The notes beneath the pieces were generated by a model, which was given only the letters and a program-made list of their open reading frames with translations, was not told where the DNA came from and made no database searches. The position numbers and the translations under genes are program-made. 64,000 nucleotides of DNA, from contig OX485803.1 of assembly GCA_950295325.1 (NCBI GenBank), forward strand, positions 60,653,554-60,717,553, read 5' to 3'. Source of the stretch: Polytrichum commune. Its lineage: Eukaryota > Streptophyta > Polytrichopsida > Polytrichales > Polytrichaceae. This document shows positions 1 through 64,000 of the stretch, one piece after another. Within the stretch, counting starts at the first letter, position 1. Every line of letters begins with the position of its first letter.

Positions 1-834
1 AACGAGTCACTTACAAAATTAAGGGTTGACCATTGCTCAACATAACACAAGTGTTCTATCACATGAAAATAAGTGACTGAATTAGTTCCATGATGCTCAT
101 GAATCTTCAACTTTGAGATTGAATGTGAGACTTTTCTTCATTGTGTTTCATTGTAGAGTCTAGACCCCCTAATCCAAAATGGACAAGTTTACATTGACAC
201 CACAAACCCCAAGACCCCGCAATCTAGTGTAAATTTCTTCGTGGGATTTCAGATCTAGGAGAGAAAAGGCATGCACTTTGAGAAGCAATGAATGTGTAAC
301 ATCGCATGTTCATGTGCATTTGGACTCACAATAAGATATTAGGGTTTTGTTATCCATGAGGTGATGGGGTGGCATGCGGTTTTTGAAAGTTATTCTCGTG
401 AGACGAGGGAGGACAAAAATATTTGAAGGTTTGGGTACTTCTTGCGGTTGCTTTTCGGGGAAGTGGCCATCACCAAATCCAAAGACTATGTCTACTTTAC
501 AAAGTCTCCCATCCACGTGTTGGAAAAGCGGGTGTTACGCATGCTTCCTTGGTTCTCCACCATGGGTGGCCCAAGCGGAACAATGAATCTTGCAAACTTT
601 TAGTTATGATAGTTTTACATGAATCAAGGGGCACATAACATATGTCATGTATTATGCCACTTCATTTCTAGTAGTATCACCATAGTGCATCGGCATGTTT
701 TACATCTTGGAGTCAACTTTACTTCTTTTTTTAAGTTCAACATTTTCAATACATTGAACATCTTGTGTATAAATTAAAATATAAGTTTGCAACATTTATG
801 AATAATGTTGAACATGGCAAGGTATCATAATGAT
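1..834. other. AT-rich DNA, no gene recognised
   Basis: Only short overlapping open frames occur here and none shows a recognisable domain or splice pattern. I see no structured repeat before the foldback element that begins at 844. Confidence 0.5.
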
Positions 835-843
835 GTGTAGGAC
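835..843. repeat. 9-bp target-site duplication, left copy
   Basis: GTGTAGGAC directly precedes the foldback element and recurs exactly at 1976-1984 on its other side. A 9-bp duplication is the usual size for Mutator-like transposons. Confidence 0.85.
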
Positions 844-1975
844 AGGGGACGTTAAAGTTTCCCCAACGACCTTATAGGGGAGGTAGATTCGGGTAGGGGT
901 AGGGGCAGGGGCAGCCGCCCACCCAAAATTTTAGATATTCTGGACCGGACCGAAAACTATTGGCCACCCGCCCGACTTCAAAAAAACCATTGCCCTAGCA
1001 TTCTTGAAGACCACTTATCCACAAATCCCATATTGAGTGCATTTCACCTTCAAGGTCCAAAATCCAATATATATGTTCACTTCCATTGAGTAAATAAGCG
1101 ATTGATTGGAATTTCATTTTCAAAATGAAACCACCAATAAAGCATGTAAATAACTAGGAAGTCAAAAATATTATAAAACCCTCATTAACACCGAGGTTAT
1201 GATTTTTGTGACTTGCCATTGCAAGGGTCTTTGTCATTCTTAAAATGAAACTAAATTTTGCATATTTATTTTTAGTATGTTCAGTATTATAGTCGAGTTA
1301 ATACCTTCTACTTTCACAAAGTATTCATATGCATTTAAATTAATTAAGTGTGATTAATTCCAGTAAGTCAATTTTATCATTAATAAGGCTTAATTAATTT
1401 GGTAAGCATACTTTCTGATTTAATTGGTCTTAATTAGAATTAATCAGAATTAACTAGACTTAATTACACTCACTCACACTTAATTAATTTAAATGCATAT
1501 GAATACTTTGTGAAAGTAGAAGGTATTAACTAAAAGATTATAATACTAAAAATACTAAAAATAAATCTGCAAAACTTAGTTCCATTTTAAGAATGACAAA
1601 GACCCTTGCAATGGCAAGTCACAAAAATCATAACCTCGGTGCTAATGAGGGTTTTATAATATTTTTGACTTTCTAGTTATTGACATGCTTTATTGGCGGT
1701 TTCATTTTGAAAATGAAATCCCAATCAATCGCTTATTTACTCAATGGAAGTGAACATATATATTGGATTTTGGACCTTGAAGGTGAAATGCACTCAATAT
1801 GGGATTTGTGGATAAGTGGTCTTCAAGAATGCAAGGGCAATGGTTTTTTTGAAGTCGGGCGGGCGGGCAACAATTTTCCGTCGGGTCCATAAAATCTAAA
1901 AATTTTGGGCGGGCGGCTGCCCCTACCCGAATCTACGTCCCCTATAAGTTCGTTGGGGGAACTTTAACGTCCTCC
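844..1975. mobile_element. Foldback Mutator-like element with about 500-bp terminal inverted repeats
   Basis: The element is 1132 bp. Left arm 844 to about 1353 and right arm about 1474-1975 are reverse complements with only scattered mismatches over roughly 500 bp, and the loop between them is about 120 bp and AT-rich. The ends read AGGGGACGTTAAAG on the left and, reverse-complemented, GGAGGACGTTAAAG on the right. It is flanked by exact 9-bp direct repeats. Long inverted repeats plus a 9-bp duplication fit a non-autonomous Mutator-like (TIR-MULE or foldback) element. There is no transposase reading frame. The arm-to-arm similarity suggests recent insertion or repair between arms. A transcript across it would form a very long double-stranded RNA hairpin. 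Confidence 0.88.
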
Positions 1976-1984
1976 GTGTAGGAC
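1976..1984. repeat. 9-bp target-site duplication, right copy
   Basis: GTGTAGGAC, identical to 835-843, follows the right end of the foldback element. Confidence 0.85.
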
Positions 1985-2796
1985 TTTAATACATATTTAT
2001 AGCGAGTGTCTTTGGTTTTAAGACAAACATCCATGTCTTGGTCATTTAGCAAATGAATTTAGACTTTGTTGATGTCAACAAAGCTTTGGTTGGGGTCTTA
2101 TCATTTTTTGTTGGTTGAATGTTTTCATGTGGAGTTGGGGGGGGGGGGCATTAACATATGAGAGAGTAAACTTGTCTTATTGTCAAACATTCAAGTTTGA
2201 ATGTGACCATCGTCTTATTTATCCATGTTGATTATGACATGACATGATTGAAATTTGTATTAACATTTTAGAAAAATCAAATGAAACCCCAAGAATGTCA
2301 AATCTGAGAGAGAGCTGACTTTTCAAAACTTTTTGCAAAGCTTGAACTTCCTCTTTTCAGAGGCCAAATCCTTCAAAATCTTCCTTATTGCCATACAAGG
2401 GTGGGTGGGTGGGAACTTTGACATAACTCTTTCTACCACTAATGCATTTCCTTACTGATTTACACAATATCATTTTTGCATGACGAAGTTGTTTGTCCTC
2501 AAGTCTAACACAATATGTTGTATAGTATAGACTTGTTGTACCACAACTTATTTTGCTTTGTAAGAGTATATGCCATACTTAGGGTTTCTATCATCTAATT
2601 GTATCCTATACCAAACCATTGTTCTTGACTACCCCATACCTTGCAAGTTTAACCTACTATCCTCATGCTTTTACCCTAGGGTATGTATACCTCATCTGCT
2701 CTATATATGGAGTGCTTACAAGGGAAACATTCCTAGTAACATCAACCACAAGATATGCATAAAATGTCATAATCCCAATACACCATCGTATTGTAA
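1985..2796. other. AT-rich DNA with a G12 run
   Basis: I recognise no gene. A run of 12 G lies at 2137-2148. Short open frames at 2570-3007 have no recognisable domain. Confidence 0.4.
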
Positions 2797-2909
2797 GTGT
2801 GAAGGGCTTGCCTCACCTGTGCCCATGCAACCAACCAACAAACATTTGAGGATTAGTTACGTACACGAGGTAAATAACAGCAGGACTCAGTTGTTATCCA
2901 TGTCACACA
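2797..2909. repeat. Direct repeat, copy A
   Basis: About 113 bp here align with 3908-4020 at high identity, for example the shared blocks TTGCCTCAC, GTGCCCATGC and ACGTACACGAGGT. Weaker similarity continues downstream in both copies as far as a GA microsatellite, so this looks like an old tandem duplication of about 1.1 kb. Confidence 0.75.
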
Positions 2910-3437
2910 CCTTTATGTTTCATCAAATGCATAGCAGTTTTTCAAAATGTAACACTCATTGCAAAATGACAAATGGGTGTTCAAACCTGTTCCTTAGCCA
3001 TGGTTGAGTCACCCCAAGTAGAATACTCCTCTTGGTGATTAGCCCAAGTTTCCTTCACCTTCCTCACGTATCTACCCCTTTGGTGAGTACTCCGAGAGTT
3101 ACCTCACCTTGCGTTTGTATGAATGGTAGAAGAGAGGCTCATTTTAGGGTTAAGGGTTTATATTGGAGTTCTTACCTGCAGTAAGTTCTTCTAAACCCTA
3201 TTTTAACCATGAGTTAAAGATGTGAGTTACATCAGTAACTATGGTTACATTATCCTATTCCTCCATAACCTTATTACCTTTTTAGTATGGTAAGCATGAT
3301 CACTTTCCATACATGTATATTAAGGATATCATGTGCTTATAGTCGTCTTTTTGTAAAGATGACTTTTGCTAAGTGAATATTTTGAAGGTTCATATTTATA
3401 AAACTTAAAATCATGGTATTGAACAATAACAAGAAAG

Positions 3438-3464
3438 GGGGAGAGAGAGAGAGAGAGAGAGAGC
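3438..3464. repeat. Short GA microsatellite
   Basis: About 12-13 GA dinucleotides. A much longer GA tract sits at the equivalent place after copy B of the direct repeat, at 4657-4746. Confidence 0.8.
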
Positions 3465-3907
3465 TCGGCATTTGCTTGAACAGATTCTATGCTTACTCTC
3501 CAGCATAGTTCCTTCTTAGTACATCCTCTTGTTTAGAGGCCATATCATTCCATTATATATCTATAAACCTTCCAAAACCCGGGAGGGTGGGTGGGACCAT
3601 CCCTCTTGATCACAACATTGCAAGATTACTTCTAAGTATTTACAAAATGTCTCTACTTGGTATGTGTCTAAAGCATTACTAAAACCTTTAGTATTCACAC
3701 CACTAAGGTTGTAAGTTTTTCCACCCTTAAGTGAAATAATGCATAACATATCCGATACACATCAAGTCACTATCAAACGAGTAAATGCCTCTTATTCAAA
3801 AAATACTTCAAGTCTCATTCACAAGTAAAAGAGGCTTTGTTATAAGCCTTGCACGCACAATATTTTTGCATGAAGATGAAATACAAAACCTAAGATGGCC
3901 GTCCAAA

Positions 3908-4020
3908 ATGTGAAGGGTTTGCCTCACATGTGCCCATGCCACCAACCAAATCCAAAGAGAGGGTCAGTAACGTACACGAGGTGAATAACAACAGAACCCA
4001 ATTGTTATCTATGTCACACA
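3908..4020. repeat. Direct repeat, copy B
   Basis: This is the second copy of the unit at 2797-2909. The similarity that follows it is interrupted by the MITE at 4106-4350, which copy A lacks, so the MITE inserted after the duplication. Confidence 0.75.
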
Positions 4021-4105
4021 AATGAATACGGTAAAATCATATGGTTTGTATCTAAGAATACTTAACAATATTAAGTACTCTACATGTTCCTTGGCCATTT
4101 GAGCT

Positions 4106-4350
4106 GGCTGGGGATTCGTGGCACTCACTAAAAATCATCCATCCAAGATATTGTGGATGAAGTGGCTCCAATAAAAAAAGCCCCCCTATGGGGTTGAGGG
4201 CCGATTCATTCGAATGTGATGTCACTAGACTAATTCGGGGCCTTTGACTCTATTTCCGGAATCAAATTGCCCAAAAATAGCCATTTAGATGATTCTTGTG
4301 TTTTTTTCATCCGCACGGATGATTTTTAGTGAGTGCCACGAATCCCCGGC
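4106..4350. mobile_element. 245-bp MITE, Mutator-like by target duplication
   Basis: Terminal inverted repeats of about 34 bp begin GGCTGGGGATTCGTGG on the left and, reverse-complemented, GCCGGGGATTCGTGG on the right, and both continue through GCACTCACTAAAAATCATCC. The 10-bp direct repeat CATTTGAGCT occurs at 4096-4105 and 4351-4360. This size of duplication suits Mutator-like MITEs. The interior has no coding capacity. Confidence 0.85.
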
Positions 4351-4652
4351 CATTTGAGCTTAGTGTGTAACAATACTGAGGGCGGTAGTGTACACCTTCC
4401 ACAAGTCCTCACAAACTTACACTAATCCGAGTAGTTACTTAGGGTAAAACTGCCTAAGCGGTTTTAACCTTTGAGAGGAGGGCTCAATGCTTTCCCCACC
4501 CTTCATATATGATTAGGTAAAAGCTCTCATCTGTAGATCCTTAGTGTGAGATCTATGGTTGAAAACAGTTAGGTAAACCTCACTTAGCCCTAGAACACTA
4601 AGTTCATTAGGGTTATGTTTTTTTACTAAATATGTTCATCTATGGCACAATA

Positions 4653-4656
<4 letters not shown>

Positions 4657-4746
<90 letters not shown>
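4657..4746. repeat. (GA)45 microsatellite
   Basis: An uninterrupted GA tract of about 90 bp, the longest simple repeat in the window. Such tracts are usually highly length-variable. Confidence 0.95.
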
Positions 4747-4750
<4 letters not shown>

Positions 4751-7700
4751 ATCATTTAATGGTATTTGCCAACTTGGCCAACACATGGAAGTGTGCCCTT
4801 GTGTCCACCACTGTGTTGATAAAGTAATTTAGGACTACTTTATACTAGGGGCTAAGGCCCTTGATTATCTTCCATTGATATAAAAACAAAGACGAACTTT
4901 ATTTTACAATGGAGGTTCTAGAATCAAGGAAAAATCAACCAAGGGCAAGTGATGATGAGTAGGTCCAGTAGTAGCTACATTGTCTTGTTGTTTGTGTTTG
5001 TACAGAAGCATGGGGCTTTCGGTAGTGTAAGTTTGCAATCTAAATATGTTTAAGAAACACAAGTTAATTTTTGATGATTCATTTAATTATAAAAATATAT
5101 TAAATATGAGTTTTTACTACAAATTGGATACTAATTCATTGGATCATAATATCAACTAAATCTAATAATTTAAAATTAAACTCTAAATCCTTCATTCAAA
5201 CTAAACTCTCAATATTTCATATAAACTAAACTCTCAATCCTTCATTCAAACTAAACTATCACTCTTTCATTCAAACTAAATTCTCAATCATTCCCTCAAA
5301 CTAAACTTTCAATACTTCACTCAAATTAATTTCTTCACTCTTCACTCATACCGCTCAAACCGCTCAAACCTTACTTCATCACTCATACACATACATCTTA
5401 ACTTTCTCCCCACTTATTATGGATTATAGACTAGACATGGGCTTCCCAACATACTACAAATATGATGAACTAACTACAACCTTTATTCTATGCATTCACC
5501 ACAAACACAACACCCCAATCCCCCAACCTCCTTGTCATAATAAACATATAATCATGCTATCTTGGTAGATCCCGACCTTACCTACCAAGATTTTCAGCTT
5601 GATCTTCCAATTTGAACTACACCTAATTAAGAACCTTTTTTGTCTTGGTTTTCCTAGATGGCATATCAGGAAGTGTTTTTGTTCCATAAGCTACGCCTAG
5701 TCTTGATAAACCCATCCTAAAGATTGTTAGTTTTGGATATGTTATATTATGGCATAGATCTAAATTCTCAACTTTAATTTCTTGCAACCTTAGTTAAATG
5801 TCTTCTTTGACTACCATGTCACACAACTGAATCACTCTAACCTACACACCATCATAATGATCCAAGAAGGAAGTTTGTTAATCCTAAGCATCGACCTTAC
5901 TTGCAAGAGTGTTACCACTATGAGAGTGCCTCAAATGTGGTTTCCTCAAACCTTTACTTCCATATGTAACTCAAATCCTCTTACATGGATTTCATATCCT
6001 CTCTCACAATCATCCTCTAACATCTTCAATACCAAGAACTAAGAGCATGCCCCCGTTACTCAAATATGAGACTACTTGACTGACTCCAACAACTAACTCC
6101 AATTACTAGCTCATACAAGTACTACTAACAACTAACAACCAACTCCTCCAGCATCTTTGCCTTGACTTACGTAGCAAAATCCCCAACCTAACCTTGATTG
6201 GAAGTTACCTTAGTAACTAGACTCTTACCCTAGTAAAACTAGAAGTTATTGAGCAATCAACCAAAAATTACTGCTACATTAACCAATACATTATTGATAG
6301 TCATAAAACACTGACTAGGCTACAAATACTTATTGGTCTAAAACAGACTAATGAAACTAGATGTTCTTACTAAGTAGAAATCTAAGGTCCTATAACTATT
6401 TCATTCTTAACACAAATGCACAAATAGGTACAACCATGGTTTGCGTATCTTGAGGCAAAACAAGCCCCCCCCCCCCCTTCTTTTTTCTAGCTCATTGAAT
6501 TTACCATTTGTCACGACACACTACTAGGAGATTCCATAGCACATAACTATAAAAATACAACCCATTACTAGCCAAACTATGCACACTAGGTTGGCAAGTC
6601 AAAGCTATAACTATACTCACCACATGGGTCAGAGGGGTCATCTACACACCCACAAAGCAATCCCTTACTAACCTCAAATTGCCCAAGTCATCCATTCCCA
6701 CCCTAATAGAAAAAAATACACCACACATCCATACAGTACTCAACATACCTCATCCTTAATAAATACAAGACATAACATAATTAAATCCGTGTTCCTCCAC
6801 CACCTTGGTACTATAAACCCCCCTCCCCTACGATTCCATGGTCAACACACCATCAACACCAACCAAGATGCACAATTCACTTCGCATCCTCATATTTCCA
6901 TTAAAACATTTGGTTACACACGCTCCATACTTTGAAGCAACTTATGAGAGACCGAGAATTTCTTAACCAAGGAGAGACGTATCTTGTAACCTTATTTGTC
7001 CCTAAACAAAACTAACCCACTCCTATCCCAATCAACCCATAACTCTAGAGTCGGGAGTCATAAACACTACTAATTGCTCTGACAACATAACAACAACATG
7101 TGCACCTCCATCAGGCAACAAGGGCAACATAGGCCCCCTCAAGCACCAATGATGGTTGTAAGCCATATCGCCATCATTAGTCCAACTGGAAACAACCCCA
7201 CACATTCCCTTCGTGAGCTCCCTAATGAATCATTGGCTGATTGAATCCACAAATTGACTAGCCCTCCTCCACTACGATCACTAAACTTTGTGCTAATGTG
7301 TCATGAGGCCCTGCATGATTGGGCGCCAACCTTGCCATGTGGGGACACACATGATAAACTGAGCCAACATCAGGTTCTCCCTTCCATGGCCATCGCAAGC
7401 CTGACTGAGATAAAATAACATCACAAGAGACTGCAGCTGGAGCATCCTTAATTGCAACCTCCCATCATACTATTGCGGAGGAGGTTCCCACAACATCCTC
7501 AACCGCATCACCCCCTTTGGTTATTGTTGGAATTACCACCTCCAAATCAACCCCACCATCTACCAAAGCCGTCTCTCAAAAGTGCAAAGAAAAAACGTGG
7601 ACATAAGACAATAACCTCTGCACAACCATCTTACTAAGTTGGACAAGATTATGCTTCTCGGCAACCCTACCCCAAAAATATTAGTGTGTTAAAAAACCCG

Positions 7701-8968
7701 CACATTATAACTTCGCCCACAAGCTAACATAATATCTTGCCGACATCACACACCACCCACTACATTCACCACTCTCTCATCTCAATAAAAAAAAATGCCA
7801 ATATTACGTTATAAGATGGGGCCTACCCCGTTTCAAGCTCAAACTTAGGGAATAATGTTTTCTTGCATCAACTAGCATTGTCGGCGCACAAGGACTTACC
7901 TCATCCCTTCACATAGGACAAAGTCACAACCACCCCCTTGAAACACGCAATCTCAACATGTCCACCCACACACAAATTTATACAAAAGGCCCAACACCCC
8001 TAACCCTTAGCCCTACACCCCCCCTCCCCAATGAGCATCAACACCACTAATTATCATGACCCTCAATTTATATCCCACCAAACAATCCATTGTCCAAAAG
8101 TTCTATTTCAATTATAAAGCCCTCCAATCTACAGGTAGGTAGTATTTATAGGTGTAGACTCGATGGGATAAACCCATTCAACCAACTCTAGAAAGAACGG
8201 GCCCTTGATCACATCAGCAATACAACTACAAGAGTCCAATTTCTTTATTTTTATTTCAAATCTACATGGCTTCACATAAATTTATTCAATTGCTATCAAT
8301 TATTCCATTCTAATAACATTAGTGAGAGTGCTTCACCCAAGTTTATTTGATGGTAAGAGAGAATAAGCAAGGTACAGTTCGGAATACTAATAGACTTATT
8401 CCTGGCCCCACCCATCATGCAATGACCGTTGAATAATGTTATGCATACTCTGCTGCACACTTTTACCTTCACTTTTTTTATTCCACACAAATAAGTTTAT
8501 ATTGAATGATGAAGGTATTGTGGTTAGAGTGGGATTCCGGTGTCAACCCCCCGGTGACCACCACCGGCATGCCTCAAGCCCGTTTGGCGAGGCCAAGGCC
8601 TAGCGAAAACTCTTAGTGACATCACTTCCGTTATTGAAAGTGCTCACCTCTAGGTTGGCAGTGCGCTTTGATAGGCTTAACAAGTAGAGTGTTGTTAGGT
8701 TGATTAGGCAAGGGGGCTAGGCCGGTGCCATCTCTTGATGAAGCAATGCCTTCATTGGCTAGAAATGAATCCCCATTCATTTGCGGGTTGTATTAGGTGG
8801 GAAAACGTAGATATGTTGGCGTCCCCGAGTCCTTTGAGATTAAGTTAGAAGGTGGTGGTTGCGCTGCTTTTCGAAGTTTGTGTGCAGCCTTCGGCATCAG
8901 TGTAACTTAGCTGGAGTTCAATAGCTTGCAAGAGGTCTTCAGGTGGTTACAGAACTCTGTAGATACTA
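4747..8968. other. Gene-poor stretch, C/A-biased between about 5.2 and 8.0 kb
   Basis: The plus strand from about 5160 to 8040 is rich in A and C and poor in G, like the LINE remnant near 36.7-38.0 kb. The bias suggests another decayed plus-strand retroelement, perhaps the 5' part of a LINE, but I found no conserved protein motif. A C13 run lies at 6465-6477. From 8.1 to 8.97 kb I see nothing recognisable. Confidence 0.3.
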
Positions 8969-11499
8969 CACTAAATAATTGTATTTAGTGTCATATGGTA
9001 TTTTATGTCATTGTGGTAACTTTTCTGATGACACTTCTTATGATTAAGTGTACAAATATTGTCATGGAAGATGGATGATAACTTCAATTTCATCCGTTGC
9101 CCATAACCCTACTTGCTTTTCTTTGGCCACTTTCCTTTGGGTTGCGTCTTTTCCACTCTAATGAATCCTTCTTTCACGTTGAGTTAATGCTGCAAGATGC
9201 AACACCAATTGTTGCACTACGTGATTCGAACTTGCTTGTTGTTGAAACCGGTTCAAGCTTTGTGGAGGAGGCAACAACTGCTCCCCCGAGTCCACTTTCT
9301 TCCCTCTATTGCTCAAATGCCCTCTTCCAGTGGTCTCTTCCGTGAAACTTACAACCTTCTTGACCTTCCCAATAGCTCATCTTCCTCCTTGTACACAATT
9401 GACAGTTGCATGTTGTCACGCACCTCTCCATGAGGAGTGCCTGCAACACCATGGGCACAAGGGGGACCCCAGAGTAACACCCGGGACTTGTGGGTCATAG
9501 GTGAGAGGGGGGTCCGAGTGATTCTAGTGTGGGTGAGGGCCTTGGGCATTGAGAACGCCTCCCACCCATGGAGACTAGGAGGCACAAGGGTAAGGCCATG
9601 AGCATTGGGTAGCTTATGGCGTTCGGATTCTAGAATGCTCTAGAACTCCTCAATTGGAGGTGTGAACTAGGAGATATGGCAATTTGAGTGGAGCACTGCC
9701 TAGGGACTACGTCCAACACTCAATGACACGTTGCCTAGGGACATCGCTTAGCACTCAAAGGGGCGTTGTGGTGGGACACTAGTGACCTAGGAGTGGTGCC
9801 CAGGACTGCCGAGATTAGAACAACCATAACTCTTGCAATACTTGCCTGAATGAGACAAGTGGAGAGTTCATCGACATTTACGCGAAGAGAAGATGTCAAT
9901 GGACTAGTCGCTTAATAGAATCGGAGATCGGACAACAAAGTTGTGGAGTTTGAAGTCAACGGCTAAGGGAAAACATCTACTTGACCCCAATTCTTAGGAG
10001 AGAGACAAAATGTGACTTGACGGAGGGGTAGGGGCCATGCCCAAAGTTCTAGAGGCTTATTGGGGAAGGTGGCTTTGCCGACCAACCCCGCCCATTGTAG
10101 AACAACACGGCCTCCACGGGTGTTGACCCAACATGGGGGCAAAGTGGCCAAGTATGCCTTGGATTGTTGTAGTATTGCTCCGACATTGCGATGATCAACT
10201 CAAGGTTGGACTTTCATGAATGGAAGTATGCACCTAACGATTGGCTACGTACTAAGGGGAGAGTCCCGAATGCATATGTAAGAGGGTTTGGTAACCAAGC
10301 TATGAGCTTGGAGGTTGGTATGGGAGCTAACCATGAATATGTGTGGGATGTGCATGGTTAGCGCTTGTGACACTTGTTAGAGTTGCGAAATGGTGAAAAT
10401 AAGTTAAGGGGAGCTAGCAAGGGTTGCAACGCTTGTAAATTTCCATATGAAACATAAATCAAAACTCCTCTAGGCCACCCTTCAAGTTTCCGGTCTCAAA
10501 ACCTCACAAATTGCTCAACCATGTTCTCAACTCCCTTACAATATCGTCATATTTATGCACTCTATCTTTTGATCTTGAGTGTCCTTAACTCCTTTCACCT
10601 TATACTTTCATCAACATTGTGTTCACTACAACTTATTGATGACACAATTTTGGAGGATTCCATCTGGTGACTTTTATTTTCGGTTTGAATTTTGATTTAC
10701 AACATCAAAGGAGGAATCCGAAGTCGTGAGCTCATCAATGAGCTCAATCCTCACACATGTGGAAATATATTTGGTTCGTCGCCTTTAGGATTGGACATGG
10801 TCTTTGTAGACGTCCATCCGGGTTCTTTGCTTCCTTGGCTCCTCTTTTGAGTTTCCTGGGATGTTTGCAGTGTTTGTAGTTCTTTTGAAATTCCAAGTCC
10901 TTCTTCCGAATTCATTGTCACCTTCTTTTGGGCTAATTCGACATTTTGTAGAATTCCATCCATTGTCTCGGGTCTCCTCACGGGTTTATGCGACGTCCAC
11001 AATTCGTAGTTTCTTAGAATTTTGAGTTGCATTTTGATGTTGAAATGGCATGGCTGAAATAACCCAGCTATGGAGCTGTGATGATGCAATTGCTTTGCAT
11101 TCTCTCTTGCCGACTTGGCTTGTGTCAAAATCGTGCAATTTCACATCACCGGTCCCCATGAAACTGTGAGCCAAATGCACACACACATATTCCCTTACTG
11201 CATGTAGGTAGTGTATAATCCGCAATATAATCGTGCCAATTATTGAAACAAAATTTGGTATAATTTGCATCCTAACAAATTTGTTATGAAATATTGTCGT
11301 GGATGATTAAAATTTGGATGACAAATAACTTCGTAAGTGACAATAATTGTAGCATTGCATATCTATAAGCCCAAAAAATATTACAAGGAATGACAATTAA
11401 TGTTGGGTTAACATTTAGTGTTGGTGACACTACACCAGAGTTAATTATTATTATTATTGAGACAATTAGAATCGGTGACACTAAATACAATAACTAGTG
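8969..11499. mobile_element. 2.5-kb non-autonomous DNA element with CACTA-type ends and TA target
   Basis: The left end reads CACTAAATAATTGTATTTAG and the reverse-complemented right end CACTAGTTATTGTATTTAG, both followed by TGTCA. The dinucleotide TA flanks both ends (8967-8968 and 11500-11501). The 157-bp element at 34955-35111 has related ends, also inside TA. The interior is GC-richer (9.1-10.4 kb) and may be captured sequence. It has only short open frames and I see no transposase. CACTA elements normally make 3-bp duplications. The matching TA in both copies suggests a Tc1/mariner-like mechanism instead, so the superfamily is open. Confidence 0.7.
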
Positions 11500-11501
11500 T
11501 A

Positions 11502-13530
11502 ATTTAAGTGAGCTATGGTCTGGTGCGCTAGATTCGTAGGGTCTTCATGTGTATTCTATGAGTTTACTTAGAATTATGTTGTTGTTTGAGTTTTTGAATA
11601 TGCCCCCCATGATGAGAGTTGTGGCTCATGCTCATGCATATAAGTGTGTTCAATTTGCTTTGCAGTATTTTGAGGCCTTTGTTACTATCATATTGGAAGG
11701 GTAGACATTGATATTAAGTAATCTGTTCATATGAGGAGATTTATAGAAGAACAATGTTTTGTTGGTGCATGTTCAATCGGGAGGATGAGTGATTTGACCC
11801 ATAAGCATTCTTCATGTGTTCAAATAAAACATGGAGATTGCTCTTGGGTGGGATTAAAATTCACTTGGTTGGCATGCGGGTGTTTGCAAGAGATTGAGAG
11901 GTGAGGGAATGCACACCTTTTTGGGCATGGTTGGATATTGCATGAAAGACAATGAAGTGGAGCACTTTGTGAATTTGTGCATCACAATGTGTCATTTGAG
12001 GATTTGAATGAAGGGTAGTAAGAATCTACAAAATTTGGCAAGGCTGGTGTCATAAATAAAGTGAGCTTGTCTCATAGCAACATTACATAAAGGGCTCACC
12101 AATGGACTAGATTTGGGATGAAAAAACACTTGGTTGCAAATCTCTTCGGTACATTGTTCTGCATGTGTAAAATGGACAATTTTGATTCAAACCCAATATG
12201 GGTTATAACTCTTAGGTATGCATGGACGGATATTAAAAGAGTTGCTTCCATTTGGAAGACCATGATGAATGTTCATGAAATTAAAATGGAGGACATCTTT
12301 AGTGTATTTTTTATATTATCATTGGTGTATCAAACATGAGATATTTCAATGCCCAACAAATTGCTCTTGACCATAGGGTGGAAGAGAGAATAATCAATCA
12401 CATTTTGCATGATGACAGTGAACAATGATTTCTTTCAAAATAACAACTAGAGTAATTTATGTGTGTATGTGGGTTGGGAGGGGGGGGGGGGGGTACCACC
12501 CAAAAAGAGAGGAGAAGAGCAAGGGGAACTTGAATGTTGCTCTGGCCTCCTCTTCATGTAGTCATGGTTGGTCGACTTAACAACCCAATTGCTCACTAAA
12601 ACTACGTAAATTTCACAATGATAAGAGATGATTGTTGCCAATGCACTACAAGTGAGGATTCTTTTTAAGAACAATAAGCCATTAATGACTTATTTGCACG
12701 TAGAGTTACCTAACGAAATATGTATAATGCCTACTAAATGATGGTTAGTGTCCAATTAAAACTTGAAAAATAGATTGTCACATGGGACAAATGACACATG
12801 AAGACAACATGCTTTAGTTTCAAGCACTTTGGGGGGGGGGGTCCCAAGTACGGACAATTTTTCTATAGTAGAAACTACTGATAATTGTAAAGTAGAAGTA
12901 TGCTTCAAAAATCCTACTATAACTACACAAGTCTATTTTCTAGCACATTGTGAGTATATATGTTTTTTTTCTCCATATACATAGGATTTTCATATTTTTG
13001 CACGCACATCATTCATGATCCCAATAAAGAGTGCCCCCACATTGATCACTAGGTAAAGGAGAGTTATAAATGGGTACTCAATATTTTGAGATGAAGGAAA
13101 ATGTGAGAGATCATGTCACTTAAGATATATCAAGATTCTTGATTTCCTAAAATTTAATGTGATTTGGTGACATAGCCCCACAATGATGATGTCAATCGAG
13201 CATCGTTTGCATCGTTTGTGTTGAGCGCCTTGGTCACAATCATGTGTGACTACCTCATGACTTCATAAAACCCTTGAGATATTGTGCCCATGCTCAAAAA
13301 GCGATTGTTAAAAATCTCTTTGGGATGGCCTTTCAAAATGATTTCTTAGGAGGCCTTTTGAGTTTTTTGGCAGTATGTCTTTAACTCTAGTGTAAAGTGT
13401 CCTTCGCGGAAAGGAAAAAGAAACAACGGAGAAAAGTGATAAGCACATTCAAATCCATGTTCTTGCAAGAGTCACTACAAGGATCATGGGTCATAGATTC
13501 GGATATTCAAAATCTATCTTTTAGTGGCAA
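11502..13530. other. No gene recognised; two G-runs
   Basis: AT-rich DNA with G14 at 12480-12493 and G11 at 12831-12841. Open frames are short and unrecognised. Confidence 0.4.
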
Positions 13531-13745
13531 AGACTACCGTAGTCACTACATATGGTATTTTATGTCACTATGGTAACTTTTCGGATGACACTTCTTATGA
13601 AGAAGCGAACAAATATACTGTCCTGGTTGATGGATGAGTTCATCCATTGGCCAAAACCCTACCTTCTCTTGTTAGCAACTTGTGATGATATATTGTCATG
13701 GATGATTGAAATTTGGATGAAAAATCACTTGGTAAGGTCACTGAT
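13531..13745. mobile_element. Internally deleted relative of the 2.5-kb element
   Basis: The first part (about 13540-13605) matches 8990-9050 and the last part (about 13685-13742) matches 11284-11342, both inside the 2531-bp element. The intervening 2 kb is missing. The outermost CACTAAAT termini are not clearly preserved, so the exact limits are uncertain. Confidence 0.55.
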
Positions 13746-13956
13746 ATAGAAATTGGAATGCAATGGACCATCTGTTTTGGTTTTGGAAACCGTGTATTTT
13801 GTTTGTGTATTCCCTCCTCAAGAAGGTGAAGTTCTGCATGTGAATCATATGCACCCACAATGTCCAAAAATATTATTCAAAATTTCACCCAAAAAGATGT
13901 GTAATTAGGTGTTTTTCCTTCTACCTAAATATGGACCAATTCCAAGAGTCATTGAA

Positions 13957-13967
13957 TGTGTGTGTGT

Positions 13968-14004
<37 letters not shown>
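13957..14004. repeat. Palindromic (TG)n(TA)n(CA)n microsatellite
   Basis: TG dinucleotides pass into a TA tract and then CA dinucleotides, so the whole stretch is self-complementary and could extrude as a hairpin or cruciform. Confidence 0.9.
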
Positions 14005-14393
14005 TCATAAACTAAGACATGTGAAGTGTTAGACAATTGGAATGCTTTTAGGTATGCTAAAGACATTCATTGGCTACAATCCACTTATGACCCACCATGG
14101 ATATTTATTCTAAACATGTAAAAGAATATACAGTGAGAATTTCATTCTTAATGATAAATCATTGTTGACCATTTTAAATAGGTGTTAAACTTATCAATAA
14201 AATCCAACATAAACCTTGTTGATTGTTTGTGCACAATAAGACACAAAACTAGATTTAATATGCACATAAATATTATGTATATACGACTATTTGACATGCA
14301 TATGTCTATTTTAGATGTTATATTATTTTAATTTGTGTGTTTCAAAATACTTATATCCAGATTGTTTAATATGTTGTACATGTGATAATGTGT

Positions 14394-14415
14394 TGTGTGT
14401 GTGTGTGTGTGTGTG
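14394..14415. repeat. (TG)11 microsatellite
   Basis: Eleven tandem TG dinucleotides. Confidence 0.9.
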
Positions 14416-14833
14416 CGCATTCTTGTCTTTAACATTTCTTATTTCTTTTTGGGGATGCCAAATTGCATTTGATTAACATAAATATATATTATGCCTAACA
14501 ATACCGATCATGCTTTCATTACTAGCTAGTCTCTCATTGTGCAAATGCGGGGCCAAACTCCTACCTCTCCTTCACCTAGGAAACCACAAACCCACCTTGA
14601 ATTGCTAAAATCCCTTCAAAGTAGGCTCCACTTTGACCAAGTAAACTCGACATCCTCGGAATCTCAAATCGGATTCAAAGACAACTTTTTGAATGTCAAT
14701 CTAAGCTCTCGGGGTTTGGAGAAAAATATAATAAAAAAACAAGGGTTGACTAATTAGCCAGGTCACAATGTGTTAACGCCTAGCAATGCATGACATCGAC
14801 ATCACATTACTCAACACTTAGTGCTCGTTCAGT

Positions 14834-14933
14834 GGGCCCTTGGAATATAACAGTCGGATGCTCGAAAACATGTGCAAGGAGACTCAAATCTTGACCGAAA
14901 TCCCAACATCCGAGTGTTACATTCCAAGGACCC
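14834..14933. repeat. 100-bp hairpin-forming inverted repeat
   Basis: Two arms of about 27 bp match as inverted repeats: GGGCCCTTGGAATATAACAG on the left and, reverse-complemented, GGGTCCTTGGAATGTAACAC on the right, both followed by TCGGATG. About 45 bp separate them. This could be a small MITE or a hairpin RNA precursor. I see no clear target duplication. Confidence 0.65.
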
Positions 14934-15537
14934 ACATCGTTGATTAATGTTGTGAAGGAAGTTGCTTCCAAAACTTTTCAGGTTCACAGTTCATTTATTT
15001 ACTTGAGGCCTACTCGTTGACTCTTTGATTGCACAAGACATATGTATTGACGGACGGTCACCTGAATCGTCCATTTTGAATGAACCGGCCCACAAAATCA
15101 TTTTTGGAGGGCCCGTCCAAACTTTGCTGCCAAATGTTGACAGAGTCTCCAACTTTTGTGCCAGGAATGATTTGCACGTGGTATGTAAACTGCTCTTCAT
15201 TAAATGGTGATAGACGAGATTTTTCAAATTTGCAGGCAGGCAGGCAGCAGCTGACTCGCAGATAGAGAAGATTGTGATTCAGTCTTGGTTCAAAGTTCGG
15301 CAGCATGGAATTAAATTACTTCAAGCGCACAGCCCCAAAATGGGGAAGTACCCATAAATGCAGGCTCCACGTATATAACCTCGACCCACCAAAAGCTGGA
15401 GCCTGATACTGGAGGGATCTTTTGTGTTGAAATATTCTACCTTGGCTTCGGAGATCAGCGGACGGTGCATAGAGAGATGACAGTGTACCAAAATTTGGTG
15501 AGGCTCATTCGAGCACGATTTGGAGATTAGAATATGA

Positions 15538-15750
15538 GATATGTGGACCTTATGTGAGCACTCTTCTTAATTCGACACCCACATTTGAGTGATATTTGGC
15601 AAGGTCTGTAGTTATAAGAATGGATCACACAATTGTTCTAGGAGCGATGGGACCTACATGATCATTTTAAAGAGAGAGAGAATATTCATTTTGACCTCCT
15701 CTTTACCTTTGCATCTCAACTTCGATTATGAAACTTGAAATGACAATTTG
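15538..15750. repeat. Dispersed repeat family, copy 1
   Basis: The part at 15538-15615 (CTCTTCTTAATT through TTTGAGTGATAT) recurs at 42560-42655. The part near 15670-15745 (an AGAGAGAGAAT tract followed by CTTTGCATCTCAACTT) has relatives at about 16610-16690, 41510-41600 and twice at 44372-44541. Confidence 0.55.
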
Positions 15751-17699
15751 CATGATTCGCAATCGCGACAATCGGTGTGAGGGATTACAGCTGTAGAGTA
15801 GGAAGTTCCCACAAACCTTACCAACGTCCCCCCCAAAAAAACTCAAGATGCAGAGCTTTGTAGTGAGTGTGTTGGTGTTAAGGAAAATGATGCCATTGCC
15901 AACGTGTTTGGGGGTGGTACTTGTCTTGAGAGTCGAGGAAGGATTTCTTGGGCATGTTTCTATAAAGAAAAATACCTACCACCGCGCTGGAGTTTCTGCA
16001 AATGCGGAGATGACAAAACACCAAAAATTCGCTCAGACTCGTTCGTGCTGAGCTAGCTTAGCTACCGATTGGAAAAAGTTGTTGATTGTGAGCCTTGTGG
16101 TACCGAGCAAGTTTGCGTTTGGATTAAAAAGCTCATTCACATTAAAGTACTTAGCACTTTGATATTTTCCTTCAACAAAAAGTTGGAAATGAGTTTCTTG
16201 GACATGTTTTGAACCACACCATCTTATATTTTTGTACATTTTGAATGACGGGCTTGAAAATTTCCTTCGACTATTGTCTACTAATTACATATGTCACCCC
16301 CAATTTCTGGATCATTATAATATAGTTATTTTGATGAGATTATTTTGCCTGGTCTACATGTGTGATGCACTATGATGGTTTTTAAAATCCTCTTTGAGCT
16401 TGACAGGAGGCCAATCCAGTGCATGTGGATCCTGAGCTATGTCATTCTTCTTGAGCAGACACCTAAGGTATATTTGAGTGGAACAGGAATAGTTAAGAGG
16501 CTAAGAGTGAAACCAAAAACTGCATACCGGTTATGACAAGATTGGATTATGTGTTCAGAATACAGACGTCATTCTACATTACATATTTGACATATTGGAG
16601 GGGCTTATGTGATCACTTACAAAGAAAGAGAATCTCTACTTTGACCACCTATAACCTTTGCAATCTCAACTCCGTCACAGAAAATCAAATTTCAATCCAA
16701 ATGAGATAATCCTGAATCCAATCCAACGCCCAAAATTGTCTATGGAGACACTGTGAAGCAAGGAGTTTCTGAAACGTAAATGACAACACTATGTGCTTCA
16801 AATTTCTAGTCGGATGAGACATCAAAGGGTCAAAATTGTCTCTGAAGTGCTCATTAGACATGGGACTAATAGTTCCATCAATCCACATCGTTCATGCTCA
16901 TGTGTATCAATTTGAACACTATGTTGATACAACCTACAGGAAGAAGTCACAAAGACAAATCCCGGAAAAATTCAAAGCTGGAAACATGTCAGTATCTTTG
17001 ACATTAAAGTTGCACCGAAGTCAATTAAAGAGGCCGATTCTCATTTAATTGCTTCAGCAGAGGTTGCATTGACAGATACAAAACAATTTCTCCCTCATTT
17101 CCCACCAGCATGCTTGCCTTATTGCACATGTCTGAGCCAGAGCTTACTAATATCAAATCTACACAAATTTACAAAATCACACTGACCTCTACTACACCCA
17201 TCCTACAGCGAGGCTCATATTAAAACTGATCTACCCACAGCAATTTTGTAGCTACAAAACTTGGTCCCACTGCAAGAGTATGAGACCAGGATTAACCCTG
17301 CAGAGAGGGACAATATCATTTCAGTACCCCTTCGTCTACACCTGACTCTAAATATTTAGCAAACTCCCTCGACAGAGTGTTTGAATATGCTGGAAGCATC
17401 AAGTGGGGTGATTGATTGCTTGTGACCTGTGCTGCTAATTTTGATGTGGCATTGGGGCAGAAGATAATATTTGTAATTAATCACCTGTACCTACCCCCAG
17501 GACACTAAAATGCCATTTTTAGACCACTTGTGGCAGCAGATATGGTGTAAGGTGCATTTAATTGGTCGCCTCTTCATCCAGTCCACTTCGACCGGCGGCA
17601 TGTAAAAATAAGTGAGTGCAAAAAATTGTTGAAAATGTAATAGATTGGTGGTTGGGGAGTTCTTGTTTATGTTCCCCCTCATCAGCATCATCATCACTC
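15751..17699. other. No gene recognised; probable UXS 3' flank at its right end
   Basis: Another copy of the dispersed repeat lies at about 16610-16690. On the minus strand, a possible AUUAAA poly(A) signal sits at 17562-17557, about 140 nt after the UXS stop codon. I see no canonical AATAAA close by. Confidence 0.3.
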
Positions 17700-20478
17700 T
17701 CAGACTACACTGCTGCCCTCTTTGTGGTCCCCAAAGATGCGGCGCCGGAAATCCTCCACCATTCTTGGCAGTCCATCCTTCAAAGCAATTTTGGGTTCCC
17801 AGCCCAGGAACTCTTTAGCTTTGGAGATGTCGGGTTTCCTCATGTGGGGGTCATCCGCCGTGTTGGGACGGTGTTCGATCTTTGCACTTGGATCAATCAC
17901 CTTCTGAACAACCTGTTGATGATCAAGGAAAACAAATTCACTTCAGCCCCACTCAATGGAGTTTAAAAGACTTGGGTACACAAATAAAAGTACATATACA
18001 TTTAAAACTTTAGGAGTTTGCAAATGCCTCCTTGTGTGACAAATAACCATAACTAAATAAGTGGCCGGGGAAAATGAATACGGACCTCTGCAAGCTCGAT
18101 CATTGTGAATTCACCAGGGTTACCAAGATTGAATGGTCCGATGTGCTCTCCCTCCATAAGCCTCACTAAACCTTCAACCTGCAAAGCAAAGACCAATACT
18201 TATAACTCCCTCCCAGGATTGAAAACTCTATGGAATCATAGAATGTAAATGTAATGTGCAGAGTAGAATCTCAATGACTTTCTATCACCAAAAGTAGCAA
18301 AAGTGTCTTTCCAAAAAGATTATTAGACGAAAAAATTATCGGAGATTCTTGAATTGAGGGTACCTTGACTTGTCTCCCAAGGGTCTAAGAAGTAGTTGCA
18401 CAGAAGGAATTTGACAAAGATTTGTCAAAATCCTTGCAAAAAGAAAGCTCTTTCCTTTCCTAAAGCTGCAAAGAAAGTGGCAGAATATCCAAGACTTACA
18501 AGGTCAGAGACATATTGGAAAGACCTTGTCTGCTTTCCATCACCATATACGGTCATTGGCTCCTTCCTCAATGCCTGCAAAAAGGTGACAGGAAAAGACA
18601 CACTTGTCAATCTACTTTGCACGTTTAAAATACAAGTATTGTTCATTGCAGTAATTAAAAGAAGAAAATCCACAAGGGCAATAAGGAAAATTTTAAATCA
18701 GTTGTGTATACTAACCTGTGCAACAAAGTTGCTCACTACACGACCATCATCAATACCCATTCTGGGACCATAGGTGTTGAAAATTCGAGCAATGCGGACC
18801 TGACCAAAGTAATTTTTGGTTAGTCCGACATCCAAAGTAACACTCAAAGAACCAAATTCAGAGAGAGAGAAACTAGTGAGAGCAAAATCATGTCCGAGAA
18901 CTTCAACATTTAAATCACATGCTCCTAATCAACTTATAAGATTCATTGAAGGTGGTATTTTACCTGCACTTGATCTCCACGGTGGTAATCCATAGTCAAA
19001 GTCTCGGCTGTACGCTTCCCCTCATCATAGCAGCTTCTAACACCTTCATGTATGAAACAGAGAGCAAAAACCATTCCAGATTAAATGAAATGTATTATTT
19101 TTGGACCACATCTAACCTTTGGAATGCAAAACAACAGTATGAAACCTTGTTGGCAAGTGTAAAGATACATACCAATAGGGTTCACATTTCCCCAGTATGT
19201 CTCCTTCTGAGGATGCTCAAGAGGATCTCCGTAAACTTCACTAGTGCTTGTCAACAAGAAGCGAGCTCCCACTCGCTTTGCTAGTCCCAGCATGTTCAAC
19301 GTGCCCATCACATTGGTCTTGTGCAAACCGCAAGTCAAAGAACAAACAACATTCTTGAAACTTGGACATTCATTCCAACAGCTGACTTGACCCTATGTAC
19401 AAGTTGACTAAAGAGATCACTAAAGTTGCCGGTTTTGCTGCTAATATCTTCAAGAAACCAAGAAAAAGTGTCACTTTGACTTTTAAAAACGTCTGTTGCA
19501 GATGCTCAAGGTGCTCAATACTCAGCAGAGCGCAAAACTGCCAATGTTACCCAAGAATAGTGTAACTTTAGCCTATAAAAACGTCTATTGCACATGCTCA
19601 AATGATAATTACTTAACAGAGCGCAAAACTGGCAGATCTTCCACAGGCCTTAAAAACTACCAATGCTGACCCAAACAGGGGAAACTGAAACACTGACAGA
19701 TCATCCATCCACAGGCCCTTACAACGAAACTGTCAATTCTTGACCCAAGAAATAAAGAATTTGACCACAGAAGACGTATGGTGAAAACATAATGATCTTT
19801 TTCCAAACGAAACGAAGGGGGGGGAAAGTAAAAAAATAGAGAGGATATGATGGTCTTGACGGGGTTGTGCTTGTAAAACACCGGTGAAGCAGGACAAGCC
19901 AGATGATAGATTTGGTCGACCTCCAGAAGCAACGGCTCGACAACGTCATGTCTGATGAGCTCAAACCTATGGTTACCGAAGTGGTGCATTACATTCTCCT
20001 TCCTGCCTGTGAAGAAGTTGTCGACCACAATGACATGGTCACCTCTAGCCATCAGCTTGTCCACCAAATGACTGCCAACAAAGCCTGCCCCACCGGTGAC
20101 CACTATCCGCAACGGCTTCCGTTGCAGGCCCAAGGGCATCTTGGCGCCCGACATACCGGTGAAGCTGGTTTGCTGCCCTCTGTTTGCAGATCTCTCAAGC
20201 ATGTGTTGGGCGTCAAAACCTTCTAGGTCTTCTCGGACCACTCGAATGCCACCATTGTTGCCTACCTTTATCCCTCCTCCACCCACGTCGGATTGCAAGA
20301 AAAAGAAAAAGGCGGTAGCTATGCCCATGCCTATCAAGATGAAGAGGAGCCGTTGGTCTTTGAGGAGGTAATCCACAGGCTTCGTCAAACCCCATCCCTT
20401 GTGGGGTTTTGGTGAGTATGCGTCGCCCACCAACTCCACATTCTCCTTCTTCCGGTGGTTCAGAATCATTCTCAACAT
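17700..20478 (-). CDS. UXS: UDP-glucuronate decarboxylase (UDP-xylose synthase), membrane-anchored type
   Basis: The enzyme converts UDP-glucuronic acid to UDP-xylose with bound NAD+, supplying xylose for xylan and other wall polymers. The anchored forms act in the Golgi. Coding exons on the minus strand are 20478-19849, 19320-19173, 19043-18964, 18799-18716, 18574-18500, 18178-18086 and 17912-17700, giving 440 residues, a typical length for plant UXS. One membrane segment lies at about residues 44-61, as in type II Golgi proteins. Next come the NAD-binding motif TGGAGFVG (128-135), TSTSE (234-238) and the short-chain-dehydrogenase YxxxK pair Y265/K269 in SCYDEGK. The C-terminal part ([19 protein letters not shown]) is well conserved. 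The start is the first in-frame ATG after an in-frame TAG in the leader; an upstream TTG is not needed. Introns 2-6 are GT-AG. Intron 1 is AT-AC. The reading frame is intact. Which paralogue group it belongs to is not settled here. Confidence 0.96.
19321..19848 (-). other. U12-type AT-AC intron (intron 1 of UXS)
   Basis: After codon 210 (ATC of VKTI) the minus strand continues ATATCCTC, which matches the U12 donor consensus ATATCCTT at seven of eight bases. The intron ends TTTGCAC, and the next exon begins AAG ACC AAT, restoring the conserved [13 protein letters not shown] branch-point-like TTCTTTGAC matches the U12 branch consensus TTCCTTRAC at all but one position. Its adenosine lies 14 nt before the exon, inside the usual 10-16 nt. 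There is no GT donor near the exon end. Length is 528 bp. The other five introns are 129-321 bp and GT-AG. Confidence 0.93.
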
Positions 20479-20517
20479 CTTGAACCACAACCAAAAAAAC
20501 CCTCTCCAAACCGACTC

Positions 20518-20550
20518 TTACACACCTGCGACGATCCTCCCTTTGCACAT
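20518..20550 (-). promoter_or_regulatory. Short upstream ORF in the UXS leader
   Basis: ATG at 20550-20548 opens a 10-codon frame (MCKGRIVAGV) that ends in TAA at 20520-20518, 39 nt before the UXS start. If the mRNA begins upstream of it, ribosomes would meet this ATG first, which could lower translation of UXS. The transcript start is not known, so this is a candidate only. Confidence 0.45.
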
Positions 20551-20661
20551 AGAACAAAAAGTATAGCTGCTTCTTCTGATTCTCCTACCCGCCTGAAGAA
20601 AAAAAGGAAGGAAAATTCTGAGAGAAGGGTTTAGTCAACCAAAAGTTGCGTATTTGGTAAC

Positions 20662-20840
20662 GATGCACTCCCTCCTCTTCCTGGAGAAAGAAAGAAAGAT
20701 AGGCAGAGGTTGGAATCGGTGACAACAAAACCCCAAGATTATGAAAGACTAAAGTCTTGGAGGATGAGCAGATTGATCCCGAAAGATTGACCTTTCAAAA
20801 AAAGCAAAAAAAGAAAAGAAAAGAAAAGGCAACTCCAGTG
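20662..20840. repeat. Direct duplication at the UXS leader, copy A
   Basis: About 179 bp match 21511-21682, with shared blocks CTCCCTCCTCTTCCTGGAG, CCAAGATTATGAA and GATTGACCTTTC. Copy A lies in the probable UXS leader and copy B upstream of the predicted TATA box. Confidence 0.85.
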
Positions 20841-20980
20841 AGACTAAGATGGATGCAACGTTCTTGTGATGTGCTAAACCTTAAGCATGACTCATGCAAA
20901 TATCACTTCAAGACAATTGCGATGTAGTTGACCTGGGTTGACAGGCATGTATAGTCACGCTGCTTATGAGAGGGCGGACA

Positions 20981-20990
20981 GTATTTATAC
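20981..20990 (-). promoter_or_regulatory. Candidate TATA box for UXS
   Basis: The minus strand reads GTATAAATAC here, about 500 bp before the UXS ATG. A start about 30 bp downstream would give a leader of about 475 nt. The leader may contain an intron, because a pyrimidine-rich tract ending TTCTTCAG precedes 20590. This is inferred from sequence only. Confidence 0.4.
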
Positions 20991-21510
20991 GTTCCAGCTT
21001 TTAGCCCTTTCCAAAATCAAACGCCCAAGAAAATCGATTGCTTTGTGAACACAAAGGATATGGACTTCCATTTGGCCGAAAACTTCGACATCCTTGGTTG
21101 CACAAGGATTGTGTAGTGAGATGATGCAGACAGTGATATTGAGTGATCAAAAGATCTTTTTTAGAACCCCGAGCATTAAAATCGACATAAAAGGTGTTCT
21201 GGCAAGAATTTAAAATCTACTACTCGTCAAAACCCATTCCTCCAGATGATTTTTTTAGGGTCCCAAAACGTAGCTCACCTGATAGAATATGCTTCAATGC
21301 AGGGAGTATACCAATGCGGCTCACAGCTTGGGAACCTCCAACACTTCAAAACTTCGTTGCTGCCGAGCTCAAACCTCACCTTGCCTCACCTCTTCAATTT
21401 GATGTCCCCAATCCCCACCTGGGAAAAATGTATTCTTGGAGTTCTTCTCCAAACTATTGCACAGGGTGGGGAAAACTGGAATTCCTCCCCCCACAAGTAT
21501 CACTTAAAGA

Positions 21511-21682
21511 GAATGCTACCCTCCCTCCTCTTCCTGGAGAAAGGAAAAAAGAGAGGCAGAGGTCGGAACCAGTGACAACAAAAACCCCAAGATTATGAAC
21601 GACTGAAATCTTGGAGAATGAGCAGAGTGATCCCGAAAGATTGACCTTTCAAAAAAAAAACCAAAAAAGATGCAACTCCAGT
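21511..21682. repeat. Direct duplication upstream of UXS, copy B
   Basis: The partner of 20662-20840, in the same orientation and about 850 bp further upstream of the gene. It is slightly diverged and has a longer A tract near its end. Confidence 0.85.
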
Positions 21683-22042
21683 AGTGCTATTCTGCCACTC
21701 TAGTCGCCCCAAAAGGAATGGAAGCAACCAGAAAGAGAGAAAGAGAGGACAAAATTTAGGCCACACAATCTCCCCAAGTACTACTAACGCACTGCTTGAA
21801 GTCAACCCTTGAAACCTGAGAGGAGAGTTGTTGCGACGGAAAGAAAGAATGAGAGGTGCACAATATTGCGTGAAGCTTCAGATCTGGCTCTTAAGGGAGA
21901 CGATGATGGATGGAGAGGAGGAGGGAGAAGGGAAGGTGCAGGGTATGTAAGTGAGGTAGAGATTGGATCTGGACGCGTACAGAGATACCGGCGACCTGCA
22001 CATAAATTTTCCCAGTGCCCACATAGACAGGGTGCAACTTGA

Positions 22043-22664
22043 AGGTGGTGATGAGTCCCCCTGCTCCAGCCTCCTCCTCAACGTCAAGAACTCGAACGTA
22101 TGCACCACCAAGTCACCCAGCCGAGTCCGCAACTCTAACAAATACCCCCTCCACGCACCCCCGACAGCCTACTCAACTCAACTTCACTTTACTACTGCGT
22201 GATGCTACCAAGGTAGCCTGCCAGGCACTCCGATGAAAGAACTCACCTTTGTAAATTGGGCTTCACCCGCTTGATGATGATGAACGAGTCTAAGTCTACG
22301 GTTGGCTACACAGGTGATTCATCATACTTACATAAGTTAAAGTTTTAAAATTTTCAGCTTGGTCCAATGGCCCTGGCCAGGTGAGGAAGGAGAGGAGAGA
22401 AGCGCGTGGCTGGAATTGACGCCGAAGCTGGGGAAGGTGGAACCTGTAATACCGCATGCAGCTGCACAACCGGGGGAGGGCCACTCTGCAACAAAGAGCT
22501 GGGAATCATGTAACGCAGCACCGAACGTCGATCTTGACTCGGAGCTCACTCCCTGCTGCGATCCATGTACAGTGAATTCAAACTTCAGTTGGCCCTGCAA
22601 CCTGCCAGACGCTTGGCACCGAGGGAGGCAGCTGCGAGGCAGGTGGGGAAGAAGTCCAGTGGCA
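22043..22664. other. GC-richer patch without recognised gene
   Basis: Base composition rises above its surroundings and overlapping frames are open on both strands, including 172 codons on the minus strand at 22855-22337 that run into the neighbouring MITE. I recognise no domain. It may be a decayed gene or transposon fragment. Confidence 0.3.
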
Positions 22665-23014
22665 CTATAGTAGAGAGGTGCCCATAGCCGATCATTTAAG
22701 AGATTCTGCGCCAGATCTGGAGAAAGTATAAGGCAGTGCAAACTTCTCCCGTGCAGGAAGCTAGATAGAAATGGGGAGGACAACCACTTTTCCAGTAATT
22801 CTATTCCTTGTGAATTTTTGATTGAGGTCAAAAGTTGGCCCAAACACATTACCAATGTCTATAGCATGTTGCAACCGCTCATTTTGAGATGAAATATTCA
22901 TCCTCGCTTTAGGATTATGGCTTGATCGGAATTCGCTCCCACCCTAATTGAAATTCCAACCTCCTATAGGTTCATGATGGGGTTCTCGTCAGGAATAGGT
23001 AGTTCAACTCTATG
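22665..23014 (+). mobile_element. MITE family C, copy 1
   Basis: It begins CTATAGTAGAGAGGTGCCCAT and ends near GGAATAGGTAGTTC...TATG, the diverged inverse of the start. Diagnostic internal blocks are GATCATTTAAGAGATT and GAGAAAGTATAAGGC. The family has four copies of about 350-400 bp in this window. I could not fix a target duplication, so the superfamily is open. Confidence 0.65.
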
Positions 23015-23058
23015 CCTAGACCAAATTCACATTGAATTCTATCAAACTACATGGAGGG

Positions 23059-23456
23059 CTAGAGTATAGGTGCCCATAAACCGATCACTTAAGAGATTCC
23101 GTGTGAAATTTGGAGAAGTATAAGGCGGTGCAATTTTACCCGTGTAGGAAAATAGAAATACGGAGGATTGGGGGGGGGGGAATAAATAAAAATAAAAATA
23201 AAAATGCTATTTGTATTCTTAGAATAAAATTATTGTGAATTTTTGAGTTGGCATGAACGCATTGCCAATGTCTAGAGTTTGCCATAACAACCCATTTAAA
23301 CTACTCATTCCTCCTCGTTTAGCACTCAGAACCAAGACATGTGTCATAGTATTATCAGTTATGGCTTGCTCGAAATTCATTCCTAGCCTTATCAAAATTA
23401 CACTACCCTATAGATTGTTCATAAGGCTCTAAACAATATGAGGCACCTCTATTGTA
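23059..23456 (+). mobile_element. MITE family C, copy 2
   Basis: Starts CTAGAGTATAGGTGCCCATA and ends GAGGCACCTCTATTGTA. It has the same orientation as copy 1 and lies only 45 bp after it. A G11 run at 23170-23180 interrupts the otherwise similar interior. Confidence 0.65.
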
Positions 23457-26400
23457 ACACATGCATAGGTTAGGTAGAGCTTGCAAGTTTAAAGATGGGC
23501 TAGGCTGCTTAAGTTTGAGAAACGATAGGTTCAAGTTCAACATATGAGGCAAATTGTCAACCGGTGTAGAGGAATGTTTATAGTGTGTTGTTTGAATCAA
23601 TTGAAGAAACATTGAAAGATATTAGAGTTATTCATTAACGAGGCCCTACCTAGTCCCTACTCATACCTCCTGCATGTGCATGCGTCCCTTGATGATTAGT
23701 AGTAAAAGGTTAAGTATAGAGTTGAAGGGTTGACTATGATTAAAGGGGTCTAATGAGCAGTGTATATGTTTGACCAATCTCATTTGACGTTGAACTTCAA
23801 ATCCAAAGTGTCATGCGACGTTTTCAAAAACAAAAAAATGAATGTCAATTTACATCTACATTACCCTCTAAAATGTCACCTCAATGTCACATGCTTAGTA
23901 GTACATGTCATTTCAATTTCCAAAATGCCAATTGATGTGTGGTTTTTTTCCTTCACAAGTCACACTACATGTCAAATCTAAATTTTGTGTGTCAATTGAC
24001 GTGCAATTTATATTTGTGCAAGTTTTGTGTGCCAAATGTCAAAAACCTGCAAAAACTTTGTCAAAAATACACACTGCTAATGAGAGTTCGGGGAACCACA
24101 TCATACCTTGTAATAGACCCGGCCTAGTAGATTTTGCAAAGCTAAAAAAAGGCCAAATTTCAGTTGCGCTTCCCTTGGCCAACAACCTGTATGGCTAAGC
24201 TAATCATATCAAGCTTGCTAGAGTTCCACTTCTACCAAACCCGTTCCCATGTTCCATCCATGTTCCCTTGCCCTTGTGTCCAAATCTCCCTAGCCATGCC
24301 ATTGGGTATTAGACATTTGGACCTTGCACGTGTTTTAAATAGAGGAGGTTTTGGATTTCTACTTCTTTGCATCGAGTCTACAGTTTAAGCTTGCAGTCAT
24401 CACAATTGAAACTCCTGAAGTTTTACGACCCTTTTCTTCGTCTTTCTTATGAAAGAAAAAGTCAATCTTGCGACAAAAGCGCCGTCGGATTTCGGTTCAT
24501 GACACCTATTGAGGGGGTGCACAAAACTTGGTCCTTCCAAGTTTGTTCATTGTCGTATCGTTACAATGTGGTCATGGGGTCTTTGACCCTGATTTAGAGG
24601 TCAATTTAAGAAAAATGTGAAATTCTCGAGGAAATGTAGAATCCAATGCGATCCTTGGGCTCTATAATGTTTATCAATAGGTGTCATGAAACTTTACCTG
24701 ACGTTCTTATTCTTTGCCCCATTAAATTTGAAAATTTGAGCTCAAACTCGAAGTTGTGTGTGTGGCAAGGGGTGAGGGGGAATTGTTGTAGGATACCAAC
24801 GTACTTCATCTCATCCATCCATGTAAAAGTTGCATCCCCCATAGGTTTTGTGGCAAATTCATTGTAATTGTACCATGCTAGACAAATTCATGGTATTTGA
24901 AATTGCATAACATTACCATGGTTTCCTAGCAACTTGGGCAGGTGTTGCCTAATACAATAATTTGTCACTTAAGTACGCACCCGTTTAAGTACGCATCATG
25001 GTTAAGTGTGCAATTTTTTTGACAAAAATCAAGGTTCATACTTTATTATTTGAACATGTCATGCAGAGTCATTTGCCGTGAAAGCATGATTTTTTACATT
25101 TGACATTCATTGCCAATTTGTTAATGTTTCGCTGAAAGGTCTCAAACGATCGTCACAATTCATCATACATTTGTCCAATTTTGCTTGCTCAACTTTGCAA
25201 TGATTTCACATCGTTGGGCTTCAGTCAAGTGGGTTGCCTCAAGTTTCATCCGTTTCCCGTTGTGATTCATTGAATAAGAGGGTCTAGAAAGCAATACGAG
25301 TAAAGTACGCACCTAACGGCTCCAATTCAAAGTACTTTCTTAAGCAGGAGATTACTATAGTTAATCAAAGTGACCAAAACAATTAGGCAACCGGGAGAAT
25401 GATATATCAAAATCAACAATTTCAAAATACAATTGAAATAAATTAGGCATTCATCAAAAAAATTCTTACGGGTTTAAGATGGCTATTGCTAGTTTCATCT
25501 AAGGTAGCCAATTTACCCAAAACCCTTACCTTCACCTCCGAAGCTCCCATCAGTTACCCTAAACACTTATGTGACATGGTTTGTATTATGTGAGAGATAT
25601 GTTGCATTTGTGAACAAACTTGGCTAATTCATTGAATCACAACACATGTAAGTTGAGCTTATGTGACTTGGGCGTTATTCTAGTATGTTTATATATAAAA
25701 TTTGGGCAAACTAGGTCAATAATTTCCTATAAATTTAGGCACCCTTCTGTTTATACATTTGTTTCCCAAGCTACTAGGAAACTACGGTATTTAGCCTCTC
25801 AGTTGTCCTCTTTTACTACATTAAGTTAGCTTGATGCTTAATAACTGAAAGTTTGAGTAGGAGGTGCTTGTTTAGCTTGTAAATGGACCATTGGCTCACA
25901 ACCATTCCAACTAGAAGCTTACATGGCTTGGGTATGTGGGATTTTTTGGTTGCAATGCTAGAATGCTTTATCTATGCATCTTCATGCAATGTAGTGGTCG
26001 ATTGGAATTATGAAAATTGGCTAAAAGTATATGGGTCTTGTGACATGTTTACTTTTTTTCTTCTTCCAATTAGCCCGTTTCTCCTGAGATACGAAACACA
26101 CGGTTAGTACGAGATGTTAGCGAATCCAAATTGAGACCATAGCCACTTTCCTCATAATTTTCAGAGCTCACATGAATATCCCATTCATTATCAAAGCGAA
26201 GATTTATGTGCTCGTTAAATGGTCATATACAATTCTCTTAATAAGACGAAATCTAAAATGCTTATCATATTTTGATATCCATTCTTAAACTCCCACCGAA
26301 TCTCTTTACGTGGCGGTGTTTCGCGTCTGAGGGGTCCCGCCTCCCCTCTTGATGGGCGTGTTTTTTCTTTCTTGATATTTATTGGCGTGGGCTTTTTTGG

Positions 26401-27442
26401 CATTCTGTGTCAAAAAATAATAATGAAATTTTAAAAATAAAAAATAAAAATCCCACCGAACCATATACCACTCAAATACAGGTGTCCGATCGAGGTAGGT
26501 AACCAAATTAGGCACGCCTATCTCGGGAGCTTAAAACAACCAACATATTTACGACAAGCAACCTCCTGAGTCTCCACAAACTAAATAAGGTTGTTCAATG
26601 CAATGATAGTAGTAACTCACAACATCGATCGCCTTGTCATTCGCATGCGCCACGTGAGCTGAAGGTAGCCAGTAATAGGAGAACTAAATTAAGCACAAAT
26701 GGAAGTAAAAAAGAAGAAGAAGAAGAAGAAGTTAAATTGCAGCATCTTACAGTAGACTCGACCATGTAGTTAGAAGAATCCAGTTGAATCTGCATGGGGA
26801 ATAGCATGATTCTGACACGACTTCCCACATAATATGCCCAAAGATCCACATAACTTAACACTTCTAGTGGGTTGAATAATATCATGTGATTCCAATGTCA
26901 ACTCATTCCAAAGAAGCAACCCTCCGGACTACATATGTGGTATTTCGTATCATCCTTTTCGAATGATCTTGGAATATGTTAATTATATTCCATGGGCCCC
27001 TTGATAAAGTAAGAATACCCGTTTACTATTCGTACCTTTAAGCTAAACTTGGAAATTTGGGTGGAGTTATACTCCTGGCACTATGCGCAGGAATTAATGT
27101 TCACCCCAAGAATAGTTGTAGTAAACATTGTTCATCCCAATATTATTCCTAGTAGCACTATCATTGAAAATATTGACACTATTCATAATGTTCTTGCTGA
27201 TCAAACCGGAACTATTCACTATTCATAGTGGCATTAGTTTCTTGCCATGAAGGTAAGATAGTGCAGACCCATGTCAGGTACTACATATAGAATGGAACAC
27301 AACCATGCAACTGAATAAGGTTATGTACAGTAGACCTGACAATGTAGTAAGAAGAGTCAAGTTGAATCTACATGGAGAATTGTATCGCTCGAGCATAATT
27401 TTAACATAACTTCCTACATACGCCTAGGTTCAGATAAAAATT
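23457..27442. other. No gene recognised; (GAA)n at 26710-26732
   Basis: AT-rich sequence with unrecognised short frames. A GAA trinucleotide tract of about 23 bp lies at 26710-26732. The motif AAGTACGCACC recurs inverted or direct at about 24970, 24985 and 25300, a hint of an old element. Confidence 0.35.
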
Positions 27443-27818
27443 CTATAGTAGAGGCACCTATTCATGACTAGAACCCCATCGGCGATCTATACGGTACCAG
27501 AATTTCGATCAAGTTGGGGTTCAATTTTTATCAAGTTGGAACCAATAGTGCCATGACACATGTACTAGTTTTGAGTGCTAAAGTGAGGATGAATGAGCAA
27601 TTAAATTAAGTGGTTAGGGCAAACTCTAGATATTAGTAATATGTTTGGCTTCAAAAATTCATAGTAATTTCAATTTAAGGAATGAAATGATTGAAAAAAT
27701 TGCAATCGTCTTGATTTCTATCTTCTTGCACGGGAAAAAATTGCACTACCTTATACTTCTCAAGATCTTGCACCAAATCTCTTAAGTGATCGGTTATGGG
27801 CGCCTCTAGTCTACATAG
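27443..27818 (-). mobile_element. MITE family C, copy 3
   Basis: Starts CTATAGTAGAGGCACCTA and ends GGGCGCCTCTAGTCTACATAG as an inverted end. Relative to copies 1 and 2 it lies on the opposite strand. Shared internal blocks include CTTATACTTCTC and ATCTCTTAAG. Confidence 0.65.
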
Positions 27819-27877
27819 CATGCTAAATAATGGTATGCGATTCCAATGCCAACTGTACACAAAGAAGTAACCTTGGA

Positions 27878-28249
27878 CTATAGTAGAGGTGCATATCCCT
27901 AATCTAGACCCCATCAACAATCTATATGGTACCGGAATTTCAATCAGGTTGGGTTAAATTTTGATCAAGCCGGAATCAACAATACCATGCCACATGTCTT
28001 AATTTAAGTGCTAAAATGGGGGAGGAATTAATGGTCATGCTATATTCTAGACATCGGTAATATGTTTGGACCAATTTTTGGCTTCAAAATCCACAGTAAG
28101 TTCAACTTAAGGAATATTTTTTTCAAAAAAATTGTAGTCCTCCTAATTTCTATCTTCCTACACAAGATAAATTTGCATTGCCTTATACTTCTCCAAATAT
28201 GGTGCAAAATCTCTTAAGCGATCGGTTATGGGCGCTTCTACTCTACGTA
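27878..28249 (-). mobile_element. MITE family C, copy 4
   Basis: Starts CTATAGTAGAGGTGCATA and ends GGGCGCTTCTACTCTACGTA. It has the same orientation as copy 3 and lies about 60 bp after it, so the four copies form two closely spaced pairs pointing toward each other. Confidence 0.65.
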
Positions 28250-28410
28250 TATGGTCACATCTCATAACATTATTTTCCGTTGGATTGCATGGAGTCCCAA
28301 GTCCCACTCATGTCAACAACTCCCAACCTTTGAGCCTCAAGAGCCCATTGTAATATGACTTGTATCATATATTGTCATATCTTGATTATTTCATGCAAAA
28401 CAATTGGAGC

Positions 28411-28461
28411 TTGTGTTGGGAGTTGGGTCTAGCTATTTGCTCGACCCAACTCTCAACACAA
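28411..28461. repeat. Short hairpin, 19-bp stem
   Basis: TTGTGTTGGGAGTTGGGTC and its inverse GACCCAACTCTCAACACAA pair with one mismatch around a 13-nt loop. It could be a small RNA hairpin or the core of a small element. Confidence 0.6.
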
Positions 28462-28585
28462 ATCCCAAGCCTGACATTCACAAAGTGTTGCCATGTCAAA
28501 TTTAGGACTTGGGACCTTGAGACCATGTGGTGAAGTGGTAAGTCCCAAGTTCCACAGTCTCCACGGCTGAGAGTGCACAAATTGA

Positions 28586-29084
28586 GGGCCACTTCACACA
28601 CAAGCCAAGAGTCGTGACTAGGAAATTGTGAGAGCCCACAAGAAAGTGTCCAAAAGCCGTCCCAACACACCTCCACAATCATGTAGTGTGGTCACGGGCC
28701 CTCAAGTGTAGTGTGAAGTCATATGTGACCAGACCCCCGACCAAATGCTATTTCAATGAATTTCTATTCGTGTGGGTCCTCACACATGGCAAAATAAAAT
28801 AAATCAACAGTTGTGGGCGTTCGGAGTGCCATGGTCTCCTAGTTTTGTGTTAGGCCTACCTCCAAGAGGTGGCTTTTGAGAGTAGTCCAAGCCACCATGA
28901 AACATGATCCATTCGATGCCATGTAGGAATCCATGTAGACTTTACATCCATCTTGCATTCACATACTCCGTTGGTCCCTCAAGCGTAGTAAGAAGCAAAC
29001 TTGCACCAGCTCCGCCTTTTCCACCAATGAGAGTGCTTGAAGTGTAATGGTCACGGGCTCTCAGTCTCATGTGTGAAGTGGCCC
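28586..29084 (+). mobile_element. PIF/Harbinger-like MITE, 499 bp, copy 1
   Basis: The ends are GGGCCACTTCACACA and its inverse TGTGAAGTGGCCC, with the 3-bp flank TGA on both sides (28583-28585 and 29085-29087). The sister copy at 39139-39638 matches it along the full length in the opposite orientation and is flanked by TAA, the target typical of PIF/Harbinger elements. There is no transposase frame, so mobility would depend on an autonomous relative elsewhere. Confidence 0.85.
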
Positions 29085-29178
29085 TGACCTCAAGTGATCG
29101 GGACTGCGGACATGTGTGAACCATACCACCCCAACCGCAACCAACAATGTAATTCTCTTCCGGTCTCTCGTGTATGAT

Positions 29179-29269
29179 GGCTGGGGCAAACCAACCCGTA
29201 CACTGGTTCCTTGGAGGCAAGGGTTTAGGCATCCAACAAGGAACGAGTGTATGGGTTGATTCACCTAAA
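29179..29269 (+). mobile_element. 91-bp hairpin element, copy 1
   Basis: The arms AACCAACCCGTACACTGGTTCC and the inverse of GGAACGAGTGTATGGGTT form an almost continuous hairpin with a loop of about 28 nt. The 11-bp repeat TCGTGTATGAT flanks it at 29168-29178 and 29270-29280. A reverse-complement sister lies at 36540-36626 with the same loop content (GGCAAGGGTTTAGG). Confidence 0.8.
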
Positions 29270-29847
29270 TCGTGTATGATTGACCACCATTTGTCCAATG
29301 ACAGTAGAGTAAGTTTGTGAAGGAGCAACTTAGGTGGCTAATAAAAGAAGGTTTGGGAAAGGGGGGGGGTCCAGGGTAGCTGCATTCTAGGACAGGAGGC
29401 AGCAGCATCACAGGCAGGGCACAGCTGACTCACCTTATAAATATAACTTAGTCATTTCATACACATGTGCTCATATAAAACCTCCCACTTGATTATTGAT
29501 TCAAGGGCTGGGCAGTGGGCACATGGCCTTGGCTTCCACAGTCTAGACGGCCCTTGAAAGATATGGACTAACACATAGAATAGTAAAAAAAATAAAAAAT
29601 CATGCACGCAACATTTGATTTTTTGGGTAAAAATGTTTTGTTTATCAGCACGTTAAATGCAAGCAATGTGTTTTTTGCGTTGGGGTAAAATGCATATGTA
29701 GTTTTACTATACTTTGCAGCTTGTGCGGTGGCTTACCTTGGCAATAGCCATTTTGTTGTTGTTATGATGTATTGTTGCTCGTCCAGTTGCCCTGCCTCGA
29801 TGGCTAAAAACAACTATGGGGCAACAAAACCTGGCCATGTGGCCAAC

Positions 29848-30067
29848 CCATGAGGGGCCGATCACACCCACCACTACTAGCACCATCTATTGGCATTTGT
29901 AGTTGTAATAGTGATGGGCCAACATCTATTTCTCAACGTAATCCTCAACAATTTGACGGTTGGAATCGGATGGAAATGTTGGTGTGATCGTGGCATGAGG
30001 GGCTGATCACACCGGCCACTTTTGGCATCATCGATTGGCATCTACGGCTGTAATAATGTGAAGAATG
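29848..30067 (+). repeat. Repeated unit around GATGGGCCAACATC
   Basis: The block at 29911-30000 (GATGGGCCAACATCTA to GTTGGTGTGATC) recurs at 30360-30450, and the block GGGGCCGATCACACC at 29850 recurs at about 30000 and, inverted, near 40390-40430. This is a dispersed low-copy repeat with no coding content. Confidence 0.6.
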
Positions 30068-30338
30068 AAGATCCAAGATGACGCTAAACTACGGGTGGTA
30101 GTGGAGAGGTACTCATTTATGAATGGAGTGGTTCGCAATTCGATTCCTGATGTGAAATATTCTCTCTACTTGATGGGAAAAAAACTAGCTAGGTAGGTAG
30201 GAAGCCAAGATCCCACCCACCGCAAGGTAGGCAGTAAACCCCACCTTGCACCAAGAGCTTTCTTGAGTAGGGTAGGGCCAACCGGCTCAAATTCACGTCG
30301 GATTGCGTGACATTGTTTTTTTCATTTTTTAAGATTTA
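30068..30338 (+). mobile_element. tRNA-derived SINE-like element
   Basis: An A-box-like TGGTAGTGGAGAGG lies near 30096 and a B-box-like AATTCGATTCC at 30137-30147, spaced as in tRNA genes, followed by about 170 bp of body and a T-rich tail (T run at 30315-30321). Imperfect direct repeats flank it: TAATAATGTGAAGAATGA on the left and TAATAATTTGTGAAAAATGA on the right. It splits one copy of the GATGGGCCAACATC repeat, so it inserted after that repeat was in place. It does not fold as an intact tRNA. Confidence 0.55.
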
Positions 30339-30450
30339 TTTTTAATAATTTGTGAAAAATGATGGGCCAACATCTACTTCTCAACATAACCCCCAACAAT
30401 TTCATGTCTAGAACTAGACGGAAACGTTGGTGTGATTGGGGCATCATGGC

Positions 30451-33400
30451 ATGCTACAACTATAAATAAGTATAGTAGTAGCAACCTCGTCAACCGCTAC
30501 ACTACTTATCCCAATTAGTGCGTAGAATTATTTAGTGAATTACACAGTGCTACAATTGTTTAATGAAATTATAATATGTTACCAAGCAAAGTCATTTGTG
30601 CTTTGTAATGTCCGAACAACCCATTGAACTTTCATTAGTAAAAATTGAACTCCTCATTAGGACGTTATGGCACTGAGTAATAACTCCGAGTAGTAACACA
30701 CGCTGACTGGTATAAAACAGTGTATTTAGCCTGCAAATCATCAAACATCTATTAATAATGTGTGTAAATATGGACTGATTGCAGCCACTCATTGCTCAAT
30801 ATTGTTCACATTCACATTCACTATTCTAAGCAGCTACAGCAGAAGATAAGGAAACTTTGTACTAGTGGAACGTACCTCAGCCTAAGTTATTGGCATTACT
30901 TTCAGGAGGAGAAGATGGGAACCTTTTTCAATAATTAGGTCTGATCAACTGATCGTCGGAATCAAAGGCCAAATCATCATCCCTAAAATATTGACCATGT
31001 AATAACATGCACGACTGATTGAGCGAGCGGGTTTCTGCATAATGTTTTTATTACTTAAGTCGTTGGTGACTTATGTATATTAGAATATAACTCAAAAGGT
31101 GTGAAGATGTGCTAGATATACTATACTTCTTCTTCTTTAATATATTTTCAACAACGTGGACATTATTTGAACATTGTTGGAATCTTGGACATGATGAGCA
31201 TGTGCATTGAAAGAGTTTGAATTGTTTGAAGGTAGGATGGTATTGGCAACTAGCATTTTGCATGTACTTAGATGTTAGGGAATGTTTTATGCATCACATG
31301 GTCATACCTATGCATTTGCACCACAAGACCATGCCAATGACTTGTCAGACCCTAATCATCGTCATCATCACCACTTCCTAATAGAAACATCACCCAAAAT
31401 CCGAGCTTACAATTCATGGAATTTACCTTTTGCTAGGACCATGACCCCAATACTGCAACCAAAGGGAAAGGAGGGGAAATTTATAAAAAAAAAAACTCAA
31501 ATATCAAACATTGGAGAACACTCTAGAAGATTCCAATTGGTATGTCACACTCACTATTCTCACAACAAGCGTACGAGGAGGCATCCACACAAGGTGAAGC
31601 ATCTCTCATTCACACCAACATTAGCGGTTGGCATTGTCTCTCTATTTGATGCGTGTCTTAAACACAAATTGAAGGTTTTTTTTAGTAATTTCATATTGAA
31701 AAGGAGAAAAAAATGCCAATCAAACCCATGCATAAGATATAAACAAAGTTTGCAAGAAGTGGAGTCCACTTTATGATCTTTAGAGGTAACAAACAATGAA
31801 TATACATAGATGAAATAAATGTTGCACCTCACATATAACATCTCAACAACTCCAATTTGGGCTCATGAGAAAAGCCATGCAAAAGACCCACACAATAACT
31901 ACAATTAGTGTCCATGCAAGCAAATAAAAGGGAAAGCACAAAAAGGAAAAGCAAGGGGGAGAGTGACCATGAACCGAAAGAACAATAGCATGCTATGGCA
32001 AGAACCAACAAGTGCCTCTAAACCTGGCAACCATAATATAAATCTGAACACTTTGACTTGGTCCCACATTGCGCTCCTTTGTTCCATAGGAGTCATGGGA
32101 AAACCATGATGTTATCACTTGATCGATGACAAATGTTATCAAAGTGCTCAAACATTCATCCCACTGTATTAGGGAGGACCTTCATTGCCATAGCACCAGA
32201 CATGGCGAAAACACAATGACAAATAAAGATACCTAGATACTCCACAACCATGTTCCTCTCAAATAATGCCAAACACCATTGAAGGAGTAGATGTAGGTGA
32301 GGATTGTAGGCAAAATGATGCAACTTTCGTTCCTCCTTTTTTGAATCATTTTTCAAAGTCATGCTTGAAAATATCAATCCAAGAAACAAACGGGGGGGGG
32401 GGGGGACAATGCTTGAGACAAAGGTCTACCATCTAAAAGAACATGTAAAAGGCTCAAGTTCTTTTACCTTGCCCGGCATCAAACTTGGAAAATTGAGCTC
32501 ACGTTATGTGGCAAGAGCATGAGGGGAGGAAATGGTAAGGAATGGGGGCCGCAAATGTCGTGGTCCTTTGAAATTTTTGAGAAACAATGTTATTAGATCA
32601 ACCACAAACACAACTGACCGAGTCACTTAAACAACTTCGAAGATTTTAATGTGGAATATGATTGGAGCCTATTGATGTCAATTACTACGTTAAACGCGGA
32701 GGTGATTTGTTAAATCTTGATTATATTTTACTTGTGTCATGGCGTAACTTTCCACTTTTGGGAAGAAAAAAATAACCATGTTCTCTTGTGCATTTGACCC
32801 ACATTAAAAAGAATAATTTTTGGTCAATGAGTCTTTGAAGGGTTTTTGATGTTGCATGCTCCCTATTTGGATTCTGAAGGTACGTACGCCCTCTCACTAT
32901 GGCCTTATGTAAAATGACCAAGGATTTGTGGCAATCATGTAAGTTGAAGACGATTCAATGAACTGTCTTTCCCCCAACAAACCATAAGGTATTGTGTTTG
33001 AATTTGTTTCTTTGTGGTGTCAAGATTCTCTCAATCTATGTATGAATATTGAGAAACCCACCTTGATACAATTAGGAATAGAAAAAGAAACGCGAATGTG
33101 GGCATGTTCTCCTTATTTCAATTTTGGTTTTCCATGACGCAATATGTGGTGTACTTCCTTCCTCAATAGAAAAAGAACAACATATCTCATTGGATAATGT
33201 AATGTCAAAGATCACAACGTGGTTGGGAGTCCAAATATTGCAACGTCAATTCACAAAATAACTAATTGCAAACCACAAAGTGATACATAAACGGTCACAA
33301 TAGTAATCAAGCATCACCATGGCAAAAGTTTGGCTAAACATGTTGTCTTTCACAAGATCTATTTCATAGGAAACTCAAGCCTCACACATCTTACCGCCAC

Positions 33401-34354
33401 TCCTCAAACAAGTTTCCCAAGTCACCAAACTTCCCTATCTAGACCCATAAAATTTTTTCCGTCATTTACATGGGTGACCATTCACAACACATACCGAAGG
33501 GGGGGGGGGGGGTTGTCGAACTGGGCGAAGAAAAGATGAAAATGTTGAGTACTATTGTAGAGGCTAGAACCCGGGGAGTAGCAATAAAATATGGGTTTTC
33601 ACTATTACCCCCTCAAACTGTGTTATGAAACTAAACTCCAACCAAGGTAGGAGCACCTTAAACCAAACCACCACCCAAATCCAACACCCTCAAAAATCTT
33701 ACATAATACATATATGTTGATTTCGAGAACATTCACCTTGTGGACATTGGACTTCCCTGACGGTTTTGGGTGCGAACATAGTCTACTCTTCAAATTTATG
33801 TATTTATCTGAATATTGAAAAGAAAAAGAAAAACTTACAGTAGCTTACATGTGATCTCATTTTTCCTACCCGGGAATAATTCTTACAGATCTTTGGTTGC
33901 CATGTGTATGCCAAATATCTAAACTTCTCAGTTTAAGGTGCTCTCCTAAGTTATCTTTTAGCTCACCAACAAACCCAGAAGAACGCAATCTCAGTCTGAC
34001 CCGCACCCTCGACTTGTCAAGGTAATGGCATGATGCAATGACAGGCCCGGCCAGCTAGCTAGCTAGCTACTGACCTATTTAGTAGGACTAGTATTTGGAT
34101 TATTTTAACATGATCAAAGGACTATATAATATTCTAACCACTATAAATACTCCCTCAAAAAACGAACTGGACACTATAGGATCGCTAGAACATGGGCCCG
34201 GTGACTACCGGCTGCTCAATTTATTAGATCGACCGGAATAACATGTAGTGTACCTACTACCTCCTCCTCCAACATGTAGAAAGAGTAACGTAACTCAGTG
34301 TTTGGGAAGAAATTTGGGGGCATAATCAGTCAAATCCTGGTGTCTCCATTGGAA
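30451..34354. other. No gene recognised; two G14 runs
   Basis: AT-rich sequence. G14 runs lie at 32392-32405 and 33499-33512. A 164-codon open frame at 31282-31776 is lysine- and histidine-rich and has no recognised domain or splice context. I do not call it a gene. Confidence 0.4.
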
Positions 34355-34954
34355 GAACCGGCGGTTAGTTACAGATGAAATAACCGGTCGAGTCGAGTTT
34401 GAGAAATAACTGGTTGAAGTTGGAGACTTCAGGAGCAATGATCGGGGAGAACCGGCGGTTAGTTACAGATGAACCGGTTGAGTTTGAGAAATAACCGGTT
34501 GAAGTTCAAGATTGCAGGAAAATTACTGATCGTTTTAGAGGAATTGATAGAATATACCCCATTCCAATAAAGGAAAACTGGAGGATGCCGACATGTAACA
34601 GGTTGGACTTGCAAACACTAGGATCTCGACCGAGTATGCATGCCCAAAAATCTTCCCAATCACTGTTCAGTAGAATCACCGATCACTTTAGAAGAATCTA
34701 TAGAAGAATATACCTCAAATGAATAAAAGCAAAACCGGAAGATGTCAGCATGTAACCGGTTGGATTTAGAATCACTAGGATCTTGACCGAATATGCCCAA
34801 AAACTTCCCGGGCACTGGTCTCCAAGTCCCAACCAGTTATATCTTGTGATTGTTCGGTTTTTTCCTTATTAATTTGAAATATATTCCATGGATTCTCTAC
34901 AACGATCAGTAATTTTCTTGAAGCCTGAACTTCAACCGGTTCCATCTGTAACTA
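34355..34954. repeat. Repeat with internal tandem and inverted copies (ACCGGTT-rich)
   Basis: The block AACCGGCGGTTAGTTACAG occurs at 34356 and again at 34450, about 94 bp apart. A second block containing CATGTAAC, GGTTGGA and CTAGGATCT is duplicated about 156 bp apart near 34575 and 34730. The region ends with the inverse of its beginning (TCAACCGGTTCCATCTGTAAC), so it behaves as a foldback element. A relative of its right half lies at about 40440-40640. Confidence 0.6.
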
Positions 34955-35111
34955 CACTAAATATGATATGTAGTGTCATACGGTGTTTTAGCTCAGTATG
35001 GTAATTGTATGTCATATGGTATGTTTAGTGTTGGTGACACTACAACGCACTTTACGATTAGTATTGAACAAAAACATTTAGCATCGGTGACACTAAATAT
35101 CATGTTTGGTG
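34955..35111. mobile_element. 157-bp MITE with CACTAAAT ends and TA target
   Basis: The ends are CACTAAATATGATATGTAGTG and, reverse-complemented, CACCAAACATGATATTTAG. TA flanks both sides (34953-34954 and 35112-35113). The ends and the subterminal motif GTGTTGGTGACACTACA match those of the 2531-bp element at 8969, so this is a deletion derivative of the same family. It interrupts the right arm of the ACCGGTT-rich repeat. Confidence 0.75.
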
Positions 35112-35113
35112 TA

Positions 35114-36539
35114 GCAATTGGTTCTCTCCATTCATTGATGTAATTACCTCAACGAGTGTCGCCATGTTACTGGTTTCTCTTTTCATAACTTATATTAACA
35201 TAGATTACAGCCGTAGTGTGACAACGGTCCACTGGATTTGATGCCTTTTTCCCATGCCGCATCAAGAAATTGCATATATACTTTCAGTTCAAAGTTCACG
35301 TGCTGGGTGTTGAAGATTTCATTAGCGGTGGGCTAACTCATAACCTATGGAGGATCTTCAACCGGGCCACTGAAAACGACCAATTCTTTGCATCGAACAA
35401 TGTTGGGTCTTCCCAGCAAAACCAGGACACCAACCATCTGTATCACCAATTCTTTTTAGGAGAAAAAAAACCAACATAATTTTTATTTTTATTTATAAAA
35501 AAAAACCTATCAGCATGCATGCATCGAATATACATTCAGTCTAACACCGCTGCGCTGTAACAACGTGACTTTATGCTTTTTGAATAACATACTGCTTATT
35601 TCCTCAAACAAACAGTCATCACATCTTATAGTTCTTTGCAATATTCCCGTTGAGAAGCGGAAATTAAATCTGATGTCACGAGGAATCCATGGCACAAGTT
35701 TTTCCTTTATGAAATAACAAAATTCAATAGTCTTTCCGGCCTTTTCACCTTGTGATTCAATGGGGTTTACTAAGCCGACAGATTTAAGGTTAAGCTATTA
35801 ACTCCATGTGACAGCTGCAATACCATTAGGGGGGGGGGGGGTAATACGGCCCTCCCAAGTTTGTTGTAAATTCATTCTACTTATCGAGATGATGTAGGTG
35901 AAAATGACTCACACTTTGTGTTGGAGTATCCCCTGTATAACTTCATCGTAATAAATTTCAATCACTATTTGAGAATGTAGTCTCAAATGGGGAATTTCAA
36001 ATAAGAAGTCTCAAATAGGGAGTCTCAAGTCTTTCTTTTAATTGGACCTACAAGCCGACATTAGCCTCTATGTCATTGAGGCTACCGCACTCCGTCACTT
36101 TAAGAAATTAGCAGGTTTGACATCATCTTGACGTATTTTTCAGCCCCGTAAGCCTTTTCATAACATTATCCGGTTGATTTTGTACGTTGGGTGGAGTTGG
36201 GAACACGCCAAATTCTATTCATAATTACACTCTATTTATTCTCTCAGCAAAACATTGCATTAGCATATTCAACCTAATAAGCACGGATGAAGCAACATCA
36301 CAATTATTATTGAAATGGAACAACTAATAGTAGCTGAACAATGTTATGTTGGCTTCCTGGATTTTGAAACCGATTTCATTTCCTTCTAATTTGGTCCAAG
36401 TGGATAGTTCCAAAGAATCCACAAAGCTTTACCCTTAAATCGCCACCTACTTGTAGAATGTGGTACCAAGATGACATCTAAATTTGTTCCACTCCTCAAT
36501 GGAATAACACACCCTAATCAACGGCCCTAGCTACATGAT
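35114..36539. other. No gene recognised; G13 run
   Basis: AT-rich sequence with G13 at 35829-35841. The final part near 36420-36539 may already belong to the LINE remnant downstream. Confidence 0.35.
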
Positions 36540-36626
36540 TTGGGCGAACCAACTCATACACTCGTTCCTTGTGGATACCTAAACCCTTGCCCCCATGGAA
36601 CCAGTGTACAGGTTGGTTCACCCCAA
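36540..36626 (-). mobile_element. 87-bp hairpin element, copy 2
   Basis: The ends TTGGGCGAACCAACTCATAC and, reverse-complemented, TTGGGGTGAACCAACCTGTAC form a hairpin. Its reverse complement matches the element at 29179-29269 throughout. The 14-bp sequence CCTAGCTACATGAT flanks it exactly at 36526-36539 and 36627-36640. The difference in duplication length between the two copies (11 and 14 bp) is unusual for a cut-and-paste element. Confidence 0.8.
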
Positions 36627-36689
36627 CCTAGCTACATGATACCCCATAACAAAATGAATAACCTAATCACCATGTAAAACTTACTTCGA

Positions 36690-38540
36690 CAAGCAACGCA
36701 TGTCAATTGTGAGTGTAACTTACTATACCATCTACAAGAAAGATAACCCATCCTCATAGCCCTAATTGCCACACAAAAACCACCCGCACAACATATTCAT
36801 ACTCACCGACAACTTGAACAACACATGTCTTACCAATAACCACATGTGACACCCAACATCCCAACACCACCACCAAACAAACTCCTCGTCACATCCATAG
36901 TCCACCTAGTAGCATGGACCCCACACAAAATCATTACCCAAAATGTAAGAGCACATACTGGAATCACCGGCAACAAAATCACAAACCAACTCACCAATGA
37001 AGGTACCATCCTTGTCAAACCAAACCCTACACCATACATTCACATTGCCCATACCATCACATACTGGCTAACCGGCATCCTCACTGGCGCACACAACGGA
37101 GCAATCCGCAAACTCCACGCATACATTAACAAAGAACACAAAACACTCAAACTTGCAATAACCAAAAATAAACTCACATATGTTGACAAGTGGCTCTCCA
37201 ACCAATAAATCCATCATAAACTCTCCAACCACTTATGGACGGCAAAAAACATCATTGATACACAATTCACACAAGCATTAAAACATTGGTATGGCCAATA
37301 CGCGGGGACCCAAAGGAAACACCTATTTTGGCCAACCACCTACCCCAACCTAGATTGCACATTATGCCCAAGTAACGTAATTGATACATGGTCACACCTA
37401 CTCACCCATTGCACCAACCATTACGAATAGCAAGACATAACAACGCAGTCCACCAAATCATACACACACACACTACATTTCAACAAACACACAAGATTCT
37501 ACACACTTGCAAGCGTTGGCCAATACAACGACTTACCACAAGACATCATCCATCCCCAACTTGTTACTTAGCTACTCATGTCACTCAACCCCATGCACAT
37601 GCCATGCCCTCCTCGAACCATACATCCTATGCACACAAGGAGCGCATACAAACAATCAGCTACCCATAACCCATGCCCAATCTCACACAATACAAATCAT
37701 TGATTTTACTTTTTGTCACAATAGATTCCCACTTGAAGCCAGAAGGAACAAACAAGACAAGCACGACCCTCTCATGAACACCCTCCAAAATCTAGGTTGG
37801 AACGTCAACCCCTCGTCACCATAATAATGGGCGTATGAGACGCAATTCATGAACACTCCATCAACATACTAGAACAAATACAAAAACCAAACCCCAAAAC
37901 CAAAAGACCAATGAAACAAATCCACCAAATTAAACAACCACAAGATACTTAGGGCGGGTTTAGACTTGGAGTCAGGGCTCAAAAATGGGCTGGGGTGCAA
38001 GAAATCCACTCCTCTCATTGGTAGAGAGGTTGGGACTCGCCTCTTCAAGTTTACACCATGAGTTGGGGCCAATTAACAAATAAAGTATTTTATTCATCAT
38101 GACAATGGCCTCAAGCCTTGGAAAAGAGAGCTCCCAACCTTGTGGACTCTTTCCCTCTGGTTGAGGCCATTGTCAGAGCTTTTATTTGCTTGTAGTAGTT
38201 TATTCTTTGAGCATTGAATAGGAGGGGAGAAATTCTAAATTTATTATACTTTAATCATTATCCATAGAATAGTTCATGAGTACGTTGGAACCTCTCATAA
38301 GCCTCTCATAATTGCAGCCTCCAAATGGCCCCAACCCCACCTAAATAGGTTTACACATGAAAGCAATGAATGGAGTTAGGTTACTTTCTTATTAATGGCC
38401 TTGGGGGCCCATTTGCATGCCACATGGGACATATTGGCCTTCGTTCCCAATGGCCTTGGCCCCAAATCTAAACAAGCCCTTAACATATCTAACCCTTAAC
38501 AAACAAGCCCCGGCAAACCCACCATAGGGACGCTGCCCTA
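36690..38540 (+). mobile_element. LINE remnant: RNase H, zinc motif and C-terminal part
   Basis: Broken plus-strand frames show a retroelement. ILTDNLNN near 36798 resembles the first catalytic strand of RNase H, and VRAHTGITGNK near 36945 its conserved histidine region. A C-x2-C...H-x3-H-C motif (DCTLCPSN...HLLTHC, 37351-37410) resembles the zinc motif of plant LINE reverse-transcriptase proteins. A final block (IIDFTFCHNRFP...LGWNVNP, about 37695-37824) fits the LINE C-terminus. Stops and frame changes separate these blocks, so it is dead. The reverse-transcriptase core is not present. A Tourist-like MITE is nested at 37952-38479. The plus strand is A/C-rich, as in the 5.2-8.0 kb stretch. 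Outer limits are approximate. Confidence 0.75.
37952..38479. mobile_element. Tourist-like (PIF/Harbinger) MITE, 528 bp, nested in the LINE
   Basis: The ends are GGGCGGGTTTAGACTTGG and, reverse-complemented, GGGCTTGTTTAGATTTGG, each flanked by TTA (37949-37951 and 38480-38482). The TTA target and the GGGCNNGTTTRG ends are characteristic of Tourist MITEs. Removing it restores a continuous A/C-rich LINE 3' sequence. Confidence 0.85.
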
Positions 38541-39138
38541 CATATATGTATGTTACCAACATGGTAACCACCCCCCGAAAGGGAGGAAATACATGTCCTT
38601 TGGCGCTTGGTAAAAAAATGACGAAAGCAAGTAGATCGATCAACCACCCATTCACGTTGAGGCAAGCTCGATGTCATTTTTATTTTATTTTGTGCTATTT
38701 GCAAGAAAGCAACGGTGACAAGTTTATGCGTTTATACATAATAAGTCAACACACACCAAGGAGTACAGTCACGCCTGCCACGTGGATTTTTAAAAATATT
38801 GTATAATGCTGACATCACACTTCCTCCTAGTGATGGCACCTGACGCTGGCGCAGTGCTCATCCATCATGTGGCTTTGCAGGCGCTTTGTTTTTGATGTTG
38901 TGCTCCTGGCAGCCTGCAGTTCAAATCACATCAATTTAGTAGAGTAGTAAAGAGGAAGAGGGTTTTATAATATAAGATAGGGGAACAGTATAATATAACA
39001 TGATGGTGGTCTCAGAGTGGACAGTGAGGGCCAGGGCTAGATCATGCATGCCCCCATCACACCACCACCGTTTCCAGTTGTGAAGTTGTTGGGGATTATG
39101 TTGAGGAATAGATGTTGGCATGCCATTTTCCACACTAA
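38541..39138. other. No gene recognised
   Basis: The first tens of bases may be the LINE 3' end. The rest shows no structure that I can support. Confidence 0.35.
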
Positions 39139-39638
39139 GGGCCACTTCACACACGAGACTGGGTGCCCATGACCATTACACTTCAAGCACTCTCGTTGGT
39201 GGAAAAGGCGGAGCTGGTCCAAGTTCACTTCACACTATGTTTGAGGGACCAACGGAGTATGTGAATGCAAGATGGATGTAAAAGTCTACATGGATTCCTA
39301 CATGGCATCGAATGAATCATGTTTCATGGTCACTTGGACTATTTTCAAAAACCACCTCTTGGAGGTAGGCCTAACACAAAACTGGAAAACCATGGCACTC
39401 CGAACACTCACGACAATTGATTTATTCTATTTTCTCATACATGAGGACCCACAAGAATAGAAATTCATTGAAATAGCATTTGGTTGAGGGCCCGGTCCCA
39501 TATGACTTCACACTACACTTGAAGGTCCGTGACCACAGTACATGATTTTGGAGGTGTGTTGGGACGGCCTTTGGACACTTTCATTTGGGCTCTCACAATT
39601 TCATGGTCATGGCTCTTGGCTCGTGTGTGAAGTGGCCT
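39139..39638 (-). mobile_element. PIF/Harbinger-like MITE, 500 bp, copy 2
   Basis: The ends are GGGCCACTTCACACA and GTGTGAAGTGGCCT, flanked by TAA at 39136-39138 and 39639-39641. The reverse complement aligns with 28586-29084 over its full length with few gaps (500 versus 499 bp). Confidence 0.88.
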
Positions 39639-39641
39639 TAA

Positions 39642-41826
39642 AGTACAGGGTGCTTAAACCAACACTTTAAGCTATTGCACATACATATGGCTACATGGTT
39701 GATATAGGAAATATATATTCATATCAACCATTGTTCTAAACATAGGTATAAAGAAAGAAATATTTTTTTTAGCCTCAATTAGATATTTGATGAATATTCA
39801 AAGTCAAAACCACTAGCTTCCTTATACCAATATATAGGCCATGTGTATGACGACCTTGGATATGATGAGGACCCCCGCCTTCATTGCCTACAACCAACAT
39901 AACGTAGTTGGGTACTAGACCCCAACTAGATCAAAGACCAACTAGTAGCAGTGTGCAAAGCCACATGGCCACCTCCATGATCCGACCTAGTTCGCTTGCA
40001 AAACCATCACCTTGCATCATGGGTACCAACCCCTGTTGTGCTTTGTGGGCTACCTGCGTGACTTTGTGAATAGAATGGCAATACCCCCCCCCCTCCCCTT
40101 GCAATGTATAGAATGGCTAGAATAGGCATTGACAAGCCACCTTAAACCAACCCGAGATAGAGTGGAGCCCGTCACCTACCCTACATGAAGGTAGTGGAGG
40201 TTGCTATGAGGTGGCGCCACTAATGGCACCTAAAAGCGTCACTCCGTGGACCCATACACTCCTACATCATGGGGAACGCTTCAAGGTAGTAGAAGTTGGT
40301 GATTGGGAGGCATTTTTTATAGGTTTTGGTTTTGGGTGGGGTGTTGGTTTTAGCACCCTCTAGCTTATTATAGCTAGAGATGCTGACGGATGGTGTCAAT
40401 AGTGGCCGGTGTGATCAACCCTTCAGTGCCATAGGAGATTTTTGGGCATATTCAGTTCATATCCTAAGTATTTCCAAGTCCCAACCGGATATATGTTAGA
40501 CATGTTTCGGTTTTTCTTTATTAATTTGAGGTGTATTCTCTAAAGTCCTATAGAATGCTCAATATTTTTTTTTTGGAAATCTTAAACTTCGATTGGTTAC
40601 TTTTCGAACTCGATCGGTTCATCTATAACTAGCGGTCAATTCCCCCCTTTCATTGATGTAGACCCTCACCTCTTTTGAGTTGAGCCCCCACCACCATTAC
40701 CAAGGTAAAGGGGGTCTAGTAAAAACATGACCACCATAGGTTTGTGGTTTATTGGTTTTGTCATGTGGGGAAGAGACTTAGTGATGGCAACTACTGCAAT
40801 GAGTCAAAAGTTTGGCTTCTATTGTTTAAAGAGTTAGGTACAACTCTCTCAAGTAAAATCTATACTCTTACTCTAAGTAAAAGTAAGAGCTACCTATGTA
40901 CATGGGAACTCACTATTGCATGCAAATTGCCACATGACTTGCAATTTTAAGCAAGCATAACACATTCCCATTCATATGCAAAATAATACTAGGGTACAAC
41001 ACTCTTGCAACTAGCTACTTATTCATCTCAAGTGGATGCATGTGGCCTAATTCAAGACCTCTGATGCTAATAAGTTTTGGGATCGCCATTTTTTAAATAT
41101 GTAAAAATAGATAAATAGATAAATATAAATATGTATAACATAAACACACACACACACACACACCTTATGATAGAATTGCATGTGTTTTCACCTTGGGTAA
41201 TAGTGGTAGAGGCCCAACTCAAAGGGTGGGCGCGTCTAGCCTTGGATAACAATGGGCTCAAATGAGCATCACAAAGTGTTACTAATTAATTATCGGGGCT
41301 TGCATGTAGTAAGGCTGATCTAGATAGTAATGTCTACTAACTTGAGTTATCTCTTTTTCTTTCACTCTCAGATCTGTGTGGCTCCTAGATTTGTAGAAAA
41401 AAATAACTTTGGACTCAAGTAAGGTGTGTGGGCCTTTCCAACCCTATAAACATAATTTTGTTGATGGATGCAATTGAAACTTGTCTAATCCAATCAACAA
41501 TTGTGATGAATCATGAAGATTGTCATTTCAAGTTTTGGAATCGGAGTTGAGATGCAAAAGCTATAAGAGGTTAGAGTGAGGATTCTCTTTCTCTTCGAGT
41601 GATCACATAGGCCCTCCCAACTATGTTCACTTCTGAACCTAGATTGGTGCCTCGAACGTGCTGAGCATATAGTCCAATCTCATCATATATAACATGTGTG
41701 TTTTTTGTGTCTGTTATGAGCTTTAAGCCTTGCCATATACTACTCATTACAAGTGTTTAATTTTAGAAGAGTGACCACATAAGGCCTGAATTATCAGGGA
41801 TTGATGAAATAGTTGTGCAGATTCTT
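39642..41826. other. Repeat-derived DNA, no gene recognised
   Basis: A C10 run lies at 40084-40093, a relative of the ACCGGTT-rich repeat at about 40440-40640, a CA microsatellite at 41144-41163, and a copy of the dispersed repeat (inverse of 15670-15745) near 41510-41600. Confidence 0.4.
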
Positions 41827-42138
41827 CTACCTACTCTTCTTCTTCCACCCTAAAATCTGTGACTCCTGGAAATGCTGGGGAAAACACCTTGGAAAGCAGC
41901 GGAGGAGAAACATAACACATGAAATCGTTGAGTTACGGTTTTGAGTGTCCACCTGGAAAATTTTGGTCTGTCTGGAGGCCAAAGATGCGCCATCTAAATT
42001 CTTTTGTCCCGCATGCATCAATATCCTTCCCCTTGGAAAAATAGACTCGAATGCGAATCCAGGAAGCATATCACAAAGATGACCAGGAGAGGAGCCACAA
42101 ACAGAACAGCAGGGTCCCAGAGCTCCAACATCTTCCAC
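41827..42138 (-). other. 103-codon open frame of unknown origin
   Basis: The minus-strand frame is GC-richer than its surroundings and has a cysteine cluster near its start (CCSVCGSSPGHLC). I recognise no family. It could be a captured gene fragment or chance. A degenerate dispersed repeat and a (GAAA)n tract flank it. Confidence 0.2.
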
Positions 42139-42296
42139 TCTTGCAATCGTAGATTCAAATCACGACGTTGTTTCAGACCTGAACACAAACATTCGTGTCT
42201 TCTACCAGACTGGATCCGGACAGCAGATCAGTTCTTGACGAAAATGAAATGAGTTCCATGTACTACTTGTTGAATCGTGATCCTGGGTCTGCCTCT

Positions 42297-42331
<35 letters not shown>
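42297..42331. repeat. (AAGA)n microsatellite
   Basis: About eight to nine tandem AAGA units. Confidence 0.9.
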
Positions 42332-42559
42332 CTCAGATGAGATCAAAAGCTTGAGAAACAAAATGTGCAAGAGATGAGTTCTTCGATAACAATTAATTCC
42401 TCGACGCGACTTTCGAGAACTCAAATGTGCAAGAGGTGAGTCAAGATCACTCAGCCATGGAGGAGGTAGAGATGATGTGCGGAGGTGAGATTTCGACGGT
42501 TATCTCAAGTTTGTAACCGTCTTTACAGGTGAATCTCCTATATAGCCTCGCCATCATCC

Positions 42560-42655
42560 CACCTAAGATATGTGGGCCTTATGCGGTTACTCTTCTTAAT
42601 TATTTGGACACATGTATTTGAGTGATATATGTTAAGCTTTGTAGTTAGTTAGTTT
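42560..42655. repeat. Dispersed repeat family, copy near 42.6 kb
   Basis: Matches 15538-15615 in the same orientation (CTCTTCTTAATT, TTTGAGTGATAT, GTAGTTA). A G12 run follows at 42696-42707. Confidence 0.6.
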
Positions 42656-43196
42656 GATATTACACTCCCCCCCTCCCCCAATAAGGCCTTTTGGAGGGGG
42701 GGGGGGGCAAAAGGGTCATGATATCATGGGGCACATGGTGCAGGGCGAGACATGCAGACTCAACTTTTCTCGGGTGAATTGTAACAAAAGACATGAATAA
42801 TTTGTATGATTATTGTAGATGTATTTTGTTACCATCATAACAAATATTCAATAATAATATGAAATGTTGAAAGATTAGTGTGGGACAACCTAATATCAGT
42901 TAGGGAGAGAGGGAATTATTGCACACGAGCGTACCTCTTGTTCGTGTGACATGAAAGCTCAGAATAATATGTTGTTTTAATGTTACCATTTATTTATTTA
43001 TTTGACAATGGAACTAGTTTTAAAGATCATGAATTGATCTAGCCCAATTCACATGAGATATATTGGCCAAGATTTTAAAGGGGTCATTCTTTTAAAATGT
43101 TGGATGGGTGAGAGGTAAGCTCGTATGCAATAATTCCCTCTCTCAATCATTGTAGTGTTACATTTAAATTTTGGAACATTTGTTTTTTGAGTAAAT

Positions 43197-44067
43197 TTTG
43201 CAAGGGGAAGATATTGAGGACACTAATGGCAAGTGTCATGTGTTTACATTTTAGTATGCAAGAGGAAGATATTTTTGAGCACACCATTGGCAAGTGCCAT
43301 GTGTTTACATTTTAATATGTGAAAGGAAGGTATTCTTAAGCATACTCATGCCAAGTGTCATTTGTGGACAATTTCAATCTACTTGTAGACCATTATGTAA
43401 CATAGGCATACACCTCATAACACTACACCGTTTATGGTATTCTGTGTGACGTGAGTAATAGTGCCACTTACCCTATTTTGAGGCATATGCTAGTTTATAC
43501 TAATTACGAACAACTTCATCATTAGTGTTAGTCACCTCGTAACACTTGGCATTCAAGGCCACTTCCTTATATCTTGGCTTGAGTATGTTCAATAATGTTA
43601 TGAGGTGTAGCCTGTCTCACACAACGGTCTACAAGTTGATTAAATTGTACACAAATGACACTTGGCATTGATGAGCTCAAGAATATCTTCCCCTTGCATA
43701 CTAACATGCAAAACTATCATCTCAAGTATCCCAATGTGCTATGCTAAATGTCACAAAAGAAATATTTTTTCACTTAAAAAGTTGTGTTGTTGAATAGTGT
43801 CATGTTGACAATTAGCGGACATAACACTTTGAGAGCTCTAGGCATCTAGTTTAGACCCTTTGTAAATAATGTGTGTGACATTAAATATCATAATTAATGT
43901 ATCAAACATACTCATGCCAAGATATTAGTAGGTGCACTTGAATGACAAGTGTCATGAGGTGACACTAATGATGAAGTTGTATATCATTAGTGACCTAACA
44001 TATGCCTCCAAATAGGGTGAGTGATACTATTACGCATGTAACACTAAACGCCATAATCGAAGCACTG
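43197..44067. repeat. Interleaved inverted and tandem repeats
   Basis: Three tandem units of about 60 bp (GGAAGATATT...GCAAGTGTCATGTG) occupy 43197-43385. An inverted copy of this block and its flank lies at about 43598-43710. A second inverted pair joins 43421-43545 with 43945-44067, the outer ends being CACTACACCG and the inverse of CGAAGCACTG. The two inverted pairs interlock. The outer pair resembles a CACTA-type end, but I find no matching target duplication. Confidence 0.6.
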
Positions 44068-44371
44068 ATTTTTTTGGTTTCTTCTACACTAGGCATGAAT
44101 TATTTACGACCTCCTGATTTTCATGAAGGTCCAGTTTATAGCTGATTTTTGAATCAAAATAAAGACAAATATGGAATTTTAGGCCTGTGGCCATGAATGC
44201 AGTTCGTATGGGACTTGTGGACTTCAGCAAGCATGGGCCTTCTGAACACCCAGGGTAAGGAGTTTTTTCTTAAAGGCGGGCAGGGAGAGGAGCTGATTTT
44301 TAAACTATGTGTTCAAAATATAGACAACATACTAGGCTTTATCATTGACACAATGGGGGCCTGCCCTCTGT

Positions 44372-44541
44372 GATCAATTGATGAGAAAGAGATCCTCTGA
44401 TAGCTTTTGCATCTCAGCTTTATTCTGAAAGTTGAAATGACAAACTGCGAATGTGATCAACTGATGAGAAAGAGAATTATGACTTTGACCTCTGATGGCT
44501 TTTGCATCTCAGCTTTATTCTGAAAGTTGAAATGACAAACT
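44372..44541. repeat. Tandem duplication of about 83 bp
   Basis: Two adjacent units, 44372-44454 and 44455-44541, share GATGAGAAAGAGA and CTTTTGCATCTCAGCTTTA. They belong to the dispersed family also seen near 15.7, 16.6 and 41.5 kb. Confidence 0.75.
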
Positions 44542-45080
44542 GCACAATTGGCTAACCGGATAAACCAAACATTATCTGAGAAACTGGAACAGGTAACATA
44601 CTGTAGCTTATGTGTGGCTGTGCACACTAAAACTCTTTAGTCTCATGGTTCAACTCAAATTCCTGGATTCTGTTGTTTACACCCTGCCCCTTAACCTGTA
44701 CCACTTTAAACATAAACATAAATGCAGGATCTTAGGATGTGAAAATACTGTAGTGGCGCTAAGTACATTTCGCATGAATGAGGACCACATAACCCCAGAT
44801 GCATGAGCAACCATAAAAAATCAATAAATATCAAAGGCTTCCACAACTCATGGGATTAACTCAAGTATCATGTCCCATTCTTGTCAATTGTTGATTGACA
44901 CAATGTAAGGGTTTTTGAGATTTGGCAATTATGCTGGAGTTCTACATCCTGAATGTTGCATGTATCATATACCTCCGGCGTAAAACAAATAAACTCGAAA
45001 ACATATTTCAAAAAGTAACACAACATGGATATGAAATGCCCTGTATGAAGGTAGTTAGAATCTGTCTTCAGAAAAGGGTT

Positions 45081-45108
45081 CACTACTAGGAAGCAGGGTC
45101 CTTTAGCA
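45081..45108 (+). repeat. CACTA-type terminus of island 1
   Basis: CACTACTAGGAAGCAGGGTCC followed by TTTAGCACA marks the sharp left edge of the GC-rich island. A near-identical terminus lies at 53603, and both have GGGTCCTTT and then CACA. CACTACNAGGAA is the classical CACTA terminal form. I could not find the opposite inverted end. Confidence 0.65.
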
Positions 45109-46450
45109 CATGAAAAGCACAATACACTGACAACCCGCATAGTGCTGCACAGATGTCGGAGACTGCGCAGGCGGTGCCAGCGACTGTGGACGCGGTGTCA
45201 TCCTGGACCAGTCCTATTATTGGCAAAACAAGGTGTGTTAACATTGTTGTGAAATTTGCTGTCAAATTGTGTTGTAAGTGTGTTGTACGTGTGTTTGACA
45301 ACCATAATTGACCGAGCGCATTAATTACATGTGTATGTGACATCAATACGCGGTTAATAATTGTATCCCTGACAACATGGGGTGCTGTAATGGTCGTCGT
45401 ATGTACATAGTACATTTAGCGGTCGTAGTTAATACACGTATTGCCCTACCTCGTTGTGCGCTGTTGTTTCATACAGCGTATTGCTATGTGTGAAATACAA
45501 ATGATTTTTGTAAATGCAAAATTGCAATGCAACCTGTCTGCGAACTTCAAATACCATGCATTCCCAATGCCATGCACATTCCCAACCATTGCAGATTTTT
45601 GTCTGGTTTTTTAGTTTCTCTGAGTTGCGCACAGTATATTCATAATACCAAAAAGTACAGCATGCATTAATGTTCATTTGGTTGCAAATGGGCTGCCATT
45701 CGTGCAAACAACTTTGCCATTGCTAAATCCTACACCATTCATGCTTCCTATCCGTCCTCCTGCACGCCTTCTGCCATTGCAGTTGTCTTTCCATTCGCAC
45801 TACCTCCCTGCTATACAATTGGGCTAGCTGCAACCACATGCACCTCATTGAAGACGTGGTCATCTTCCACAAACATGTTTGCTTACGGCCATGAGGAAAT
45901 CCTAGAAAATCTGGGCCTTCAAAAATCGTGCCTCCTGCACACGCCACATGGGTCTTCCTTGTGTTTGCAATGCACAATGATGCCAAAATTCATTGCGTCC
46001 CCTTCAGTATTCGAAAACTTGTTGCAGAAACGTCCGCTCTGCTTTTCTGCAGGTGGAATTCCGGTCTGCCTTCCCCGTCCGCACCGGCACATCCCTTGTT
46101 TTGCCACACTCCAACGACAATGCATACTTCCTTGTCAATGTGCATCGATTGTCCAGCACCTGCAGCGACATGAATCCAGCAGCCCCCCTAGACCCCCCCC
46201 CCCCCGGAATTTGTTGACGGACTTTCGTCCCCTGCTGCTGCGCCCAACTTCACATGCTATGTGCGGTGTGTGCCGAGTGGCAGCACAGACGCGAACAACG
46301 AATGACTCTGCGCACGTGCATTCACCTCGCTCCCATGTGTGGTTCTGCAAAACTGGAACCCTGTGGCGGCTGTCGCAAGCATCCTGTATTGCCTTCCCTT
46401 TGCCCTTCCTGTCATAGGCCCGTGCTTCATTGTGGACATGATTTCGGCAA
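45109..46450. other. Island 1, left non-coding part
   Basis: GC-richer sequence between the CACTA-type terminus and the 3' end of the minus-strand gene. Many overlapping frames are open on both strands because stop codons are rare here. I recognise none. A C13 run lies at 46193-46205. Confidence 0.4.
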
Positions 46451-49155
46451 TCATGCCTCAATTTCCTCCTCCACCAGGTACCGCGTTGACCACGTAACCC
46501 AGGTGTTGTTTGGTGCAGGTGGAGTTGCAAAGTGCTCTAAGTACTCGGGGCCTGCATTCGGATCCGGGTACATGACCTCAACATTTTTTTTGTGGACCTT
46601 TGTGACCTTCACCATTTGTTTCCCATCCTCGCACAATTCCATCAGTATGGTGCATCCGATGCCTCCCCCAATGTCCTGTAGTGGAGGCGCACTCCCCGCA
46701 ATTCCTTCGGCCACAGGTCTCCTCCCATTTCTTGGATATAACACCCAACATTCCGCCCCGCATCGCACCAACTCCTGCGCACATTGCGAACATACTAAAT
46801 TTCAGCACGAATTCAAGTGCTCATACCTCTCCATGTTCTTCCATGGAAACAAAACTCAAAAGCAATACACATGTGGCAGTGGGTCTGCTAGTCTGAGTGC
46901 TTGCCGTAGAGTGGTAGCGCGGATCCACTGCTGGTGGCCTCCTTACACGTGCGTTGCCCCGTCCTCTTCCCCTCATCTGGCCTCCTGTGTTCACAACACT
47001 GTTCTTCCCTGCTGCGGACTCTCCCCTCCCATGCATTGCGTGTGCCTCCTTCACCCTCCCTGGAGAGAAATTTAAATTAAGAGTTGCATGTTGTCGTCCT
47101 TCACTTGTCCCAATCTGCGGTCCTGCATCTGGCCCGTATTCACCAGAGCCCCCTCGTTCTCTCCTGGACGCCACCCACCCACTGTCCCCGTCCTCTGCGT
47201 CTGCTGCCACTTGCCTCACAGTGCTTTCAAACCCCGCCCATAACGACACAGGTCCCTCCCGTGGTGCACCCTGTGTGCACTCGACTGACATGTGCATGTC
47301 TTGAGTCTCCTCGTCTTGAGTGTCCACCTCCTCCACATCAAGCGGTCCTCTTTGCTTGCTCGGTGGCGACCACATTGCAGGCGATGTGTTCCCCTCATTG
47401 TACCAATCGCACGTATCGCCTTCCTCTGCAGAGGTTGCAATGTTCAACTGCATGCCCTCGTCCATGTACGGCTCTTCTATCTCCAGGATGGAGGTTGCTG
47501 CTGCGTGCCCTCCAAGGACGGGGTTTGCATTCTCCTCCCGTGCATGTTTTTTTCCCCTCTGGTCGGAGGTAGTCATACGTTCATTTCCATGTTCACCTCC
47601 ACTGCCCTCCCCTCTCCATGTGCACCACGTCGTCCCCTCCAATGCCGCGTTCTGCAGCACACCATCCGGTTCGGGTCCGCTTTTGCCCATCGTGCTAACA
47701 TGTTCTGCTATATTCTCCATGACCTCGTGCACGACCCCCAGGTCTTCCCTCACCAAGGACATGTCCCCCTGCAAGGTCGCGATCGTGTCGGTCAGCGACG
47801 CCAGCGTCTTCAATATGGCCTCCACTCCAATTTCCTTTTCAGCTGCGCCGCTGCTTATTGCAATCAACCTGTCTTGTGGGACATCGGTGGCGTCATCCAT
47901 GTTCGCTTCCACCACCCTCTCCCCCCCCGAGTCACCGGTCTCATACGAAGAGCATTCCCCGCAGTCGTCTACTGTTGTTTTCGTGTGCGTGTCCGCTGCC
48001 TGCAATGGCTGTTGTGCAGTGGTATCCCACAAACATTCTTTAATTGCGCGCACACACCCAGCAACGTTTCATGTGTTCCGTGCGTCATTATGCATGCTTC
48101 TGCATTATGCATCGCAACACATCCACAATACACATCTGTATTGTCTTCCACTTGTTGCCATAGACATTTACATCGCACAAATCATGCCTGACACATTCTG
48201 CATAGTTTTCGCTTACCTCTTCCTCCATTCTGACAGCCAGAGCTGTTCGACCCGTGTTGCTGCTGTTGTGGACCAGAGACCGCCTGCCAGCCATTTGTGC
48301 TGATTCCTCCTTGCAGACTTCTGTGGGCCACCACAGAATGAGCTCCTGCCATGCGTCCTCAGGACAGTTGTGGTGGCATTTCGAATCGCCGTACCAGAGC
48401 CAATGTGATTTCCAAACTGCCCTTGAACTGCGCAGATGGCCTGCAAGGTACTTTTCCACTCGTTTTGGATCAACCGGTGGATCGAACTTATACCATGAGT
48501 TCAGTTCCTGGTGAATCACTCCCTTCTCGAATGTGGAATAGCCCTTCCATCCCTCCTTCTTGAACGGCATGAGTTTATATGCAAGTTCCTTTGCTGCAGC
48601 GTGCCATCGCGCCTTCAGATGCGCTTCATTTTCTGCGATAGTGATTATGGGAGCCCTCCCCCCCGCAACTGAGTCCTTCATCTCTTTCGCGAACATTGCG
48701 TTCGCCTGCTTGTTTGTGCTCCTTGTTGTGCTCCTTTTTGCAGCCGAATTGCTCTTCGCTGCCTCTGCGACGTCGTTGCTCACGCGGGGGGTTGCCTTTG
48801 GAGGGGTGCATAGGTCCACCACATCCACAAGGTTCTTCCCTCCCTACGCGTCTGTTGTCACAAATTTGGCGCCCGCTCGTACGGCATAAGTGTAACCTTC
48901 AGGCAGGGCATCCCCTTCTTTGAGCGCAATAACCTTTGCACGCACCTCCGTCCTGTTCCCCGTTTTATCATGGTCGTTGCTTAACGCAGCGGGTTCCTGC
49001 GGTGCCACTACCACTGCCGCTGGCCTGCGACTCCCCTCTGTCGGTGTGCACCTACGGCTTCCTGCTCCGATGCATGCCCTGCTCGTGCTTGGCACCTGCA
49101 TTGCGTGCACTACCCACATGTGAGATCCAGACGCATTTGGCATGTCTCCCCCCAT
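46451..49155 (-). pseudogene. CACTA-associated transposon gene with Transposase_24-like domain, interrupted
   Basis: The inferred minus-strand structure is an exon 49155-48217, then 47999-46947 and 46774-46451, with phase-0 GT-AG introns (donors GAG|GTAAGC and CGT|GTAAGG; acceptors TTGCAG and GCGCAG). The frame is open except for one TAG at 48846-48844. A start after the TAG (first ATG in NAMFAKEM) is possible. Residues about 70-204 after the TAG (WHAAAKEL, FEKGVIHQEL, EDAWQELILWW, GRRSLVHNSSNTGR) resemble the plant En/Spm-associated domain Transposase_24 (PF03004). The middle exon is acidic with a heptad-like stretch and a MRGRGRGNAR tail. The last exon has CWVLYP...MYPDPNAG...WVTWSTRYL, similar to DUF8039-type domains of plant CACTA proteins. 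Such proteins are usually TnpA-like partners rather than the catalytic transposase. I see no DDE transposase here. Confidence 0.6.
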
Positions 49156-52100
49156 TCTCGCATGTTCTCCGGAACTTGTCTGTGGGAAGGCGATGCCACT
49201 GCTTTATTCCACTCCATTTCCATGCGCCGTGTACGTCCATCGACATCGACATAGTGCTGTGATTTACCTTGCCATTTCCGGAGCATTTGTCTCTGAGGCC
49301 TTCTACACCATTGTCCTCCCAGCCACATCTGCCACTCTCTGCCGCAGTCGTCACTGGACACATATAGCCCATTCTTACATTGCAATGCACTACCAAAAAG
49401 TTCAAACCCACCCAAATGAAATTATGCAGGGGGGGGGGGGGAAAGCTTGCTTGTGTCGTCGTTCGTCGCTGCTGCTGCAGCGCGCATTGGTCTCTTGCCC
49501 TGCACATGTGTATTGCATGTATCAGCGACCCTATTAGAAACCACAACATGAAAACCAAATATTTTGCAGTGGTATCTGCTTCACTCACCTTTGTGTACGG
49601 GGATCCTGCAGTCGAGCACCCCCTGTATGCATTCCTCTCCGTCGTAGCCTGGTGGCTGGTAGTTCCTGCCCCCGTTGGCCCCTTGTCAACTGTGTTCGCT
49701 CTCACGGCCTGTAATCCTGGTGGTCTACTGGTATCCATCGTGTTTTGCCTTCTCCTCCCCCAATATCCAAGTCTCCCCAAATTCCACAGCGGCTACTTCC
49801 CCGCCTCAAAATATGTCTGCACCTTCTTTGTTAGAATTTTGTCACTGCGTTTTACATTTGCATTGTGCCAACTATGGCCCATTGACACAACATCTGCCTC
49901 AGAGGCACAGGTGCCTCTGTGACAGCGTGTTCAAACATGCGCAGAAAATGTTTCAATGCTCCCATGCACAACATATTCGGCAACCAAATGCCCTCTTCTG
50001 TGCGGACCCTCACATTTACATTCCAGTGCCCAACCCATACTGCACCGTAACTACAGAAGACCAGAAACAAATATGCACGATTGCATGGGGTTGGACTGCC
50101 CCCTGCGGACTGCACACAATGCACACCACATACAACACAACACCCTTGCACGGCCGCCATGAAGCTTTTGGCAACTGCTGGATGGCAAAATGCATGTTTC
50201 TCGTACCTTTGCCGGTACGGGTGCCAAACACCGGCAGCAAACCACCGTTCAGTGTTGCTTCACTTCGGATTCACGTGTGCTTCATGGCAGAATTGGCAAT
50301 TGGACGGTTATCGTCCATTCTTTGGTTGAAACGCTTGTGCACATTTTACCCTGTCTTCACAATACATGTCACCGCCACACATGCCACGTTATTGTGGCTG
50401 AATTTGTTTATAGGCCTCCGACACTCTACAAGATTTTATGCATGAAAGTATGCTTCCCAACATTGCAATCATATATCAACAAGGTTGTTTCCCCCAACTA
50501 TAATCACATGTTATGCCAAATCCGCCACACCCTTCCAGCATGCGCATGGCACATGCGTGCCGCCCAGTCCCAGCCGGGGGCCAACACATGCACACCCCAT
50601 TCAGTGTGCTCTTCCATTGTTGCTGCCAACTGCCTCCCGTGTCGACTGCGACTTATGTGCACATACAAGCGCTCCCGCACAATGTGGCCCTCCAAACTCC
50701 ACGATTTGAATACATTCCAATTCCAATATGGAAGGCTGTTCTGCGTGCCTGCAGCTGGGCGCCAACCACATCCACCCAAATCCGTGCACAGATATAATAC
50801 AATGACAAATCAAATGCACAGTTGCATCACCTATCCTTGTGGCAACATGCCCTCATAACCCCGTGCGTCCTCTCCAACCCCTCCAAACAGCTTCGACACG
50901 TGAACGCCCCGCTTCACTTCACATTTCCCGATTTCACGATCTCCTACACAACATCTCCCTCCATGCACAACGTTTTCTTTTCCCCTCCCATGGTGTCTTG
51001 CCCTTGCCTCCTCCTCCTGTTTACACAAACACAAATATCATTAGGCACAAACATACAATTACACTCGTCATTTTGCAGCTTCCATGGCCGTCTCCGTTTA
51101 TAACATTCACATCATCATTTGTATGTCCACTTAAACCCCCCACCGTTGGCCATATTCTTATAAACAAAACCTTGCCCTTCCTTGGTACCACACAGTCCCA
51201 GTGCATAGCAGACACATAGACTTCAAGCAGGCAAGGTTCATGTGTGGTCGCAGACCACATCCCCCTCAGTTCCAAGATCTCGCCTGTGAATCTTGGGTGT
51301 GGCGTGACAATGTGCGTCCCGCAGTACTGTGTGCGGGACTGCTTCGATCCTAGTTGCGCAACACCTGCTTGATCGCCGCGATTCTTGCTCCTCTGCTGCT
51401 TCGGCTAGCTCTTCACCACCCTTCTGTGTGTTGCCGTTCGTTCCACACCTTTCTCTATACTGCGCATGTGCCCACGCCTCTGTGGAGGGCAATGTTTACC
51501 AACAACAACTCCACCAACCACTGTGATAGTCCATTGGCGGACATGGTTGTCCACGCACCTCACAATCGCGCTTATAGTAGCTACTAGGCGTCATGCTTGC
51601 CAGCGCGATCTGTTGCTCAGAGCAGTCCATGCACTAAAACGATTCTGATGTGATAGTATTTGTGTTCTCCTTGCACACTTTCACATACATCTGCCGCAAT
51701 GCAAACCTCCTTGTGCGCTAGCAACGTTGCCTGCTGCAAGAGAGTTCTGTGCACCGCCGTTTTCTGCGTGGCTTGGCCCAAAGTGCCAGCAACATGGGGT
51801 GCGCACCCCAATCCCAACTGCTAAACGTTGGTCGCCGTTTGGGACATGCCGTGCCATCTGGGCAGTTGGCAGCACATACGCCATGTTTAGCCCGTCTCGG
51901 CGCCTAGGCTGTAATCGCCCTTGATATCCAGTATGGGCCCTCCACGATTGGCAATGCCACTTGGGTTCTCTGCACCACCAGAGTGGCGGCTCTGCAGAGT
52001 GTGTACAGTGTGCACGCGTGTCCCGCCTGTCAAGTACGCACCATTAATATGCGTATAGATCCAGTAACTGAGGCTGCACAGTTCCTCCACTCCTAGAAAC
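49156..52100. other. Island 1, upstream part
   Basis: GC- and CpG-rich sequence upstream of the minus-strand transposon gene. Long open frames on both strands overlap each other and none shows a domain. Further 5' exons or the promoter may lie here. A G13 run is at 49429-49441. Composition falls back to the AT-rich background near 52.1 kb. Confidence 0.4.
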
Positions 52101-52451
52101 ATCGAATACCTAACCTCATCATCCTCAACAAAAAAAAATTAGAAAAAACTACCACCCTATCCAACCCTGAAGATATATAGAGCCACATATTGCAAAAGAC
52201 CCCAATACATAGCTACGCTCTTACATAAGCAAACACTCAAAGTATTTAGTATATCACCAATCAGATGATGCATAAGATGCATGAGTTCTACATACTGATG
52301 AATGATTTTTTTTCATTCAAGTGCCAATAAGCACATGCAACCTTTCTCTATTCTATCTTGTTTCAATTTGGCGACGTACAACAACAAAGTTTGTAGGCGC
52401 AAACAAATCTTATATAGTGTGTCCACTACCTATTTGTGCTATGGAACAAAG

Positions 52452-52475
52452 AGTGTGTGTGTGTGTGTGTGTGTG
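52452..52475. repeat. (GT)n microsatellite
   Basis: About twelve tandem GT dinucleotides within AT-rich sequence that separates island 1 from the next CACTA-type terminus. Confidence 0.9.
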
Positions 52476-53602
52476 TTGAGGGGTGGGAGCACACTTGCTC
52501 AAAATTGCCATTTTCAAATTGCTTTTTTGGACCTATTTATGAGATTATTGGGCATGACATGCGCCCAATGTTGGAGAGTTCCATAAAAAAGTCATACCAT
52601 GTTTAAACAATGCATGTTCATTATATGGGGCTCATACAATATTCTTCAACAATTCCTCCTGACTCGAATCTCTAATTCTCTTCGTTTGAATGTGAGTGAT
52701 GCTGAATGAAACACGGATCTTTATCTCTACAATTCACACATGCTAGGAACTTGGAGGCATGTAGCTAGGATATTTGTAAATTGGCAATTGGAGGTGTGTA
52801 GGTGTGTAGGTGTTAGGTGCAAATGCTGCCGTGTGACCATATGAGCACCCCATTTATAGTAAGAGAACATGAAGTGTGTACTTGATGTATCTACAATATA
52901 ACATTGTTGAGTTTCATGGTTGTGTTACATTCAATATTTGGTTTATGACATGGGCCTCCGTCGTCTTGCTTCGTATGAAGAATCTTAAACTTTATGAAGA
53001 GATTCGTGTTGGTATGAATAATATGAATAGTGCCAATATTGTCAGTATGGAGTGTGGCCGCATGAACAATGTATCCTACACATACTATTGGAATGTACAA
53101 TGATTCTTGCGTGCATGCCAGGAGTATAGCTGCACCCAAAATTCCAAAAGTCTGCATCAATATATGAATGATAAACATATAATAGTATTGTTTTGGGGGC
53201 CCGCATGTTCTGCTTGCCATATTTTGTATTCAATGTAACTAGCCCACATGGTTGAATGACGTTATCAAGTAATCATTTTTCCATTTCAGTAAATAACGCC
53301 CATCATAACTCTGCATGGAAACGTTGGCTGCACAAAACCTTTGTCTTGGATCATCGTCCAAAATGGACCTCTACACCGAAAGCTAATGAACGAACTTTGA
53401 ATCTAAGGGCCCGATCGCACCAAGTGGTGTTGGGCCGGGACTGTGCTGTAAAGCTTCCTGCCTGGAAGCTCCAGTCCGGGTATGGTGCTTACCCGGTGCG
53501 TCAGCAGGGTCCAAGACGGGGGGCCGCACCGGGCGGATATGCAACGGAGAGGCCCAAAAAATCATCCATCCCCATCCATCGCTACAGACGAGGCGATGGC
53601 TT
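52476..53602. other. Spacer with a GC-rich patch at about 53395-53600
   Basis: The spacer is AT-rich until about 53395, then about 200 bp are rich in GGCC and CCGGG words. The patch ends at the CACTA-type terminus at 53603. It lies inside a 180-codon open frame (53256-53798) that I do not recognise. Confidence 0.35.
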
Positions 53603-53630
53603 CACTACTAGGAATGGGGGTCCTTTCCCA
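53603..53630 (+). repeat. Second CACTA-type terminus
   Basis: CACTACTAGGAATGGGGGTCC followed by TTTCCCACA closely matches the terminus at 45081 in the same orientation. It would be the left end of a separate element extending to the right. No inverted partner was found in the window. Confidence 0.6.
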
Positions 53631-53785
53631 CACCAGAAGGACATGGATTTGCCAATTGATATCAAGCACGACACGTGTCCTAGCTGGTCCAACCACTGTG
53701 CAAAAATGTTCAGACTATGTGTGCAATTTAGTATATATACAACAAAACGAGATTATGCAACAATACCGAGTGATGTGATTGGTGC

Positions 53786-53812
53786 GACCAATACCTAGCC
53801 GAGGTATTGGTC
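53786..53812. repeat. Hairpin, GACCAATACC stem
   Basis: GACCAATACC and GGTATTGGTC pair perfectly around a 7-nt loop. Related hairpins lie at 55855-55885 and, degenerate, near 56198-56226. Confidence 0.7.
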
Positions 53813-53882
53813 ACAATAGTCACTACATTATGAAATATTGCATAACCTTTTTTCGCTTAGTGGCTACACACATACTGTCACC

Positions 53883-54387
53883 AGGTGTAGCACTTGGGGC
53901 CCCAATTCGTACACTCGGGGCCCGAACTGCTACAACTGGGGCCCGAGTTGAGACACTTCGGGGCCCCAATTCCTGCACTCGGGGCCCGAAGTGCTACAAC
54001 CGGGGCCCGAGTTGAGACACTTCGGGGCCCCAATTCCTGCACTCGGGGCCCGAAGTGCTACAACCGGGGCCCGAGTTGAGACACTTCGGAACCCCAGGTG
54101 TAGCACTTGGGGCCCCAATTTCCTACACTCGGGGCCCCAAGTGCTACAACTGGGGCCCGAGTTGAGACACTTCGGGGCCCCAGGTGTAGCACTTGGGGCC
54201 CCAAATCCTACATTTGGGGCCCGAAGTGCTACAACCGGGGCCCGAGTTGAGACACTTCGGGGCCCCAGGTGTAGCACTTGGGGCCCCAAATCCTACATTT
54301 GGGGCCCGAAGTGCTACAACCGGGGCCCGAGTTGAGACACTTCGGGGCCCCAGGTGTAGCACTTGGGGCCCCAATTCCTACACTCGT
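53883..54387. repeat. GGGGCCC minisatellite, 21-22 bp units in higher-order arrays
   Basis: About 23 consecutive units of 21 or 22 bp each begin GGGGCCC. Four unit types recur: GGGGCCCGAGTTGAGACACT, GGGGCCCGAAGTGCTACAAC, GGGGCCCCAATTCCTACACT and GGGGCCCCAGGTGTAGCACT. They are arranged first as a 64-bp triplet and then as an 85-bp quartet. The array lacks stops in several frames on both strands, giving spurious open frames. Because 64 and 85 are not multiples of three, the frame shifts at each repeat, which argues against coding. It starts about 280 bp inside the CACTA-type terminus at 53603, where CACTA elements carry subterminal repeats. Confidence 0.93.
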
Positions 54388-55854
54388 CCACATTATATAT
54401 ATTGAATACAAAATGATAACCTATAATTTATCCCAACACCTTCACATACAATCCATAATCCCCCAAATCCTTGAATTTCTGAATACTTTGCTGTCGTCTT
54501 TGATTGGTAAAAACGTTCCCTAATCTGAACTCCTACAAACTCACCTACCAGACTATAATCGCACTTTTCATATAGTAACTCATTTTGTGCTTCGTCCTCC
54601 ACATGTCTCAAGAATAGTGTACTCACATCTCTCTCGGACTAACACTTGACCTCCCAATTCCTAACATTTCATATGCCTTCCACATGTCTTGGATCATCCA
54701 TACCTGGTTTTTCTCCTATACAACAGGCCCCACATCTTCATCTGCTTTGAGAACGTAACTCCCTCTGAATCTCACTTCACAGTGCTCTTTGCTTCTACAA
54801 CAATGGAATTGGCTCTGCACAGTTTAGTCGATATGGGCACTCCAACCTCTTTGTCTTCGAGCAGTGGCAAATTCCAGTTTCTCGCATTTTATGTAACATC
54901 GGCTGCCTCGGCCATTGGTTTGACTGAGATATTCCAATATGAGCAATCATTCAATCGCCACCTATGCCCACTGGTTTTACGGACATGTTTAGGTTTTAGT
55001 GTTTACTCCGCTCTTCATTGATAGTTTCATTTGTTCGCTCTTGCATTAATACTACATGTCTCCTTCTACACTATGTTGAAGTGTTATTAATTCACAAAAA
55101 AATGGTTTGGCATGTACCGATTTTATAAAGCATATTGTTGTACTCTTTGACAATGACTGTCACAGGCTTCTGTGGTCACTAGTTCAGTTGCCTCTATTTA
55201 TATCAACCTCCCTCACATTCAGAATTCCAAATGAATCCAACAACAATCTTCCCATTTCGCAAACATACACTCTTACATTTTGAAATGGTCCCCATTCTTC
55301 TCTTATATCTCAAGTTCGCATACAACTTACTCATAACTCTTAACACAATGAACTGCATTTACCACGAAAAAACGAACATTTACAATCTCTCACACACGAA
55401 AAAATATAGTTAGCCATTACCATGGATGTGTAACTTGTATTCACAATAACATTATGCTTGATCCAAAATCTCCAATCGCACAATCACTGCAGCAATTGCT
55501 AATTTATTTATAGACAATAATTGAGCTCTAGCCCTCACACAAAGCACGTGTTGAGGGAAAACATATTATGAGTTTTAGAATGCACTGAAAAGGTTCTAAG
55601 AATGTTGTGTATTTCTCTCCTCCATTTGCCTGCTCGCTGTCGGGGGGGCGGGGCCAAGATGATAGATCTAATTGCCTGCACTCAACCTGCACTGAACTTG
55701 CACATGAGATAGATAGATACATTCAATTTGCCAAACATGAACAGTGTGATGATTTTCGCATACCCATGGCAGTGCCGTAAAGTCTTCGCACATGGTGCCT
55801 TGGACAAACACTTTGAATGAAATGTATGGAAGATTATGGAATGTTGAAGCTAAT
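54388..55854. other. No gene recognised
   Basis: AT-rich sequence after the minisatellite. A short GC-rich tract lies near 55640. Open frames are short and unrecognised. Confidence 0.4.
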
Positions 55855-55885
55855 GTGACTAATACCCTCGCTGGGTATTAGTCAC
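55855..55885. repeat. Hairpin, GTGACTAATACCC stem
   Basis: GTGACTAATACCC and GGGTATTAGTCAC pair perfectly around a 5-nt loop. The complementarity continues more weakly outward (CATTAG, ATTCCATAAT). The right half plus about 70 bp downstream, ending AATATTATTTTATTGT, recurs directly at about 56210-56300. Confidence 0.75.
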
Positions 55886-56209
55886 ATTAGTCACATAATT
55901 CCATAATGTTCCATAATATTATTTTATTGTATTGCAAAGCAAAGCATTCCCATGATAGACATGATACAAACCAACACAACAACATAAATATTAGGGCATT
56001 CTAACCGTTTGTCAATGTAAAGTTAAATTAAAACTTAATTTAACCTTAAAATTTATAAAAATAAGTCACAAAATCCAATGTTATAAGAGCTTGTAAAATT
56101 GAAAACTCTTTGATGTGGCAACTACCCCAAAAATGATCACAAACTTAGGCCTCGGGGTGTGGGAGTTGTGCAAGATTATATGTTGTTGTCATTAATGTGT
56201 CTATTACCT

Positions 56210-56300
56210 TGCCTGGGTATTAGTCATATTAGTAACATAATTCCACAATCATCTAAAATATTATTTTATTGTCTATTAAATTGCATGCCCACCATTCATA
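56210..56300. repeat. Direct copy of the segment right of the 55.9-kb hairpin
   Basis: GGGTATTAGTCATATTAGTA followed by ACATAATTCCACAAT and AATATTATTTTATTGT matches 55873-55934 with a few differences. The left hairpin arm is degenerate here. Confidence 0.65.
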
Positions 56301-57659
56301 TGATATAGTTATTTTGATTGCAATTCAGTATGAAATATTTATTGTGCATATGTGTCCTTAAAATAGAATATGTTTTCCTCCATCATATTTCACCATCATG
56401 TGTAGTGTGGAGTCTTTTGCGACCCCTCAACAAAATGCTATTTCAATGCATTTATATTAAAAAACATGAACATCATGTATAGTACCACATATATAGTAGT
56501 TGATGCATTTCATGCGCATGGCATGTGTTTACACATAGAGTCTGCATTTTGGGTACATGTGTTGCACAAGATTATGGAATTGGTCGAATAAAGCCATGCC
56601 TCTCTTTTATTATACAAATAAACATGGAAACTTCAATGCGTGAAATATGGAAGGGTACTTAGGTGGGTTACAGAGTTTGTTTTGATGCCATAATTAACTT
56701 GAACGACCCGCATTGGTCCAGTGTGCACATATGGGAGCATTGTTACTTCACAATAACCACCAACTAATAGGGGATATATTTTTTTATGCACCGAAAAGAT
56801 ATCGTAAGTGACAATTCCCATCCTTCAAATTCTAGAACTTATTGTGTAACTTTAGTTCACATACTTCTCAATGCCCTTATGCTCAACCCAATCTTTGTGA
56901 ATAACAACATCTTAAGCATGCTATCCATCCCTAAATCATTTGAATTTTTTTGTATATTGAGTTCATATTGTGCTATTTTTTGCGGGAAGGCTTGGATATT
57001 TCTCTTTTTCAGTTCAACCCACCACATATTGTGGAAGTACAGAAAGTATTCTAAAAACCATTATGACACATGTTTGTACTTGCTAGAATCGAATTGCAAC
57101 CCATAAGGTGGAGCTCAAGCTTTGAGATGCTATATTTAAATTAGCAATTCTCGGTGTTTTGAGGTTAGTTAACATTAGTTCGAACCCAACTTGAATAACA
57201 AAACGTAAACATTTTACAAGATATTTGGTGCCACTTATTATTCACAACTATGGAATACTATAACTTTATATTCTAAGATTGTTTTTTTTGTATGGAGTTG
57301 ATTGTTTTAGAGTAAAATATAGCATAATACATATTAAGAATATGTATGATGCTTACGTTTAAAAAAGGATAGGAGATGATGGCAAATATAGAACCCATTT
57401 GTGTGCCAAAGCGAACAATATTTGTTTGTGAATATTTGGGGCCTATATTGATTAAATTCATTGTATTTATTTGTGTGCCAATTTTGCATTTGATTTCACA
57501 TTCCCGTAAGACTAAAACTTTCCAAAAATTGCGACTTTTGCATCCATTCACAAAGTTTGCAGCCTCCAAAGGCAGGCGGTCGATGGGCAATCATTGGGAG
57601 CTTCCATGGCATTATGGAGGTCGTTAAATCCCATCAATTCCCATAATTTCGTGTTCGTC
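56301..57659. other. No gene recognised
   Basis: AT-rich spacer before the second GC-rich island, with only short unrecognised frames. Confidence 0.4.
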
Positions 57660-59141
57660 GCACATCAACTGATGTGATGTCTTGGTGGAGTGTTCTCATT
57701 ACAATTAACGTCGACAACCTCAAGGCTTGTGCCTGCACCTGCCCTCACACTGCCATCGCGAATATGTCTACAGCACTTGTTCGCACAGTTCCGGATCTCG
57801 GCGCATACACGAGCTGCATCCCATGCAGGTTCGAGTTCCACTTTACAATTGCGAAGCATTCAGACTGAAGGTCCCACAACCTCGAACCTCCACCCATTTC
57901 TTGGGTTTTTGCTTTTCCCCACACTGATTCTCATGAGTTCCCCACCACCTGCATGATGTTGTCGCCTAAATCCTATTCTGCTGTTGCGCTTGTGTGTTCG
58001 TTTGGTTTTTTTTTCTCCCATCGGTTCATGCACGTTTGCCAGAGCGTCCTGGCTCACATCGGAGTTGCTCTTTCAGTCGTCGCCTCCAGCTGGACCCTCC
58101 AATGTATGTCGTTTGCCTTACTGGTTTACCAACCACCTTCTTCTCATGAAGGCACTGTGTATCTCCCTTCTCTTGAACTGACAAGCTAACCCGCCCCCTC
58201 ACGCATCTCGCATTTGCTGCACCCCAGTTTTGCGATACAGTTGTGAGCCGGTCGTCTAGGTTTTCGCAGGTGGGATTCTTAGGTGGTTCTGATAATTGCC
58301 ATGATGCTGCTAGTTCGTGATTGCGAGAAGCGGCGAGGGGGATGACTGAGGCGCAGGAGATGCTAGACTAGTACTTCAGTGTTTTCACTCCAGTGTTGGA
58401 CGTCGGTGTTTGAGCTTTTCTTTATTTTCTGTTTTTCTGCATAGATTCCTACAACAACATGAAATTCGGAGTATTGGTGCAGATTTTTAAGTTACTTGTG
58501 TCCGTGGCATTGCTTGGCCAACTAGCTCTGTTCATGCATGGGTCAAGCAGTAGATTCAAGATTAAACAGTCTGGATGCGTGAATCCCAGAACTAACAATT
58601 GAATATGAAGTTATGTTTTGTTTGCTATTCACCAAACGTGCAGCAGCTCTAAACGTGATGCATGCATAGTCCTCCTGGAAGTATGTGATGCAGATGCAAT
58701 ACAGAAGTCAATAAATTTGGGGTGGGTGGTTTGCAGGTGACTACTTCGTGTGTTTGGTGCCAAACAACATGGCAACACCCGACACGCGTGTCGTCCGAGA
58801 ACCTGCCCGCCATTGTCATGGGGAGCCTGTGTCCGCACATATATGGCAGGGTGTGGGGGAGGGGCCATTCCGCGCGCACGGGCGCAAGAAACATAAAGGC
58901 AGAAGTCCGCGCGTCCAACAGTCTCCGGACAAACACAGATTGGGGAAACTCCCTCGAATGCCCGAGGCGACTGTCCCCCACCCTTATACTTCATCCCTAC
59001 ATAGCAATTGGTTTTTTGCAATACATTGTTTGTCATCAGTGTGTGTGTGCAAGTTGTATTTTGTGAAGGCCGAGCATGCCATATTGCCTGCCATTCACAT
59101 TGTACGTGACATTATAGTTTTATATCCTTGTGCAGAGGGAC
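57660..59141. other. Island 2, upstream part
   Basis: Composition rises to GC- and CpG-rich. I looked for a counterpart of the Transposase_24-like exon of island 1 and found none. Upstream exons or the promoter of the plus-strand gene may lie here. A possible splice acceptor (TTGTGCAG) ends at 59135, so the first exon may not be at 59142. Confidence 0.35.
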
Positions 59142-60968
59142 ATGAATGTTGCACATGCACGGAACTCTCAGTGTGAGCCTCACTACGGCTATGGCTATGT
59201 CCCAAATCCATATCTACACCCATACCACGATTACGCGGCACTGACGCAATCTGCATATGGACCACCACAACCAACACTGGCTCCATATCCGTATGGCGGA
59301 TATGGAGCACCACACCATAAAGGACGAAGACGCGGGTTGCAGGAAACGTCGAGCTCCCCCCAGAGTAGCAGCAACAAGTCTGCACATTTAAACGAGTTGG
59401 AGACAGAGTGCGCGAATGCAACTGACGTCAAAGGAGCTGCGGATGTCTTGCAGACATCCAACCCTGTAACAGCGGGGACTGCAACTGCAACGAAGGACAG
59501 CGTGGCTTGTCAACAGGAGTCGCGGCAGGGTGCAACATCCAAGGGGGCTCCGGATGTGGTATGCACTCGTCTTTGATGATTACTTGTGTAGGTCGCATAA
59601 ATTGAAAGCAAAACCAATCATGCGCAATTGTGAATGTAATTGGCGTGTCATTTTCCACAACATGGCCATTTCGCATGTAACAACATTAGCACAATGCAAG
59701 CCCAAGCTGCGAGTGATGTTGTAATGACGCCTTACATATGCGTATGCAGCACGAAGACGACGAGCAACCGCTCTCCCAAGTCTTCCGCGTTGCGACTCCG
59801 CAAGGGCATTGCAATACTTGTGGACAACCAACTAAGGCCAGCTGGCAATCAGAGGCAGAGAAGATGCTCGGGATTCTCGACAAGAGGGTCGCAATAGTTG
59901 AGGATAGACTGGGGAGTGTAGTGGATGGGATAGCCAAAATTATTGCGGAATTGGGTGCACGAAGTCATGGATGTGGAAAGGACGTCGAAGCAAGGACATC
60001 CGCACACATACGCAACATGTCACACGCACCTGTGCATGATGCCACAACAACCCCCTTGCAGCAGCAGCAAGGAGAGAGCCCAAAACAGGCGGGAGGCATG
60101 GATGCAGAGAAGCCGTCTTCTCCACGTCCTGCGAAACAAAGTAATGCGAACGATGTCGATGATCGCGGAGCCATTTTGGACCACCCAATTGTTGTGGGCG
60201 ATGACGCGTCGAGCTCTGGTGGGAACAAGGGGTGCAACATGGAAGGGAGCCCGAGCAAAGGGGCAATCATCTCAAAGCGCGTGCATGCCAATCCGCGGCA
60301 GCGCGTCGTCCCTTTTGCAGGCAGCCTGAACGGGCCGCAGCCTCGCGTGGCACCTGTTGTTGCACGCGAAGGCACTGCTTTCTATGTTGCCCCGCACGCG
60401 CCTATGCAGAAGGACCCCTCTGGGTATGCTGGCGGCACAGACTCTGGACGAACGCTGGAACCCGCTTTCGTGCCTCCAGTGTTGGAGCCAAAGAGATCCG
60501 GAGTGAGCATTTTTCCCAACCTAGTGAATATTGTGTTTGGTATTGCATGTGCACTGTTGGCTGCTTTGTATGTATTGTTCCAGGTTTCACCGGCACGCAT
60601 CAAATGTTTAACACTGACTGGTGTTTTCTCGCACACAGGTTCCACTGAGGCACAACACCAAGTGTTGGGTCTTGCACCCAGGATTCAACAAGGAGGTCGT
60701 GGGAGTGGCCAAAGCGGGTGTGCACAACAAGTCCCGCAGCCACCAGAAGCATTTGGTATCCGCATGCAGAGACGGGGAGCAGTACATATTGTTCAAAAAA
60801 ATCTTCCGCCACGACACTCCACTCCTCTACCCCGATGATCCTTGCATTGGCCAAAACAAAATGTGCGATGCCGTTGTATGGAATTCTGGGAGGCCCGAGA
60901 AGTGGGTGCGATGGGCGTGCAAGTACTTGCACGAAGTAACAGAGGAGGGCGCAACGGACTGGGTATAG
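59142..60968 (+). CDS. CACTA-related three-exon gene sharing the C-terminal domain of island 1
   Basis: Inferred exons are 59142-59558, 59750-60502 and 60639-60968, all joined in phase 0 (donors GTG|GTATGC and GGA|GTGAGC; acceptors ATGCAG and ACACAG), giving about 499 residues with no internal stop. The N-terminal exon is rich in Tyr, Gly and Pro (YGYGYVPNPYLHPY). The middle exon starts with a CNTCG motif and a predicted coiled-coil-like stretch (ILDKRVAIVEDRLGSVVDGI), then a low-complexity region. The last exon (KCWVLHP...GEQYILFKKI...LLYPDDPCIG...KWVRWACKYLHEV) aligns with the last exon of the minus-strand gene at 46.5 kb, and the intron just before it is in the same place and phase. This domain resembles DUF8039-type domains of CACTA proteins. 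No Transposase_24-like or catalytic transposase domain is visible. Expression and the true start are unknown. Confidence 0.55.
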
Positions 60969-63800
60969 GTGTTTTGGTTTTTGTAGTGCAAGCCCCTTGA
61001 CGTAGTACTGTGGCATGTATAGTTCAAGTATAGTGCCAAAACGGAGATTCGATATGTTGGATGTTCAAGTGTTGTGGTCGTACAAATCTGCGAGTAAAAA
61101 AAAAAACATTTCGGCATAAGAAAAATGTCTTCAAATATTGACTACGTTGTACAAATGCGTTTCATGTTCAAGAGGTTGGAGTATACGAACATGGCAGTTC
61201 ACAAAAATTGAAGAATGGGAGATGCTTACCTGCTTATTTACCTTTATTTGGATGTATTGAAGAGGTGCAATGTTATGAAACAAATTATAGTCATGAAAGA
61301 AGTTCCACACATTGGCATAAACAATTTAGTATATTATATCAATATATATATTGGGAAAAACAATAAAATGGTGCGTTTGGGGGGCATAGTCGCCAATATG
61401 GGCAGCTGTGACCCTTTCGTGGAGCAGACCGGTGCGATTTTTGTCTTCGCAGAGATTTGCAATTCAATTTTCATGGTCCTGGGCACAGTGCAGTCGGTGA
61501 AGACTGCAAAAGGCATTATTTTATTATGATTTTATTTGCTTCAGGCCCCCAATGTGCTTGGAATTTTGAGTTTCTTGGCCAACCAAACAATGGCATGTGG
61601 GAAAGTGTGTTTGCCACCATCATGTGCCGGCATTGCCCAACAAACTCGATATTGTATTTCATGTGAGGAGGCTGCACTGAATTTAAGGAAAACAAGATGG
61701 TCGCCGGGGAGGCTTCAGTGCCCTCATATACAAGAATAAGCTTGTGGTCTGCCACAAACACCTTCATCGATGGTGTATTAGTGGTGTCATTGCAATGCGC
61801 TTATATTAACATGTCATACATGACACAATGTAAATGATATGTGTACCCCTCATGGTGTTCGTAAAAAATATTATTGTCACCATACCGTGCAAACTGTATT
61901 TGACATGTCCAATAACTGGACCATTTTCCAGGAACCCGTCCACTGGAAAGGGTTTTTTTTTTCACATGTCCGTGGACGTGCTGGGAACCTTCCAAATAAT
62001 CACCAGTGCAGTGCAGCCTACCTCTGCCCACAGCCAGGGGAAGGGCAGTCTGTCCGATACTGTGGTGGCAGGTGTAGGTGCAGAGATGGCAGATCGGGGC
62101 AGCTGACGTGGGTGCACCCAAACAGTGGTTGTGAGGCGTGAACGGCCTCCCCATCGCAACGACGGCTGCTAAGGTGCCGCCATCAATCTTCTCAACCCCG
62201 TCCACCATGTTGCCGGAGGTCCAATGCTCCGTGCAAGCGACACAATAGCATTCATGCGCCAGAAACACAGGATTGTGTGTGCACCATCTTCTTGGGCAGC
62301 AGTTCCCACTAGGGGATAGTGGTCACATGGCCGTGGCTTTTGTTTCATGCGCGTTGGTGGTTTCTGCGTCAAGGGTTTTCTGTATTGTTGCCATTGAAGC
62401 TCCCTATCACCAATGATGCTTTGCAGGTGCAGAGGGGATTGTATATCGGGAGCCAGGTGGATGTAGAACATAGTGGGCGTGGTGCCAGGAAGCAACACAC
62501 TGTGCATCGCAGCACTGATCCCACCATCCAGGTGGTTGTAGGATATAATCCCCTTGCATATACGATTTCCTCGCACCTGCACCAGTGTGTGCATCGCACA
62601 ACCCACGAAGAGGGTGAGCCATACACAAGCGTGGCGTGTGGTGCACGTGCACAACAACATGTGTCGTGTAGCAGAAGTGCTTCGATTGGGCGTGGGGAGG
62701 ACACATGTGCATGGTTAGGAAGACGAGGTCGACGGGCGAAGACGTGCGCCAAATTCTGCGTTACTCTGTGACAGTGTGGAATGTTAGGGTTTGGGTGGCT
62801 GTTGTGCAAGATGGGCGCCAACATTTTTGCCGCTGGCACATAAGAAATAGGGGAGGGACAGGCGTTGGGGAACCAGATGCGAACGTCCGTTGGCACAACA
62901 CCTGTGCCAACAGCAAATGTGGAGGCGTTGTCTGTATGCAAGCACAAAGCACAACAGATCGGGATATGGGGAAAGAATACCGCTATGCACAGGGATGGGG
63001 AAAGTGAAGGCGATGCTGCTGGTGGGAAAAAAACGAAAAGTGGTGCGCTGTGAATGTGCATGGAAAGCATGACTATGGCGTGGGCAGTGCACAAAGTTGC
63101 CCGTCCTACGACTCGCAGTGGAGGGGGATAGTGGGGACTTAGCAACGCGAATATTTTGAATCAAACGGCTTGAGGTGAAGTGCCACTGCAATCGCGGGGG
63201 GGGGGGGGGGCAGGCATCCAAGTTCGAAAAAAAGAATAGGAAGGACGCAAGAAACTCTGGTTTTCAATGTGAGCAGTGGCAGGTATATTCCCAGAAGATC
63301 TGACACTTACTTGTACCGTGCTAGTAACGCGACATGGACCGCGGCAGAGGGGCGCGGGTGCACCCCACAACAGATGCACAAAGGATAGAGCTCAGGGATG
63401 CAAAAATGTGGCGCCGCAAATCCGCACGACATGGAGGTTCAATGCAGACGAGGAGCAGGTGCCCATGCACGCTCTGTATGTTCGGCAGACCATTGTTGCG
63501 CGCAACACAAGCCCGACATCTACGAGACTATGGGAGACATCCACAGAGGAGGCTCCAGGAGCAGGTAAACACGGACACATAAACCACAATGTGGAATTCT
63601 GTGGTGCTGGTATGTTTTGCTTTGACATGAGCAGAATGATGCCCAAACATAATACATTCCAATTTGGTACAGGCAGACTGTCGCATCCATTCAGAAATGT
63701 TGCGTGAATGTTTGTGTCAAACTCATGCATGCAGTTGCGCAGTAATAAAAATGGAGGAAAAGTACAGGTACATATGTACCATGTTGACATGAGGCCTGTA
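60969..63800. other. Island 2, downstream part
   Basis: CpG-rich in places, with overlapping open frames on both strands and no recognised protein. A G15 run, the longest in the window, lies at 63196-63210. The phrase AATACATTCCAATT followed by GGCAGACTGT near 63650 has a relative at about 50705 in island 1, which suggests that the islands share non-coding sequence too. Confidence 0.35.
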
Positions 63801-64000
63801 TGTGTAGTAAAAAACTAATGGAGTTGCTGGAATTCAAGTTTGTAAGGATTTAAGAAGTCCCTCGGTGGATCATCTTTAAACATTTATCCTAGAAGAAGTG
63901 TGGCTTTCTTTGAAGACATATATATATGTCTATTACCACAGACGTGGTTGAACGTGATGGAGTATGATCATTGAGCAAAAAAATAGTTATTTTGGGAGTG
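63801..64000. other. AT-rich right edge
   Basis: Nothing recognised. Confidence 0.4.

Follow-up and report, generated by a model that had tools for sequence, protein, structure and literature searches.

Two genes that look like anciently duplicated helper genes of one 24.5-kilobase CACTA element in Polytrichum commune

The 64,000-nucleotide stretch of Polytrichum commune DNA analysed in our study (the window) contains a CACTA element of 24,494 bp (45081-69574), whose final 5,574 bp lie beyond the window. Its termini read CACTACTAGGAAGCAGGGTCC at the left and, as the reverse complement, CACTAGTAGGAAAGGGGTCC at the right, and it is flanked by a 3-bp target-site duplication (TSD), GTT. A single pair of terminal inverted repeats (TIRs) encloses gene 1, gene 2 and a tnp2 transposase gene (Table 1), so that the locus is one CACTA DNA transposon with three genes, filed in the En/Spm superfamily because CACTA TIRs, a 3-bp TSD and a tnp2-type transposase are all present. 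The relationship of gene 1 and gene 2 to CACTA elements that the earlier note had proposed is therefore confirmed.

Table 1. Features of the element. Coordinates are window positions; those beyond 64000 are extended coordinates, corresponding to sequence L048 (69574 = L048:5574).
Feature	Position	Strand	Remarks
CACTA element	45081..64000 within the window, on to 69574 (L048:5574)	.	CACTA ends and TSD
Gene 1 last exon	46774-46451	-	Shared C-terminal domain; 107 aa + stop
Gene 1 middle exon	46905..47999	-	Alternative end 46827 if a GT donor replaces the GC donor
Gene 1 exon with weak Transposase_24-like region	48217..49203	-	Approximate upstream limit
Terminus-like internal sequence	53603..53642	+	Resembles the gene-1-side end (CACTACTAGGAATGGGGGTCCTTTCCCACA)
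Array of 21-22 bp units	53891..54386	.	GGGGCCC core, 22 anchors; between the divergent genes
Gene 2 Tyr/Gly/Pro-rich exon	59142..59558	+	
Gene 2 second exon	59750..60502	+	Fast-evolving
Gene 2 last exon	60639..60968	+	Shared C-terminal domain, conserved; 109 aa + stop
tnp2 transposase	L048:612-2126 and L048:2529-3239, outside the window		Transposase_21 (L048:612-2126) and DUF4218 matches

The assignment of tnp2 is based on a Transposase_21 (PF02992) match with E=8.4e-65 and 218 bits, against a cut-off of 28.6, together with a DUF4218 match (E=2.9e-34). This gene is located just beyond the window, where the author of the earlier note could not see it. Element ends with 3-bp TSDs were found in all three copies in which both ends were read (GTT, ACT, and ATC), and their TIRs start with CACTA. 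The copy on contig C3 (C3:54155927-54179500; TSD ACT) shares its breakpoints with the window element to the base and is 97-98% identical to it when the repeat array is excluded; the copy on contig C5 (TSD ATC) is divergent, and one of its ends was located by a looser pattern, CACTANNAG. Two separate nested CACTA elements were rejected as the main reading because both genes are held within a single end pair in the C3 and C5 copies, and the two antiparallel islands described previously are parts of one element. The order tnp2 - gene 2 - gene 1 is found in five of the six copies read, a count whose five non-window copies were picked since both genes had already been seen in them; in the C1b copy, tnp2 was not found within 16 kb upstream of gene 2. 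The terminus-like sequence at 53603, which occurs in the C3 copy as well, is a trace that would favour the nested-pair reading, and the patterns we used located no matching second end. Subterminal repeat arrays were not detected in the window element, whose terminal 1.4-1.6 kb contain only scattered repeats of 2-3 copies; our filing relies on the TIRs, the TSD and tnp2 rather than on such arrays.

Gene 1 resembles, at the sequence level, the usual second gene of CACTA elements, having a weak Transposase_24-like region (about 48211-48825) followed by a C-terminal domain. Its Transposase_24 (PF03004) match reaches 14.3 bits (E=0.046), below the Pfam curated cut-off of 28.7, and one of five trimmed rows, comprising the window and four relatives, was matched (E=0.083); the match to the domain suggested in the earlier note is thus weak, and only the name "Transposase_24-like" is used here. 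The predicted nonsense codon is a single in-frame TAG at about 48844-48846, and this stop in gene 1 probably leaves the window copy short of full autonomy. Regarding its splice sites, two relatives (C5 and C1b) have GTAAGC or GTGAGA as donor, the window has GC at the place aligned to it, and a GT located 78 bases downstream fits as a donor too; the acceptor AG is kept, as judged by eye, in the six copies shown.

Gene 2 is open across the three exons read in the window, and no Transposase_24-like match was found in any of its loci (L001-L016, each with 1.5 kb upstream), both as previously described. An additional 5' exon is likely, because relatives keep residues just upstream of 59142 that suggest an acceptor. 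The gene 2 acceptor AG, examined by eye, is present in nine of ten copies and absent in L003. Conservation is uneven along the gene: the last exon is 64-70% identical to that of the window in eight divergent gene 2 rows, and the second exon 27-39% identical in the nine of 11 divergent loci where a match was found. In all nine comparisons of the window with L003-L011, the dN/dS of the last exon is 0.11-0.20, and two low-dS pairs gave 0.42 and 0.41 with upper bounds of 0.87 and 0.69; this exon seems to be under purifying selection. Some gene 2 copies are decaying, with stops or as fragments, and an in-frame stop interrupts the first exon read in both C3 and C5. The last exon is 99% identical in the second complete element, and all three genes have diverged little, and to a similar degree, between the two near-identical copies.

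The last exons of the two genes are 26% identical and align at CW.L.P, a YP.DP region and W..W..YL. Their homology, claimed in the earlier note, is borne out by a profile-profile comparison of five gene 1 rows with nine gene 2 rows (probability 99.1, E=1.1e-18, score 102.6), compared with scores of 6.8-14.7 in 20 controls whose columns were shuffled. The intron preceding each exon is indeed in phase 0 in both genes and ends at the same codon, eight codons ahead of the conserved CW. On these comparisons the gene 2 last exon can be regarded as an ancient paralogue of that of gene 1; for the middle parts, the profile comparison detected no homology (probability 0.9 percent, 10 columns). In our tree, gene 1 and gene 2 form separate groups with support of 100/99 and 83/97, where the gene 2 group is moderately supported and long branches were flagged, and the two lineages probably split before the element subfamilies did. 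Nothing further was found on the identity of the domain: no PDB sequence relatives of either domain at E<=1, a predicted structure with strands only and a mean pLDDT of 44, and no match to DUF8039, the family named in the earlier note, in eight window ORFs (E<=1) or 14 last exons (E<=5), with a Pfam set that possibly lacks this model; our literature search found no mention of DUF8039.

The 5' space separating gene 1 from gene 2 is occupied by the GGGGCCC-core array, which is regularly spaced at 21 bp in two of the six copies read and comprises 23.3 versus 16.3 units (TRF) in two near-identical elements. No array with this core was found in the C5, C6, C1a and C1b elements; a different array is present in C1b (about 21 bp) and another in C6 (17 bp). 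Gene 2 was found at 16 loci, 10 of them open over the domain. Parts of gene 1 lie within 30 kb of nine of these loci, compared with a random mean of 0.10 and a maximum of 2 in 2000 draws. The other seven have no gene 1 part within 30 kb, and gene 2 is absent from 14 of the best 22 Transposase_24-like loci, which indicates that gene 2 is dispensable in places or frequently lost.

The element context, the loci near gene 1 and the stops in copies identify gene 2 as a predicted accessory gene borne by the element. The interpretation that we consider probable is a three-gene CACTA element with a paralogous helper pair, in which gene 2 is a partner, competitor or regulator of gene 1. TNP2 would cut and join at the CACTA ends, and the gene 1 product would act in a TnpA-like manner, binding element DNA and drawing the ends together. 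Gene 2 would pair or compete with gene 1 through their common C-terminal domain, as a regulator or a second DNA-binding partner, and its fast-evolving N-terminal part may set target choice.

The earlier note had raised the chance that gene 2 is co-opted. That the window gene 2 is a host gene, or is becoming one, could be read from its open exons beside a gene 1 with a stop in the same element; however, it has not been freed from the element, as it lies between TIRs in a complete TSD-flanked copy, recurs at 16 loci, has a last exon that another complete element shares almost unchanged, and has diverged between both copies as little as gene 1 and tnp2. Multiple copies with decaying frames also speak against co-option, high copy number with decay being the outcome that the earlier note had named as contrary to it, although 16 loci is a moderate number and 10 of them are open over the domain. 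We therefore judge co-option highly improbable. It is also improbable that gene 2 is a functionless by-product that arose from gene 1 by duplication and truncation and is passively carried: its lack of the Transposase_24-like region, its damaged copies and the many related loci without it agree with this idea, but not the low last-exon dN/dS among divergent copies, the loci open over the domain or the conserved splice sites.

By analogy, gene 2 may instead encode an activator or anti-silencing protein, VANC-like or resembling TnpA in its link to demethylation, whose binding sites would lie in element DNA, for instance in the 21-bp array; we regard this as unlikely. The conserved C-terminal domain with a fast-evolving remainder, and an array in the 5' intergenic space that varies in unit number between near-identical elements, are what it would predict, as VANC has conserved and variable regions and its targets are often tandem repeats (PMC5735166, available part), and Spm activation by TnpA correlates with demethylation (PMC10398659, available part). 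However, the array is absent in C5, and C6, C1a and C1b lack the GGGGCCC core; moreover, there is no match to DUF1985, the VANC domain, because no Pfam match was better than chance (none better than E=0.4 for gene 2 ORFs; for the last exons the best was E=0.072, to unrelated families). Rather less likely still is a fuller scenario in which a CACTA lineage split its second gene, one partner keeping the Transposase_24-like region and the other losing it and coming to regulate the element, or counter its silencing, through a helically phased GGGGCCC array located between the divergent genes. Within the helper-pair interpretation, a regulatory role of gene 2 inside the element is possible.

The closest comparisons are En/Spm of maize and Tam1 of Antirrhinum (tnpD/tnpA), which share the CACTA ends, the 3-bp duplication and a tnp2-type transposase, and whose second protein binds element DNA (PMC2613891, available part). 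In contrast to them, the present element has three genes, two of them paralogous second genes, gene 1 and tnp2 point outward from the centre on opposite strands, and the ends, where TnpA-type proteins bind, yielded no repeat array. Tgmt* of soybean, a 20.5 kb CACTA element, is likewise very large, with 13-bp imperfect TIRs and tnp2, but one complex gene yields tnp2 and a mosaic transcript, and the available part of its description mentions no paralogous pair (PMC2613891). In the Jozin CACTA elements of Chenopodium, ORF1 has Transposase_21 and DUF4218, as tnp2 does here, and ORF2 is variable, with Transposase_24 and/or Peptidase_C48, Transposase_24 being present in some types (PMC8978399, available part). 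As far as that account goes, the extra domains of Jozin sit in ORF2, whereas the present element has a distinct third gene and a Transposase_24 match below the cut-off.

VANDAL elements belong to another superfamily, the Mutator-like one. Those of Arabidopsis (VANA, VANB, and VANC) likewise have a transposase and two further genes, an accessory protein that is partly conserved and partly fast-evolving, and tandem arrays in the element (PMC5735166, available part); here there is no DUF1985 match, and anti-silencing would be an analogy. The literature we searched, which included few subscription papers, yielded no precedent for paralogous second genes in CACTA elements, and nothing useful on mosses, liverworts or charophytes. 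A CACTA element with two paralogous accessory genes is a new arrangement within a known superfamily.

It is important to consider that, within a very large element, a frame that is intact but has no transposase domains mimics a host gene if the analysed stretch stops before the transposase, which is a trap for annotation. If gene 2 works as an accessory protein, the CACTA toolkit exceeds a transposase plus one helper, and this natural pair of helper paralogues would let one ask which of them binds DNA, which regulates, and whether one counters silencing in a VANC-like manner.

Both gene islands are portions of a single CACTA element of 24,494 bp, since one pair of matching ends with flanking duplications encloses the two of them. 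A sequence comparison within the genome (407.8 Mb searched, in 64 contigs) gave 97-98% identity between the window and contig C3 from 45080 to past the window end, interrupted at about 54.0-55.9 kb by array and indel differences; once the next 10 kb (L048) were added, the match stopped at extended coordinate 69574. The break points of this comparison carry CACTACTAGGAA and CCTACTAGTG, and the bases flanking them on either side are GTT for the window copy, ACT for the C3 copy. A divergent third copy, on contig C5 (23194152-23215464, 21,313 bp), likewise lies between CACTA ends, of which one was recognized via a looser pattern, with ATC on both sides. The earlier note had described two antiparallel islands: the opposite strands hold, but the islands belong to one element with shared, GTT-flanked ends. 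A further terminus-like sequence, CACTACTAGGAG, occurs at window position 6519.

Features of the window and of the adjoining 10 kb (extended coordinates run on from the window)
Feature	Position	Strand	Remarks
ORF	19657-20517	-	presumably related to UDP-glucuronate decarboxylase (UXS), whose N-terminal part it resembles
C-rich ORF	36840-37208	+	presumably LINE-related; resembles the RNase H end
Gene 1	46451 to about 49203	-	strand and position as in the earlier note
Internal sequence like the gene-1-side terminus	53603-53642		
GGGGCCC array	53891-54386		22 cores
Gene 2	about 59142-60968	+	strand and position as in the earlier note
tnp2 open stretch, 505 residues	extended 64612-66126	+	Transposase_21, E=8.4e-65
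tnp2 open stretch, 237 residues	extended 66529-67239	+	DUF4218, E=2.9e-34

The transposase gene, tnp2, lies just past the window edge; it and the likeness of other ORFs suggest content of plant type. Among five ORFs scanned there, which may not include its 5' part, no match was found to TAD or DUF4216, domains that other CACTA transposases contain according to an excerpt of PMC8978399. Besides the window, five loci were read at length (C3, C5, C6, C1a and C1b, the last three without the tnp2-side end); they were picked for having both genes and so give no estimate of frequency. In the window, C3, C5, C6 and C1a, gene 2 stands between tnp2 and gene 1, both of which face outward; it is co-oriented with tnp2 in the first three and with gene 1 in C6 and C1a. 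C1b has its two genes arranged as in C6, and a search of the 16 kb upstream of its gene 2 found no tnp2. The copies fall into two groups with gene 2 in opposite orientation, and the order is constant wherever tnp2 was found. A stretch of 1.5 kb that has both terminus types, one at each end, and is flanked by TAA on either side (G000:C1:71857586-71859088; L047:2586-4088) is apparently a non-autonomous relative immediately past the C1b element.

The last exons of gene 2 (109 residues) and gene 1 (107) are 26% identical, and the homology proposed in the earlier note is confirmed by a profile-profile comparison of five gene-1 with nine gene-2 rows (100 columns, probability 99.1, E=1.1e-18, score 102.6), for which 20 column-shuffled control profiles scored 6.8-14.7. 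The intron at the same place is confirmed as well: in both genes it is of phase 0 and ends 8 codons ahead of CW. Read by eye, the acceptor AG is retained in 9/10 gene-2 and 6/6 gene-1 copies compared; a GTGAG/GTTAG donor stands at the aligned place, or at most 3 bases off, in seven of the ten gene-2 copies, and a clear GT donor for gene 1 in two relatives (C5 and C1b). At this place the window copy of gene 1 has GC, with an alternative GT donor 78 bases further down. Profile comparison found no homology between the middle exons of the two genes.

Domain searches gave gene 1 a weak similarity to Transposase_24 (PF03004), at 14.3 bits against a curated cut-off of 28.7; of the five trimmed rows, the window's had no match and one of four relatives reached E=0.083. 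We therefore write "Transposase_24-like" for this region, in which four other copies share 52-64% identity with the window. As the note had stated, gene 2 appears to lack it: the 16 gene-2 loci (L001-L016), each including some 1.5 kb ahead of the last exon, gave no match at E<=0.01. For the common last-exon domain, Pfam gave nothing beyond chance in 14 rows and no DUF8039 match was seen; PDB sequences gave no match to either domain at E<=1. A structure model of the last-exon domain (mean pLDDT 44) was left out of the argument.

Between the divergent genes lies an array that begins 288 bp inward of the internal terminus-like sequence. Its cores are spaced at 21 or 22 bp with one gap of 43; the GGGGCCC core served as search anchor and is therefore bound to be invariant, which does not apply to the spacing. 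Two turns of DNA measure about 21 bp. TRF counts 23.3 units in the window and 16.3 in C3; other arrays, with units of about 21 bp and of 17 bp, occur in C1b and C6 respectively, and none of this kind was found in the C5 element or in the 30 kb scanned at C1a.

The gene-2 last exon has at least 82 matches in the genome. Among the matches listed, 21 rows have at least 52% identity; these form 17 loci once adjacent fragments are joined, and 16 after a 42-residue fragment (C2:3455762) is dropped, 10 of them open across the domain. The other 61 rows (25-40% identity), not each checked, coincide in many cases with gene-1-type last exons or sit about 2 kb from Transposase_24-like matches. The latter region has 101 matches and the gene-1-type last exon 79; using the best 22 and best 31 of these, respectively, a gene-1 part lies within 30 kb of 9/16 gene-2 loci and of eight of the ten open ones (random placement: mean 0.10, maximum 2, in 2000 draws), and gene 2 accompanies eight of those best 22 Transposase_24-like loci. 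A CACTA-type family carries a gene-1-type gene, its two parts about 2 kb apart, in 14 matches (e.g. C2:5139094, C6:20276558, C7:5482605), whose identical scores suggest recent multiplication; by position, none of the 16 gene-2 loci adjoins the members inspected. At G000:C1:68768707-68770017, a gene-1-type last exon with three stops and a gene-2-type one on the other strand are separated by under 1 kb; this copy has undergone rearrangement or deletion.

A tree was built from 19 last exons, including five gene-1 and ten gene-2 rows; in it gene 1 forms one group (100/99) and gene 2 another (83/97; 80% of bootstrap trees), with C6 and C1b adjacent in both; long branches were flagged, and the root is therefore unsure. 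Gene 2 therefore probably dates far back in this lineage and has moved along with the element. The dN/dS values are our own Nei-Gojobori counts, not cross-checked with PAML. For the gene-2 last exon they are 0.11-0.20 in 9/9 comparisons of the window with L003-L011, uncertain because dS is 1.2-1.7, and between pairs of these loci 0.42 (0.19-0.87; L003-L004), 0.41 (0.24-0.69; L005-L007), 0.23 (0.10-0.43; L008-L009) and 0.07 (0.03-0.14; L010-L011). Three pairs of second exons gave 0.51 (0.35-0.74), 0.21 (0.12-0.43) and 0.43 (0.29-0.62); this exon shares 27-39% identity with its window counterpart at nine of 11 divergent matched loci, two having short better pieces, and is nearer to it in L003 (56% over 59 residues) and L004 (60% over 81). 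The gene-1 last exon gave 0.13-0.21 in five comparisons and the Transposase_24-like region 0.14 and 0.11, two further comparisons having no value with dS saturated. Between the window and C3, the two larger exons of gene 1 gave 1.31 and 1.60 and the first two of gene 2 0.44 and 0.40, and the gene-2 last exon has one non-synonymous and zero synonymous changes; every computable interval includes 1, and the counts are too few to tell the genes apart.

An open frame lacking a transposase domain had raised the chance that gene 2 was co-opted. The window copies are as the earlier note described them, gene 1 with one in-frame TAG and gene 2 without a stop in the exons read. Gene 1 of C3 is open at that codon and has its own TAG past the likely donor, and gene 2 has an in-frame stop within the first exon read in both C3 and C5. 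Decay thus hits different genes in different copies, which fits transposons and would be unexpected for a co-opted gene; co-option is not supported.

Known CACTA elements employ, besides the tnp2 transposase, another protein, which binds to subterminal repeats, and TnpA is both a positive and a negative regulator (portions of PMC2613891); activation of Spm by TnpA correlates with demethylation (an excerpt of PMC10398659). By analogy with TnpA, gene 1 would be a putative end-binding helper and gene 2 a putative partner or regulator acting via the common C-terminal domain. VANC of VANDAL elements, with conserved and variable parts and tandem repeats as targets (an excerpt of PMC5735166), offers a second analogy. 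Binding or regulation by either gene would be an inference from these likenesses. Our verdict is a CACTA element that is large, of autonomous type, and carries two accessory genes derived from an ancient duplication. To a specialist the paralogous pair and the outward layout would probably be unusual, though within the superfamily.
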